Source: Cornus controversa (Eukaryota; Streptophyta; Magnoliopsida; Cornales; Cornaceae). From it: a stretch of DNA of 64,000 nucleotides. Under the pieces are notes generated by a model. The model was not told where the DNA came from and did no database searches. It saw only the letters and a list, made by a program, of their open reading frames with translations. The translations under genes were made by a program, and so were the position numbers. How positions within the stretch are numbered: the first letter of the stretch is position 1; every line of letters starts with the position of its first letter. The stretch spans positions 4,464,001 to 4,528,000 of the forward strand of contig CM048850.1 in NCBI GenBank assembly GCA_026545225.1, read 5' to 3'. Positions 1-64,000 of the stretch are shown here, in pieces.

Positions 1-224
1 CCTATGTCGAATCACACACCTTAGTGAACATTTAATTGTCCACACCCTTGAGAATCACTCACTTTCGAGCCTCAAAACTTTCTATGTTTGGAATCTGAAA
101 CTGAAGCTTACACCATTGGATAGAGAATCCAAAAATACTCAAGTTCAAAAAAAACCACACTCAATTCCGATTTAGAATGAAGAAATTACGTCGAAATGAA
201 GTTTTGGAAAAAGCTGTGAATAGT

Positions 225-430
225 AATCTCGATCAATCGAGATTTTCACCCCATCAATCGAAGAAAACAGCCTCTCGGTAACTTGGACCTGCAATATTTT
301 GATTAATCGAAGTTGGGACTTCGATTGATCGAAATAAAGCTTAAAAATTCATAAAAATTCGCCACCATTTCGATCAATCGAAATGGGAGTTTCGATCAAT
401 CGAAATGCATTTCGATTGATCGAAATGCAC
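225..430. repeat. cluster of TCGAT-YR-ATCGA self-complementary motifs in LTR A
   Basis: About seven copies, some partial, of a hairpin-capable motif (TTTCGATCAATCGAAA or TTTCGATTGATCGAAA: arms TTTCGAT/ATCGAAA around two central bases) lie at about 227, 253, 299, 318, 368, 391 and 408. The related LTRs of Y and W carry other palindromes in the corresponding place, just before the shared AATTGAG/TTGAGTATTTT block. Confidence 0.85.
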
Positions 431-1950
431 TTCGCAGCAACTCCAAAACACCTATACAAGATCCATTTGAACTCAAATCTCAACCAAACCACTTTGGATC
501 ATTCATAAAACATATAAATCATCCCCCAATGATATAATATCATACTCACACATCAACCTACACATTTGAATCTCAAATCTTGTACAATCATAGAAAACTC
601 ATCCTAAATTCTCAATGCACATAAAATTCAAGTGCATGAACCATTCTCATTTTTCAAAGATCATATTCATCAACTCATACATACAACCTAACTCACACAT
701 CGAAATCCTACAACCGTGATTCCAATATAAATCCACTCTTCAAAACCTTCATATCCAAGAGTTCAAGATATAAAAGACAAAAATGATACATTCATCCATT
801 AAACTCCAAATTCATACAAAATCCATGAAACCATACACATAAGGATTCAAATGAATATACAAGTTACATATACCGTGAATGTAACTATAAATCAACATAA
901 TCCACATGCCACACGCAGACATGGATAGCCAAAAACATAGTCCATACATATATCTCAAAAGATCCCCAAAATGCACCAAAATGCTCCAAGTAAGGAAGCA
1001 AGCTCTTTTCATCCATTCTCGGCTTCTTACCTGAAAAAAAATGTTTAGGGGAGCGGGGTGAGCAACACTGCGGCTCAGTAGAGATGCCCCTCCCCTCCTA
1101 GGTGTCGACCCGACACCGACCTACATGTCCCTCACTACATGGCATGTAAAATGCTTTCATGCACACGATGACATACAATTCAAGTATGAATGCACTTATT
1201 CATATATCATGCTTTTCAATACATATCATTGCTATAACAAGCCTAGCATGCATTCTAACATTCAAAACAACACATGGTCACATATATGTCATATGGCATG
1301 CATATCACTCTCATATGCCTACAAACCACAACCTAGCATATTTTTTATCATGCTTCAACAATGCACACTCTTGCTATAAAATAACCTAGCATGCATTCAA
1401 CATTTATACACACACACAACCAACATACAATCATATGATTTGCACCCCAAAATACACATAACCTACATATGCATATAATACACAATATAGCTAATCATGC
1501 TCTCATTTTTGCACACTTTGCACATATTCAACCCACACATCATATATTCATCAAGATGGATCTATCTAGCATGCCTAATCACAAGGGAAGAGGAAATATA
1601 AAAATTCAGCCCCTTGCCCATCTCTCTCACATACAAACTCAACCGAAAACCTCTCCGAACCACCCAAAACCCTAGAATCGACAACTAGAAGAGAAGAAAC
1701 ACCCCTACCTTGAAATTGGAAGCTATCCAAGCACTTATCAAATTTTCTAGCATGTTCCACCTTGCCGAAACACGAGTTTGTTCGGTTCAAACCGAAGCCC
1801 TAGCCGTCCCCTACACACTTTCCTTCTTCGGCAAATCACGAATCCAAGCCGAATGCACCCGAAATGTAGAGAGAAGGTGGAGGGATGAAGTGGGAGAGAT
1901 TTAGAGAGAGAGAGAGCCGTAAGAAATGTCTGATATATCTCAGCCCTAGA

Positions 1951-1958
1951 TATTTATA
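1951..1958 (-). promoter_or_regulatory. candidate TATA box of LTR A
   Basis: The minus strand reads TATAAATA here, about 35-50 bases upstream of an uninterrupted CT repeat (plus-strand AG run, 1902-1917), an arrangement like a plant core promoter. The Y LTR has the same CT-rich stretch, but its upstream sequence has drifted. This is a prediction from motif and spacing only. Confidence 0.4.
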
Positions 1959-2326
1959 ATATCTGGGGTGCCAAATGACCAAAACGCCCCCAAGTCACTT
2001 AACGTACCTTCCCGGGCTCCTTTTTCAATTTTGAAAACTCCTACGGCCTCGAAATCGCTTCCTTAACTCATTAAACATTTCGTTACACTCAAAATCAAAA
2101 GTAATTATTTTTCAGAAATTTCTCAAATTTTCGGGCCCACGTGGACCGCATCCCGGGCCCCTGTTTGACCAAAAAGTCAAACTTCTCTAAATTTTCCAAA
2201 AACCTCATAACATGTTTTTAAACATGTTTTCACTCTCGAAACATCCAAAACATCATTCGAAATGCATTTATAGCGAAAATGATAAAATTTTTTGAAAACC
2301 GGTCAAATTTGATTCCGGTCTCTACA

Positions 2327-2340
2327 ACCTCCCCACCTTT
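2327..2340 (-). other. polypurine tract of element A
   Basis: The minus strand reads AAAGGTGGGGAGGT immediately before the LTR start TGTAGAGACC. A few bases upstream is the ATTTCGTGGACGAAATTC context often seen before the 3' LTR of plant chromoviruses. This fixes the left LTR as the 3' LTR and the element as minus strand. Confidence 0.85.
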
Positions 2341-5328
2341 AAAGAATTTCGTCCACGAAATTAGCATCATACTCTAAATTGCAAGAGTGTTGTCACTAAA
2401 ACTTAAGTGACCTTCCCTATCTTCCTTCTATCATAGGGAATAATCATAACTTGCCGGTATCCAACACGCGGCTTCCATTCTGTAACCAACAAGGTTCTTG
2501 GTTATCACATCACACTACTTCGCTCCAAATTTCACAAAATATTAAACTATTGGCATATCTCAAAAGATGTCCAAATATCTCCAAGACTGTAGTGTCAACA
2601 TCTACTGTAACTGACACGACCATAAATTATCTCCCAAACCAAGTTTAGGAAGATCAAAACTATAACCAATTTACTTTCCAACCTACCCACTTTCCAATTA
2701 GTGAAAGTATGCATAGGCATCCCTTTCTAGTAATTCACCCTCCTTGAATCACAATTCTCAAAGTTCTAACACCAGACAATACCATGTTCACAATCCAAAC
2801 TTACACATTTCATCTGTGATCTGAGGCCAATGTTTGTTAAGGATTGATAACTCAATCTTGGGCTGGTTCAATCACCTTTCTCCAAAACTCATGAAATCTT
2901 TACTCCCGAAGTCTCATAATGAATCCTTGGATCCTTTCAATTTCACTGGTACCACAAGGTACGGTTCACAAGTAACAAAAATCTGTGAAAATCCCTATCG
3001 TCCATGCCATGATCCAGTTATGTCCCAAAACTACTCAAATCACATATGATAATCGAAACTCAATCTCTCAGGGTCACACCACGCACAATGATACATCCAT
3101 AGGCTAAATTGTCTCTCATGATGAAAATCTCGCATCAACAAGTGTGTCAATAGACAAAGCTACATCTCGATGACAACAATCACACTCTCAGGTGTGTCAA
3201 ATGGCTAAACTGCCCCTCAATGAAATCACAATATCCAGGGGTTGTGTCCATAGACAAAACTGCGTCCATAGTAACAACAACCAATCAACAATAGATGGGC
3301 CAATAGACAAAACTGCGTCCCCCACCACTGATGCGTCAACAGACAAAACTGCGTCTGAGTGACAACACCAACCACATATGCGACAATGGACAAAACTGCA
3401 CCCAGAGTCACCACCACTTGTCAATAGACAAAACTGCGTCTAAGTGACAATGATTGGGTCGATAGACAAAACTGCGTCCATACGACTCCGATCCTCAACT
3501 GATGTGCCAATAGACAAAACTGCATCTAAATGACGACACCACTCATATGCGACAATGGACAAAACTGTGCCCAGAGTCACCACCACTTGTCAATAGACAA
3601 AACTGCGTCTAAGTGACAATGATTGGGTCGATAGACAAAACTGCGTCCATACGACTCCGATCCTCAACTGATGTGCCAATAGACAAAACTGCGTCTAAAT
3701 GACGACACCACTCATATGCGACAATGGACAAAACTGCGCCCAGAGTCACCACCACTTGTCAATAGACAAAACTGCGCCTCAATGACAAGAGTCTCAACAA
3801 TGGATGGGTCAATAGACAAAACTGCGTCCATATGAGACCGATCCTCCAACTGATGTGTCAGTAGACAAAACTGCGTCTCAATGACAGCACCACAATGATC
3901 ATCCCAAAGTTTGTAGCCTTCCAAGAATATCAAATGTCCCCTCGAGTACTCTATCATGTACTGGAACTCATAACCTCAAGAGCGGTTTAAACTAACCTAC
4001 TCTTGTTATCACAATCTCAATCATACACTCATTTATGAGTAAGAGTTGTCATGCTCACAACATTTGAATTTCATTTCCTTATATACTGATACTCATCAAA
4101 TCAATTCCACAATCACTTAGACTGGACACATTGTAAGAGAAGTACTAATCGAAGAGAAATGGCTGGCCAGGCCGTTTCTTCCCGCTAGTCCAACCCCGAC
4201 TACATGCCTTTCTTGTCCTCACACATTAAAATCCCCATGAAATCACTGCTTAGGGACTTTCTCAAAGTCCTAAGCTCCCATAACTGGAGTTTAACATAAC
4301 TCCTACTTCTCAACTATCATTAGCTCACTCAAGCTCAAATATTTGGCATGTCTCATCAAATCTCTAAAACTAGAATCCCTAGGCGATAATAACACGCCTA
4401 ATAACCGAACCCCTTGTACGGTTCACTTTCACATCCTTCGGAGCACTCGCTCCCTAGAGTCCACAGTCTTTACCTCAAGACCTATCCGGTCTATCTCTAC
4501 CTTTAGTCTAAGGTAATATCCTCGACTAATCACATCAATCACTCACAGTGATATTTTCCTATAATTGAGATCATCAGTACTCAAAGTCATTCCATTATTA
4601 TCAACCATGATTTTCTAACTGGAATGCATCTCAGCATAATCCAAAGTCCCGTGTATCGTTACAATCCATATCAATCTCGTGCACTTAACATAATAAACGC
4701 ACTAACTAGAATAAGGCACATAAAGGGTGCACTTACCCAAACAAGTCACATAGTTCAGCCCAGTTTCATAGGCTATCACCCAATGGAATCCAATTCCAAG
4801 TCTAGGATCTTACATCCTACTAATTGAACAATCTCAAAGTTTATCACCATATGTCTATTTCAATGTCATTATCAGCTCAATCTTTCAAACCTCTACCTAG
4901 GTTTACCAAAATCTTCAAAATTTGGGACTTTTAAGTAGTGACTACATGTCACTACTAACCATGTGACACATAATGAAACATTAAAATGCAATGCTCAATC
5001 ACATGAATAGCATATTCCACGTAGCACATTACACATAACATGTTAAATCAAATAAACAAATACAATGCATGATATGACATATGATGCATCTAAACAACCC
5101 AATATTCTAGCCCTCGGGCTACAACTAGGAAAAATATCTACGACCACGCACAGTCCCGAAACATTCTCAACCTAAGCAATCGTGAAGGCAAGACCCAATT
5201 CCCTTAGTATACCAACATATACTCGTGATATGCAACTTAATATACTTGCATAAATCATCATTATAACTCATAAGGTAGAGATCGCGAATATACCTCAATC
5301 ACTGTGGACGAGTTCTTTGATACTTGGA
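2341..5328 (-). mobile_element. noncoding internal region of element A
   Basis: Between the gag and the polypurine tract there are about 3 kb in which I recognise no protease, RT, RNase H or integrase motif in any frame. The stretch is AT-rich and holds the 14-mer minisatellite at about 3090-3885. With gag as the only protein region, element A resembles the gag-only nonautonomous LTR elements described in plants as TR-GAG. It is equally possible that pol was replaced by unrelated sequence in this copy alone. Confidence 0.6.
3090..3885. repeat. minisatellite: 14-mer GACAAAACTGCGTC every 37-50 bp, with about 170-bp higher-order copies
   Basis: The core RACAAAACTGCGYC recurs about 15-18 times between roughly 3100 and 3870. 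From about 3374 to 3725 a larger unit is also repeated: landmarks beginning CATATGCGACAATGG fall near 3374, 3544 and 3713, a period of about 170 bp. The spacers between cores differ but belong to a few related types. It lies in the noncoding part of gag-only element A. Confidence 0.85.
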
Positions 5329-6447
5329 CTACTGTCCTGAACCACTAGGAAGGTTCCTCATACTTGTTCGCAAAACCTGAGCAAACTGCATTGGAGGGGG
5401 TGGCGGCATTGCAACTGAGTCGATCTGACTTGCCAGGAACTGATCGGTGCGGTTAAGAGACTCTGTCCTACCCCCTGCACCCTGTCCTTGAGGACAATTC
5501 ACTTTCAAGTGACCAGTCTGATGACAAAGGTAACAAATTTGTCCATCTGCTGGTGCCAAATGTATGCTGGGGCACTCAGACCTATAGTGACCCGGCTGCT
5601 GACAATGATGACACACTCTCCTTGACCAGACCGACTGTATAGACATGGAAGTCGTAGGCACTGAATATGTCATCCGCTGTCCCATTGATCCTTCAGATCG
5701 ATAAGGACCACTTTTCTGTTTATTCTTTGGCTGACTCTTAGAAGAATCGCACCTTTTCTCATCCTGTACCCTTTGATTGTCATTACCAAGCTCTTCTGCT
5801 ATTAGTGCTCTTTCCACCACTGTGGTATAGCTTGTCAATCCCAGAATTCCAACTTTATCTCACAAATAGGGCCGGAGACCTCTTATGAACTGTTTGACCT
5901 TCAACTCTTCCGTTGGAATCATCTCTTTCGCAAATCGAGCCAAAGAGGTAAATCTGGTCTCATACTCCATAACTGTCATCTCCCCTTGAAGCAAATCATA
6001 GAACTCGCGTCTCAAGCTATCCTTCACTGTTACTGGAAAATACTTCTCGAAGAATAATGTTTCAAACGTATTCCAATCCATTACCTCAATGTCATGGCAG
6101 TTCCCAATAGACTTCCACCAACGCTTGGCCTCACCCTTAAGGTAATGGGTGGCCACTTTCACCTTTAAGTTCTCCTCTACCTCAAGTATGGTAAGGAGTT
6201 CAACCATCTCATCTATCCAATTCTCAGCCACCATAGGGTCAGACCCTCCTGTGTACGATGGCAGATTATGCTTCCTAATGTGCCCCAATGTCAACATCAT
6301 CCTACTAGGAGCTGCTCTAGGTCGAGCCTGACTCTCCTCTTGTGTTTCTCTAGCAATTCGCTATATGGTCGCAACCATATCATGCACAACTTGCTCTCCA
6401 CTCATAGGGACCGTATCTGCCCTTTCACGAACTCTTCGTGGTGGCAT
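5329..6447 (-). pseudogene. gag: gag of element A (Tekay-like)
   Basis: This is the structural (capsid-nucleocapsid) polyprotein region of an LTR retrotransposon, minus strand, starting at the ATG that gives MPPRRVRERAD about 380 bases after the primer site. The middle carries the plant retrotransposon gag domain with the hallmark stretch GEAKRWWKS and the FEKYFP...REFYDL segment. The C-terminal part has two CCHC knuckles (CHHCQQPGHYRSEC and CYLCHQTGHLKVNC) that would bind RNA. It ends in a short proline/serine-rich tail, with no protease fused behind it. The reading frame is broken in about two places, so this copy is a fossil. The family assignment rests on motif order and the Met-tRNA primer site. 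Confidence 0.85.
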
Positions 6448-6824
6448 CTTACTATTTAGACAAAAAGAAAACACTTAAATCCCAAGCCAAATCAACCAAA
6501 ACTGTATGCTCATTCTAAACATGTAAGCATCAAATCATATTTCACATGTCATTGCAATAGTCGAATTTCCAATACAAAACCTCAAGTCAAAACCCTTGAC
6601 CTCAAATAAACACACATTCAAACTCTCACTCCTTGTCCAAGGTAATCAAGTCTATGGCTTTGACAAGCCCTATGTCAATACAAAGTTCCAATCCAACACG
6701 TGAATGGACCTCACCCTTCATCTTTGGATTTTTGAACCTAATGTTCAGATCATCAAACCCATTTCAAACTTCAAAATGTAGTTTAGCCTCTTTTTTCCAT
6801 CGTCCCTAGGTATTCTGACCTAGA

Positions 6825-6836
6825 GCTCTGATACCA
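6825..6836 (-). other. primer-binding site of element A (initiator Met tRNA)
   Basis: The minus strand reads TGGTATCAGAGC, the usual complement of the 3' end of plant initiator Met tRNA, three bases after an LTR end ...GGGGCATGACA. It places the 5' end of A's internal region here. Confidence 0.9.
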
Positions 6837-6839
6837 TTC

Positions 6840-7230
6840 TGTCATGCCCCAGAATTCGGACCGCTGAGACTCCCCCAGACCGACCCCGAATCTTGAGTGT
6901 GAACCCATTCACTCAACCCCATGAACTATCTTAAACACACTCATGTGATAGTATCCCTTTCCGATACCATGCTATAACACCCCGATTTCTCCACTCTCGG
7001 AAGACCGGAGGTTAACTATCCATTTAATGAGGGTTCTCTGGGTTTAAATGGACAGTTAACCTCCGGTCTTCCGAGAGTGGAAAAATCGGGGCGTTATGGC
7101 ATGGTATCGGAAAGGGATACTATCACATGAGTGTGTTTGAGATAGTTCATGGGGTTGAGTGAATGGGTTCACACTCGGGATTCGGGGTCGGTCCGGGGGA
7201 GTCTGGTAGTCCGAATTCTGGGGTGTGACA
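6840..7230. repeat. 391-bp palindrome of LTR-end sequence at the 5' side of element A
   Basis: The arms 6840-7027 and 7044-7230 are inverted copies about 93% identical (roughly 14 hand-counted differences, mostly transitions) around a 16-base loop. Each arm is an LTR 3' end of the A/Y type: the outer ends read TGTCACACCCCAGAATTC and GAATTCTGGGGCATGACA on the minus strand, and the GGTTCACACTC...ATTCGG block matches the end of the Y LTR. The left outer end leads into the primer site and gag of A; the right outer end abuts the RT of element X. Each arm also holds an inner LTR-end-plus-primer-like phrase (AAATCGGGG...GGTATCGG). Confidence 0.85.
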
Positions 7231-7860
7231 CTTCGTATCTCAAATACGCTCTTAGGTCTTTCCCAACTCATCACCACCTCTATCTTGGATGGATCCACAG
7301 AAACCCCTCCTTCGGACACAACATACCCAAGGAATTTCACCTCCGCTAGCCAAAAGTCACACTTTTTATATTTGGCATACAATCAGTTCTCTCTTAGAAG
7401 TTGTAATACTATCCTCAAGTGACTCTCGTGCTCCTCTTCCGAAGATGAGTATACTAGGATGTCATCCACGAATACTACTACAAACTTGTGTAAATACACA
7501 TTGAACACTCGGTTCATCAAATCCATGAATGTTTTTGGTACATTCGTTAAACCAAATGGCATCACCAAAAACTTGTAGTTTTTGAATCGTATGCAAAAAA
7601 GATTTTTTGAATGTTTGCCTCTCTAACCCCCAATTGATAATTGCCCAATCTCAAGTTAATTTTTGAGAAACATTTAGAACCCTTCAATTGATCAATCACA
7701 TCATCTATCATTGGCAAATGATACTTATTCTTGATCTTAGCCCGATTTAACTTTTGATAATCAACGTAAAGCCGCAAAGACCCATCCTTCTTCTTAGCAA
7801 AAAGAACCGGAGCTCCCCAAAGAGACGTACTAGGACGTACAAATCCCTTATCTAGTAGCT
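7231..7860 (-). pseudogene. pol: reverse transcriptase fragment of Tekay-like element X
   Basis: Minus-strand RT of a Ty3/gypsy chromovirus. The finger/palm segment [29 protein letters not shown], then MPFGLTN and the catalytic FVDD motif in [13 protein letters not shown], are recognisable in order, followed by the connection segment ending in KSVFEIRS. There the sequence meets the palindrome of element A, so the rest of pol is expected left of the window. It belongs to the same element as the protease at 7948-8471. The copy is broken in several places. Confidence 0.85.
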
Positions 7861-7947
7861 CTTGTAATTAGTCCTTTGGCCCCTTCAACTCAGCTGGTGC
7901 CATTTGATACGGTGCCATGGAAATAGGTGCGATACCTGGAGCAAGTT

Positions 7948-8471
7948 CTATAACAAACTCCATTTCCCATTTCGAGGCAACTCTGTCAAGTTTCCCAAAA
8001 ACACATCCATAAACTCACATACTACTTGAGAAAGCTCTCCAAGTGCCCCATCATCACCATCAACTAGCAAGCTCACTAAGAAATACCTAAGTCCTTTCCG
8101 ATCACTAGCACTATGCAAAAAAGACAAATAAAACTCATCTCGCTCTCCCACGAAACAAACACCAACACCTTCTGGTGTACACAAGGTCACTCTTCCTTGA
8201 TAACAATTGATGTTGGCCCTGTAGCTAGACAACCAGTCCATACCTAATATCACATCGAAGCTAGACAGATCAAGGAAAATGAAATCAAATACCAATCGGT
8301 GTCCCAAAATCTTGATCTCACAAGACTGATAAACACTACCCAAGGTCACTTTACCACCAACTGGTGTATCAATGGATAAAATTGAGTCCAAAGATGACAC
8401 CTCCAACCCCAAAGCATAAGCAAATTCATATAAAATGAATGAATGTGATGCACTTGAGTCCACTAAAACCC
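7948..8471 (-). pseudogene. pol: protease and linker of element X
   Basis: Retropepsin-like aspartic protease region on the minus strand. The active-site neighbourhood VLVDSSASHSFI corresponds to the family D-S/T-G-A-S-H-S-F-I motif, and the second landmark VILGMDWLSSYRANINC, typical of Ty3/gypsy protease C-termini, lies about 85 residues on. It continues towards the RT. Its upstream half abuts the target duplication of element Y at 8472-8476 and resumes at 13354-13358. Fossil. Confidence 0.85.
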
Positions 8472-9748
8472 TAGCCTATAGAGACCGTGACCAATTTTGG
8501 CCGATTTTGCATTTTTCTCATTTTAATTGCCATAAATGCATTTTGAGTGACGTTTAACATGTTTTGAGTGTGGAGAACATGTTTGGGAAGTGTTATAAGG
8601 GTTTTGGTAAGTTTTCAAAAGAATTGGAGAAGTTTGACTTTTTGGTCAAACCGGGGCCCGGGATGGAACTTAAGTAGGCCTAAAATTTTGAAAAATATTT
8701 ATTTTTGGGAATGGCTTAGATGAAATATTTAGAGAGTAGAGGAAGTGATTTCAAGACCATAGGAGTTTTCAAAATAAAAAACAGAGCTCGGGAAGGTACG
8801 TTAAGTGGCAGGGGCATTTTAGTCTTTTTGCGGGCCAAGATGCCATTTAAATGCATGGCTGAGATTGATCCCAGCCATTTCATATGGATCTCTCTCTCTC
8901 TAACATTTCCCTCTTCTCCTCTCTACCTTCTCTCTACATTTCAGAGCCGTTCGGGTGCGATTCGAGTTTCGTCGAAGAAGGGAGATACGTAGGAGACGGC
9001 AAGAGCTTCTGTTTGAACTGAACAAAGTTGCAATCTGGCAAGGTAGACTCTGCTGGAAAATTGGTGAAGTGATTTGAAGGCCTTCATTTTCGAGGTAGGG
9101 TTCTTCTTCTCTCCTAATTGTCGATTCTAGGGTTTCGGGTGAAGAGAAGAGGTGTAGGTTGTGTATCACATGTTTTAGGAGAGTGAGAGGGGTGAAAAGT
9201 CATATTTTCTCCTTCTTTTGAGTCCTATCTTTGCACATTTGGTGTTCCTAGTGTTGGTTTTAGCATGTGGATTAAAGTGTGTGAGTGGGAGAAATTGGGT
9301 ATATAGGTGTTATGTGCTCAATTTGGGGTTTATGTGCAAATGCCTAACCTTGTGTCATATATGTGATTATATGTGGAATATATGGTGATTGAATGCATGT
9401 TAGTTCTATGTGTTAAAATTATGCATTGAGTATAGCATGAGTAAAGTATGCTAATTTTGAAGTTGTATGCATATGAGAGGTTATATACACGTGTTATATA
9501 TATATATGCTATGAGTGGTTTTGTGGAGATGAAATGCATGCTATATTCCTTTATAACTAGATAATGCATTGTGAAGCATGAATATTGTGTGCTTGAGTAC
9601 AATATGTTCAAAATGCATATATGGGACCGTTGTGAGGAAACGGAGAAAGGTGGTCAAATTGCCTAGAGTAGGTCAATACTCGATGAGGACGTTAGAGTGG
9701 TTAAACCACCTGGGAGGTAGGAGTTCTCAGTGAAAATCTTGTAAGGGT

Positions 9749-10032
9749 CTCATCACTTGGTAGGACCGATGTTCTCAGTGGTGTAGTCCGAAGATATCTT
9801 ATCACTTGGTAGGACCGATGTTCTCAGTGGTGCATTCCAAAAATATCTCATCACTTGGTAGGATCGATGTTCTTAGTGGTGCATTTTGAAAATGATCTCA
9901 TCACCTGGTAGGACCGATGTTCTCAGTCGTGTGTATTGAAATGATCTAATCACCTGGTAGGACCAATGTTCTCGGTGGTGCGGATTGAAATAGTTTCATT
10001 ACCTGGTAGGACCGATGTTCTAGGTGATAAAA
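9749..10032 (+). repeat. six tandem copies of a ~49-bp unit in LTR Y
   Basis: The unit core TCACTTGGTAGGACCGATG followed by TTCTCAGTGGTG starts near 9750, 9800, 9848, 9898, 9947 and 9996, a spacing of 48-50 bp. A looser copy precedes the array at about 9700. Each unit can pair TCACC with GGTGG around the central GGACCGATG. No such array was seen in LTR A, so it looks specific to this subfamily. Confidence 0.85.
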
Positions 10033-10904
10033 ATTTTGAACTTGTGTGGAAAATTGCCCAGGTCGTATGGTTGGTCAAGAATCATGTTAGGGTCTCGGGT
10101 TGAGTCCGAGAGAGAGACAAGTGTGTGGTTGATGCTTCCATTCTAAATTGTGAAGCATGCTATGTGTTTAATGCATTCTTTTATATATGCATTTCTTGTG
10201 AATGAACATGGTTTATGTTGGATGATACATGTAATGTAGTGGCATGTATTCATGTAGATCGTGTCGGGTCGGCACTTAGGAGGGTTGGGGAACCTTTACT
10301 GAGCCGCAGTAGTGCTCACCCCTTTATTCTAAACTCTTTTACAGATAAGGCGCTAATGACGGATGGGACTTGAGTGTCCAAGTGGAACTCTTGTATCATT
10401 TTGATACATTTTGGGATATTGTATATTTTATGGCTATCCGTGCTGGCTTGTGGCATATTGATTATGAAATTGTAGTCATGGTTGGATTTTTAGCATTTTT
10501 TGGACCTTATGCATGAAATCCTTGTAGTGACTATAAACTTGGAAGCTATTTGGATTTGGGATGTATATTTTGGACCCAATGAATGTTTTTGGGATTATAT
10601 AAATGTTATAGTTACATTATTCTATATGTAACTTGTGTTCTTCATTCGAATCCTGTATGTATAGAGATGAGGTTGGTTTATGAGTGTTTGTGGACATATG
10701 TAAAGATATGTGTAATCTTGATGAGAAAGAATATGGATTGTGAGATCTTTGTGATTCAAATGTGAGATTTGATAAATGGGTATGGTGATATAGCATTTCT
10801 AAATTATTTGAATGCTATTGGATGACTTCTAGGTGTTGGAAAGGTTTTGATAGGAGTTTTGAGGTGAATTTTGGTCAAAAAGGTGAAAAAAGGGTTCCCA
10901 GGTT

Positions 10905-11060
10905 AAATAAGTCGACTTACTTCTTTCTATAAGTCGACTGATTTGGACAGTGCATTTTAGAGCTTTCTAGAGCAGCAAATAAGTCGACTTATCCATTCAA
11001 TAAGTCGACTTATTCACTCATAAGTCGACTTACTTCTTTCTATAAGTCGACTAATACAGA
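10905..11060. repeat. cluster of AAGTCGACTT palindromes in LTR Y
   Basis: Perfect or near-perfect copies of ATAAGTCGACTTAT occur about six times within 155 bp, separated by spacers of similar length (including ACTTCTTTCTAT twice). The last copies recur in the 3' LTR fragment at about 12965-13000. The cluster sits just upstream of the LTR block shared with A and W. Confidence 0.9.
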
Positions 11061-11412
11061 TTTTCTAAAATTTGAAATAGGCATAACTTAGTCGTTTCAA
11101 ACCCGAATCAAGTGATTCTTTTTTTGAAATTGAGTATTTTGAAACCCTCTTTCCAATGATTTTATTTTTAGCCTATGATGATGAGCTTAAAAAGAGTTAT
11201 GTATCCGTGCTTGTGTGAGGGAATCATTTGAAGGGTGTATATTGGAGGCCCACTGATATATGTTGTATACACCAGTATATGTAGTTGATTAAGCTTCCAC
11301 AAGAGCTAAAGGTTAAAATGGTTTGTTCACGGGTTGAGTGAACAGGTTCACACTCGGGATTCGGGTCGGCCCTGGGGAGTCCCGGTGGTCCAGAATCCGG
11401 GGCGTGACAATA

Positions 11413-11424
11413 TGGTATTAGAGC
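11413..11424 (+). other. primer-binding site of element Y
   Basis: TGGTATTAGAGC follows the LTR end by three bases and matches the initiator Met tRNA complement at 11 of 12 positions. Confidence 0.85.
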
Positions 11425-11573
11425 ACTAGGTTAGAATACCTAGGGGCGACGGGTGACGGTTGCATCACGTGTGAATTGAGAAGATTGGATTCATATAAGG
11501 ATTTTGACTTGAAGTTGTAAATTGCTTATGTGGATTCTTGGTTCTAAAATTTACTTGTTGTGTATATAGCAAA

Positions 11574-12575
11574 ATGCCTCTAAGAAGAGCGCGAGACTTA
11601 GGCGTTGATGCTCCTTAGGAGCCAATGGATGGAACATAATTTATGTGTGATATGGTGGATACTATGAGACGGATGGCTAGGGAAGCCAGGGAAGAGAAGG
11701 TTCAGGCATTCCCTAGGGTTGCCTTGAGCCGTCCGATGGTGGCTATGAAGGAATACGTAAAATTCAAACCACCTATATTTGATGGGACACGTTACCCACT
11801 AGTTGCGAAAAGTTGGATCGATCAGACACATAAACTCATGGTTGCTCTTGCAATCGATGAGGACTTGAAAGTGGGAGTGGTAGTGCTCCACTTGTTGGGA
11901 GAGGCAGATCGGTGGTGACAGTTCATCGGGAACACCCACGACATTGAGATGATGGAATGGGAAACCTTTAAGAGGTTAGTCTTCGAAAAGTTCTTTCTGG
12001 CTTCGGTAAGAGACTGGATGAGGCAAGAGTTCATAGATCTAGTCCAAGGGGACTTAGATGTGATGGGGTATGAGACCATATTCACATCATTGGCTCGTTT
12101 TGCCCCGGAGATGGTAATGAACGAGGAGCTGAAGGTGAAAAAGTTTGTGAAGGAACTCAAAACCTCTATCAGAAAGAGGGTATCTATTTTAGGTATGAGG
12201 ACCTATAATGAAGTGGTTGATAGAGCCTTAGTGGCTGAGGAAGACGACAGAGACACCCAAAGGATATGGGAGTCTAAAGAGCAAGCGAAGAGTGCGGGGG
12301 CATCTTCGGGTAGCCAGGGACGGAAGAGGCATAAGGAGAGCAAGTTAGGTTTTCGGGTAAAATAGCAAGCTTGCCCAGTACCTTCATTGGCCTTGCCAAT
12401 TGGATCTCTACGATCTTCTGTAGAGTGCTACAATTGCCATCAGATTGGCCATTTTAGTAGGGATTGCCCTCAGGGACATACAGTGACATCAGTGCCAGCT
12501 GGGGCAGTGAAGGGAATGGTATGCTTCTATTGCAAGCAACCAGGACACGTGAGGGCTAGCTACCCACAGAGGTAG
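11574..12575 (+). pseudogene. gag: gag of element Y
   Basis: Structural polyprotein of a Tekay-like retrotransposon. The start is the ATG giving MPLRRARDLG, about 160 bases after the primer site, as in W (MPLRRGRGR) and A (MPPRRVRER). Recognisable in order are KFKPPIFDGTRYPLVAKSWIDQ, a GEADRW segment, FEKFF...REFIDLVQGDLDVMGYE, TSLARFAPEM, and two C-terminal zinc-knuckle regions (CYNCHQIGHFSRDC and a second that is less well kept). The frame is broken in about two places. Downstream the protease begins in the usual position. Confidence 0.85.
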
Positions 12576-12599
12576 GGGATGCAGAGTGGTGCAGAGTCT

Positions 12600-12950
12600 C
12601 AGCCGAGGGTTAGGCAGACAGTTGTAATTCAGTCTGGCTTTAGGGCACTACTGCCACCTCAGCCAGCACAGTCACGGGGCTGTGTGTTCATGCTTGCTCT
12701 GGTAGAGGACATACCGAGACCGTCAGTGGTCAGAGGTATTTTTTTGATTTCTAGCTTGTGGGCTAGGATGTTGGTAGATTTAGGTGCATCGTATTCATTC
12801 ATATCTGTTGTATTTGCTTGTGCCTTGGGGCTGAGGGTGTCATCACTGGAGTCACCATTGTCCATTGATACACCAGTTGGGGGTAGGGTTACCCTGGATA
12901 GAGTATATCGATCTTGTGAGATTGAGGTTGCTGGGCGTCAACTACTATTT
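12600..12950 (+). pseudogene. pol: start of protease of element Y
   Basis: After the gag linker, a retropepsin start is visible: RGIFLISSLWARMLVDLGASYSFI, then SIDTPVGGRVTLDRVYRSCEIEV. This matches the same segments in X and W. The stretch passes directly into 3' LTR sequence at about 12951, so no RT or integrase belongs to this copy. Confidence 0.85.
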
Positions 12951-13353
12951 GACTTATTCACTCATAAGTCGACTTACTTCTTTCTATAAGTCGACTAATG
13001 TAGATTTTCTAAAATTTGAAATAGGCATAACTTAGTCGTTTCAAACTCGAATCAAGTGATTCTTTTTTTGAAATTGAGTATTTTGAAACCTTCTTTCCAA
13101 TGGTTTTATTTTTAGCCTATGATAATGAGTATACAAAGAGTTATGTATCCGTGCTTGTGTGAGGGAATCATTTGAAGGGTGTATGTTGGAGGCCCATTGA
13201 TATATGTTGTATACACCAGTATATGTAGTTGATTAAGCTTCCATAAGAGCTAAAGGTTAAAATGGTTTATTCATGGGTTGAGTGAACATGTTCACACTCA
13301 GGATTCGGGTCGGCCCAGGGGAGTCCCGGCCGTCCAAAATCTGGGGCGTGACA
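12951..13353 (+). repeat. 3' LTR portion of element Y
   Basis: These 403 bp match 11007-11409 of the 5' LTR with about 20 hand-counted substitutions and no length change. They end GGGGCGTGACA, followed by the target duplication TAGCC. Two AAGTCGACTT palindromes are included. Confidence 0.9.
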
Positions 13354-13358
13354 TAGCC

Positions 13359-14246
13359 CATGAGCTAGATACAAGGAATATACATCAAATCACTGAAAGT
13401 CCTACCAAGGTCTCTACTAGAACAAGGGTGTGAAGGCATGGCCTTGTGCTCTCTAATATCCTGAATGCTGTCTAGGAGCACCAAATGTGACTCCTCTAGT
13501 CGGTGCCCGTGAACACTGAACAGATGGCACTATCTATAGTGGTGAAAATACCTTAAAACTTAACTGTGGAGTGGTAGGTAGCATAGTACACTGCTGAGAA
13601 CCAACCCCACCCTACGTACCCTTCTTCTATGGGTAATTCTAACAGATGTGCCCAATTTCCTGACAATGGAAGCACTTCTTGTCTATTACAAAAGTAGTTT
13701 TCCTTTGAGTACACTCAACCATATAATGTATGGGTTTCTGACATTTGAAACAAACCACTCTAAACCATGAAGATCCAGTAGGTACAGCCACAGATGGTGT
13801 CGATTGGGCTTGTTGCCCTTGTGAGAATGACCCACCATCTCTTTGCTTTTTCCTAACACGTTTGTCCAGAAGGGACCCCATTCTCCTCAATTGGTTTTTT
13901 GCTTCCCTCACCTTCTGATTATCATTGCTGAGCTCCTCAGCTATCAATGCCCACTCTACTACCACCGCGTAGCTTGTCAAACCCAATACTACAACTCTAT
14001 CCCTAATAAATGTTCAGAGGCCTCTCACAAACTATTTTATCTTGAGCTCTTCAATTAGGATCATCTCTCATGCAAAACGAGCCAAGGATGTAAACTTGGT
14101 CTTATATTCCATTACTATCATTGAGACTTGAGTTAACTCATAAAATACCTGGCTCAAATTTTCCTTTACCGTTACCAGAAAGTATATCTCAAAGAAAAAC
14201 ATCTGAAACATGTCCTAATCCATCATCTCGACGTCATGGTAGTCTC
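13359..14246 (-). pseudogene. gag: C-terminal gag of element X
   Basis: Minus-strand Tekay-like gag. The segments YELTQVSM...MEYKTKFTSLARFA, YAVVVEWALIAEELSNDNQKVREAK and two zinc-knuckle regions (CFKCQKPIHYMVEC and CFHCQEIGHIC) appear in order. The linker then runs to 13359, where the insertion of Y separates it from the X protease. The upstream side stops at 14246, at the start of the LTR of Z. The N-terminal half of this gag is not adjacent; V gag at 39908-40170 is a candidate for it. Broken in several places. Confidence 0.8.
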
Positions 14247-15622
14247 TAATCGGTGTTGAATCTTAATCATTCTAGCCTCTTAACTTGCATATTTTATTCT
14301 CTTAGTGATAATTTATTTGTGAGGGTTATATGAAACCTACATCAAATGGATCCATTCAACTCCATATTTTAACTCAAAACAGCCCAAGGAAGTGGCCCAA
14401 AGAATTATAACTACTTAAGGAGATTCCGGGCCTGAAGCTCAATTCTGCACATAATCCAGTTTTAATTCTGTTTTGGAAAATGGCTCGAAACTCTTATTTT
14501 TTATCGTTAAATTGACTTAATTACTAAGAAAGTTGAACGAAATTCGATTCTGGATACTTTTATAACTTACGTAAATTTCGTGAATCAAACTTCTAGTTGG
14601 TCAAACTTTGGGCCGAAAGTTAGCAGAAAAATCCACCTGATTAGGGCCTGCGGGAAAACCCTAATTGCCTCCTAATTAAGTGGGGACTCTTCATATTCTC
14701 TTGGAGTTTAAAGTGGCGAATTGGAGGCTGTATTAGGGGGACTTTTGGACAGCAACTTGCAGAACTTTTTGAGTGGAGAATCATTGGAGAACAAAGCGTA
14801 GTAATATTTTTATGGAGATGATATCTTATTTTTCAACCGTTGAAGCTTCTTCTTCTACCGTGAACGACTAGTTCATCCACTAGGGTTTTGATATAGCCCT
14901 AACTAAGCATCAATTGTTTGATTGTTCTAATTATTGAGAATTTTTGTATTCATGCATAGATTGTGTAATTTAGAAGATTCTTCTTATAGAATTGAGCAAT
15001 AAAGGTCTTATAAATTCAGTTTCAGTGATTTCTTATCTTGTCTTAGATACATTATTATTGTTATTAAACTCAATCTCTTGTATTTTCTGTGATTGTGAGA
15101 GTGATTATTACACAATGGTAATCGCTGAATATATCATTAAAAGCTTTGATGGATTATGTCTAGAGAAGATGGACCATATTGCACCCTAGATTAGAGTAGT
15201 TAGGTAGATGACCCATACCAATCGAGATAGTCCATGACTTAGCCTTAATCATATGTTATCTTCTTAACGGATGGAGGTGAGCTTTTAGCCACCGACACCA
15301 CTTGTGCATGGTATAATTTCCCGTAGTTAGTTCAATTGGCCATTGATTGTGAAGTTAGTGGTGAAGTTAATAACCCTATATTCATCTCATATTTTCTACA
15401 CTCTTTCATTTCTCTTATTTTTGTTTAATAGCTGCATTAGTTAGTTTAGATATAAAAATCAGCACTCTTTTCTATTAAATTCAATTAGAATTAATTTCGT
15501 ATATCCAACTCAGTCAAACCATAGTCCTAGAGGTTCGACACCCTTTCGATAGCCCTATTCTGCAAGGAATTTGTTGTATTACGAAGTGAGGTAATTTAAT
15601 TGATACACTTACCGACGAATCA
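14247..15622 (+). repeat. 5' LTR of element Z
   Basis: It starts TAATCGGTGTTGAAT, corresponding to TGATCG/TGATAGGCGTTGAAT in T and S, and ends CCGACGAATCA just before ATTTTTGGCGCC. It is the reverse complement of the LTR type seen at 21241, 50302, 55314 and 60325. A conserved piece near its end reads GAGGTTCGACACCCTTTCGA. Small open frames inside it are not genes. Confidence 0.9.
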
Positions 15623-15627
15623 ATTTT

Positions 15628-15645
15628 TGGCGCCGTTGCCGGGGA
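15628..15645 (+). other. primer-binding site of element Z (Athila type)
   Basis: TGGCGCCGTTGCCGGGGA, preceded by ATTTT after the LTR end. This is the characteristic primer site of Athila and related plant gypsy elements. Confidence 0.9.
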
Positions 15646-15789
15646 CTGTCTATTTGATTGTTTGGATTTTTAGAATTAGTTTAGTATTATTTTTAGTTTA
15701 GGAATTTTTATTTATTTATTTTTTATTATTATTATTTTATTATTTTATTTTATTTAATTATATTTTGCTATTAATTTTATTTTTGTTTT

Positions 15790-17460
15790 CTTTCTAGGTA
15801 CTTGAATCACCATACCCTTGAGCAAGAGGAAGAGATTATTGACGTCATGGCTGGTGTGCGTGATAATAATGAGGACAATAATATTGTGCCTAATGCTATT
15901 GTGGAGAGGGCACGCTTACTCAGAGACTGTTACGTCCCACAGACATATAATTCAGCAGCTGGATTCCAGTTGGTAGATGTCAGTGCACAGAATTATAAAA
16001 TCAAGTCGAGTATTTTTTAGATGTTACCATCTTATTTTTGGCTGACTTATGTGGATCTGTACAAGCACTTGGATGATTTATAGAAGTTTGCTGAACAACA
16101 AAAATTCGTAACTTCTCAGAAGATGCTTTTCGAATACGACTCTTTCCATTCTCTTTGAAGGAGAATGCCAAGTATTAGTTCAAATCTCTACTGGCAGACT
16201 CTATCACTACATGGACTCAAATATAAAATGAGTTCTTGAAGAAATATTTCCTGATAGAGATGACCAATCAATTCAGACGAGCTATCACTGGTTTCTCTTA
16301 ATTTGAGGGGGAACAATTTTATGAGACATGGGAGAGATTTAAAGACCTTCTTAGGAAGTGTCCTCAACACCAAGTTCTAAAGTGGTAATTAGTGTGGTGT
16401 TTCTATGAGGGGCTGATAGAAGGTAACAGACGGATGGTGGATTCATGTGGGAGTACTTTTATGTTAAAAAGTGAAGATGAAGCATGGAATTTGTTTGAGA
16501 ACCTAAGTGACAATTCTTTGTAACATGCATCTTCAACTCGTTCAAGCAGACCAACCCATTCGAGGAAGGCAGATGGTATTTTTGAGATTGGTTCTATAGA
16601 TGCTATGTCTACTATTGTGGATGATGTGGCATAGAGAGTGGTGCAACTCATGGCGACTGGTCAAGTTCCTAATCCATCTTCATATCGTCTTACGTTGGGG
16701 CCATGTGATTTTTGCTCAAGTCCTATGCACCATGTGAATAATTGTCCTTTAATTGGGCAGTTTATCGATCTTCCACAAAGATAAGGGGTAACAATTCAGC
16801 TCACTTTTTAGCCTCAGAACTATGTGCTTCCATAGTATATCAAGCACGAGTTCCTATGCCACCAAAGAATTCAACTCTTGAGGACAAGATGACGATTGCC
16901 CTAGCAAAACTTGAGAAGCTTGACTCTATTGCTGAAATAGTTAAATCCACTGTTCAACTAGTTCATTCTCACTCTCAATCGATTACCAAACTGGAATCTC
17001 AGTTTGGACATCTTGCCTATGCCTTGAGTAAAAGAGAAGAGAGGGAGCTACTAAGTCACCCAGTTACCAACCCAATAGGGGTTCATGTCCTCGATAATAT
17101 TTCTTCTTCGAGCAACAAACATCATGAGGAGGTTCAAGCCATCACCATTTTGAGAAGTGAGAAAGTGATTGATAACATGGTGGGAGAGAAGAAGAATGAT
17201 CAAGAAGAGGTGCTGAAGAGTCCTAATGCTGAAATTTCTTATGAGCTTAAGGCTCCTTTCCCACGATGTTTTCAAGAAGCATCAAAGTTAGGAAAGCAAG
17301 GGGACAAGTTGCATGATATTATAGAGGTGTTTCGACAAGTGAAGATTAATTTGCCACTCCTTGATTCCGTAAAGTAGATTCCTCCTTATGCTAAATTCCT
17401 AAAGGACTGTGCACGCAGAAAAGGAGATCAATGGGCCATATTCCAAAGAGAGTCATGTTT
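15790..17460 (+). pseudogene. gag: gag of element Z (Athila-like)
   Basis: Athila-type gag. The N-terminus (IVPNAIVERARLLRDCYVPQTYNSAAGFQL) corresponds to the same stretch in T. It is followed by the capsid segment with FETWERFKDLL-like sequence at about 16320, the single knuckle-like CDFCSSPMHHVNNCP at about 16705, and a C-terminal region rich in K/E with TILRSEKVIDN and APFPRCFQEASK. The last motifs lead into the protease, as in T. Broken in several places. Confidence 0.8.
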
Positions 17461-18270
17461 TCACAAAGTGAGCTCTATTATCCAGCATTGCACTCCTTCA
17501 AAGTATAAATATCCTAGAGCTCCAACTATCTCATGCATAATTGAGGAGCACCATGTGGATAAAGCTCTTCTTAATTTGGGTGCAAGTGTGAATTTGTTGC
17601 CTTACTCAGTCTACCTACAATTGGGTTTGGGAGAATTGAAGCCTACCACGATGGTGTTACGATTTGTAGATAGATTAACCAAACTACCTCGTGGGATCAT
17701 TGAAGTTGTTATCATCAAGGTGGATAAATTCTATTTCCCAGTGGATTTCATTGTTCTAGATACCGAGCCAGTACATAATCCAAAGAGGCACATTCCAATC
17801 ATCCTTGGTCGTCCATTTATAGTTACTACTGATGCTCGTATTAATTGTAGATCGAGGATCATGGATATATCATTTGGTAATATGAAGGTAAAATTGAATA
17901 TTTTTAATGCCAGTCAACATCCTTCAGATGATAGTGAGTGTTTCTTCATAGATGACATTGATGATTGGGTAGAAGAAGTCGTTCTGTTTGCTCTATCTTA
18001 AGATGGTGAGAAGTCCATCGCGGGGGTGAATGTTATGCTTGATGTAGTGGCCATGAAAGATAAGACACCTTGGAGGATTCCAATTGAGCCACTTCTCCCT
18101 CTTTCTAGCACTCTTTTGGTGCCATCATTGGAGTGTCCTCTATGGGTAGACGCCAATGGGACCCTTCCGATTACTTTGAGTTTGGTACAAGGAAGTGAGG
18201 ATCATATAAGGGGGGAAAAGTTAAATCTCTTCAAGCAACGTGGCATTGGGTGAACCTTAAATTGAAGTCA
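17461..18270 (+). pseudogene. pol: protease and start of RT of element Z
   Basis: Athila-type aspartic protease: LNLGASVNLLPYSVYLQLGLGELKPT (active-site region), DFIVLDTEPVHNPKRHIPIILGRPF and MDISFGNMKVKLNIF are clear and match T and U. After the linker WRIPIEPLLPLSSTLLVPSLE only a short piece resembling the end of an integrase region follows. The catalytic RT, RNase H and most of integrase are not present in Z. Confidence 0.85.
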
Positions 18271-18584
18271 ATGAAAGTCACCAACGGAAGTTAATTGTAG
18301 AGTATTTTGTATTTCTAATCTTTAATTTCTTTAGTTTTTCTTTCTTTTAATTTTTAGTTCATGTTTTCTTAATTTTTCTTTCAATTTTAGGTGTGTTTTA
18401 ATGTGTTTTCTTTGAGTTTTTGATGTCTTAGTTGCTTCTGAGGGATGCCGAGGGGTGTACTAGGGTATTTGGACTCAAAATAGGTGGAAAAAAGGCCCTC
18501 TCGGTCGACCTTGGGTGATAGATAGGCTTAAAAATGGCCTTGCGGTCGACCTTGGGAAATAGAAAGCCCAGGTTGGAATAGTAG

Positions 18585-18675
18585 GGGCGATCGATCGCAA
18601 GAAAAAAAAATGAAAATATTTGACTCCCAGGTGGGCGATCAATTGCGCAAATTCTGGGGGATCGATCGCCCAATC
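18585..18675. repeat. GCGATCGATCGC palindrome cluster of element Z
   Basis: Copies of the form GGGCGATCGATCGC, GGGCGATCAATTGCGC and GGGGGATCGATCGCCC lie within about 90 bp. Upstream (18480-18560) are two CTCGGTCGACCTTGGG-like phrases that also recur in T and S. The cluster lies between the pol remnant and the 3' noncoding region, where T has its env-position ORF. Confidence 0.85.
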
Positions 18676-18689
18676 AGGAAAAAAAATTT

Positions 18690-19962
18690 ATTATTTTTTA
18701 TTTTTTCCTCTCATTTGTATTTGATGAATGTAATCAATTTTTTTATTTTTCTTTATTTTATTATTTACATTCATTCTTCTTTCCCTGTTCATTTCACTTG
18801 GACATTGGAGTATAGTGGTTTGTTTTGCAGGTTGTCGCATCCAAGTTTGGGGGAGTGCTTTAATTGCCTTCATACTATTGGTTTGCTCTATTTTCACGCC
18901 ACTACTCCGTGATCATGGTAATATCGTTCTAACCCTTCTCTATACTTTTATTGGATGTACATTAAGGACAATGTACAGTTTAAGTTTGGGGGTGAGGCGG
19001 TGCCTTTTTATGTGCTTTATTGCAATGGGGGAAAAATTTGATGAAATCCTTATTGTTTTAGGACTTTTTGGTTACATTATTTTTATAGTTTGTTTTTTTA
19101 TCTTGTTTTGTTTTGTTTTTAGATAGGATGTTTTTACATTATTTAATAATTTAATACTTTATGTAGGTACTTGACTTGCACTTTTTAAGTATGTTTTAAA
19201 TTTTTAGAAACTGTAGTTTGAATTAGTGGTTTAAATCATTGTTTGCATTGATATGCTTTGGGGTGATTGGTTTTTCTTTCCTCACATGCACAAACACCCT
19301 AGCATAATCTTGTGGGGCTATAAATTTGGATCTGAGTTATTGTGTTACATATGCTTGATAGTAATTGGTATCCCTTGAGAATGAGTACCGATGATGTATT
19401 CTACTTGACTTCAATGAAAAAATAATAATAATATGTGATGAATAACAAATCAATTTGATCATTTTCATGAGTAACTGGGCCTCTTGCCTCAGTAAGCATT
19501 GAGTGTTCGCGTTAAAAGTGAAGGACTGAGAAAAGATGAGCGTTGGTTGTCTTGATTTGTAGCATGGTTGATTTGAGTTATTAGGTACTTTGGGGTGTCT
19601 TAACACCTAGTGCCCTAAAGCGATCTGGTTTGAGAGTCACTGACTGAAAGCTTGCTATATGGATCTTCTAGGGAGCTTAATAGACCAAGACATTGCATAA
19701 CCAATAAACAATGAAAACAATGATGAAAAAAAAGAAAAAAAAAGTCACGTATTCATGTTTGAAGTATGATTTCAATAAGGGAAGCTATTGAGTTGAAGAG
19801 GTATGTGACTTAATATATTTGGAGCTGGGTTATCCTACATGAGATGATTGTTAGTTCACTTTTTACGAGGGAGCTAGAGTTGGTTGCATTGAGATGTGTT
19901 GATGTCAAGTATGTGTGGGGACCATTGCTTTGAATTGTGAAATTTGAAAAATTGAAATTATT
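18690..19962 (+). mobile_element. 3' noncoding region of element Z
   Basis: AT-rich noncoding DNA matching the 3' parts of T and S. It holds AAGTTTGGGGG motifs at about 18843 and 18980 and the block at 19479-19707 conserved in all Athila-like elements here. I see no protein gene; the two roughly 100-residue open frames in it are low-complexity and not conserved. Confidence 0.75.
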
Positions 19963-20090
19963 CATTGAGCCTTGAGTTAACTCATAAACTTCCTGGCTCA
20001 AACTTTCCCTTTCCGTTACCAGAAAGTACATCTCAAAGAAAAACACCTGAAACATGTCCGAATCCATCGTCTCGATGTTATGGTAGTCTC
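19963..20090 (-). pseudogene. gag: second copy of the X gag segment next to an LTR of Z type
   Basis: These 128 bp match X gag at about 14118-14246 (TTGAGTTAACTCATAAA, GTTACCAGAAAGTA, TGGTAGTCTC) and, exactly as there, end at the first base of a Z-type LTR. This is therefore a duplicate of the X/Z insertion junction, not a new insertion site. Confidence 0.85.
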
Positions 20091-21240
20091 TAATCAGTAT
20101 TGAATGTTAATCATTCTAGCCTCTTAACTCTCATATTTTATTCTCTTAGTGATAATTTATTTGTGATTTTACTTCATTTTAGTGTTTTCTGTAATTTCAG
20201 GGCCTTAATGAGTATTTCAGTTAAAACTATGATTTTGGACTTTTAAATATGACATCCAAGAGAGTTATATGAAGCTTACTTCAAATGGATCCATTCAACT
20301 CCATATTTCAACTCAAAACAGTCCAAGGAAGTGGCCCAAGAGAATTATAACTACTTAAGGAGATTCCGGGCCTGAAGCCCAATTTTGCGCATAATCCAGT
20401 TTTAATTTCGTTTTGGAAAATGGTTTGAAACTCTTATTTTTGAGCATGAAATTGACACAATTCCCAAGAAAGTTGAACGAAATTTGATTCTGGATACTTT
20501 TATATTTTACGTAAATTTCGTGAATCGGACTTCTAGTTGGTCAAACTTTGGGCCGAAAGTTAGCAGAAAAATCCAGCTGATTAGGGCTTGCGGAAAAACC
20601 CTAATTGCCTCCTAATTAGGTGGGGAGCTTCATATTCTCTTGGAGTTTAAAGTGGCGAATTAGAGGCTGTATTAGAGGGACTTTTGGACAGCAACTTGCA
20701 GAACTTTTTGAGTGGAGAATCATTGGAGAACAAAGCGTAGTAATACTTCCATGGAGATGATATCTTATTTTTCAACCGTTGAAGCTTCTTCTTCTACCGT
20801 GAACGACTAGTTCATCCACTAGGGTTTTAATGTAGCCCTAACTAAGCATCAATTGTTTGATTGTTCTAATTATTGGAGATTTTTGTATTTTTGCATAGAT
20901 TATGTAATTTAGAGGATTCTTCTTATAGAATTGAGCAATAAAGGTCTTACAAATTCAGTTTCAATGATTTCTTATCTTGTCTTAGATACATTATTATTGT
21001 TATTAAACTCAATCTCTTTCATTTTCTATGATTGTGAGAGTGATTATGACACAATGGTAATCACTGAATATATCATTAAAAGCTTTGATGGATTATGCCT
21101 AGAGAAGATGGACCATATTGTACCCTAGAGTAGAGTAGTTAGGCAAATGACCCATGCTAATCAAAGATAGTCCATGACTTAGCCTTAGTTATATGTTATC
21201 TTTTTGACGGATGGAGGTGAGCTTTTAGCCACCGACACCA
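20091..21240 (+). repeat. second Z-type LTR, left part (interrupted by T)
   Basis: It starts TAATCAGTATTGAATG and is collinear with 14247-15297. It retains a roughly 120-bp piece (about 20165-20270) that the first LTR lacks. It ends at CACCA, the target duplication of T, and continues at 31017. Confidence 0.9.
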
Positions 21241-22744
21241 TGATGCGTGTGTTTTGAGTGTATCAATTAAAATTACCACACTTCGCAATTGAACGAATTT
21301 CTTGCAAAATAGGGCTATCGAAAGAGGTGTTGAACCTTAGGGATTATAATCTGAATGAGTGGGTATACGGAATTAATTCTAATTAAATTTAGAAGGAAAA
21401 GAATTCTGATTTTAATATTTAAACTAATTAAAAAGTAAAATAAAATAAAGCAAAGGAAATAGAGAGTGTATATAATAGGAGATAAATCTAGAGTATTTGA
21501 CTTCACCACTAACTCCACAATCAATGGTCAATTGAATTAACTATGGAGAATTATACCATGCATAAGTGGTGTCGGTGGCTACAAGTTCACCTTCATCCGT
21601 CAAGAGGATAACATGTGATTAAGGCTAAGTCATGGACTATCTTCGACTGGCATGGGTCATCTGCCAAACTACTCTACTCTAGGGTGCAGTATGGTCCATC
21701 TTCTCTAGGCATACTCTATCAAAGCGTATAATGATATATTCAGTGATTACCATTGTGTAATAATCGCTCTCATAATCACAGAAAATAAGAGAGATTGAGT
21801 TCAATAACAACAACTAAATATCTAAGACAGGATAAAAAATCATTGAAACTGAATTTATAAGACTTTTATAGCTCAATTCTATAATAAGAATCCTTTAAAT
21901 TACACAATCTATGCATGTATATAAAGGCCCCCAATAATTAAAACAATCAAACCATTGATACTTAGTTAGGCTACATCAAAACCTTAGTGGATGAAATAGC
22001 CGCTCACGGTAGAGAAAGAAGCTTCAACGGTTGAGTCAGAAGGCATCATCTTCTTAAATTACACGTAAGACTTTGTTCTCCAATGGTTATCCACTCCAAA
22101 GCTCTGTAAAGTATGTCTTCAATTCTGTCCAGAGGCTCTCTAAGACTCTTCTAAGCTCTCTCAAAACAGCCTTCCATTCGTCACTTTATGCACCAAGAGA
22201 ATACACCAAAGTTCTAATCCAATTAGGAATTAATTAGGTTTTCCGGCATCACTAATCAGGTGGGTTTTTCCAGCTGACGTTAGGCCCAACTTTTACCCAC
22301 TATAAGTTCGATTCACGAAATTTTTGTGAAATACAAAAGTGTCTAGAATCGAATTTCATTTAAAAATTACCAAAATTAAGTCGATTTGAGGCTCAAAAAT
22401 AACACTTCTGGTCCATTTTCCAAAATGGGATTAAAACTGTATTAAGCACAGGATTGGGCTTCAGGCCCGTAACCTTCTTAAGCAGTTGTAATTCTCTTGG
22501 ACCTCTTCTTTGGACTGATTTGAGTTAAAATATAAGGTTGAATGGATCCATTTGATGTAGACTTCATCTAATCCTCTTGTATGTAATCTTAAAAGCCCAA
22601 AATCATAGTTTTAATTAAAATAACATTAAGGCCCTAAAAATACAGAAAACACTAAAACAAAGTAAAATTACAAAATAATCTATCACTAAGAGAATAAAAT
22701 ATGCAAGTTAAGAGGCTAGAATGTGCAACATTAAACGCTGATCA
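21241..22744 (-). repeat. 3' LTR of element T
   Basis: In the minus direction it runs from TGATCAGCG (22744) to ...CGCATCA (21241). It is the same type as the Z and S LTRs and contains the stretch AGGTTCAACACCTCTTTCGA near its end. Confidence 0.9.
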
Positions 22745-22758
22745 CACCCCAAACTTAC
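22745..22758 (-). other. polypurine tract of element T
   Basis: The minus strand reads GTAAGTTTGGGGTG directly before the LTR start TGATCAGCG, the Athila-type tract. Confidence 0.85.
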
Positions 22759-24359
22759 ATATTACTAGTCCTTTAGAAATATAATAAAATAAAACTAAAA
22801 TAAAGGAAACTAACAAATACTAACTAAACTACCCAAGTTCGATTTCGTGGGAGAAACGATTGCATTTAGCATATGCAACAAGCCTTTAAACCCCTAGGTT
22901 CCCCCTAGTGGACGAGTTATAGTCTCGTGAGGGTTTCCAGAAATGTTACCCATAAACATTCAAAATTCCTGTTTAAACATTAATCAAGAATAAGATTACA
23001 ATATATAGTTACAAACTTACACTCAAGAATAATTTCAGACTTCTAAACTCCATAATTCAAAGTAATGGTCCCCATGCATAATTCACATCAACATATCTCA
23101 AAATAACCAACTCTAGCTCCCTCGTGTAAAGTGAACTAATAGCCCTCTCATGTAGCATAACCAAGCTCTAAATATATTAAGGCACATACCCCTTTAACTC
23201 ACTAGCTCCCCTTATTGAAATCATACTTCCAAACATAAATACATGACTTTTTCATTTTTTTTCCTTGCTTTATTGGTTGTGCAATGTCTTAATCTTTTAA
23301 GCTTTCTGAAAGACCCATGTAGCAAGCTTTCAGTTAGTGACTCCCAAACCAAATGGCTTTAGGGCACTAGGCGTTATGACACCCCGAAGAACCTAATTAC
23401 TCGAATCAGTCAGGCTACAAATCAAGACAACCAATGCTCATCTTTTCTCACCCTTTCACTTTTGATGTGAACACTCCGTGCTTCCTGAGGCATAGGGCCC
23501 GGTTACTCATAAAAAGGATCAAATTGATTTGCTATTCAACATATATTTCTTTTCTTTTTTTTCTTTCTTTCTTTGGAGTCAAGGAAACACATCATCGGTA
23601 CTCATTCTCAAGAGATACTAATTAATATCAAGCATATGTAACACAACAACTCAGAGCATAAGTTTATACCTCACAAGATTATGCTAGTGTGTTCGTGCAT
23701 GTGAGGAAACTAAAACCAATTATTCCAAAGCATGTCAATGCAAACCATGATTAAAACCACTAAATTCAAACCACAGTTTCCTAAAATGTAAAACATACTC
23801 AAGAATTGCAAGTTATGGACCTACATAAGGTATTAATCCCTTGAAAAATGTAAAAATATTTTATCTAAAAACAAAACAAAAGAAAATAAATAAACAAACT
23901 AAGAAAATAAAATAAACAAAAATCCTAAAACAAGAAGAATTTCACAAAAATTTCCCCTATATTGCAATAAAGCACAAAAATAGGCCATCGCCTCACCACC
24001 TAACTTAAACTGTACATTGTCCTCAATGTACTACCAATCGAAGTATAGAGAAGGGTAAGAACGAAAATACCAGGAATTCAGAGAAGTAGTGGCAAGAAAA
24101 TATAACAAACCAGTTGTATGAAGGCAATGCAAGCACACCCCCAAACTTAGATGCAACAACCTGTCCAAACAAACCACTATACCCTAAGGACCAAGTGAAA
24201 TAATATAGGTGAAAATAAATATAAAATAAAAAAATACATAATTAAATAATAACAAAAAACTGATTTGGTATTTATTTATTTATTTTTAAACTAAATACAG
24301 AAAGAAAAAAATTTAAAAAAAAATACACAAGATAGTTACCTCCTAATCAAGGATGTGGT
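22759..24359 (-). mobile_element. 3' noncoding region of element T
   Basis: AT-rich region without a recognisable protein gene. It contains the conserved block 23268-23495 and further AAGTTTGGGGG-like motifs near 23995 and 24139, the former next to a GGACAATGT phrase. It corresponds to 51830-53468 of S and 18690-19962 of Z. Confidence 0.75.
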
Positions 24360-25562
24360 GTTGACTGAGCATCTAGACACAGGTTCGCCTGGCGCATCGA
24401 ACCACGCAGCATCCTTCTCATCTCTAGTTGATCCTAGCGAGTCTCATGAAAGTGATCCGCCATCTCTGTCTGCATAGCTCCAAACTGTGTGGAAACCTCC
24501 GTCTGTAAGGTGCCAAACTGGGCGGTCAACCCAGCAATTTGCCCCTTTAAATAATTATAATTATGTTCGCCAGCTTGTGCATGGACATTCTCTTCTTCTG
24601 TTTCCATCTCCTCTGGATCCTCCACCGGTGGTGGTATGTCTACAGCTTCCCCTCTCTGAGCCAATCTAGATACTTCACCTGGCGCAGCAATGACTCATTG
24701 ATGCATATGAGATCGGCTCATGTTCCAGTCATGTGTGTTATAGTGAACATCTCGTGGAAAAGCAAGCTCGTCCTCATCTACTGCATATCCATGTGTAATG
24801 AGTAATTGATGAATAATAGTAGGGAATGGAAACTCCCAGTCACTTGCACTGTCTGGTGCCTTGGCCACGACCTTTGAATAAAACTTCTCAATTTGGCCCC
24901 AGACAATCTATGGGAATGATAGCCAATGCCCAGAGTGTATGGCATATAAAGCTCAAAGGAACTCTTGATGCCTCTCAATTTTGTGCCCAATGGGAAATAC
25001 ATTCTTGTACAAAATGGCATCAAGGAACCATAGATGACTTGGCATAGAGGACTTTGAAGCTGTATTATACTTTGGCCCGGAGAATTGGTTAGCACACAAC
25101 CGTGCAACCAAATTATCCACCGATAAATCATTGGGTAAAGGAGTGTAGATATTGGTCAAATCAGCCAGGCATTCATGAGGATAGCCCATGGCAATAGCAA
25201 TGGATGGCATATCTACCTGAACTCTTGTTCCATCCACCGAAGAAATAAGCCCACCCCGCTCGTCAGGTTTTGGCATTAAGTTCTGATAAAAGACTTTAAC
25301 GAGCCTTGGGTATATAGTAGTAGATGATAGAACAAGCAGCCCGACGATGACGGATGTCAGAAATCCCCCATCGTGTCTCAGGAAATATAGCATATAGTTC
25401 AGCGATATCAGACGTCGCTTCAAAATTCAAGGCTCTTGGATGCCATCTCTCATGAATTCCATCTCGGCGAGATCTTGAGGAAATGGGTGTTGGATCATGT
25501 CTTGCTCAGTGAGGATTGCACGAGCTTGAAGCACCTTGGTTACTTGCTCTCTTTGGTGCCAT
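24360..25562 (-). pseudogene. env-position ORF of element T
   Basis: Minus-strand ORF of the kind annotated in Athila elements as the env-position ORF and often listed as a putative plant transposon protein; its molecular role is not established. Segments such as YPRLVKVFYQNLMPKPDERGGLISSVDGT, VDMPSIAIAMGYPHECLADLTNIYTPLPNDL and RLCANQFSGPK match the whole ORF of S at 53469-54599. The C-terminus has heptad-like QFGTLQTEVSTQFGAMQTEM. It starts at an ATG with MAPKR, like S. Broken in a few places. Confidence 0.8.
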
Positions 25563-25999
25563 AGAAATAGAAAAAGTTTGGTTGAGGAATTTAATCAAAC
25601 ACTTGGTGTGCACAATAAAAATTTATCCTTCAACCTCTTCTTTCGATAACTTTTTCAGCCCAAATTGAATAATTTAATCCACCAATTATGTCCCCTAAAC
25701 TTGGTCTTCAAAAGCCCTCAAAAAGATTGGCTCAATTTTACAAAATAAAAACTCTGCCTACTTTGATGAAGAACTTGAGAAAGTAAGAGTTTTCTTGAGA
25801 ACTAGTGATGATCAATCCGGTTTTGATGTTGATGTTGATGATGATCAATGATAAATACTTGTATGAGAATCACCAATTGAAGAAAATATATTCCCGATTG
25901 ATGTAGGAGTCAAATTGGATCACAAAGTTGTCAATGAAGCAAATAGTAGCATCATAGTTGGAGAAAGGGTCTATATATGGAACAAAAATTCGGCCAGCC

Positions 26000-26130
26000 C
26001 CTATTCCTCACTAGGCGATTGATCCCCCTTGGGCTGGGCGATCGATCGCCCAGATGGTGGTGTCCCCAAATTGAGAAAAAATGGGGGTGATGGATCCCCC
26101 TTCAAATGGGTGATCGATCCCCCCTGCTAA
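26000..26130. repeat. GGGCGATCGATCGCCC palindrome cluster of element T
   Basis: One perfect GGGCGATCGATCGCCC and several decayed copies (GGCGATTGATCCCCC, GGGTGATCGATCCCCC) lie between the RNase H end and the env-position ORF. GGTCGAC phrases at about 26155-26205 accompany them, as in Z and S. Confidence 0.85.
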
Positions 26131-26459
26131 TGCCTGTTTTGTGTCTATCGCCAAGGGTCGACCAAGACTTGTATTTTCGAATTAGTGATCACCCAAGGTT
26201 GACTGAGAGCTCATTTTTGCACCCATATTGAGTCTAAATACCTTGGTACACCTCTTGACATCCCCCGAAAGCAACTTATACATCAAAAACTCAAAGAAAA
26301 CACATCAAAATGCAACTAGAAATGAAAGAAAAATTAAGAAAACATAAACTAAAAATTAAAATCAAAGAAAACTAAAGAAATTAAAATGTAGAAATACATA
26401 CAAATCCTAAAATTTAACGTCCATAGGCGACGATCAACTCTCCAAAAGGATTAACTAGG
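26131..26459 (-). mobile_element. noncoding spacer of element T between pol and the palindrome cluster
   Basis: AT-rich spacer with A/T-rich runs resembling 18300-18450 of Z. I see no gene in it, and no integrase, which would be expected here in a full Athila element. Confidence 0.6.
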
Positions 26460-27330
26460 TTAGACGAGATTCGTCAAGTCAACGGACTCTACATCTCTTG
26501 TCGGCACAAATCCTTTTACACAATGCTTCAACCTTTGCACATTAACTTTTTCATCAACAACCCCAAAAAATTGTTCATCTGAAAATGAGTCACAAATAGG
26601 TAATGCATCAAACACAGGCTCAGACACAATCTGGGATAAATGATCAGCAACTACATTCTTTGTCCCCTTCTTGTCTTTTATCTCCAAATTGAATTCTTAC
26701 AACAATAAAATCCATCGAATAAGGCATGGTTTAGTTTTTTATTGGTCAATAAGTGTCTCAATGCCGCATGATCCGAGTAGACAACCACATTGGACCCCAA
26801 TAAATATGAACGAAACTTGTCCAAGGCAAATACTACAGCTAGAAGCTCTTTCTCTGTGGTTGTATAATTAAGTTGGGCATCAAAAAGAGTCTTACTAGCG
26901 TAATAAATGACATATGGTTGTTTATCTTCTCTTTGTCCCAGCACTGCTCCAACTGCATAGTCAGAAGCATCACACATAATTTCAAAAGGTAGAGCTCATT
27001 TCAGAGATTGCATAATCGGTGCAGAAGATAATAAAGACCGAAGCTTCTTAAAAGCTTGCACACACTTTTCATCAAAGGAAAAGGGAACATATTTAGATAA
27101 TAAGTGGCACAAAGGCCAAGCAATTTTACTGAAATCCTTAATGAATCTTCTATAGAACCCAGCATGGCCTAAAAAAAAAATGAACTTGCTTCACCGAAGT
27201 TGGAGGAGGCAGAGTAGCAATCAGGTTGATCTTTGCTTTATCAACTTCAATGCCCCCCTTTGAAATAATATGCCCCAACACAATACCTTCCTTCACCATG
27301 AAATGGCTCTTTTCCTAACTAAGTACCAAA
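26460..27330 (-). pseudogene. pol: RT end and RNase H of element T
   Basis: The RNase H landmarks are clear: MCDASDYAVGAVLGQREDKQPYVIYYASKTL with the first catalytic Asp, then [21 protein letters not shown] and VYSDHAALRHLLTNK, then KKGTKNVVADHLSQI. Typical Athila/gypsy order after RT. Fossil, broken in a few places. Confidence 0.85.
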
Positions 27331-27332
27331 TT

Positions 27333-28790
27333 TCATTCTCGGCACCTTTGAAGCACAAGTGATAAATTGCTCAGACATTCTTCAAAGGATGATCCAAAAA
27401 TAGAGAAGTCATCCATGAACACCTCCAAGAATTTTTCTACCATGTCAGAAAAGATAGCCATCATACACCTCTGGAATGTCGCCGGAGCATTACATAACCC
27501 AAAGGGCATACGACAATAAGCAAAAGTACCAAAGGGACATGTGAAAGTAGTCTTCTCTTGATCTTCTGGATCCATAGACACTTGGTTATAACCAGAATAG
27601 CCATCCAGAAAGCAATAATAGCTCTGACCAGCTAACCTATCAAGTATTTGATCAATGAATGGGAGAGGGAAGTGATCCTTCCTTGTCATGGAGTTGAGCT
27701 TCCTGTAGTCAATGCAAACACGCCAACCTATGGTAGTACGTTGTGGTACGAGCTCTCTGATAGGATTGGGGACAATAGTAAGGCCAGACTTCTTAGGAAC
27801 AACTTGCATTGGGCTCACCCACGTGCTGTCAGAAATTGGATAAATGATACCTGCATCAAGTAACTTGACAACCTCTTTCTTTACTACCTCTTTTATGTTG
27901 GGATTCAGTCGCCTTTGTGCCTCTCTAGATGGCTTACATCCTTCTTCCAGATGGATTTTGTGCATGCAAATCGAAGGATCAATACCCTTAAGATCAGCGA
28001 CACTCCACCCAATTGCTTTACGATGTTGATATAAAACCTCTACTAAGCGCTTCTCTTGAATTCTTGTCAGATCAGAGGCAATGATAACAGGAAGAGTTTT
28101 CTGTGCCCCCAAAAATACATACTTCAACTTGTTAGGCAAAGGCTTGAACTCTAATTGCCGAGGAGACTCCAATGAAGGTACTAGGGGAGTGCTAGAGAGA
28201 GAAGACAGTGGCTCGATTGGAATTCTCCATGGTGGAGTATTCTTAATAGCATCCACTTCCAGCATAAAATTTACCTCTTTACACAACTCTTCTTTATAAA
28301 TTGTCTCATAATCACAAAGAGACTTACATACCTCCATGGAGTTTCGAGATACAGAGGATGAAACAAATTCCTCTATACATTCATCAATATCATCCATGCA
28401 GAACACGTCACTCTGATCTGGAGGGTACTGGATAGCATTGAAAACATTAAGCTTGACATTCATGTTGTCAAATGAAATATCCATGATCCCCGACCTATAA
28501 TTTATGCAAGAATCGTCAGTAACTAAGAAAGGTCGACTAAGGATGACTGGAATGTGCCTCTTTGGGTTATGAACTGACTTAGTGTCAAGGATAATAAAAT
28601 CAACTGAAAAGTAGAACTTGTCCACTTTAATGAGCACATCTTCAATGATCCCACAGGGTTGCTTTGTTGATCTATCTACAAATTGCAACACCACCAAGGT
28701 AGGCTTCAATTCTCCCAAACCCAATTGTAAGTAAACTGAATAGGGTAGCAAATTCACACTTGCACCCAAATCAAGAAGAGCTTTATCAAC
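27333..28790 (-). pseudogene. pol: protease and reverse transcriptase of element T
   Basis: A long conserved stretch. The protease starts with GASVNLLPYSVYLQLGLGELKPT and includes HIPVILSRPF and MDISFDNMNVKLNVF. The linker WRIPIEPLSSLSSTPLVPSLE leads to RT with WVSPMQVVPKKSG, RVCIDYRKLNSMTRKDHFPLPFIDQIL, TFTCPFGTFAYCRMPFGLCNAPATFQRCM and the catalytic VFMDDFSIFG. This is the best-kept pol in the Athila-like set, but the element around it is broken. Confidence 0.9.
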
Positions 28791-28859
28791 ATGGTGCTCC
28801 CCAATGATGCATGAAATAGTTGGAGCACCAGGATCTTTATACTTGGGAGGAGTGCACTG

Positions 28860-30714
28860 CTAAATTATAGAACTCATTTGTTGTGGCAGCATCACCTTCT
28901 TTGGCATATGATTTTTAGAACGCCTCTTCTGAGTGCACAAGTCCTTCAAAAATTTGACATAAGGAGGAATTTGCTTGATTGCATCAAGGAGTGGCAAATT
29001 AATCTTCACTTGACGAAACACTTCCATCATGTCATACAGCTTGTCCCCTTGTTTTCCCAATTTAGATGTTTCAAGAAAACGTTGTGGGAAAGGAGCCTTG
29101 GGCTCATAAGAATTTTTAGCACTTGGACTTGTGGTCATTTTTTCTTCTTCTTTCTTTTCCATCACCTTGTTATCAATTATTTTCCCACTCCTCAAAGTGG
29201 TAATAGCTTGAACCAGCTCATGGTGTGGGTTGTTTGTGGAAGTTTTCATCCTTCTTGGATTGGTAACTGGTTGACTAGGGAGCTTCCCTTATTCTCTTCT
29301 ACTCAATGAATTAGCAAGTTATCCAAACTGAGATTCTAGTCTGGCAATAGATTGAGAATGAAAGTGTACTAGCTGAACTGTAGATTGTACTATTGCTGCA
29401 GTAGTTTGCACTGTCTCTATAATGGAATCGAGTTTCTCAAACTTTGCTAGGGTAAGTGTTAGCTTGTCTTCAATAGCAAAAAATTTTTGTGCCATAAGAA
29501 CTTGTGTTTGATATTACTGTTGAGGTATAAAATTCCTAGGTTGATATGCTGGTTGCATTGCTGCTCCTTGGTTACTGTAGGAAAAACCAGGATGATTCCT
29601 CCATGTAGGATTGTAAGTATTATCTCGTGGAGGATTCATTAGTCCAGTGAATGCAGCTTGGACTTGCTCATGTTTAATATCAAAAAATTGCCCAATTGAA
29701 GGACAATTGTTCACATTATGCATAGGACTAGAGCAAAATTCACAAGGGCCTAGTAATGAATAATTTGAAGTAGAAGGAGCTTGATTGGCAGCCATAATTG
29801 CTGCTACTTTCTGTGCAATTAAATCAATGTCAGTTGGCATAGCTTCTGAAACACTAACCTCAAAAATCCCATCAGTCTTCCTTGTAGTGGCAGGTCTGCT
29901 AGAACGAGTAGAGGCTACATGTTGTAGATAGTTGTCACTAAGATTTTCAAATAAGGTCCATGCCTATTCTTCACTCTTCAATATAAAAATACCTCCATAA
30001 GACGCATCAACCATCTGTCTGTTGGCTTCTGTAAGCCCCTCATGAAAACTCTGCACTAGTTGCCACTTAGGAACTTGATGATGTGGATACTTCCTAAGAA
30101 GATCCTTGAATCTTTCCCATGTCTCATAAAATTGTTTCCCCTCATGTTGGGAGAAACCAGTGATAGCACGTCTGAACTGATTGGTCTTCCCTATCGAAAA
30201 ATACTTCTTAAGGAACTCATGTTGCATTTGGGTCCAAGTCGTGATAGAACCTACCGGTAGTGAATTGAACCAATACTTTGCTTTATCTTTCAGGAGAATG
30301 GAAAAAGTCTCATTCTGAAAGCATCTTCAGAGAAGTTGTGAATTTTGGTAGTTGAGCACACTTCAATGAATTCATCTAGATGCTTGTAAGGGTCTTCTTG
30401 AGTCAGCCCAAAATAGGATGGTAACATCTGAATAATGCTGGACTTGATCTTATAATTTGTGCTGTGACATTAGGCAGTTGAAAATTGGCTGGTGAAGTGT
30501 ATGTCTCAGGAACATAGTAGTCCTTGAGCAATCTAACCCTTTCTCCAGCAGCATTAGGAACAAGATTGTTATTCCTTTCTTCAGCCATGTCTTCAATCAA
30601 TTCTTCCTCTTGCACAATGGTATAATTAGGGATGTTCCTCTATTGTCTAAGATTACGTGCAGGCTCAGGATTAACAGGTATCAAAGGATCAGCTACAGAA
30701 TGACGACCTTGCAT
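28860..30714 (-). pseudogene. gag: gag of element T (Athila-like)
   Basis: It starts near an ATG at 30714 giving MQGRHSVADPLIPVNPEPARN, about 125 bases after the primer site. It then shows GERVRLLKDYYVPETYTSPANFQLPN, the capsid segment FLKKYFSIGKTNQFRRAITGFSQHEGKQFYETWERFKDLLRKYPHH, a knuckle-like CEFCSSPMHNVNNCPS, and the C-terminal APFPQRFLETSKLGKQGDKLYDMMEVFRQVKINLPLLDAI. This is the usual Athila gag order. Broken in several places. Confidence 0.85.
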
Positions 30715-30837
30715 ATATTAACAAAAAGTACCTAAAAAGAAAATAAAAACAAAATTAAAAACAAAATATAAAAAATTACTAAACTAAAAATTCAATTAAA
30801 ATTAATTCTGTAAAATCCAATCAAACAAATAGATAAT

Positions 30838-30855
30838 CCCCGGCAACGGCGCCAA
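30838..30855 (-). other. primer-binding site of element T
   Basis: The minus strand reads TGGCGCCGTTGCCGGGG, five bases after the LTR end, the same as in Z. Confidence 0.9.
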
Positions 30856-30859
30856 AAAT

Positions 30860-31016
30860 TGTTGCGTGTGTTTTGAGTGTATTAACTGAAATAATCATTA
30901 AGGCCCTGAAAATACAGAAAACACTAAAACGAAGTAAAATCACAAAATAATGTATCACTAAGAGAATAAAATATGCAAGTTAAGAGGGTAGAATGAGCAA
31001 CATTCAATGTCGATCA
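30860..31016 (-). repeat. short 5' LTR of element T
   Basis: It consists of only the two outer ends of the LTR type (157 bp against about 1.5 kb at the other end of T). It is bounded by TGATCGACATTG on the U3 side and ...ACACGCAACA next to the primer site. The flanking CACCA confirms it as the true element end. Confidence 0.85.
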
Positions 31017-31197
31017 CACCATTTGTGCGTGGTATAATTTTCTATAGTTTGTTCAATTGGCCATTGATTGTGAAGTTAGTGGTGAAGTCAGTAACCCTAG
31101 ATTCATCTTATATTTTCTACACTCTTTAGTTTCTCTTGTTTCTGTTTAATTGCTCCATTAGTTAATTTAGATACAAAAATCAGCACTCTTTTCTATT
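31017..31197 (+). repeat. second Z-type LTR, right part
   Basis: It continues the LTR left at 21240, matching 15293-15476 (TGGTATAATTTTCTATAG, CAGCACTCTTTTCTATTA). It then meets the protease of U at about 31198, so the last part of this LTR is absent. Confidence 0.85.
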
Positions 31198-32870
31198 AAT
31201 GATTTGGGAGCAAGTGTTAACTTACTTCCTTACTCAGTTTATCAGAAATTAGAGTTAGGAGAACTCAAGCCAACCACAGTTGTGTTGCAACTTGCCAACC
31301 GTTCGGTAAAGCAACCTCGTGGCATAATTGATGATGTTTTCATTAAAGTGGACAAATTTTATTTTCTAGTTTACTTTATAGTCCTTGATACCGAACATGT
31401 CCAAGACCCTACTAGACATATTTTGATCATTCTAGGTTGTCCTTTATTGGCTAAAGCCAACGCTTACGTTAACTGCCATACCAGGGTGATGGACATCTCT
31501 TTTGGGAATATGACTGTAAGGTTGAACATTTTCAATGCATCCCACCATAATTTCAATGATGAAAATGAGTGCTTTTTTATGAATATTGTGGATAGGCCGG
31601 TTGAAGAAGTGCTTCCCCAAATCTTATCTAAAGATCCTTTAAAGGCGTGTCTAAGTCAATTTAATTTCAAGGACTTTAACATCAAGCAATCTATTGAAGA
31701 TGTAAATACAATCCTTGATGTCACTGTCATAAGTGACTTTCCAATGTGGAAGACACCGATCAAGCCTTTTCCTACTCTTTCAAGTACTCCTCCGATTCCA
31801 TCTCTTATGTCTCCTCCACAACTTGAGCTTAAGACTTTACCGTCTACTCTCAAGTATGTGTTTATTGTCCTAAGTGACACTTTACTGGTCATCATAGCTT
31901 CAAATCTAACTCATGACCAAGTGTGTTCACTCATAATGGTATTAAAAGAACACAAAGGAGCTATAGGGTGGAGCATTGCCAATTTAAAAGGCATTGATCC
32001 TTCCATTTGTATACATCGTATATATTTGGAAGAAGATGCAAAGACCTTGAGAGAGGCACAACGTAGATTTAACCCTAACATGAAGGAGGTTGTTATGAAA
32101 GAGGTTATCAAATTGCTAGATACCGTTATCATATACCCCATCTCTGATAGCAAGTGGGTAAGCCCCACACAAGTAGTACCAAAGAAATCCGGTATCACCG
32201 TTCTCTTAAATGAACAAGGAGAGTTAGTTCCTCAATGCACAACCACCTGCTGGTGGGTGTGTATTGATTATAAGAAACTAAACTCCTCAACTAGGAAAGA
32301 TCATTTTTTACTTCCATTTATATATCAAATCCTAGAGAGGCTTGTGGGCCAAAGCTTCTATTGCTTTTTAGATCGATATTTTGGCAATAATCAAGTAGCA
32401 ATAGACCCGTAAGACTAAGAAAAGACCACCTTCACATGTTTATACATAACATTTGCATATAGATGCATGCCCTTTGGGCTATGCAATGTGTCGACGACCT
32501 TTCAACGGTGTATGATGTTTATTTTTTTAAACATAGTGGAGAAGTTCCTTGAGGTATTCATGGATGACTTTTCAGTCTTTGGACCTTCTTTTGATTCGTG
32601 CCGTCAAAATCTTATACTTGTACTCAAGCGTTGTAAAGACATGAATCTCATTCTTAGTTGAGAAAAGAGCTATTTCATGGTTCAAGAGGGAATTGTCCTT
32701 GGACATATTATGTCCAAAAGAGGTATAGAAGTTGATAGAGCCAAGGTTAAACTCATCTATAAGCTTTTGCCACCTTCATTGGTGAGGGGCATTTGTTCAT
32801 TCCTTGGTTATGCGGGATTTTATCGCCATTTCATCAAAGACTTTAGCAAGATTTCTTGACCTTTATGTTG
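31198..32870 (+). pseudogene. pol: protease and RT of element U
   Basis: The protease region begins GASVNLLPYSVYQKLELGELKPT, with DFIVLDTE-like and VMDISFGNMTVRLNIFNASHH segments. RT has SKWVSPTQVVPKKSG, WVCIDYKKLNSSTRKDHF, RCMPFGLCNVSTTFQRCM, VFMDDFSVFG and the closing IVLGHIMSKRGIEVDRAKV and FLGYAGFYRHFI. It is clearly related to T but differs throughout, which supports a separate family. Broken in about two places. Confidence 0.85.
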
Positions 32871-33370
32871 GCTTCTTGAGAAAGACACTCCATTCAACTT
32901 TGATGAAGCATGCCTTAAGTCCTTAAAGACTCTTCGCACACTTCTATCAACTGCTCCAATTCTTCTCCCTCCAAATTGGGCTTTCTCATTTTAGGTAATG
33001 TGTGACGCATCTGACTATGCGATGGGTGTAGTCCTAGGGCAACGTGTAGAAGTGTTGCCACATGTTATTTACTATGTAAGCAAATCTCTTTCTAATTTTC
33101 AAATGAATATACCATAACAGAAAATGAATTACTTATGGTAGTCTATGCTTTGGATAAATTTAGATCATATCTTTTAGGGTCCAAAGTAATTGCCTTCTCT
33201 GATCACGCCACTCTAAGGCATTTGTTAGCTAAAAAGTATACAAAACCCTGGCTGATACGATGGATACTCTTATTACAAGAGTTTAATTTTGAGATCTAGG
33301 ACAAAAAGGGTACCGATAATGTGATCGCCGATCATTTATTTCGAATTCTTGTAGAGTGTCATTAGGATCC
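32871..33370 (+). pseudogene. pol: RNase H of element U
   Basis: The landmarks VMCDASDYAMGVVLGQR, a [37 protein letters not shown]-like stretch and DNVIADHL identify RNase H. Broken in a few places. Confidence 0.8.
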
Positions 33371-34735
33371 CATTCCAGTTCGAGAATCCTTCCTGGATGA
33401 CTAACTTTTTGAGGTCACTCACAAGAAACTTTCATGGTATGCTGATATTGTAAATTTTCTAGCAACTAGGAAGATCCCATCCTATTGGTCAAAATAAGAA
33501 AAGGATCGCTTCTATTCCCAAGTCTGTTCATATTTTTGGAACGATCCTCACCTTTTCAAGTATTGCCCTGACCAAATCATCCATCGATGTGTACCCGAGA
33601 GTGAGAGTCTTAGTATTCTTACTTTCTGCGATACACTAAAAAGTGGAGGTCATTTTGGTGCTCAGAAGACCGCTTCCAAAACTCTTCAATGCGGTTTCTT
33701 TTGGCCAACTATTCATCAGGATGCATACTTATTCTGTTGCTCATGTGAGCGATGTCAGTGCCTTGGCGTTATATCTTATAGAGATATGATGCCTTTAAAC
33801 CTTATTCTAATCGTCAATATTTTCGATGTTTGGGGCATTGACTTTTTGGGTCCGCTTCCAAAATCCTCCAATTTTGAGTTCATACTCAGGGCAGTGGATT
33901 ATGTATCTAAATGGATTGAGGCCTTGCCTACCAAAACCAATGACCACACAGTCGTGGTCAAGTTCGTTCAAATGAACATATTCAGTCATTTTGGTACGCC
34001 CCGATCCATCATCAGTGATGGAGGTAAACACTTTTGTAACTAGTTCCTATGAACCTTGCTACTCAAATACTCTATCACTCATAAGGTTGCAACACCTTAT
34101 CACCCTCAAACGAGTGGCCAAGTAGAAGTATCTAACAGAAAAATTAAGCAAATTTTAGAAAAATGGTTCGTCCTGATCGTAAAAATTGGTCACAACGTCT
34201 AAATGATGCATTGTGGGTGTACCAAACAACTTATAAAACCCCGATACTCATGTCACCCTATCGTCTTATGTATGGTAAGGCATGTAATTTATCGGTTGAG
34301 CTTAAGCACAAAGCCTTTTGGGCTATTAGGAAATTCAATTTTGACATGAAATTGGCTGGCTCGAATCGTAAGCTCTAATTGAGTGAATTGGAGGAAATAA
34401 AGAATGATGCGTACAAAAGTGCAAAAATTTATAAGGCAAGAACCAAAGCCTTTCATGACAGTCATATCCATGCCAAATCACTCTCTTCGGGCCAAAAAGT
34501 TTGGCTTTATAATTTTAGGCTTTGCCTATTTCTTAAAAAACTTTGTTCCCGATGGGATGGTCCGTTTATCATAAATTTCATCGCTCCCCACGGAGTGATG
34601 GAGTTAAGGGATCCCAAGGATGGAAGCTCTTGAAAGTTAATGGGCAAAGAGTGAAACCTTGCATGAATAGTCAAATGCAAATGGAATACGTGGATATAGT
34701 CAAATTGATGGATCCCGTATATTTAAAAGATTGAT
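33371..34735 (+). pseudogene. pol: integrase of element U
   Basis: The zinc-binding N-terminal region (33590-33770, CxxC pair in CCSCERCQ) precedes the catalytic core: DVWGIDFLGPLPKSSNFEF, YVSKWIEALPTKTNDHTVVVKF, SDGGKHF, and [22 protein letters not shown]. The C-terminal part has LMYGKACNLSVELKHKAFWA and a GPF...VMELRDPKDG...KVNGQRVKP segment. Order and motifs are those of Athila-type integrase. Broken in a few places. Confidence 0.85.
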
Positions 34736-34936
34736 TCATTTTTACGTCTCTTTGTAGACAGTAAACTTGGCATTTTTGCGGTCCTATCATATTCCGTGTG
34801 ACCCTTCGAATCCAAAAGGAATGTATCTAAGTGTTTGGGGTGTGATTTGTAGGATTGAACAATTTTTTTCATACTTGGGAAAATTTTGCAACACCATAGT
34901 CTTAAGGCACTTTGATGCATCAAAATCTACTTCGAT

Positions 34937-35290
34937 ATTAAATGTCCCATGTCCATTCAAAATCTAGTGATTTTTGCACCTTCTTTCGATACATGTTCGA
35001 TGCATCGAAGTTTTGATACATCGAAATTACTGGTTCGATGCATTGAAGTGTAGATGCATCGAACATGTATCGAAAGAAGGTGCAAAAATCACTGGATTTT
35101 GAATGGACATAGGACATTTAATTATCCTTAGCTGCATCAAAATCTACTTCGATGCATTGGTAATTAAATGTCCCATGTCCATTCAAAATCCTGTATTTTT
35201 GCACCTTCTTTCGACATATGTTTAATATATATACACTTCGATGCATTCAACCAGTAATTTTGATGCATTGAAGTGGGGCACGTGACTACA
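34937..35290. repeat. 70-bp inverted repeat and TTCGATGCATCGAA motifs in element U
   Basis: Arms 34937-35006 and 35053-35122 are reverse complements with about two mismatches around a 46-base spacer. A third, direct copy of part of the arm lies at about 35174-35225. The arms and spacer contain TTCGATGCATCGAA-type palindromes (about 34998, 35035, 35052), with decayed copies at 35140 and 35238. It lies between integrase and the env-position ORF. Confidence 0.9.
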
Positions 35291-35760
35291 TGCGTAGTCA
35301 CTTAAAATTCAAACCCACTCACTTCTCCCTCTCATTTTTTCCTTTCTCTCATGGCCAACTATTCTCTCCTTTTCGTCTGAATGCCCCCAAAACTTCTTCC
35401 ATCATCACAATCAACATTCTAATCCTCTTCCTTCATCATTTTTAATTTTTGAAGGGTGATTACAAGCTTGAACACCCACTTTGAGGATCTCATTCAGAAT
35501 CTTGGAGGTAAGGGTTTGAGTTGCACTTGTGATTCCATTTTATTGTGAATTGTGGATGTGTATGGAATAAACTGCGGGTTGTTGCAATTTTTGGGAGTTG
35601 TTAGCTTTTGATTTGAGGATTGGATGTTGGAGACACCATTGTAGGAGGATTTGAGTGAGTTTGAGTTGTGTGGGTGGTTTATGACCCTAAGAAGGGGCTG
35701 CCAAAACTGAGTGCACCCATATTATTTGAGGAAATTTCTGAACCGAATTTTTGACTTGAC
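35291..35760 (+). mobile_element. leader before the env-position ORF of element U
   Basis: Noncoding stretch with pyrimidine-rich segments (35320-35350, 35360-35430), then AGGTAAGGG at about 35506, which resembles a splice donor, and G/T-rich DNA up to the ATG at 35761. Athila env-position ORFs have been proposed to be expressed from spliced RNA; here that is only a possibility. Confidence 0.35.
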
Positions 35761-36890
35761 ATGGCCCACGCATTCGCTCCCATTCGCGATATCCCGTGGG
35801 TCATGTGGGGGAAACAGGATTTCCACCCTGAGCATATTATAGATATTGACGCGTTCATAGAGGATCCGTTTACGTCTTGGTCACTTAAACCATTAGAAGA
35901 GCGCCAATTATTTGGGCTCCTTGAATATGCTTTTGATATTTATTACCCTCGACTTGTTCGTGTGTTTTACATGAACATAACCTACGCAGGTAATGAGTCG
36001 GGTATTTTTTGAACCACTGTTAATGGCACCCATCTTGCCTTCATAATGGAGGATATAGCTTCCCTTATTGGGTGTCCTCATAAGAGACCTAAGGATCTTC
36101 ATGTGGTCGAGGACCATTACTGGTTCCGTGAACTCAATCGAGAACTTACATTTTTTGAAATGATTTAGGACATGTGCAACAACCATTTCTCCAACCCGAA
36201 GAATAATTACATGAGTAAGTCTCTCTACCGCAGATGATTGGGGTTCTTTGACACAATTTTTCAAAAAAATGCCCATCCTCCGGGGCATAGTACAAATTGA
36301 CGAGGAGAGTTCTTGACGGCATTATATGCCCTCAATTTTGGGAGTTGTTCTCCATCCCGACAGTTATATGGGGACATATGTACAAGGTTTGGGAGCAGCT
36401 GGTTGCCAAAAATAACCCGAGAGCTACTACGATGAAGTTGCCATTTCCTTTTCTAGTGACTGCTATGTTGAGGAAAGCGATATTCCATTTTATGACTTCT
36501 GAGATCTCCAGTGGCACTCCTCCTAACTTTAAGTTCTAGAGTTGGAGCAAGATGGTCTCTTACAAGGGCAAATTTCCATGTGTAGCTCCAAAGTGAGAGG
36601 AGCGTGAGAGTGACCATGAGGCACCTAAGGATGATGCCATGGATATAGACGCCCCAGCTGTTGTGATTTTCCATCCGAGGATATTCCAGATGAGGGTGAT
36701 GGGGTGGACCAGGATAGGTCGAGCATGAGCAGAACAAAGTATGAGTATTTGGCCACAGGTTATGAGTGCCTGAGTGCGGATCTTCAATAGCTGCAATTAG
36801 ATTTTGTAGACTACCGTAGAGTGATAGATGACCGGTTGGACACACTCATTTTGCTTCTACGTCTACTGCACCACCGCCGCCACCTTAGCC
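35761..36890 (+). pseudogene. env-position ORF of element U
   Basis: It starts with MAHAFAPIRDIPWVMWGKQDFHPEHI. The stretch RQLFGLLEYAFDIYYPRLVRVFYMNITYAGNESG aligns with YGMFPETRWGI...TIYPSLVKVFYQNLIPKPNE of S, and DIASLIGCPHKRP-like sequence with SIAITMGYPHECP. It belongs to the same broad class of Athila env-position proteins, whose function is unknown. Broken in a few places. Confidence 0.7.
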
Positions 36891-38530
36891 ATAGTCTCAA
36901 TTTTCCTTCTTATATTACTGTTTATTTCCAGTTTATGTTTTTCTTGTATTTTTAGTTTTAGTACTGTTATCATGCCATGTTGGCACTCTTTTGTTGCTCT
37001 TGAAACATTTATTTTGTATTCCATAAATTTCGGTATTTGTATTGACAAACTTTTGAATTAATAGAATATATGCAGTTCTTTTTATCTGTCTATGCATATT
37101 TATTTTCTGTCTTACTTATCTATTCATTTATTGTATTTTCTAGTTCGTGTATATTATGTTGGTATATAGTCGCCCTTGTGCAGGTTTTTATCGCCCCACT
37201 TTTCAGACACGTACCCGTGTACCCACTACCCTGAAGTGATTGATGTTTTGACTTTTTGAAACCCATCAACCCCGCCAATAACATTGTTCTAACTTTTATT
37301 ATTTTCAAACATTGAGGACAATGTTTAATTTAAGTTTGGGGTATAGTACACATGTATACACTTTGGAACACTTGTAAATTTTTAATTGTAACTTTATTTC
37401 ATGTTTGCCATGATGTCTTGCTTATGAGGGTGTGATAACCCAGTTAAATGTCAAAGAAAAATGCATCGTGTAATTAGGAGCTTAGACATCTTAAAATGCT
37501 CGAACTTTTGAAAATTATGTGTTAGGTTAGAACGGTTTACATTTTTGTTCAGTTTTTGAATATGGTACAGTTCTTGCCCTAAATTTGTTCTTAACGGCAC
37601 AAACATGCACACATGTATCTTTTGTGGGGTATACTTCCTACGAAAAGTTTTGAAAATGTCTGATTTCTTTTTGAACAACTTGGAGAACGATTTCCTGTGG
37701 CGTGTTAATAGTAAAAAAAATGAAGAAAATGATGAATCAATGCAGTAAGCCTTCTCACCTATTAAACCGGACCTCTGTGCCTCAGGAAGCATGGAGAGTT
37801 CGCGTCTAAAAGTGTGCAATGTTAAGCAATAAGAAATAAATGACTTGTTTAAGTTCCTAGCCTAGAAAGCTCGGGTTATTAAGTTCGCAGGGGTGTTTCT
37901 TCACCTAATACCCTAAAATCGTTCGGTTTGGGAGTCATTCACCTAAAGCTCATTACATGGGCTTGCTAGAAAGCTTAAGGGACTTAGGCATTGCACGATC
38001 GCCTTTAAATAAACTTTTGCAAAGTTTTTATATTGAAATGGCATGCCTTGGTGATCACTTTCAAAAAGAAGTTCTTTTTAAGATGGATTTTGAATTTGTT
38101 CTCCAACTATGACAATAAGACACACATTAGGATGTATGTTCACTTTTCAAAGAAGATTTTAGGGTTTGCACTTGTATTAGTATCAAACTGACCATTATGT
38201 GGGGACTGTCATCTAATTCTCATTTTTAACAATTTATATTTATTGATGTCCATATAGTTCCATAATACTTGTTGCATTTGTCACATTGAAATTAAATTGG
38301 GTGATTTTCCTTATCTAGATGATGACTGAGCATTTTAATCATTTTTGCATATTTTTGCGAGTTTAACAAGCATGTTAAACCCAATGAGACTTCACCTGTC
38401 CACTAGACGTGTCTAGGAGTTTAAAAGGCTTGTTGCATTTGCTAAATGCAACCGCGTTTTCCACAAAAGTGGAAGTAGTGTAATTGTTTTCAATTTAATC
38501 ATTTTGTATTGATATGGGACTAGCAATATC
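36891..38530 (+). mobile_element. 3' noncoding region of element U
   Basis: AT-rich, with no recognisable gene. It contains GAGGACAATG followed by TTTAAGTTTGGGG at about 37314-37340, and the block 37760-38000 that is also present in Z, T and S. Confidence 0.75.
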
Positions 38531-38544
38531 TAAGTTTGGGGGTG
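38531..38544 (+). other. polypurine tract of element U
   Basis: TAAGTTTGGGGGTG, directly before the LTR start TGATAAAAG. Confidence 0.9.
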
Positions 38545-39907
38545 TGATAAAAGTTGAATGTTATACATTCTCACACCTTTACTTACGTGTTTTAATCCCA
38601 TAGATGCACATATTGTATTGTTTTTATGTGTTTTCATATTTTTGATGATTTTGGGTTCAAAGCCAGAATATGACTTATTATGACTCTATTAGCATTTCAT
38701 AAATGTATTCTAAATCCGAGCATGCTTAATTGGATGTCTACATTGAGGATAATTGAAGTGCGGGTCAATACCGGAGTTGGGAAGCTGAAGGGTTGAAGGA
38801 GTCCAGAGAATGAGACTTTGTTGCATCGAAATGGCCATTTCGATGCATCTCAAATTTTTACTGAAAGATATTTTTCCCACTTGGCCACTTGTCAAGATTT
38901 GTTTTGAAGAAGCCTTGCACGAAATTTCTGTGATATTTTGAGCCTAAAGTCAAATATATATGTAGGAAATATGTAATAAAGAAACAAATCAATTTTCTTC
39001 TAATAGAAAACAAATAGAGAAATTCTAGAGAGAGAATGTGAAGTTCTAGAGAGGAAATGCTTTAAAGAAGGCTTTGTAAGGCCTTGAAGACCATTTTGAG
39101 CATGGATTCGTCTCTGTCTATAGAGTGTATTAGCCCACAATGATCAACTAATCCTTCTCTAGGGTGTAGACAAACCCCAATCTTGTAACTATGTTCTAAT
39201 TGTAGTGAATTGGAATTTTTATGTATTTTTGTGTATATGTACCTTACCTTGAGCCTTATGATTAATATAAGTATAAAAATTCAGTATGTTCATGTGTTGT
39301 GATTTATCTTTCTTATCTTAGAATGTTTAATTTTCTTCACATATTCTTCAAACACTTGTATTATCACAAAAACTACAAGTGATGGCTTGGCACTAGTTTT
39401 CACTTTAACATACATAACTAGATTTGCATAGTCCATGCCTAGAGATGGCAATTTAGCTACACTTAGTTAATTAGGTAACTAGCTAGGCAGGAAAATTGCA
39501 CATATCGAAGATGGACTATAGTTTTTAAGGTGTATATATCTTCTTAACGGTGACATTGTAGGCCACAAGCCAAATGCGCTGTTTAGTATACATTTGCATA
39601 TATTCCCCAATTTATTATAAGTTTTACATGTTATGAAGCTAGTGGTGAAGTCTCAACTCTAGTCCTTTATCTTTTTCTTAAACTTCGTTATTTAATTGTC
39701 AATTATGTTTTTAAAGTAGAGTAAACAAATAACCCAAAAACTTGTTTGTAAGTCAAATGAGAAACAACCTTCAATCTTAGCACATTATTCTAATGTAGTC
39801 TCTATGGGACCGAAACCCTCAACTTATAACCCCATCCTTCAAGGATTCATTCTATTGCGAGTGGTAAAATATTATTTGATTTTTGAAAACCCAAAAGGAC
39901 CACATCA
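38545..39907 (+). repeat. 3' LTR of element U (1363 bp)
   Basis: It starts TGATAAAAGTTGAATG after the polypurine tract and ends GGACCACATCA, so TGAT...ATCA as in Z/T/S. A perfect 26-bp palindrome lies at 38822-38847 (TGCATCGAAATGG joined to its reverse complement). The next bases (from 39908) are the gag of V. Confidence 0.85.
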
Positions 39908-40170
39908 TTAACAATCTCATCCAACCAATTTTTTGCCACCATCGGATCGAACCCTCCTGAATATGATGGTGGACTGTGCTTCTTGACATGTCCTAATGCC
40001 ATTATTATTCGACTAGGAGGATCTGCTCTTGGCAGAGCTTGTATCTCTTGTGTCTCCTCTTGTGTCTCTCTCGCTATCTGCCACATAGTCACAACCATGT
40101 CACGCATAAACTGCTCTCCATTTATGGGAGCTACTGCCGGTGCTCCTCCACGAGCTCTACGTGGTGACAT
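39908..40170 (-). pseudogene. gag: N-terminal gag of Tekay-like element V
   Basis: Minus strand. It starts MSPRRARGGAPAVAPINGEQFMRDMV and includes HVKKHSPPSYSGGFDPMVAKNWLDE, matching A gag (GHIRKHNLPSYTGGSDPMVAENWIDE). It stops where the LTR of U begins. Its downstream half is not adjacent; X gag at 13359-14246 is a plausible continuation on the far side of the nested Athila block. Fossil. Confidence 0.8.
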
Positions 40171-40407
40171 CTTGCTATATAGATAACAAGAAGACATTTA
40201 AATATCCAAGCCCGAATATCATTGTCCAATTCTCTTCCTGAACACTCACAATAAGCTAAGTTACTTTATAAATAGCATGTTATATCAAACAAGTAAGCAT
40301 GTAGGCATTTCCATGTCATATGCACTTAGCATCAAATCTAGGATCATAACCTCAAGTTCATACATGGTTCAACCCCACCCGTCGTCCAAAGGTATTCAAA
40401 CCCGGTA

Positions 40408-40528
40408 GCTATGATACCAAGTTGTTACGTCCCGATTTCTAGCAACCAAAAATGGAGGGTAATTAGGTTATCACAACATCAAATCACATATCTAATCTCA
40501 CTATGATACCATGTTTTGATACCAAATT
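40408..40528 (-). other. doubled LTR-end/primer-site module of element V
   Basis: On the minus strand an LTR end plus primer-like phrase appears twice, about 100 bp apart: ...GCATAACAATTTGGTATCA at about 40517-40535 and ...GACGTAACAACTTGGTATCA at about 40411-40430. The inner one (TGGTATCATAGC, 40408-40419) directly precedes V gag. The arms of the palindrome at 6840-7230 show a comparable doubled arrangement. Confidence 0.65.
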
Positions 40529-42379
40529 GTTATGCTCTGATTTCTGACACCTGGTTAAGAGCGAGAAAAATTGGGGTGAACAATGAAAGTCCTACCTGGT
40601 TCACACTTATAAATCTCTCAATTCTAGAATCTTAGAGTTGCACTTAGTGCATTGGAAATAGGATCCAAAAATACTCAACTTAAAAAAAAACCATGCTCAA
40701 TTCCAATTTAAAACGAAGGAATTATGTCCGATTAAAGTTTAGACCAATTTCAGAGCATACTGTGAATAGTAATTATGATCCATCGCAACTACAAAGGTAA
40801 TTATGTCCATTAAACCCTAATGAATTATCTCAATCACTAATTCAATCCGGAATCGTAATACCTACATACGTTTACCTACGTATAACTTGACCTCAATAAC
40901 CTATTATGGGTCTGTTAAATGACGTCCCTTAATTCTCTAATTCTATTTCAATGTCCCATCCAGCCACACATTATGATGTATCATAATGTTAGTTACGATC
41001 TATCATAATGTACGATGTATCACACAAGTTGCGTAAAATCCTACGAAATCTCCTAGAATCCCACTCAAATCCTGACTTAATTATGATATATTGTGATGTC
41101 CACTTTAATGCATCATAATTTATGATACATCACTGAAGATGTGTAACATCTTGTGAAATTCCCTGGAATCTCACTCAAAACACTTAACTCTTTACGATGC
41201 ATTGCAATGGGATTTACTATGCATCGTCGTATCATGATGCATTGTAATGGAATTTGTGATGCATCGTAATCACTCAAACTGTTGTAAATATAAACCACCA
41301 AGTGATTACAATTAGTCATTCTTATGCCAATTCTTAATTCACAACATACGTATACATATTCTATGAAATTTCTAAACATTCTAAATGATCCACACATCCT
41401 CCATATAATCCAAACAACTACATTAAACTCCAATTGATTATACTCACAAAACATATGCATTGAGATTCAACTATACACCTTACATTGCATTCTTCAAAAG
41501 TTATACATAAGCCAAAAGGGCGATTACATTTGCAATTATAGTATGTCAACATAACTCAACTGTATATACAACTTATTTAAAATAGTTGATATGCCACAAA
41601 CTGGCATGGACGTCTATACACATATGATCCAAAAGTAAGGCAAAAGTCCACTCAAACCCTCTAAGCTAATCAAGTCTAATCCTCCATCGGAGCTTTATCT
41701 GAGAAAGAGTTTGGGGGAAGGGGGTGAGCATACAACTACGCTCAGTAGGACTGATCCATCCAACTCTACCTTAACTCAGGCAGGCATGCATGAATGTATA
41801 TGAAGTCTCTACATTACTATATGACATATATTCATTATTTTCATACTTAAAACATACACTTCTAGAAACCATAAGTGATGCTTCACATTTTAACACATGT
41901 AAAATTTATAAGGGATCATAGCTCTCAAATAAACTCACACCACATATACCCGAAAATCAATTCAACTGAGGACTTCATCTTGTCTCATCCCTAGTAAGGG
42001 TTGTTTTGGGACCACATACTCTGCTTACGCTTTATGAGTTGCAAACCCGACGGAAGCGACATCCACTTCACCAAGTTTTGGGTCTTGCACCCTAGATTTT
42101 GAAGCCTTTATTAATTATCACACATGCCCCAAAAATGCGACTTTCTCACATAAATGCACATTGCCACATAACATATCAAACCTTAAGATTTTCATAATTT
42201 TCACCAAATGCATAACATTTACATGGTCAATGCATTTCAATTCTCAACTAATGTATATTCAATGCATTTCAATCATCTCATGGATATCACAATACTTATG
42301 CATTTTTAAGAAAATCTTCTTTCATGCATTTAACCTACACATGGGGTCAAATCTCACACAACTCTCAAATGAAAAAATC
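40528..42379 (-). repeat. 5' LTR portion of element V
   Basis: Minus-strand Tekay-like LTR sequence collinear with the second half of LTRs A and Y. It has the CTGAGCGTAG...GCTCACCCCC segment at about 41720-41752, the CCAGTTTGTGGCATAT segment at about 41588-41607, the palindrome cluster at 40970-41285, and the AATTGAG/TTGAGTATTTTTGGATCC block at about 40665-40710. Its upstream part is not seen beyond about 42380. Confidence 0.75.
40970..41285. repeat. ACGATGCATCGT-type palindrome cluster in LTR V
   Basis: Decayed copies of TTACGATGCATCGTAA (such as ATTATGATGTATCATAAT and TTTACGATGCATTGCAAT) occur about ten times, in the same LTR position and with the same motif as in W. Confidence 0.8.
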
Positions 42380-42931
42380 TCCAATTCATTGAAGTTAGAA
42401 CATATTTACAAGACTAGGGTTTGTCAAAACCCTAGAGAAGGATTAGTTGATCATGGTGGGCTGGAAGCACTTCATAGACAGAGATGATCCCATGCTCAAA
42501 ATGGTCTTTAAGGCCTTACAAAGCCCTCTTTGAAGCTTTCCCTCTCTAGAACTTTATTTTCTCTCTCTAAAATTATATATATGCTCTTTATTACAAGAAT
42601 TGTGATATATTTCTCTGTTACATATTCTCTAGCTATATAACTGATCTGAGGCTCAAAATATCATAGAAATTTCTTGCAAAACTTTATCCAAGCAAAATTG
42701 TACAACAAGTGGAAAAAATATCTATAAAAAAATATCTTCAGCAGGTTCGGGTGATGCATCGAAGTAGGGACTTCGATGCATCAAAGCTGCAATGCATCCA
42801 AGTAGGCAGTTCGATGCATCAATCTTCCTTCTTCTGCAGATCTTCAACCTAAAAACTATACAATATGTGCAGCTATGGGATCAAAATATATAAGTAAAGG
42901 CGCAAAAATGTATAACATTCAACGCTTATTA
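42380..42931 (-). repeat. fragment of a U-type Athila LTR
   Basis: In the minus direction it starts TAATAAGCGTTGAATG, like the U LTR start, and matches U at 38545-39210 (TGTTATACATT, CATAGCTGCACATATTGTAT, ATGATCAACTAATCC). It carries GATGCATCGAAGT / ACTTCGATGCATC palindromes at about 42753-42782 and 42808-42820. It lies exactly between the oppositely oriented LTRs of V and W. Confidence 0.8.
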
Positions 42932-44007
42932 GTGAGCATTCATGAGATGGACTCAGAGTCATGGAACTCCCTTTTTAGTTATTTTCATTATTTGGCACGT
43001 CCGGAATGTGGACTTAGTGCATATTGACTTATGTATGAAACTTAGACTTGATATGTTGCTTTTATATTTCAAGAATATGTTGAGATTGTGATCTTATGAT
43101 TTGAATGCTCTAACTATATATGATAAGTTTGACAAATCTTGAGGATTATGTAAAATTGATGTTTTCTTGAAATAGGTGTTGACAATGCAAATATTATCAT
43201 TTCTTTGTGTTTCAAGTGTATGAGGTGGAATCTAATTGTGATGAATTATCACTTTGTGGATGTTTGGAATTTGTGGAAATGATAATTATGTTCTATGATT
43301 GTATTTTTAGGATAAGTAGGGGATAATAAAAATGATTATTTTAATTATTTGGTAGATTTGTTATTGTTCCAAGTTGAGTGATTACGATGCATCGTAATTC
43401 CCATTACGATGCATCATGATATGGTGATGCATTGTAAACCTAATAACGATGCAGCATAAAAAGGGTGGAGTGTTCCATATAAAATCCAGTAGGTTTTGCA
43501 GGATGTTACGCATCTTCAGTGATGTATCGTAACCAACATTACGATTCATCGTAATGTGCAGTTGGGTGGATTGAGATCAACTTGGGCATAGATTGGGGGT
43601 AAAATGTGTGGCCACATGTGGGGGCCATGGTGGGTTATTAAAGTTAAGTCATAGTTAGGTAAACGTATGTGGGTGATTATGATTCCACATTAATTCAATG
43701 ATTTAGGTTGTTCATTACAATTTTATAGACAAATTCCCCTTTATCTCTACGAGCAAGTTCCGGAATTGGTCCAACATCAATCGGACATAATTCCTTCATT
43801 TTAAATCAAAATTGAGTGTGGTATTTTTCAAATTGAGTATTTTTTGGATCCTCTTTCCAATGGGCCAAGTATCACTCTGAAATTCCAAACACACAGGGAA
43901 TTGAGTTCTAGAATTGAGCGATTTATAAGTGCAAATCGGGTGGGATTTTCACTATTCACCCCCATTTCTCTCACTCTTAACCGGATGTTGGAAATCGGGG
44001 CATGACA
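42932..44007 (+). repeat. 5' LTR portion of Tekay-like element W
   Basis: Collinear with the last ~1.05 kb of LTR Y (from about 10360), starting near GGACTCAGAGTCATGGAACTC and ending GGGGCATGACA just before the primer site. It has a palindrome cluster at 43378-43560 and the AATTGAGTATTTTTTGGATCC block at about 43837. Confidence 0.85.
43378..43560. repeat. TTACGATGCATCGTAA palindrome cluster in LTR W
   Basis: ATTACGATGCATCGTAAT at about 43381, then CATTACGATGCATCATG, GTGATGCATTGTAA, AACGATGCAGCAT, GTGATGTATCGTAA and ATTACGATTCATCGTAAT: six copies in 180 bp, in the slot filled by other palindromes in LTRs A and Y. Confidence 0.9.
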
Positions 44008-44010
44008 ACT

Positions 44011-44022
44011 TGGTATCAGAGC
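44011..44022 (+). other. primer-binding site of element W
   Basis: TGGTATCAGAGC, exact initiator Met tRNA complement, three bases after the LTR end. Confidence 0.9.
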
Positions 44023-44376
44023 ATAGCTTGTTATAAGAGCTTAATTAGGTCGAATACCTAGGGACAACGGGTAAGGTTTGTATCCTGTGTAGTTTCGAAT
44101 ATATTAAAACATTGAGTTAAGAACCTAAAAAAGCATGTAGACATGACATAGCTGAAATGTGCTTGCATGATAAAATTGTTAAATGCTTATGTTATAACGC
44201 ATGATATCTGTTATATATTATGTGTTGCTATGAGAACATGTTCATGTGATTATATATGTGTTCAAAAGTATGTCTATATGTTATGTACGAAATGATAACA
44301 AGTGGTTATGTGAGCAAAATTGATTAAATTATTATATGCATATGATTAATCTTCTTTGGGAATGTTTGTTAGAACC

Positions 44377-45600
44377 ATGCCACTGAGAAGAGGCCGAGGT
44401 AGGGGTGCAAACCCCATTCCACCACCATTGATAGATGGGGCACAGTTGGTCTGTGAGATGACTGCTGCCATTCAGTTGTTGGCTAAGACATCCAATGAGA
44501 GTCCACAGAATCAAGCACAAGGAGGAGGGGATAGGGCAATGAGAGCTCTAGAAATGTTAAAGAAGATGAACCCTTATATGTTTGATGAGAGAGCGGATCC
44601 TATGGTTGCAAAAGATTGGTTGGAACAGATATCCAAAGCATTTGATGTGCTAAGGATAGTTTAAGATAATTTGAGGATGTCCATGATTCCTATTCAGTTG
44701 ACGAGAGCAGCGGAATTGTGGTGGAAGTCCATGACTCATACTCACAAGGTGAGGGACATGGAGTGAGAAACTTTTCAAGGGTTGTTCCTTGAGAAGTATT
44801 TTCCGGACACGGTGAAGGAAGATCTATGAGATGAGTTCATACTCTTGATTCAGGGGTCAATGAGTGTGATGGACTATGAGAACAAGTTTACTGAATTATC
44901 TCGATTTGCTCCAAAAATGGTAGCAAATGAGCAAGAAAAGGTAAGGAGGTTCGTGAAAGGACTCTGATTTGAGCTAAGGGCCAAGGTCACTATCTTGGAC
45001 TTTTCAAGTTATGCAGAGGTGGTGAGGAGGACATTATTAGCGGAGGTGGATGACAATGACATTCAGAGGATACGGAGTTTGAGGAGTCAGTCACGAGGTG
45101 GGGCTTCTCATTCGGAGGCAAATTTGAAGAAGTATAAGGGAGATAGTTCAATCTTCTGAGGGCCACAACAGCCTCAATCATTCTCTTCAGTACCTATGTT
45201 TATGGGATCTTTTAGGGACAAGGTCAGGTGATTTCACTGTCATCAATTGGGGCATTACAAGTTGGAATGCCCATAGCTACAGCCTACACCAGGGGAGGAT
45301 TCAAAAAAATGTTATAGGTGTGGACAGGCGGGTCATGTGGTGAGGGATTGCCCACAAAACAAAGGTGATGCTTATGGTGCTGCGGGATCACAGCAGCATT
45401 ATACATAGGCTTCTAGGGCATAGACAGGATTTAGAGTTCCTCAACCACCACAGCCAACACAGTTTGTTTAGAGTTCTCACCTAGGGAGGGGAGTTACTTC
45501 AGCTGCCTCTACTCAAAGGTCCGGCCAATAGGGGAGTGGCCAAGCAGGATGGGGTATATAGGGTCGTGCTTATGCTATCACACCAGCTGAGACTTCAGCA
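44377..45600 (+). pseudogene. gag: gag of element W
   Basis: Tekay-like gag starting at MPLRRGRGRGANPIPPP, an ATG about 355 bases after the primer site. It shows MNPYMFDERADPMVAKDWLEQ, AAELWWKSM, FLEKYFPDTVKED, MDYENKFTELSRFAPKMVANEQEK and two zinc knuckles at about 45234-45275 (FHCHQLGHYKLECP) and 45310-45355 (CYRCGQAGHVVRDCP). A glutamine/proline-rich linker leads to the protease. Broken in several places. Confidence 0.85.
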
Positions 45601-47376
45601 GGTCCTTTAGTGGTCCAAGGTATATTTCTGGTGTATAGCTCTTGGGCACATGTATTGATTGATTTAGGTGCATCTTATTCATTTATTTCTACACTATTTG
45701 TACATGCCTTGGGGCTAGAGATTAGTCCATTGGGTAGAGCAGTTTATGTTGATATGCCAGTAGGCGGTGTTCGACATGTAAAACGTGATAAAATAATATG
45801 TAATAGTGTCTTTGTTGTTTTACACCTCGACAAAAGAGAATTTATAAAAACCAACAAATACTCTACTAAAATTAGTAAAGTGGTGAGTAGGGGTCGAACC
45901 CACAGAGACTGCGTTGGTTTCATTGTTAAGCTATCAAGATCTTGTCTAATTTAATTGAAAAAGAATTTATTTTGTTTTTAGTTCTAAGGTGCTGAAATTA
46001 AATGAAATGAAATACAACATAAATAAATGGTAGACACTGGAGAGAGGGTCCTGGGAATTGACTTCACCACTAACCTTCTGACAATGACAATTGTACTAAT
46101 TTGGGATGTTTAATCTATGCATTCAGAAAAGAATGGCTACAAGCCAAATTCAGTTCTATCAAGAGGATTCATTCAACATACAATTAAGCATAACTCATCT
46201 TCGCTTAGCATGACCTATACATCAGACTAACTAATGATATGATAACCCATCTTACCTTAGTACGCATTATAAAAACTCTAAATTAAATGATCTATGAAAA
46301 CTATTGTGTAACCTGTCTTAACAAAATCACAGAAGTTGAAAAGAACTAAACCCTAATCACTGCAAAATTGCATTCATTCTACAAGAACAAAAGTAAACAT
46401 GCAATGAAACAATACATTCAAATTGAAAGCAATAGCACAGCTATTGTTTATGTCTCGGTTATACAATCAATGCACAAAATAAATAATTCCCAAATTAATA
46501 TACAAACTAAAACATTGAAAGACAGGTTAGGGTTACATCACTTCCCCGGAATGGTGTTTAGCCGCTCATGATCGGAGGTCTAGGCTTGAACGATGATGAA
46601 GTTGCCGTCGTCTTGCCCGTATCGTCATGAATCGCCTCTGTATATCTCTCTCTGCTTCCCCCCTCCAAAATACCCTAGTTTTCTCCTCTTTTTCTCTCTT
46701 TTATTCAGCAAAGCAAATACAAACGGGACACCTCACCTCCCAAAGTGTCAAATGCACATAAGAAAATGGCACATGCGCCTCAAAAGTGGCATTTGCACCC
46801 AAAAAGTGGCAGCTGCGCAAATAGGGCAGAACGTTGCCTTAAACGTCCGTTTTAGGAAATTTTTGTGAAATATGAAATTGTACAGAATTGAATTTCCTTT
46901 AACTAATGTAGAGTTTGGGTCATTTTAACAATTGTGTACGGAGTTATGATCTGAATACCAACAAGGGTCCAGGACTTTTTAGGCCTGAATTGGCCCAATC
47001 TTCAATGTGAATAGGCGTAGCAGCATCTGTAGCCCAAGTGCACCATTATTAATTAGAATTACCCTTAATCACCTGAAATTCTGAAAAGATTAAAATTATT
47101 AATAAAAACATGAAATAAATATCAGTAAGACACTAATTCATATAATTTTAGGGGCGCTAAATATGCAATATTCATTACTTATCAGGCGATATGGTGATAC
47201 TTGATAGAGTGTGTTGGGGATGTGCTATTGAGGTAGCCGGGAAGACAATACAGTTCGATTTCATTTTCCTAGACATGAGTAATTTTGACATTATACTTGG
47301 GATGGATTGGTTGTCAAATTTTGTGGGGGATCGGAGTGATTCCTACACTTTGCCATGTTATGGCATCAGTAGTTGA
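45601..47376 (+). pseudogene. pol: protease of element W, interrupted by a solo LTR
   Basis: The first part (45601-45767) has VQGIFLVYSSWAHVLIDLGASYSFI; the second (47185-47376) has the VILDRVCWGCAIEV and FIFLDMSNFDIILGMDWL landmarks. Between them is the solo LTR 45768-47184. Homology to X and Y proteases is clear. Fossil. Confidence 0.85.
45768..47184 (-). mobile_element. solo Athila-like LTR in the protease of W
   Basis: 1417 bp bounded on the plus strand by TGTTCGACATG and CATTACTTATCA, flanked by the near-identical target duplication GGCGG / GGCGA (45763-45767, 47185-47189). In the minus direction it starts TGATAAGTAATGAATATTGC like an Athila LTR. It contains GGGGTCGAACCCACAGAGA and ACTTCACCACTAAC pieces also seen in the T/S LTRs. 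No internal region is attached, so it is a solo LTR. It belongs to a third Athila-like family. Confidence 0.9.
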
Positions 47377-48310
47377 GAGCGAAATAGTTTCATCTTAGCT
47401 AGTTTATTAGCCAAGAGAGATGATATGCCGAGAGAGGAGTACCTGGTGGTGGTATGTGAGTACTTAGATGTCTTTCCGAAGGATTTAAGAGATTTGCCTC
47501 CCAAACGAGAGGTGGAGTTTGGGATTGATCTTATACCCGGTATGACGCCCATTTCTATGGCACCATATCGGATGGCACCAGCTGAGTTAGTGGAATTAAA
47601 GCACCAATTGGATGATTTGAAAGCCAAAGGCTTTATTAGACAGAGTGCATCACCGTGGGGAGCACCGATGTTATTTGCGAAGAAGAAATATGGTTATTTG
47701 AGATTGTGCATTGATTACTGAAAGTTAAATCATGTGACAATCAAGAACAAATATTCATTACCGATGATAGATGACTTATTTGATCAATTGAATGAATCTC
47801 ACTATTTTTCTAAAATTAATTTAAGGTCGGGATATTACCAAGGATAAGGATATTCATAAAATGGCTTTTCGTATATGGTATGGACATTATGAGTTCCTTG
47901 TAATGCCATATGGTTTAACTAATGCACTGGTGACATTTATGGACTTAATGAACCGCGCATTTTATGAGTATCTTAATACCTTTGTGGTAGTGTTTGTGGA
48001 TGATATACTTGTGCACTTATCTTCAGAGGACGAGCATGAGTCACACTTGAGGATAGTTTTGCAAATTCTTAGAAAGCACCGATTGTACATCAAGTATGAA
48101 AAGTGTGAGTTTTGGCTCCAAGAGGTGAAATTCCTTGGGCATGTCATTTTCGAAGGTGGAGTTTCAGTTGGTCCATCTAAGATCAAGGTCGTGATGAGTT
48201 GGGAGAGTCCGAAGAGTGTCTTCGAGATTCGAAGTTTTCTTGGGTTGGCAGGCTACTATAGGAGAGTTGTGAATGACTTCTCTAGTATTACAGCACCTAT
48301 GACATGACTC
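47377..48310 (+). pseudogene. pol: reverse transcriptase of element W
   Basis: Chromovirus RT in order: [77 protein letters not shown], the catalytic [19 protein letters not shown], and the closing [21 protein letters not shown] and [12 protein letters not shown]. Spacer residues differ slightly from the X copy, so X and W are separate elements. Broken in about two places. Confidence 0.9.
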
Positions 48311-48945
48311 ACTCGTAAGGGTGTGAAGTTTGTGTGGAATGAGGCATGTGACTTAACTTTCTGTGAATTAAAGAAGCGGTGAACCATAACTCCTATTTTG
48401 GTGATACCTGAGTGTGGCTTGGGATATGTGAATTATTGTGATGCTTCGGGGAGTAGGCTAAGTTGTGTGTTGATGCAATTTGACTGAGTAATTGCTTATG
48501 GGTCTATACAATTAAAGACTCACGAGCATAATTATCCTATGCATGACATAGAGCTAGTAGCGGTGATCTTTGCTTTGAAAGGGTGGAGACACTACTTGTA
48601 TGGTGAGAAATTTGAAGTGTATTAGGATCACAAGAGTCTCAAATACCTTTTCTCCTAAAAGGACTTGAACATGAGACAGAGGCAATGGGTCGACTACATG
48701 GAAGATTACAATTCGGGGAAGGCAAATTTAGTGGCGGATGCATTGAGCAGGAAGTCTCATGGGACTCCAGTTAGCATAGCCATTCAGGAATGGAAAATGA
48801 TGAAAGATTTCTCAGAGTTGGGATTGCATTTCAGCAATGATAGTAAACCAACTACGTTGTTTAGCTTGGTTGCTCAACCTATGCTTGTGAGCAAGGTGAT
48901 TGAGGCACAGAAGAGGGATAGTGAGTTGGAGTCTATTCACTCATA
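48311..48945 (+). pseudogene. pol: RNase H and linker of element W
   Basis: YCDASGSRLSCVLMQFD-like, [31 protein letters not shown], and LNMRQRQWVDYMEDYN...NLVADALSRKSH identify the RNase H and its C-terminal linker as in Tekay-like elements. Broken in a few places. Confidence 0.85.
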
Positions 48946-49664
48946 GATTGTTAATGGTACGATAATGAGAGATTGGACCTTGTATTCCGATGGGGGTCTA
49001 TGATTCAGAGGGTTAATGGTCGTTCCTTCTGATTGTCGTGATGATGTATTATGGGAGTTTCATCTTTCTCATTTTGTAGTGCGCCCTGGTGGAACCAAAA
49101 TATACCACAATGTGAGACGCCAATATTGGTGGCGAGGTATGAAAAAGGATGTAGCATAGTTTGTAGCAAGATGTCTTACTTGTCAACAAGTAAAGATAGA
49201 ACATCAAAAGTCAGCTGGGTTGCTACAACCATTACCAGTGGTAGAATGAAAATGAGAACATATTACCATAGATTTTGTGATGAGCCTTCTAAGATCGAAC
49301 AAGGGCAATGATACTGTCTGGGTTGTTGTGGACAGCTTGACCAAAACAGCTCACTTTTTGCCTATGAGATTGAATGATGATGTGAGAAGGCTCAGTAAGT
49401 AATATGTAGAGCAAATTATGAGGTTATATGGGTTCCAGTGTCCATTATGTCGGATAAGGATCCACGGTTCACTTTGAGATTTTGGCAGAGACTCTAGACG
49501 GTGTTGGACACCAAGTTGCATTTTTAGACTAATGGACAGTCAGAGTGTACGATTCAAATATTTGAGGATATGCTTCATGCTTCTATTCTTGATTGTGGCG
49601 ATGGTTGGGAGGACCATTTGCCACTTGTGAAGTTTGTGTACAACAATAGTTATCAGACCAGTAT
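48946..49664 (+). pseudogene. pol: integrase (N-terminal and core part) of element W
   Basis: The zinc-binding region around 49058-49200 (H...HPG-like turn, ARCLTCQQVK) is followed by core pieces including the ITIDFV region at 49255-49280, VWVVVDSLTKTAHFLPMR at 49317-49365 and YNNSYQTS at 49640-49664. The MITE begins inside this segment; the rest of integrase and the 3' LTR of W would lie right of the window, beyond the S array. Broken in several places. Confidence 0.8.
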
Positions 49665-50301
49665 CAGGGATGGCAACGGGGCAGGTATGCCAAAACCCTA
49701 CCCCACCCCGTCAAGGAAATACTAAATCCATCTCCCATTAAGAACCCTAACGGGATTGTCGTAAGCATACCACCACCGCCCCATTTAGAGAAAGAGAGGA
49801 ATAACAAAATCTTTAAAATTCTTTACTTTATTCGCTTTAAATTCGATGTTTAGGCTAAATGTATCCAAACGATGATACAACACCCCTACAGTCAAAACCC
49901 CAATATATAGGACCAAAGAAAATAACACAAAAATACATACATATGTAGATGGAGATAGAAACGATTTTGGTCTTCAAGAATTTTTTTTAATATAGATCTA
50001 TTATGTACATAAGATAGAGAGAGTTCTCTTTTAGCCATAACATAAAAAGAGAAACAGAGCAGAACAAGGTAACTCTAGTGGCTGCCATATATCTAATATA
50101 CTATATTTATATAACTAATATAATAATAAAAGAAATGGCACATTTCATACAATTATGTCACTATATATATATATATATATAATCGAGCGGGGCGGGGTAC
50201 TAGGCAGGTTTTCTTAAAAAAACCATACCCGCCCCTACTCCTATTAGGGGCGGACCAAATCCCCTCCATTAGGGGCGGAGCGGGGCGGAGGAAATTGCCA
50301 C
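49665..50301. mobile_element. hAT-like MITE in the W integrase
   Basis: A roughly 637-bp stretch that interrupts the integrase. The left end reads CAGGGATGGCAACGGGG; the right end, reverse complemented, reads GGTGGCAATTTCCTCCGCCCCG. These imperfect GC-rich terminal inverted repeats (core GRTGGCAAY) resemble the TAGGGATGGCAA-type ends of plant hAT elements. The interior is AT-rich, with no transposase frame. The last bases of the right terminal repeat are replaced by the S LTR at 50302, so an 8-bp target duplication cannot be confirmed here. Confidence 0.6.
50163..50181. repeat. TA microsatellite
   Basis: An uninterrupted TA run of about nine units inside the MITE. Confidence 0.9.
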
Positions 50302-51814
50302 CGATTCGTGTGTGAGTGTGACTCAAAAAGTATATCAATTAAAAATTTCCACACTTTGCAATAGAACGAATTCCTTGCAGAATAGGGCTATCGAAAGGGG
50401 TATCGTACCTCAGGGATTATGGTCTGATGAGTTGGAATACTGAATTAATTCTAATTAAATTTAAGAGAAAAGAATTTTGATTTTTAAACTAATTAAAAAG
50501 TAAAATAAAATCAATCAAAGTAATTAGAAAGTGAAGATAATATGAGAGAAATCTAGGGTATTTGACTTCACCACTAACTCCACAATCAATGGTCAATTGA
50601 ATCAGCTATGGGGAATTACATCATGCATAAGTGGTGTCGGTGGCTACAAGCTCACCTTCATCCATCAAGAAGATAACATATGATTAAGGCTAAGTCATGG
50701 ACTATCTTCGATTGGCATGGGCCATCTACCTAACTACTCTAATCTAGGGTGTAGTATGGTTCATCTTCTCTAGGCATAATCCATCAAAGCTTTTAATGAT
50801 ATATTCAGTGATTACCATTGTGTAATAATCGCTCTCATGATCACAGAAAATAAGAGAGATTGAGTTCAATAACAACAACTAAATATCTAAGACAAGATAA
50901 GAAATCATTAAAACTGAATTTACAAGACTTTTATTGCTCAATTCTATAATAAGAATCCTCTAAATTACACAATCTATGCATGTATATAAAGGTCCCCAAT
51001 AATTAAAACAATCAAACCATTGATGCTTTGTTAGGGCTACATCAAAACCCTAGTGGATGAACTAGCCGCTCATGGTAGAAGCAGAAGCTTCAACTGTTGA
51101 GGAAGAAGGTATCATCTTCATGAATTACGCATATGACTTCGTTCTCCAATGGCTCTGCAAGTATGTCTTCTGTTCTGTCCTCAGCCCTCTCAGACTCTCC
51201 AATCTCTGTATTCTTCCCCCCCCCCTTTAACTCAGCCTCCAATTCTTCACTTTATACCCTAAGAGAATACACCAAAATCCTAATCCAATTAGGAATTAAT
51301 TAGGTTTTCCCGCAGCACTAATCAGGTGGGTTTTTCCTACTGACATTCGGCCCAATTTTTGACCCACTAGAAGTCCAATTCACGAACTTTTTGTGAAATA
51401 CAAAAGTGTGCAAAATTAAATTTTGTTCAATTCGATGTAAAAATGAAGTCAATTTGAGGCTCGAAAATAAGACTTTTGGTCCATTTTTCAAAATGGGATT
51501 AAGACTGTATTATGCGCAGATTTGGGCTTCAGGCCCGAAACTTTCTTAAGCAGCTGTAATTCTCTTGGACCTCTTCCTTGGGCTGATTTGAGTTGACATA
51601 AATATTTAAATGAATCTCCTTGATGTAGGTTTCATCTAACCATTTTGGATGTCTTCTTTAAAAGCCCAAAATCATGGTTTTAACTGAAATAATCATTAAG
51701 GCCCTGCAAATACAGAAAACACTAAAACAAGGTAAAATAACAAAATAATATATCACTAAGAAGATAAAATACATAAGTTAAGAGGTTAGAATGCGTAACA
51801 TTCAACGCCTATCA
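50302..51814 (-). repeat. S-array LTR 1
   Basis: In the minus direction it starts TGATAGGCGTTGAATG at 51814 and ends ...CACACACGAATC at the left boundary. 1513 bp. By hand it differs from LTR 2 at about four places: the left-most base, two substitutions near 50388 and 50477, and a C run of 10 against 9 near 51216. Confidence 0.95.
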
Positions 51815-51829
51815 CACCCCCAAACTTAC
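51815..51829 (-). other. polypurine tract of S unit 1
   Basis: The minus strand reads GTAAGTTTGGGGGTG before the LTR start TGATAGG. The same tract recurs at 56826-56840 and 61837-61851. Similar AAGTTTGGGGG motifs occur internally near 53079, 53216 and 54731. Confidence 0.85.
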
Positions 51830-53468
51830 ATATTGCTAGTCCCTTAGCAATAGAATAAAATAAAACTAAAATAAAGAAACTACTAAACACTACCTAAACT
51901 ACCCAGCTCCACTTTCGTGGGAGAAACGATTGCATTTAGCATATGCAACAAGTCTTTAAACTCCTAGGTTCCCCCTAATGGACGAGTATAGTCTTGTGAG
52001 GGTTTCCAGAAATGTTACCCACAAACATTCAAAACTCTGTTTCAACATTAATTCAAGAAGAAGATTACAATACATAGTTACAAACTTGCATTCAAGAATA
52101 ATTTCAAACTTTCAAATTCCACAATTCAAAGCAATGGTCCCCACACATAATTCACATCAACGTATCTCAAAATAATCAAGTCTAGCTCTCTCGTGTAAAG
52201 TGAACTAGCAGTCCTCTCATGTAGCATAACCCAGCTCTAAATATATTAAGGCACATACCCCTTCAACTCACTAGCTCCCCTCATTGAAATCATACTTCCA
52301 AACATGAATACATGACTTCTTTTTTCTATTTTTTTTCTTTTTCATTGCTTTATTAGTTGTGCAATGTCTTGATCTATTAAGCTTTCTGAAATATCCATAT
52401 AGCAACCTTTCAATCAGTGACTCCCAAACTAGATGGCTTTAGGGCACTAGGCTTAAAGATACCCCGAAGAACCTAATTACTCGAATCAATCAGGCTACAA
52501 ATCAAGACAACCAACGCTCATCTTTTCTCACCCTTTCACTTTTGACGCGAACACTCCGTGCTTCCTGAGGCATAAAGGCCCAGTTACTCATAAAAAAGAT
52601 CAAATTGATTTGTTTATTCATCACTTTTTTCCTTCTTTTTTTTTCTTTTTTTTCATTTAAGTCAAGTAAAACATATCATCGGTACTCATTCTCAAGAGAT
52701 ACTAATTAATATCAAGCATATGTAACTCAATAACTCAAAGCATAAGTAAATACCCCATAAAATTATGCTAGTGTTTTCATGCATGTAAGGAAACTAAAAT
52801 CAATCACTCCAAAACATGTTATTGCAAACCATGATTAAAACCACTTAATTTAAACCATAGTTTCCAAGAATTTAAAACATACTCAAAAATTACAAGTTAT
52901 GCACCTACATAAGGTATTAATCCCTTGAATAATGTTAAAACATTCTATCTAAAAACAAAACAAAATAAAATAAAATAAATAAACTAAGAAAATAAAATAA
53001 ACAAAAACCCTAAAATAAGAAGAATTTCACAAAAATTTCCCCCAAAATGAAATAAAGCACATAAATAGGCATCGCCTCACCCCCAAACTTAAATTGTACA
53101 TTGTCCCCAATATACACCAATCAAAACATAGAGAAGGGTAAAAACGATGTTACCAGGACCATGGAGTAGTGGAAAGAAAATATAGCAAACCAATATAATG
53201 AAGGTAATGCAAGCACACCCCCAAACTTGGATGTTACAACCTGTCAAAACAAACCACTATACCCCAAAGTACAAGTGAAATAGTATGGGTAAAAATAAAT
53301 ATGAAAGAGAAAAATCCTAAATAAAAGAAAATTTCTTTTTTTTTATTGTTATATTTTTTTTTTAAATAAAAATCTAACTACAGAAAGAAAAATAAAAATA
53401 AAATACAAAAGATAGTTACCTTCCTGTCAAGGATGTGGTGGTGACTGAGCATCTGGATCCAAGTTCGC

Positions 53469-54599
53469 TTAGTGCATCAGTGCACGCAGCATCCTCCTCA
53501 TCTCCTGTTGATCCTGGCGAGTTTCACGAAAGTGATCCGCCATCTCAGTCCTCATAGCTCCAAACTGTGTGGAAACCTCTGTCTGTAGAGTGCCAAACTG
53601 GGCAGTCAACCCAGCAATCTGCCCTTCTGCGTCCATCTCCTCTGGATCTTCCACCGGTGGTGGTATATCTACAGGTTCCCCTCCCTGGGCCAATCGAGAC
53701 ACTTCACTAAGCGCAGCTATGACTCTCTGGTGCATATGAGATTGGCTCAAATTCCAGTCATGCGAGCCATAATGAATATCATGTGAAAAGGCGAGCTCGT
53801 CTTCATGGACTGCATACCCTTGTGCAATAAGCAACTGATGAATGATAGTGGGGAATGGAAACTCCCAGTCACTTGCACTGTCCGGTGCTTTGGCCACAAC
53901 TTTGGAATAGAACTTTTCCATCTGGCCCCAGACAATCTGTGGGAATGACAGCCAATGTCCAAAATGTATGGCATATAAGGATCTAAGGAACTCTTGACGT
54001 CTCTCAGTTTTATGTCCAATAAGACATATATTCTTGAGTAAAACAGCATCAAGGAACCATAAGTGATTTGGCATAGAAGACTTCAAAGCTGCATTCCTTT
54101 TCGGTCCAGAAAATTGATTAGCACACAAACGTGCAACCAAATTACCCACTGACAAGTCATCGGGTAGAGGAGTATAGATATGAGTCAAATCGTCTGGGCA
54201 CTCATGAGGATAACCCATAGTAATAGCAATGGATGACATATCCACCTGAACTACTGTTCCATCTACTGAAGAAATAAGCACATCCCGCTCATTAGGTTTT
54301 GGTATTAAGTTCTGATAAAATACCTTGACAAGGCTCGGGTAGATAGTAGAAGAGAGTGGAACAAAAATCGATGCCGACAGATGACGACAAATGTCAGAAA
54401 TCCCCCATCGTGTCTCGGGAAACATACCATAGAGTTCGGCGATGTCAAACGTTGTTTCAAAATTCAAGGCCCTTGGATGCCATCGCTCATCAATACCATC
54501 TCGGCGAGATCTTGAAGAATCGGGTGTTGGATTATGCCTTGCTCGGCGAGGATTGCGTGAGCTTGAAGCACCTTGGTGACTTGCTCTCTTCGGTGCCAT
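53469..54599 (-). CDS. env-position ORF of S unit 1 (376 aa, whole)
   Basis: Uninterrupted ORF, the only coding region of the S element. The N-terminus is basic and Ser/Arg-rich (MAPKRASHQGASSSRNPRRARH, residues 1-35), suggestive of a nuclear or nucleic-acid-binding tail. The globular middle (about 45-265) includes TIYPSLVKVFYQNLIPKP, ISSVDGTVVQVDMSSIAITMGYPHECP, RLCANQFSGPK and HLWFLDAVLLKNI. It is the domain often labelled putative plant transposon protein in Athila env-position ORFs. The acidic/proline segment PPPVEDPEEMDAEG (about 312-326) precedes a coiled-coil-like C-terminus (LTAQFGTLQTEVSTQFGAMRTEMADHF). No signal peptide or transmembrane helix is evident, so it does not look like an envelope glycoprotein. 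Function unknown. T carries a decayed homologue. Confidence 0.85.
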   Translation of the reverse strand: MAPKRASHQGASSSRNPRRARHNPTPDSSRSRRDGIDERWHPRALNFETTFDIAELYGMFPETRWGISDICRHLSASIFVPLSSTIYPSLVKVFYQNLIPKPNERDVLISSVDGTVVQVDMSSIAITMGYPHECPDDLTHIYTPLPDDLSVGNLVARLCANQFSGPKRNAALKSSMPNHLWFLDAVLLKNICLIGHKTERRQEFLRSLYAIHFGHWLSFPQIVWGQMEKFYSKVVAKAPDSASDWEFPFPTIIHQLLIAQGYAVHEDELAFSHDIHYGSHDWNLSQSHMHQRVIAALSEVSRLAQGGEPVDIPPPVEDPEEMDAEGQIAGLTAQFGTLQTEVSTQFGAMRTEMADHFRETRQDQQEMRRMLRALMH

Positions 54600-55049
54600 A
54601 GAAATAGAAAAAAATTGGTTGAGGAATTAAACCAAACACTTGGCGTGCACAATTGAATTGTATCCTTCAACCTCCTCTTTTTGTCACTTTTTTCACTCAA
54701 ATTGAATAATTAAATTCACCAATGAAATCCCCCAAACTTGGTCTTCAAAAGCCCTCAAAAAGATTTGCACAATTTTGCCAAAGAAAAACTTCACTTACTT
54801 TGATGTAGAACTTGAAAAAGTGAGAGTTTCCTTGAGAACTAGTGAGGATCAATCTGGTTTTGATGTTGATGTTGATGATGATCAATGTTAAATACTTGTT
54901 TAAGAATCACCAATTAAAGAAAATAAATTCCCGATTCAAGTAGGACTTAAATTGGGGCTCAAAGAGGTCAAGGAAGTAAGTAGTAGCATCAAAATAGGAG
55001 AAAGAGGCTTTAAATACCAAAAAATTTAGGGCAGCCCATATTTTTGCCC
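54600..55049 (-). mobile_element. leader of S unit 1 between palindromes and ORF
   Basis: Noncoding AT-rich leader of about 450 bp with an AAGTTTGGGGG motif near 54731 and a short GATGTT run near 54860-54880. The same leader, with the GATGTT run at about 25825, occurs in T. Nothing else was recognised. Confidence 0.7.
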
Positions 55050-55162
55050 TGAGCGATCGATCCCCCTAGCCATGGGCGATCGATCGCCCACCTGCTGGTG
55101 GGTGTCCTTTTGAAACATCATGGGGCGATCGATCCCTTTCCAATGGGGCGATCGATCCCCCT
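55050..55162. repeat. GGGCGATCGATCGCCC palindrome cluster of S unit 1
   Basis: A perfect GGGCGATCGATCGCCC at 55074-55089, with GAGCGATCGATCCCCC, GGGGCGATCGATCCC and GGGGCGATCGATCCCCC copies around it. Two CCATCGCCCAAGG phrases follow at about 55184 and 55226. The cluster recurs 5011 bp to the right. Confidence 0.95.
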
Positions 55163-55313
55163 TCTGGTAGCCTATTGGACCCTCCATCGCCCAAGGTCGA
55201 CCGAGACATGTATTTTTGGAGTCTCCATCGCCCAAGGTAGATCGAGAGCACGTTTTTTCACCCATCTTGAGTCCAAATACCTCGGTGCACCTCTTGGCAA
55301 CAGCGCCAAAAAT

Positions 55314-56825
55314 TGATTCGTGTGTGAGTGTGACTCAAAAAGTATATCAATTAAAAATTTCCACACTTTGCAATAGAACGAATTCCTTGCAGAATAGGAC
55401 TATCGAAAGGGGTATCGTACCTCAGGGATTATGGTCTGATGAGTTGGAATACTGAATTAATTCTAATTAAATTTAAGAGAAAAGAATTCTGATTTTTAAA
55501 CTAATTAAAAAGTAAAATAAAATCAATCAAAGTAATTAGAAAGTGAAGATAATATGAGAGAAATCTAGGGTATTTGACTTCACCACTAACTCCACAATCA
55601 ATGGTCAATTGAATCAGCTATGGGGAATTACATCATGCATAAGTGGTGTCGGTGGCTACAAGCTCACCTTCATCCATCAAGAAGATAACATATGATTAAG
55701 GCTAAGTCATGGACTATCTTCGATTGGCATGGGCCATCTACCTAACTACTCTAATCTAGGGTGTAGTATGGTTCATCTTCTCTAGGCATAATCCATCAAA
55801 GCTTTTAATGATATATTCAGTGATTACCATTGTGTAATAATCGCTCTCATGATCACAGAAAATAAGAGAGATTGAGTTCAATAACAACAACTAAATATCT
55901 AAGACAAGATAAGAAATCATTAAAACTGAATTTACAAGACTTTTATTGCTCAATTCTATAATAAGAATCCTCTAAATTACACAATCTATGCATGTATATA
56001 AAGGTCCCCAATAATTAAAACAATCAAACCATTGATGCTTTGTTAGGGCTACATCAAAACCCTAGTGGATGAACTAGCCGCTCATGGTAGAAGCAGAAGC
56101 TTCAACTGTTGAGGAAGAAGGTATCATCTTCATGAATTACGCATATGACTTCGTTCTCCAATGGCTCTGCAAGTATGTCTTCTGTTCTGTCCTCAGCCCT
56201 CTCAGACTCTCCAATCTCTGTATTCTTCCCCCCCCCTTTAACTCAGCCTCCAATTCTTCACTTTATACCCTAAGAGAATACACCAAAATCCTAATCCAAT
56301 TAGGAATTAATTAGGTTTTCCCGCAGCACTAATCAGGTGGGTTTTTCCTACTGACATTCGGCCCAATTTTTGACCCACTAGAAGTCCAATTCACGAACTT
56401 TTTGTGAAATACAAAAGTGTGCAAAATTAAATTTTGTTCAATTCGATGTAAAAATGAAGTCAATTTGAGGCTCGAAAATAAGACTTTTGGTCCATTTTTC
56501 AAAATGGGATTAAGACTGTATTATGCGCAGATTTGGGCTTCAGGCCCGAAACTTTCTTAAGCAGCTGTAATTCTCTTGGACCTCTTCCTTGGGCTGATTT
56601 GAGTTGACATAAATATTTAAATGAATCTCCTTGATGTAGGTTTCATCTAACCATTTTGGATGTCTTCTTTAAAAGCCCAAAATCATGGTTTTAACTGAAA
56701 TAATCATTAAGGCCCTGCAAATACAGAAAACACTAAAACAAGGTAAAATAACAAAATAATATATCACTAAGAAGATAAAATACATAAGTTAAGAGGTTAG
56801 AATGCGTAACATTCAACGCCTATCA
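55314..56825 (-). repeat. S-array LTR 2 (shared by units 1 and 2)
   Basis: 1512 bp, TGATAGG...GAATCA in the minus direction. It serves as 5' LTR for unit 1 and 3' LTR for unit 2. I found no difference from LTR 3. Confidence 0.95.
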
Positions 56826-59800
56826 CACCCCCAAACTTACATATTGCTAGTCCCTTAGCAATAGAATAAAATAAAACTAAAATAAAGAAACTACTAAACA
56901 CTACCTAAACTACCCAGCTCCACTTTCGTGGGAGAAACGATTGCATTTAGCATATGCAACAAGTCTTTAAACTCCTAGGTTCCCCCTAATGGACGAGTAT
57001 AGTCTTGTGAGGGTTTCCAGAAATGTTACCCACAAACATTCAAAACTCTGTTTCAACATTAATTCAAGAAGAAGATTACAATACATAGTTACAAACTTGC
57101 ATTCAAGAATAATTTCAAACTTTCAAATTCCACAATTCAAAGCAATGGTCCCCACACATAATTCACATCAACGTATCTCAAAATAATCAAGTCTAGCTCT
57201 CTCGTGTAAAGTGAACTAGCAGTCCTCTCATGTAGCATAACCCAGCTCTAAATATATTAAGGCACATACCCCTTCAACTCACTAGCTCCCCTCATTGAAA
57301 TCATACTTCCAAACATGAATACATGACTTCTTTTTTCTATTTTTTTTCTTTTTCATTGCTTTATTAGTTGTGCAATGTCTTGATCTATTAAGCTTTCTGA
57401 AATATCCATATAGCAACCTTTCAATCAGTGACTCCCAAACTAGATGGCTTTAGGGCACTAGGCTTAAAGATACCCCGAAGAACCTAATTACTCGAATCAA
57501 TCAGGCTACAAATCAAGACAACCAACGCTCATCTTTTCTCACCCTTTCACTTTTGACGCGAACACTCCGTGCTTCCTGAGGCATAAAGGCCCAGTTACTC
57601 ATAAAAAAGATCAAATTGATTTGTTTATTCATCACTTTTTTCCTTCTTTTTTTTTCTTTTTTTTCATTTAAGTCAAGTAAAACATATCATCGGTACTCAT
57701 TCTCAAGAGATACTAATTAATATCAAGCATATGTAACTCAATAACTCAAAGCATAAGTAAATACCCCATAAAATTATGCTAGTGTTTTCATGCATGTAAG
57801 GAAACTAAAATCAATCACTCCAAAACATGTTATTGCAAACCATGATTAAAACCACTTAATTTAAACCATAGTTTCCAAGAATTTAAAACATACTCAAAAA
57901 TTACAAGTTATGCACCTACATAAGGTATTAATCCCTTGAATAATGTTAAAACATTCTATCTAAAAACAAAACAAAATAAAATAAAATAAATAAACTAAGA
58001 AAATAAAATAAACAAAAACCCTAAAATAAGAAGAATTTCACAAAAATTTCCCCCAAAATGAAATAAAGCACATAAATAGGCATCGCCTCACCCCCAAACT
58101 TAAATTGTACATTGTCCCCAATATACACCAATCAAAACATAGAGAAGGGTAAAAACGATGTTACCAGGACCATGGAGTAGTGGAAAGAAAATATAGCAAA
58201 CCAATATAATGAAGGTAATGCAAGCACACCCCCAAACTTGGATGTTACAACCTGTCAAAACAAACCACTATACCCCAAAGTACAAGTGAAATAGTATGGG
58301 TAAAAATAAATATGAAAGAGAAAAATCCTAAATAAAAGAAAATTTCTTTTTTTTTATTGTTATATTTTTTTTTTAAATAAAAATCTAACTACAGAAAGAA
58401 AAATAAAAATAAAATACAAAAGATAGTTACCTTCCTGTCAAGGATGTGGTGGTGACTGAGCATCTGGATCCAAGTTCGCTTAGTGCATCAGTGCACGCAG
58501 CATCCTCCTCATCTCCTGTTGATCCTGGCGAGTTTCACGAAAGTGATCCGCCATCTCAGTCCTCATAGCTCCAAACTGTGTGGAAACCTCTGTCTGTAGA
58601 GTGCCAAACTGGGCAGTCAACCCAGCAATCTGCCCTTCTGCGTCCATCTCCTCTGGATCTTCCACCGGTGGTGGTATATCTACAGGTTCCCCTCCCTGGG
58701 CCAATCGAGACACTTCACTAAGCGCAGCTATGACTCTCTGGTGCATATGAGATTGGCTCAAATTCCAGTCATGCGAGCCATAATGAATATCATGTGAAAA
58801 GGCGAGCTCGTCTTCATGGACTGCATACCCTTGTGCAATAAGCAACTGATGAATGATAGTGGGGAATGGAAACTCCCAGTCACTTGCACTGTCCGGTGCT
58901 TTGGCCACAACTTTGGAATAGAACTTTTCCATCTGGCCCCAGACAATCTGTGGGAATGACAGCCAATGTCCAAAATGTATGGCATATAAGGATCTAAGGA
59001 ACTCTTGACGTCTCTCAGTTTTATGTCCAATAAGACATATATTCTTGAGTAAAACAGCATCAAGGAACCATAAGTGATTTGGCATAGAAGACTTCAAAGC
59101 TGCATTCCTTTTCGGTCCAGAAAATTGATTAGCACACAAACGTGCAACCAAATTACCCACTGACAAGTCATCGGGTAGAGGAGTATAGATATGAGTCAAA
59201 TCGTCTGGGCACTCATGAGGATAACCCATAGTAATAGCAATGGATGACATATCCACCTGAACTACTGTTCCATCTACTGAAGAAATAAGCACATCCCGCT
59301 CATTAGGTTTTGGTATTAAGTTCTGATAAAATACCTTGACAAGGCTCGGGTAGATAGTAGAAGAGAGTGGAACAAAAATCGATGCCGACAGATGACGACA
59401 AATGTCAGAAATCCCCCATCGTGTCTCGGGAAACATACCATAGAGTTCGGCGATGTCAAACGTTGTTTCAAAATTCAAGGCCCTTGGATGCCATCGCTCA
59501 TCAATACCATCTCGGCGAGATCTTGAAGAATCGGGTGTTGGATTATGCCTTGCTCGGCGAGGATTGCGTGAGCTTGAAGCACCTTGGTGACTTGCTCTCT
59601 TCGGTGCCATAGAAATAGAAAAAAATTGGTTGAGGAATTAAACCAAACACTTGGCGTGCACAATTGAATTGTATCCTTCAACCTCCTCTTTTTGTCACTT
59701 TTTTCACTCAAATTGAATAATTAAATTCACCAATGAAATCCCCCAAACTTGGTCTTCAAAAGCCCTCAAAAAGATTTGCACAATTTTGCCAAAGAAAAAC

Positions 59801-60324
59801 TTCACTTACTTTGATGTAGAACTTGAAAAAGTGAGAGTTTCCTTGAGAACTAGTGAGGATCAATCTGGTTTTGATGTTGATGTTGATGATGATCAATGTT
59901 AAATACTTGTTTAAGAATCACCAATTAAAGAAAATAAATTCCCGATTCAAGTAGGACTTAAATTGGGGCTCAAAGAGGTCAAGGAAGTAAGTAGTAGCAT
60001 CAAAATAGGAGAAAGAGGCTTTAAATACCAAAAAATTTAGGGCAGCCCATATTTTTGCCCTGAGCGATCGATCCCCCTAGCCATGGGCGATCGATCGCCC
60101 ACCTGCTGGTGGGTGTCCTTTTGAAACATCATGGGGCGATCGATCCCTTTCCAATGGGGCGATCGATCCCCCTTCTGGTAGCCTATTGGACCCTCCATCG
60201 CCCAAGGTCGACCGAGACATGTATTTTTGGAGTCTCCATCGCCCAAGGTAGATCGAGAGCACGTTTTTTCACCCATCTTGAGTCCAAATACCTCGGTGCA
60301 CCTCTTGGCAACAGCGCCAAAAAT
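56826..60324 (-). mobile_element. S-array internal region 2
   Basis: Same content and order as internal region 1, displaced by exactly 5011 bp, with no difference noticed by eye over about 3.5 kb. It includes the conserved 3' block at 57363-57593 and the palindrome cluster at about 60061-60173. Confidence 0.95.
58480..59610 (-). CDS. env-position ORF of S unit 2 (376 aa, whole)
   Basis: The translation is identical to the ORF of unit 1 at 53469-54599, with the same MAPKRASHQG start and the same coiled-coil-like end. Complete identity means the duplication is extremely recent or the sequence was duplicated in assembly. Confidence 0.85.
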   Translation of the reverse strand: MAPKRASHQGASSSRNPRRARHNPTPDSSRSRRDGIDERWHPRALNFETTFDIAELYGMFPETRWGISDICRHLSASIFVPLSSTIYPSLVKVFYQNLIPKPNERDVLISSVDGTVVQVDMSSIAITMGYPHECPDDLTHIYTPLPDDLSVGNLVARLCANQFSGPKRNAALKSSMPNHLWFLDAVLLKNICLIGHKTERRQEFLRSLYAIHFGHWLSFPQIVWGQMEKFYSKVVAKAPDSASDWEFPFPTIIHQLLIAQGYAVHEDELAFSHDIHYGSHDWNLSQSHMHQRVIAALSEVSRLAQGGEPVDIPPPVEDPEEMDAEGQIAGLTAQFGTLQTEVSTQFGAMRTEMADHFRETRQDQQEMRRMLRALMH

Positions 60325-61836
60325 TGATTCGTGTGTGAGTGTGACTCAAAAAGTATATCAATTAAAAATTTCCACACTTTGCAATAGAACGAATTCCTTG
60401 CAGAATAGGACTATCGAAAGGGGTATCGTACCTCAGGGATTATGGTCTGATGAGTTGGAATACTGAATTAATTCTAATTAAATTTAAGAGAAAAGAATTC
60501 TGATTTTTAAACTAATTAAAAAGTAAAATAAAATCAATCAAAGTAATTAGAAAGTGAAGATAATATGAGAGAAATCTAGGGTATTTGACTTCACCACTAA
60601 CTCCACAATCAATGGTCAATTGAATCAGCTATGGGGAATTACATCATGCATAAGTGGTGTCGGTGGCTACAAGCTCACCTTCATCCATCAAGAAGATAAC
60701 ATATGATTAAGGCTAAGTCATGGACTATCTTCGATTGGCATGGGCCATCTACCTAACTACTCTAATCTAGGGTGTAGTATGGTTCATCTTCTCTAGGCAT
60801 AATCCATCAAAGCTTTTAATGATATATTCAGTGATTACCATTGTGTAATAATCGCTCTCATGATCACAGAAAATAAGAGAGATTGAGTTCAATAACAACA
60901 ACTAAATATCTAAGACAAGATAAGAAATCATTAAAACTGAATTTACAAGACTTTTATTGCTCAATTCTATAATAAGAATCCTCTAAATTACACAATCTAT
61001 GCATGTATATAAAGGTCCCCAATAATTAAAACAATCAAACCATTGATGCTTTGTTAGGGCTACATCAAAACCCTAGTGGATGAACTAGCCGCTCATGGTA
61101 GAAGCAGAAGCTTCAACTGTTGAGGAAGAAGGTATCATCTTCATGAATTACGCATATGACTTCGTTCTCCAATGGCTCTGCAAGTATGTCTTCTGTTCTG
61201 TCCTCAGCCCTCTCAGACTCTCCAATCTCTGTATTCTTCCCCCCCCCTTTAACTCAGCCTCCAATTCTTCACTTTATACCCTAAGAGAATACACCAAAAT
61301 CCTAATCCAATTAGGAATTAATTAGGTTTTCCCGCAGCACTAATCAGGTGGGTTTTTCCTACTGACATTCGGCCCAATTTTTGACCCACTAGAAGTCCAA
61401 TTCACGAACTTTTTGTGAAATACAAAAGTGTGCAAAATTAAATTTTGTTCAATTCGATGTAAAAATGAAGTCAATTTGAGGCTCGAAAATAAGACTTTTG
61501 GTCCATTTTTCAAAATGGGATTAAGACTGTATTATGCGCAGATTTGGGCTTCAGGCCCGAAACTTTCTTAAGCAGCTGTAATTCTCTTGGACCTCTTCCT
61601 TGGGCTGATTTGAGTTGACATAAATATTTAAATGAATCTCCTTGATGTAGGTTTCATCTAACCATTTTGGATGTCTTCTTTAAAAGCCCAAAATCATGGT
61701 TTTAACTGAAATAATCATTAAGGCCCTGCAAATACAGAAAACACTAAAACAAGGTAAAATAACAAAATAATATATCACTAAGAAGATAAAATACATAAGT
61801 TAAGAGGTTAGAATGCGTAACATTCAACGCCTATCA
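60325..61836 (-). repeat. S-array LTR 3
   Basis: Identical by eye to LTR 2, including the nine-base C run and the AATAGGACTATCG variant that distinguishes LTR 2 from LTR 1. Confidence 0.95.
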
Positions 61837-64000
61837 CACCCCCAAACTTACATATTGCTAGTCCCTTAGCAATAGAATAAAATAAAACTAAAATAAAGAA
61901 ACTACTAAACACTACCTAAACTACCCAGCTCCACTTTCGTGGGAGAAACGATTGCATTTAGCATATGCAACAAGTCTTTAAACTCCTAGGTTCCCCCTAA
62001 TGGACGAGTATAGTCTTGTGAGGGTTTCCAGAAATGTTACCCACAAACATTCAAAACTCTGTTTCAACATTAATTCAAGAAGAAGATTACAATACATAGT
62101 TACAAACTTGCATTCAAGAATAATTTCAAACTTTCAAATTCCACAATTCAAAGCAATGGTCCCCACACATAATTCACATCAACGTATCTCAAAATAATCA
62201 AGTCTAGCTCTCTCGTGTAAAGTGAACTAGCAGTCCTCTCATGTAGCATAACCCAGCTCTAAATATATTAAGGCACATACCCCTTCAACTCACTAGCTCC
62301 CCTCATTGAAATCATACTTCCAAACATGAATACATGACTTCTTTTTTCTATTTTTTTTCTTTTTCATTGCTTTATTAGTTGTGCAATGTCTTGATCTATT
62401 AAGCTTTCTGAAATATCCATATAGCAACCTTTCAATCAGTGACTCCCAAACTAGATGGCTTTAGGGCACTAGGCTTAAAGATACCCCGAAGAACCTAATT
62501 ACTCGAATCAATCAGGCTACAAATCAAGACAACCAACGCTCATCTTTTCTCACCCTTTCACTTTTGACGCGAACACTCCGTGCTTCCTGAGGCATAAAGG
62601 CCCAGTTACTCATAAAAAAGATCAAATTGATTTGTTTATTCATCACTTTTTTCCTTCTTTTTTTTTCTTTTTTTTCATTTAAGTCAAGTAAAACATATCA
62701 TCGGTACTCATTCTCAAGAGATACTAATTAATATCAAGCATATGTAACTCAATAACTCAAAGCATAAGTAAATACCCCATAAAATTATGCTAGTGTTTTC
62801 ATGCATGTAAGGAAACTAAAATCAATCACTCCAAAACATGTTATTGCAAACCATGATTAAAACCACTTAATTTAAACCATAGTTTCCAAGAATTTAAAAC
62901 ATACTCAAAAATTACAAGTTATGCACCTACATAAGGTATTAATCCCTTGAATAATGTTAAAACATTCTATCTAAAAACAAAACAAAATAAAATAAAATAA
63001 ATAAACTAAGAAAATAAAATAAACAAAAACCCTAAAATAAGAAGAATTTCACAAAAATTTCCCCCAAAATGAAATAAAGCACATAAATAGGCATCGCCTC
63101 ACCCCCAAACTTAAATTGTACATTGTCCCCAATATACACCAATCAAAACATAGAGAAGGGTAAAAACGATGTTACCAGGACCATGGAGTAGTGGAAAGAA
63201 AATATAGCAAACCAATATAATGAAGGTAATGCAAGCACACCCCCAAACTTGGATGTTACAACCTGTCAAAACAAACCACTATACCCCAAAGTACAAGTGA
63301 AATAGTATGGGTAAAAATAAATATGAAAGAGAAAAATCCTAAATAAAAGAAAATTTCTTTTTTTTTATTGTTATATTTTTTTTTTAAATAAAAATCTAAC
63401 TACAGAAAGAAAAATAAAAATAAAATACAAAAGATAGTTACCTTCCTGTCAAGGATGTGGTGGTGACTGAGCATCTGGATCCAAGTTCGCTTAGTGCATC
63501 AGTGCACGCAGCATCCTCCTCATCTCCTGTTGATCCTGGCGAGTTTCACGAAAGTGATCCGCCATCTCAGTCCTCATAGCTCCAAACTGTGTGGAAACCT
63601 CTGTCTGTAGAGTGCCAAACTGGGCAGTCAACCCAGCAATCTGCCCTTCTGCGTCCATCTCCTCTGGATCTTCCACCGGTGGTGGTATATCTACAGGTTC
63701 CCCTCCCTGGGCCAATCGAGACACTTCACTAAGCGCAGCTATGACTCTCTGGTGCATATGAGATTGGCTCAAATTCCAGTCATGCGAGCCATAATGAATA
63801 TCATGTGAAAAGGCGAGCTCGTCTTCATGGACTGCATACCCTTGTGCAATAAGCAACTGATGAATGATAGTGGGGAATGGAAACTCCCAGTCACTTGCAC
63901 TGTCCGGTGCTTTGGCCACAACTTTGGAATAGAACTTTTCCATCTGGCCCCAGACAATCTGTGGGAATGACAGCCAATGTCCAAAATGTATGGCATATAA
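61837..64000 (-). mobile_element. S-array internal region 3 (cut by window end)
   Basis: Continues the array with the polypurine tract, the conserved 3' block at 62374-62604 and the ORF from 63491. The array therefore has at least three units, and its right end is not seen. Confidence 0.95.
63491..64000 (-). CDS. env-position ORF of S unit 3 (partial, cut by window end)
   Basis: The C-terminal ~170 residues, identical in translation to units 1 and 2. The frame is open to the window edge, and the real start at MAPKR would be about 620 bp further right. Confidence 0.85.
   Translation of the reverse strand, partial: LYAIHFGHWLSFPQIVWGQMEKFYSKVVAKAPDSASDWEFPFPTIIHQLLIAQGYAVHEDELAFSHDIHYGSHDWNLSQSHMHQRVIAALSEVSRLAQGGEPVDIPPPVEDPEEMDAEGQIAGLTAQFGTLQTEVSTQFGAMRTEMADHFRETRQDQQEMRRMLRALMH

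Follow-up and report, generated by a model that had tools for sequence, protein, structure and literature searches.

Why do related LTRs at this locus carry, at the same position, clusters of short self-complementary motifs that differ from one LTR to the next? The window, by which we mean the whole 64,000-bp stretch of the Cornus controversa genome analysed here (C6:4464001-4528000, within an assembly of 771,699,077 bases in 61 contigs), contains four such LTRs, referred to as A, Y, V, and W. The reading we favour, probable though by no means assured, is that the clusters are U3 cis-regulatory arrays of putative sites for a dimeric factor, replaced as modules.

All four clusters lie where the initial annotation of this DNA had placed them. 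LTR A (1..2326, minus strand) is a 3' LTR recognised by its similarity to LTR Y; its 3' end falls outside the window, past position 1, and its 5' end at 2326 adjoins a purine tract (TGTAGAGACC after AAAGGTGGGGAGGT). Its array (227..425, minus strand) consists of six 16-bp sites of the TTTCGATYRATCGAAA type, at 227-242, 297-312, 319-334, 368-383, 390-405, and 410-425, the first of which has the compensated form TCTCGATCAATCGAGA. Five of the six copies have CA or TG at the centre, so the 16-mer quoted for A pairs at only 14 of 16 positions. LTR Y (8479..11409, plus strand) is followed by the primer-binding-site-like TGGTATTAGAGC and carries six 14-bp sites with a AGTCGACT core (array 10907..11055, plus strand; starts at 10907, 10929, 10979, 11000, 11020, and 11042). 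LTR V, which ends at 40528 (minus strand), contains seven degenerate sites (40971..41269, minus strand), the best being TTATGATGTATCATAA at 40971-40986. LTR W ends at 44007 on the plus strand, before TGGTATCAGAGC, and has six sites (43382..43554, plus strand), including TTACGATGCATCGTAA at 43382 and TTACGATTCATCGTAA at 43539. Decay in V can be seen where the W copy ACATTACGATTCATCGTAATGT corresponds to ACATTATGATACATCATAATGT, both arms having changed in the pattern that CpG decay would give. A TGGTATCAGAGC-like primer-binding site, presumably the complement of initiator tRNA-Met, directly follows Y, V, and W.

To assess chance, 14-mers with at most one mispaired position were counted in each segment and in 1,000 dinucleotide shuffles of it. 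The slot that holds the array has seven such near-palindromes in A (0.74 expected) and six in Y (0.38 expected), values that 0/1000 shuffles reached in either case. W has two (0.45 expected; 84/1000 as high), with a longest palindrome of arm 9 (2/1000 as long), and V has one (0.91 expected; 595/1000), which is not above shuffles. By these counts A and Y are significant alone, W only through its longest arm, and V not; the V/W family of the sample described below (FAM2) is significant as a group (48 vs 12.4 expected in 16 LTRs). Outside the slot, LTR A is also enriched (13 vs 2.75; 0/200 shuffles), and LTR Y has an excess of perfect palindromes of at least 10 bases (8 vs 2.21; 0/200) without an excess of near-palindromic 14-mers (4 vs 3.08). 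The 3' block of Y is enriched as well (3 vs 0.43; 9/1000), and those of A, V, and W show no palindrome excess over shuffles.

The LTR block shared by these elements has 3,927 matches in the assembly (1,947 + 1,980), compared to 1 for the reversed pattern. We used 90 of the 100 places listed among these matches (L009-L098), a non-random set of mismatch-free loci on contigs C1 and C2. They gave 92 segments, including two extra block matches inside the fetched loci, and with A, Y, V, and W the sample comprises 96 LTRs. These were aligned on the shared downstream block, and the slot is the segment just upstream of it. A site class (GATCGATC, AGTCGACT, GATGCATC, CGATCAATCG, or CACCGGTC type, by rules that we set and that include decayed forms) could be assigned in 75 of the 96; the 21 LTRs with no assignable class include 16 of the 47 in FAM0. 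Palindromes in excess of dinucleotide shuffles, which the initial annotation had suggested looking for in each subfamily, were found in four classes (approximately 4- to 8-fold) and were absent in the CACCGGTC class. By family, slots contained 128 palindromes vs 21.2 expected in FAM0 (47 LTRs), 68 vs 10.5 in FAM1 (20 LTRs), and 9 vs 1.1 in A. FAM3, into which L043 was put by hand for these counts, had no slot excess (2 vs 1.8; 5 LTRs), and five leftover LTRs (22 slot palindromes vs 3.2, for the most part from a single AT-repeat row) were left out. Individually, 25/47 LTRs of FAM0, 15/20 of FAM1, 8/16 of FAM2, and A (1/1) were above all 20 of their own shuffles.

Upstream control segments were near expectation in FAM1 (11 vs 12.2), FAM2 (16 vs 13.2), and FAM3 (2 vs 4.2) and raised in FAM0 (73 vs 33.2). 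Downstream controls were near expectation in FAM2 (8 vs 8.4) and raised in FAM0 (63 vs 19.3), FAM1 (67 vs 9.4), and FAM3 (64 vs 3.2); as far as the segments were read, this excess appears to come from TATA-like repeats and the GTGAACnnGTTCAC motif. A second palindrome peak, 120-200 bp past the block, appears, to the same extent, to consist of TATA-like or simple AT sequence and GTGAACnnGTTCAC, and smaller peaks lie at -680 to -600 and near -1200. GTGAACnnGTTCAC is itself a second palindrome near the LTR end, outside the slot (13282-13295 in the window; approximately +200 from the block in FAM1).

Is it symmetry or sequence that the copies have in common? Within an LTR, copies chosen for their symmetry agree at 0.41-1.0 per position near the dyad and at approximately 0.2-0.5 further out, agreement reaching 7 bp from the dyad in FAM0 and FAM1 and 9 bp in FAM2 and A (more weakly at the outermost two positions). 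This bears out the observation that copies within one LTR are more alike. Since they are alike to 7-9 bp from the dyad and unlike beyond, it is the site and not a repeat unit that is conserved; symmetry by itself would not produce such likeness. The commonest half-sites, read outward, are GATCGCC, GACTTAT, CATCGTAAT, and nATCGAAAT. Only core parts are shared between families, among them the ATCG half-site core of FAM0, FAM2, and A. The claim that each LTR has its own palindrome thus holds for the family-specific sites but not for the core CGATnnATCG, which is common to A, V/W, and FAM0 and occurs in three of the five main classes. Pairs of CGATnnATCG within 30 bp occur at 34,170 places in the genome. 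The reversed pattern gives 11 and the control CpG palindrome CGTAnnTACG gives 1 (30 in its own reversed form). AGTCGACT pairs number 1,593 vs 59 in the control, and exact copies of the 16-bp site in three arm combinations number 38,763 vs 5 in reversed-pattern controls.

Sites within an array are also regularly spaced. In the sampled LTRs, 59/126 neighbour distances are 20-24 bp. Among CGATnnATCG pairs listed on C1 (90 of 100 listed, from the first 2.3 Mb, with near-identical copies left out), spacing is 20-22 bp in 52/90, with a second mode at 16 bp (21/90). Of the 40 distinct AGTCGACT spacers on C1 (from 50 of 100 listed rows, each place appearing once per strand), 32 measure 20-22 bp and 23 exactly 22 bp. 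Strict helical phasing was considered and rejected: 20-24 bp dominates, yet many of the listed CGATnnATCG pairs are 16 bp apart, half a turn off approximately 21 bp, so we claim a layout and not a phase.

We also looked for repeated words without regard to symmetry, defined as an exact 8-mer with at least three G/C in at least three direct copies, with the slot set at -350 to -60. Such words occur in 42/96 slots, compared to 1/96, 0/96, and 2/95 in three other LTR segments. The dyad score is at least 0.8 in 31 of the 42 slots, a level found at 17% of random places, and below 0.8 in the other 11. These include arrays that are not symmetric: L013 (GGTTCGCA, four copies; dyad score 0.50) and L055 and L050 (GCGCTCGA, three copies; 0.67 and 0.72). 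In L021 and L043, which have CACCGGTC (0.56), symmetry is limited to ACCGGT; L049, L063, L066, L090, L096, and A have decayed or off-centre symmetric sites (0.70-0.79). With 10-mers and one mismatch allowed, repeated words are found in 64/96 slots vs 14/96, 8/96, and 7/95 elsewhere, and in 12 of the 64 the word itself is perfectly symmetric. The CpG observed/expected ratio is 0.83 in the slot, 0.40 upstream, and 0.68 downstream.

That these differing clusters occupy a homologous slot, as first proposed, is borne out on both of its sides. The downstream block is common to A, Y, V, and W (in A at 53..203, minus strand, by block match and 75.8% identity to 43773-43923). Y and the FAM0 LTR L086 are alike upstream (identity 0.70-0.88, bins -1080 to -660) and downstream (0.58-0.78, bins -60 to +240), and within the slot their identity is close to random (0.40-0.58, bins -600 to -120). 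Similarly, the identity of L052 (AGTCGACT) to L087 (CACCGGTC) is 0.75-0.93 over bins -60 to +180 and drops to 0.28-0.58 over bins -360 to -120. The family clusters were built on slot and upstream DNA, so their match to site class is partly circular; this is not so for a tree built from -60 to +200, with the slot excluded. In this quick tree, in which 54/90 inner branches are open, site classes fall in clades, with 6 changes among the 75 labelled LTRs, in agreement with the proposed turnover by class; with unlabelled rows as an extra class there are 17 changes vs a shuffled mean of 55.3. A CACCGGTC clade (L021, L043, L087, and L088, with the unlabelled L044; branch 99) is nested in AGTCGACT rows, enclosed by branches of 90 and 85; the remaining CACCGGTC rows, L042 and L095, are elsewhere on the tree, at open forks. 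A is placed among CGAT-GC-ATCG rows, a position that is unsure because of its long branch.

The same kinds of site recur outside these LTRs. In the window, another repeat has seven TTCGATGCATCGAA-type sites (X35; 34911..35272, plus strand), downstream of an integrase fragment (33498-34043) and with 3 near-palindromes vs 0.92 expected (67/1000 shuffles as high). A 26-bp perfect palindrome with ATCGAAATGGCCATTTCGAT (X38; 38822..38847, plus strand) lies in an LTR-like repeat that belongs with L104 and L105, and two GATCGATC-core palindromes lie in yet another repeat (18587..18672). Further GATCGATC-core palindromes that resemble FAM0 sites were noted at 26034-26053, 55073-55090, and 60084-60101, the latter two within 5,012-bp tandem units. 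Approximately 2.7 such units lie head to tail at 50303-64000 with 99.9% identity, which would reflect a tandem array of very recent origin or else an artefact of assembly; their ORF is weakly Transposase_32-like (37 bits; family cut-off 45).

Nine stretches around listed site pairs elsewhere in the genome (L100-L108), which by their appearance we infer to be LTRs of some lineage, form the groups L100/L102/L108, L101/L103, L104/L105 (with X38), L106, and L107. With palindromes masked, similarity among the groups and with X35 is absent or only short: 57-75 bp at 72-77% between L100 or L102 and L104 or L105, 31 bp between L104 and L108, and 41 bp between L101 and X35. L100, L102, L104, and L105 match W, and L104 matches V, where the V and W segments include part of an X38-type repeat (42373-42786). 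The AGTCGACT site is common to FAM1, L106, and L107, which are otherwise without clear similarity. L106 has nine AGTCGACT sites, 22 bp apart in 4/8 neighbour spacings, and four of them are ATCAGTCGACTTAT, the same 14-mer as ATAAGTCGACTGAT of FAM1 on the other strand; if the TATA-like sequence gives the sense, the L106 array would be opposite in strand to that of FAM1. TATA-like sequence (consensus matches) lies downstream of the arrays in L100, L106, and L107, and no match to the TATA pattern was found in L101, L103, or L108. In the A/Y/V/W group, TATA candidates picked by eye are at least 200 bp from the array.

Recurrence in such units bears on whether the elements themselves could supply the reader of the sites. 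Pfam identifies Retrotrans_gag, Ty3_capsid, and zinc-knuckle domains in element A, and RVP_2 protease and RVT_1 downstream of W, assigned to that element by position. Ty3/gypsy gag/pol domains are therefore present among the window elements, in keeping with the Ty3/gypsy part of the Tekay-like label first given to them. As to the chromodomain that a Tekay element would carry after its integrase, one A copy (L099) has no ORF longer than 69 aa in the 1.8 kb ahead of its 3' LTR. An anti-silencing protein of the VANC kind, encoded by the element and recognising clusters of its own family, would have a parallel in VANC targets, which are family-specific noncoding motif clusters that co-diverge (PMC5735166, PMC10398659). 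We nevertheless consider this very unlikely, as the same sites are found in several seemingly unrelated LTR-like units and a partial Pfam scan of 20 ORF pieces from decayed copies found no further DNA-binding domain.

Element A raises the question of whether the sites could instead serve recognition between packaged RNA genomes, as dimerisation or packaging signals. Its gag and zinc-knuckle ORFs (5329-6360, minus strand) are followed by self-similar repeats (3085-3893), no ORF longer than 91 aa was found before the 3' LTR is reached, and in one other copy (L099) the 1.8 kb before the 3' LTR contain no ORF longer than 69 aa. Element A (2326-6360) thus looks gag-only and non-autonomous, and we take it to resemble TR-GAG elements, which are gag-only. 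It would need a partner, and its LTR sequence is self-complementary, both of which suit a packaging signal. However, the sites are common to seemingly unrelated units, their centre is mostly the non-self-complementary TG/CA (133/180 counted sites among the listed CGATnnATCG pairs), and they would lie in U3, which makes this explanation the most improbable of those considered here. As a separate observation, A-type LTRs occur in runs of two or three at intervals of 7.1-7.5 kb (C7:13679301/13686798; C3:1992134/1999231/2006329; C1:6310475/6317967/6325459), which suggests LTR-internal-LTR-internal-LTR tandems.

If secondary structure were selected, as RNA hairpins or DNA cruciforms that act as siRNA sources or RNA signals, sequence would drift and pairing would be kept. 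Predicted RNA folding is well below shuffles in the slots of A (z -9.9) and Y (z -8.4), and downstream segments are not (z -1.8 to +0.8); the other 13 slots folded range from -4.9 to -1.1, with weak values in W (-1.6) and L052 (-1.1). Arm covariation, which had been suggested as a test, is present for TTTCGAT/TCTCGAT. Exact copies with matched arms number 12,789 (TTTCGATnnATCGAAA; control 1) and 17,430 (TCTCGATnnATCGAGA; control 1), and those with mixed arms 4,307 + 4,237 = 8,544 (controls 2 + 1), or 45% of the approximately 19,100 expected from half-site frequencies of 0.44/0.56 (expectations computed by hand from genome counts). Related families with different fixed arms would also reduce mixed counts, so family structure can produce part of this deficit; in the listed CGATnnATCG arrays both arm forms stand side by side, with 37 paired and 13 unpaired sites of 50. 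At the flank position tested in the AGTCGACT class there is no mixed deficit (557 + 523 vs approximately 982, or 110%; mixed controls 24 + 26), symmetric flanks numbering 276 and 692 (controls 39 and 9). Among core-chosen sites of the sampled LTRs, covariation is seen at flank 2 in FAM1 (56/70 vs 41.7) and FAM2 (32/53 vs 20.0) and at flank 3 in the A type (14/14 vs 6.4), with p values that are too small because related LTR sites are not independent. It is absent at flank 1 in FAM1 (22/70 vs 18.0; one flank is usually T and its counterpart G) and at all five positions in FAM0. Covariation is thus strong for the TTTCGAT/TCTCGAT arms and absent at the position tested genome-wide in the AGTCGACT class. 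The palindrome regions of maize Sireviruses are small-RNA hotspots (Bousios et al. 2016, as cited in PMC5311732 and PMC10760457), which would fit a structural role. Against this, array copies share sequence besides symmetry, the same cores return in other LTR-like units, and in some LTRs the slot is taken up by arrays that lack symmetry. We therefore regard selection on structure as unlikely.

The initial annotation took selection to act on self-complementarity and not on any particular sequence. We weighed this reading first and set it aside. The core CGATnnATCG recurs across families (34,170 vs 11 and 1), identical sites turn up in LTR-like units that otherwise resemble each other little or not at all, the arrays in L013, L050, and L055 are not dyad-symmetric, and covariation is strong in one class and absent at the position tested in another.

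It is also conceivable that the clusters are a mutational by-product, in which short tandem duplication and hairpin-templated (quasi-palindrome) correction make the motifs uniform and more perfect, and amplification of the elements spreads them, with little selection on the sites. Amplification would account for the high copy number and templated correction for arm covariation, and the hypervariable slot and the palindrome excess beyond it in some families are consistent with such a process. However, the 14-18 bp sites agree while the spacers between copies differ, layout and cores are found again in other LTR-like units, and exact 8-mers in at least three copies are nearly limited to the slot. 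In our judgement such an origin is improbable.

We return to the array of factor-binding sites in U3. The sequences themselves show the arrays, their slot and family specificity, a layout that recurs at approximately 22 bp, the reappearance of sites in other LTR-like units, and the switches between classes; the factor, its host origin, the U3/promoter role, and the mechanism of exchange are what we infer. Each array would comprise approximately 3-7 copies (9 in L106) of a site that is 14-18 bp long and usually dyad-symmetric, read by a sequence-specific dimeric DNA-binding factor, probably from a small group of host factors related to one another; the dyad would exist because the reader is usually a dimer. 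An LTR family would keep its own version of the site, leaving copies alike as spacers drift. The arrays occupy a hypervariable part of the LTR that is flanked on both sides by conserved segments, and this part, or a site in it, would occasionally be replaced by another, through recombination or template switching between LTRs or through turnover inside the array. A site read by a protein is favoured by alike copies with unlike spacers, by cores in seemingly unrelated units, and by use of the site in either orientation; the regular spacing and the presence in the slot of arrays that lack symmetry point the same way. Of the three roles first suggested, a dimeric host factor appears to fit the sequences best, RNA hairpins are possible, and recognition between packaged genomes seems a poor fit. 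It should also be noted that arm covariation at some positions exceeds what independent half-sites need, and that the unclassed LTRs, FAM3 without an excess, and palindromes outside the slot count against the factor model as well. A silencing cost of the kind suggested for maize Copia elements (PMC10760457) may come on top through RNA folding, which is strong in A and Y.

Tentatively, and with more doubt than confidence, the arrays could be a common, switchable cis-regulatory code, in which dyad sites approximately two DNA turns apart in U3 can be loaded with any of a small set of sites. Relatives would switch between sites and unrelated elements converge on them, driven by competition for host regulators or by escape from silencing.

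Palindromic site arrays are already known from the LTRs of Sireviruses, which are Ty1/copia elements. As described by Bousios et al. (2010; PMC2829016), Sirevirus RMs are present in 8-32 palindrome copies per element, clustered in the LTR upstream of the TATA box, with within-element identity of 66.5-100% (their Table 3), a common core, and a centre and flanks that vary between elements. The core is CGG-CCG in 12 of 13 elements (Tnd-1 lacks it), and the motif was absent from the classic retrotransposons that the paper compared; a regulatory role was proposed, and the paper left open which protein reads the arrays. Similarly, multiple near-identical dyad motifs are clustered in the LTRs studied here (21/96 having no class), and the Tnd-1 motif ACAATCGATTGT resembles the CGAT cores. 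In contrast to Sireviruses, the cores here are CGATnnATCG, AGTCGACT, ACCGGT, GCGCTCGA, and GGTTCGCA, with no CGG-CCG; the carriers include Ty3/gypsy-type elements; and related LTRs differ in class, whereas the same class can occur in LTR-like units that are not otherwise clearly similar. As in the maize Sirevirus regions, this is a palindrome-rich, fast-evolving part of the LTR with strong predicted folding; here it belongs to other element lineages.

Dense, family-specific clusters of short motifs in noncoding DNA also recall the targets of VANC in Arabidopsis VANDALs, which change together (PMC5735166, PMC10398659). VANDALs are DNA transposons with an element-encoded binder and motifs in tandem repeats, and the string 'palindrom' does not occur in the 2017 text on VANC (PMC5735166). 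A precedent for replacement is RLG_Quinta, in which an upstream LTR segment was acquired from a family of another superfamily, the copia RLC_Gisela, with the 3' part conserved; that segment is approximately 162 bp, nucleosome-positioning, and has no site array (PMC11302176). That U3 regions differ between LTR subfamilies is general knowledge (PMC10794571), and palindromes have also been discussed as insertion targets (PMC6911290). Judging by titles and the beginnings of abstracts in the open-licence literature, we recognised no earlier description of arrays like these in the LTRs of Tekay or other gypsy elements, and text searches there with six palindrome strings returned no plant-transposon paper, going by titles. 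As far as this search shows, three things are new: carriers of Ty3/gypsy type, a homologous slot that holds several alternative site classes within a single genome, and the reappearance of these classes in other LTR-like units.

With 38,763 exact copies of one 16-bp site and related LTRs that differ mainly in class, this genome provides a natural experiment in which the factor might be found and binding told apart from folding. Should the sites indeed be exchanged as modules, the arrays would represent a concrete route by which retrotransposons change their host control.
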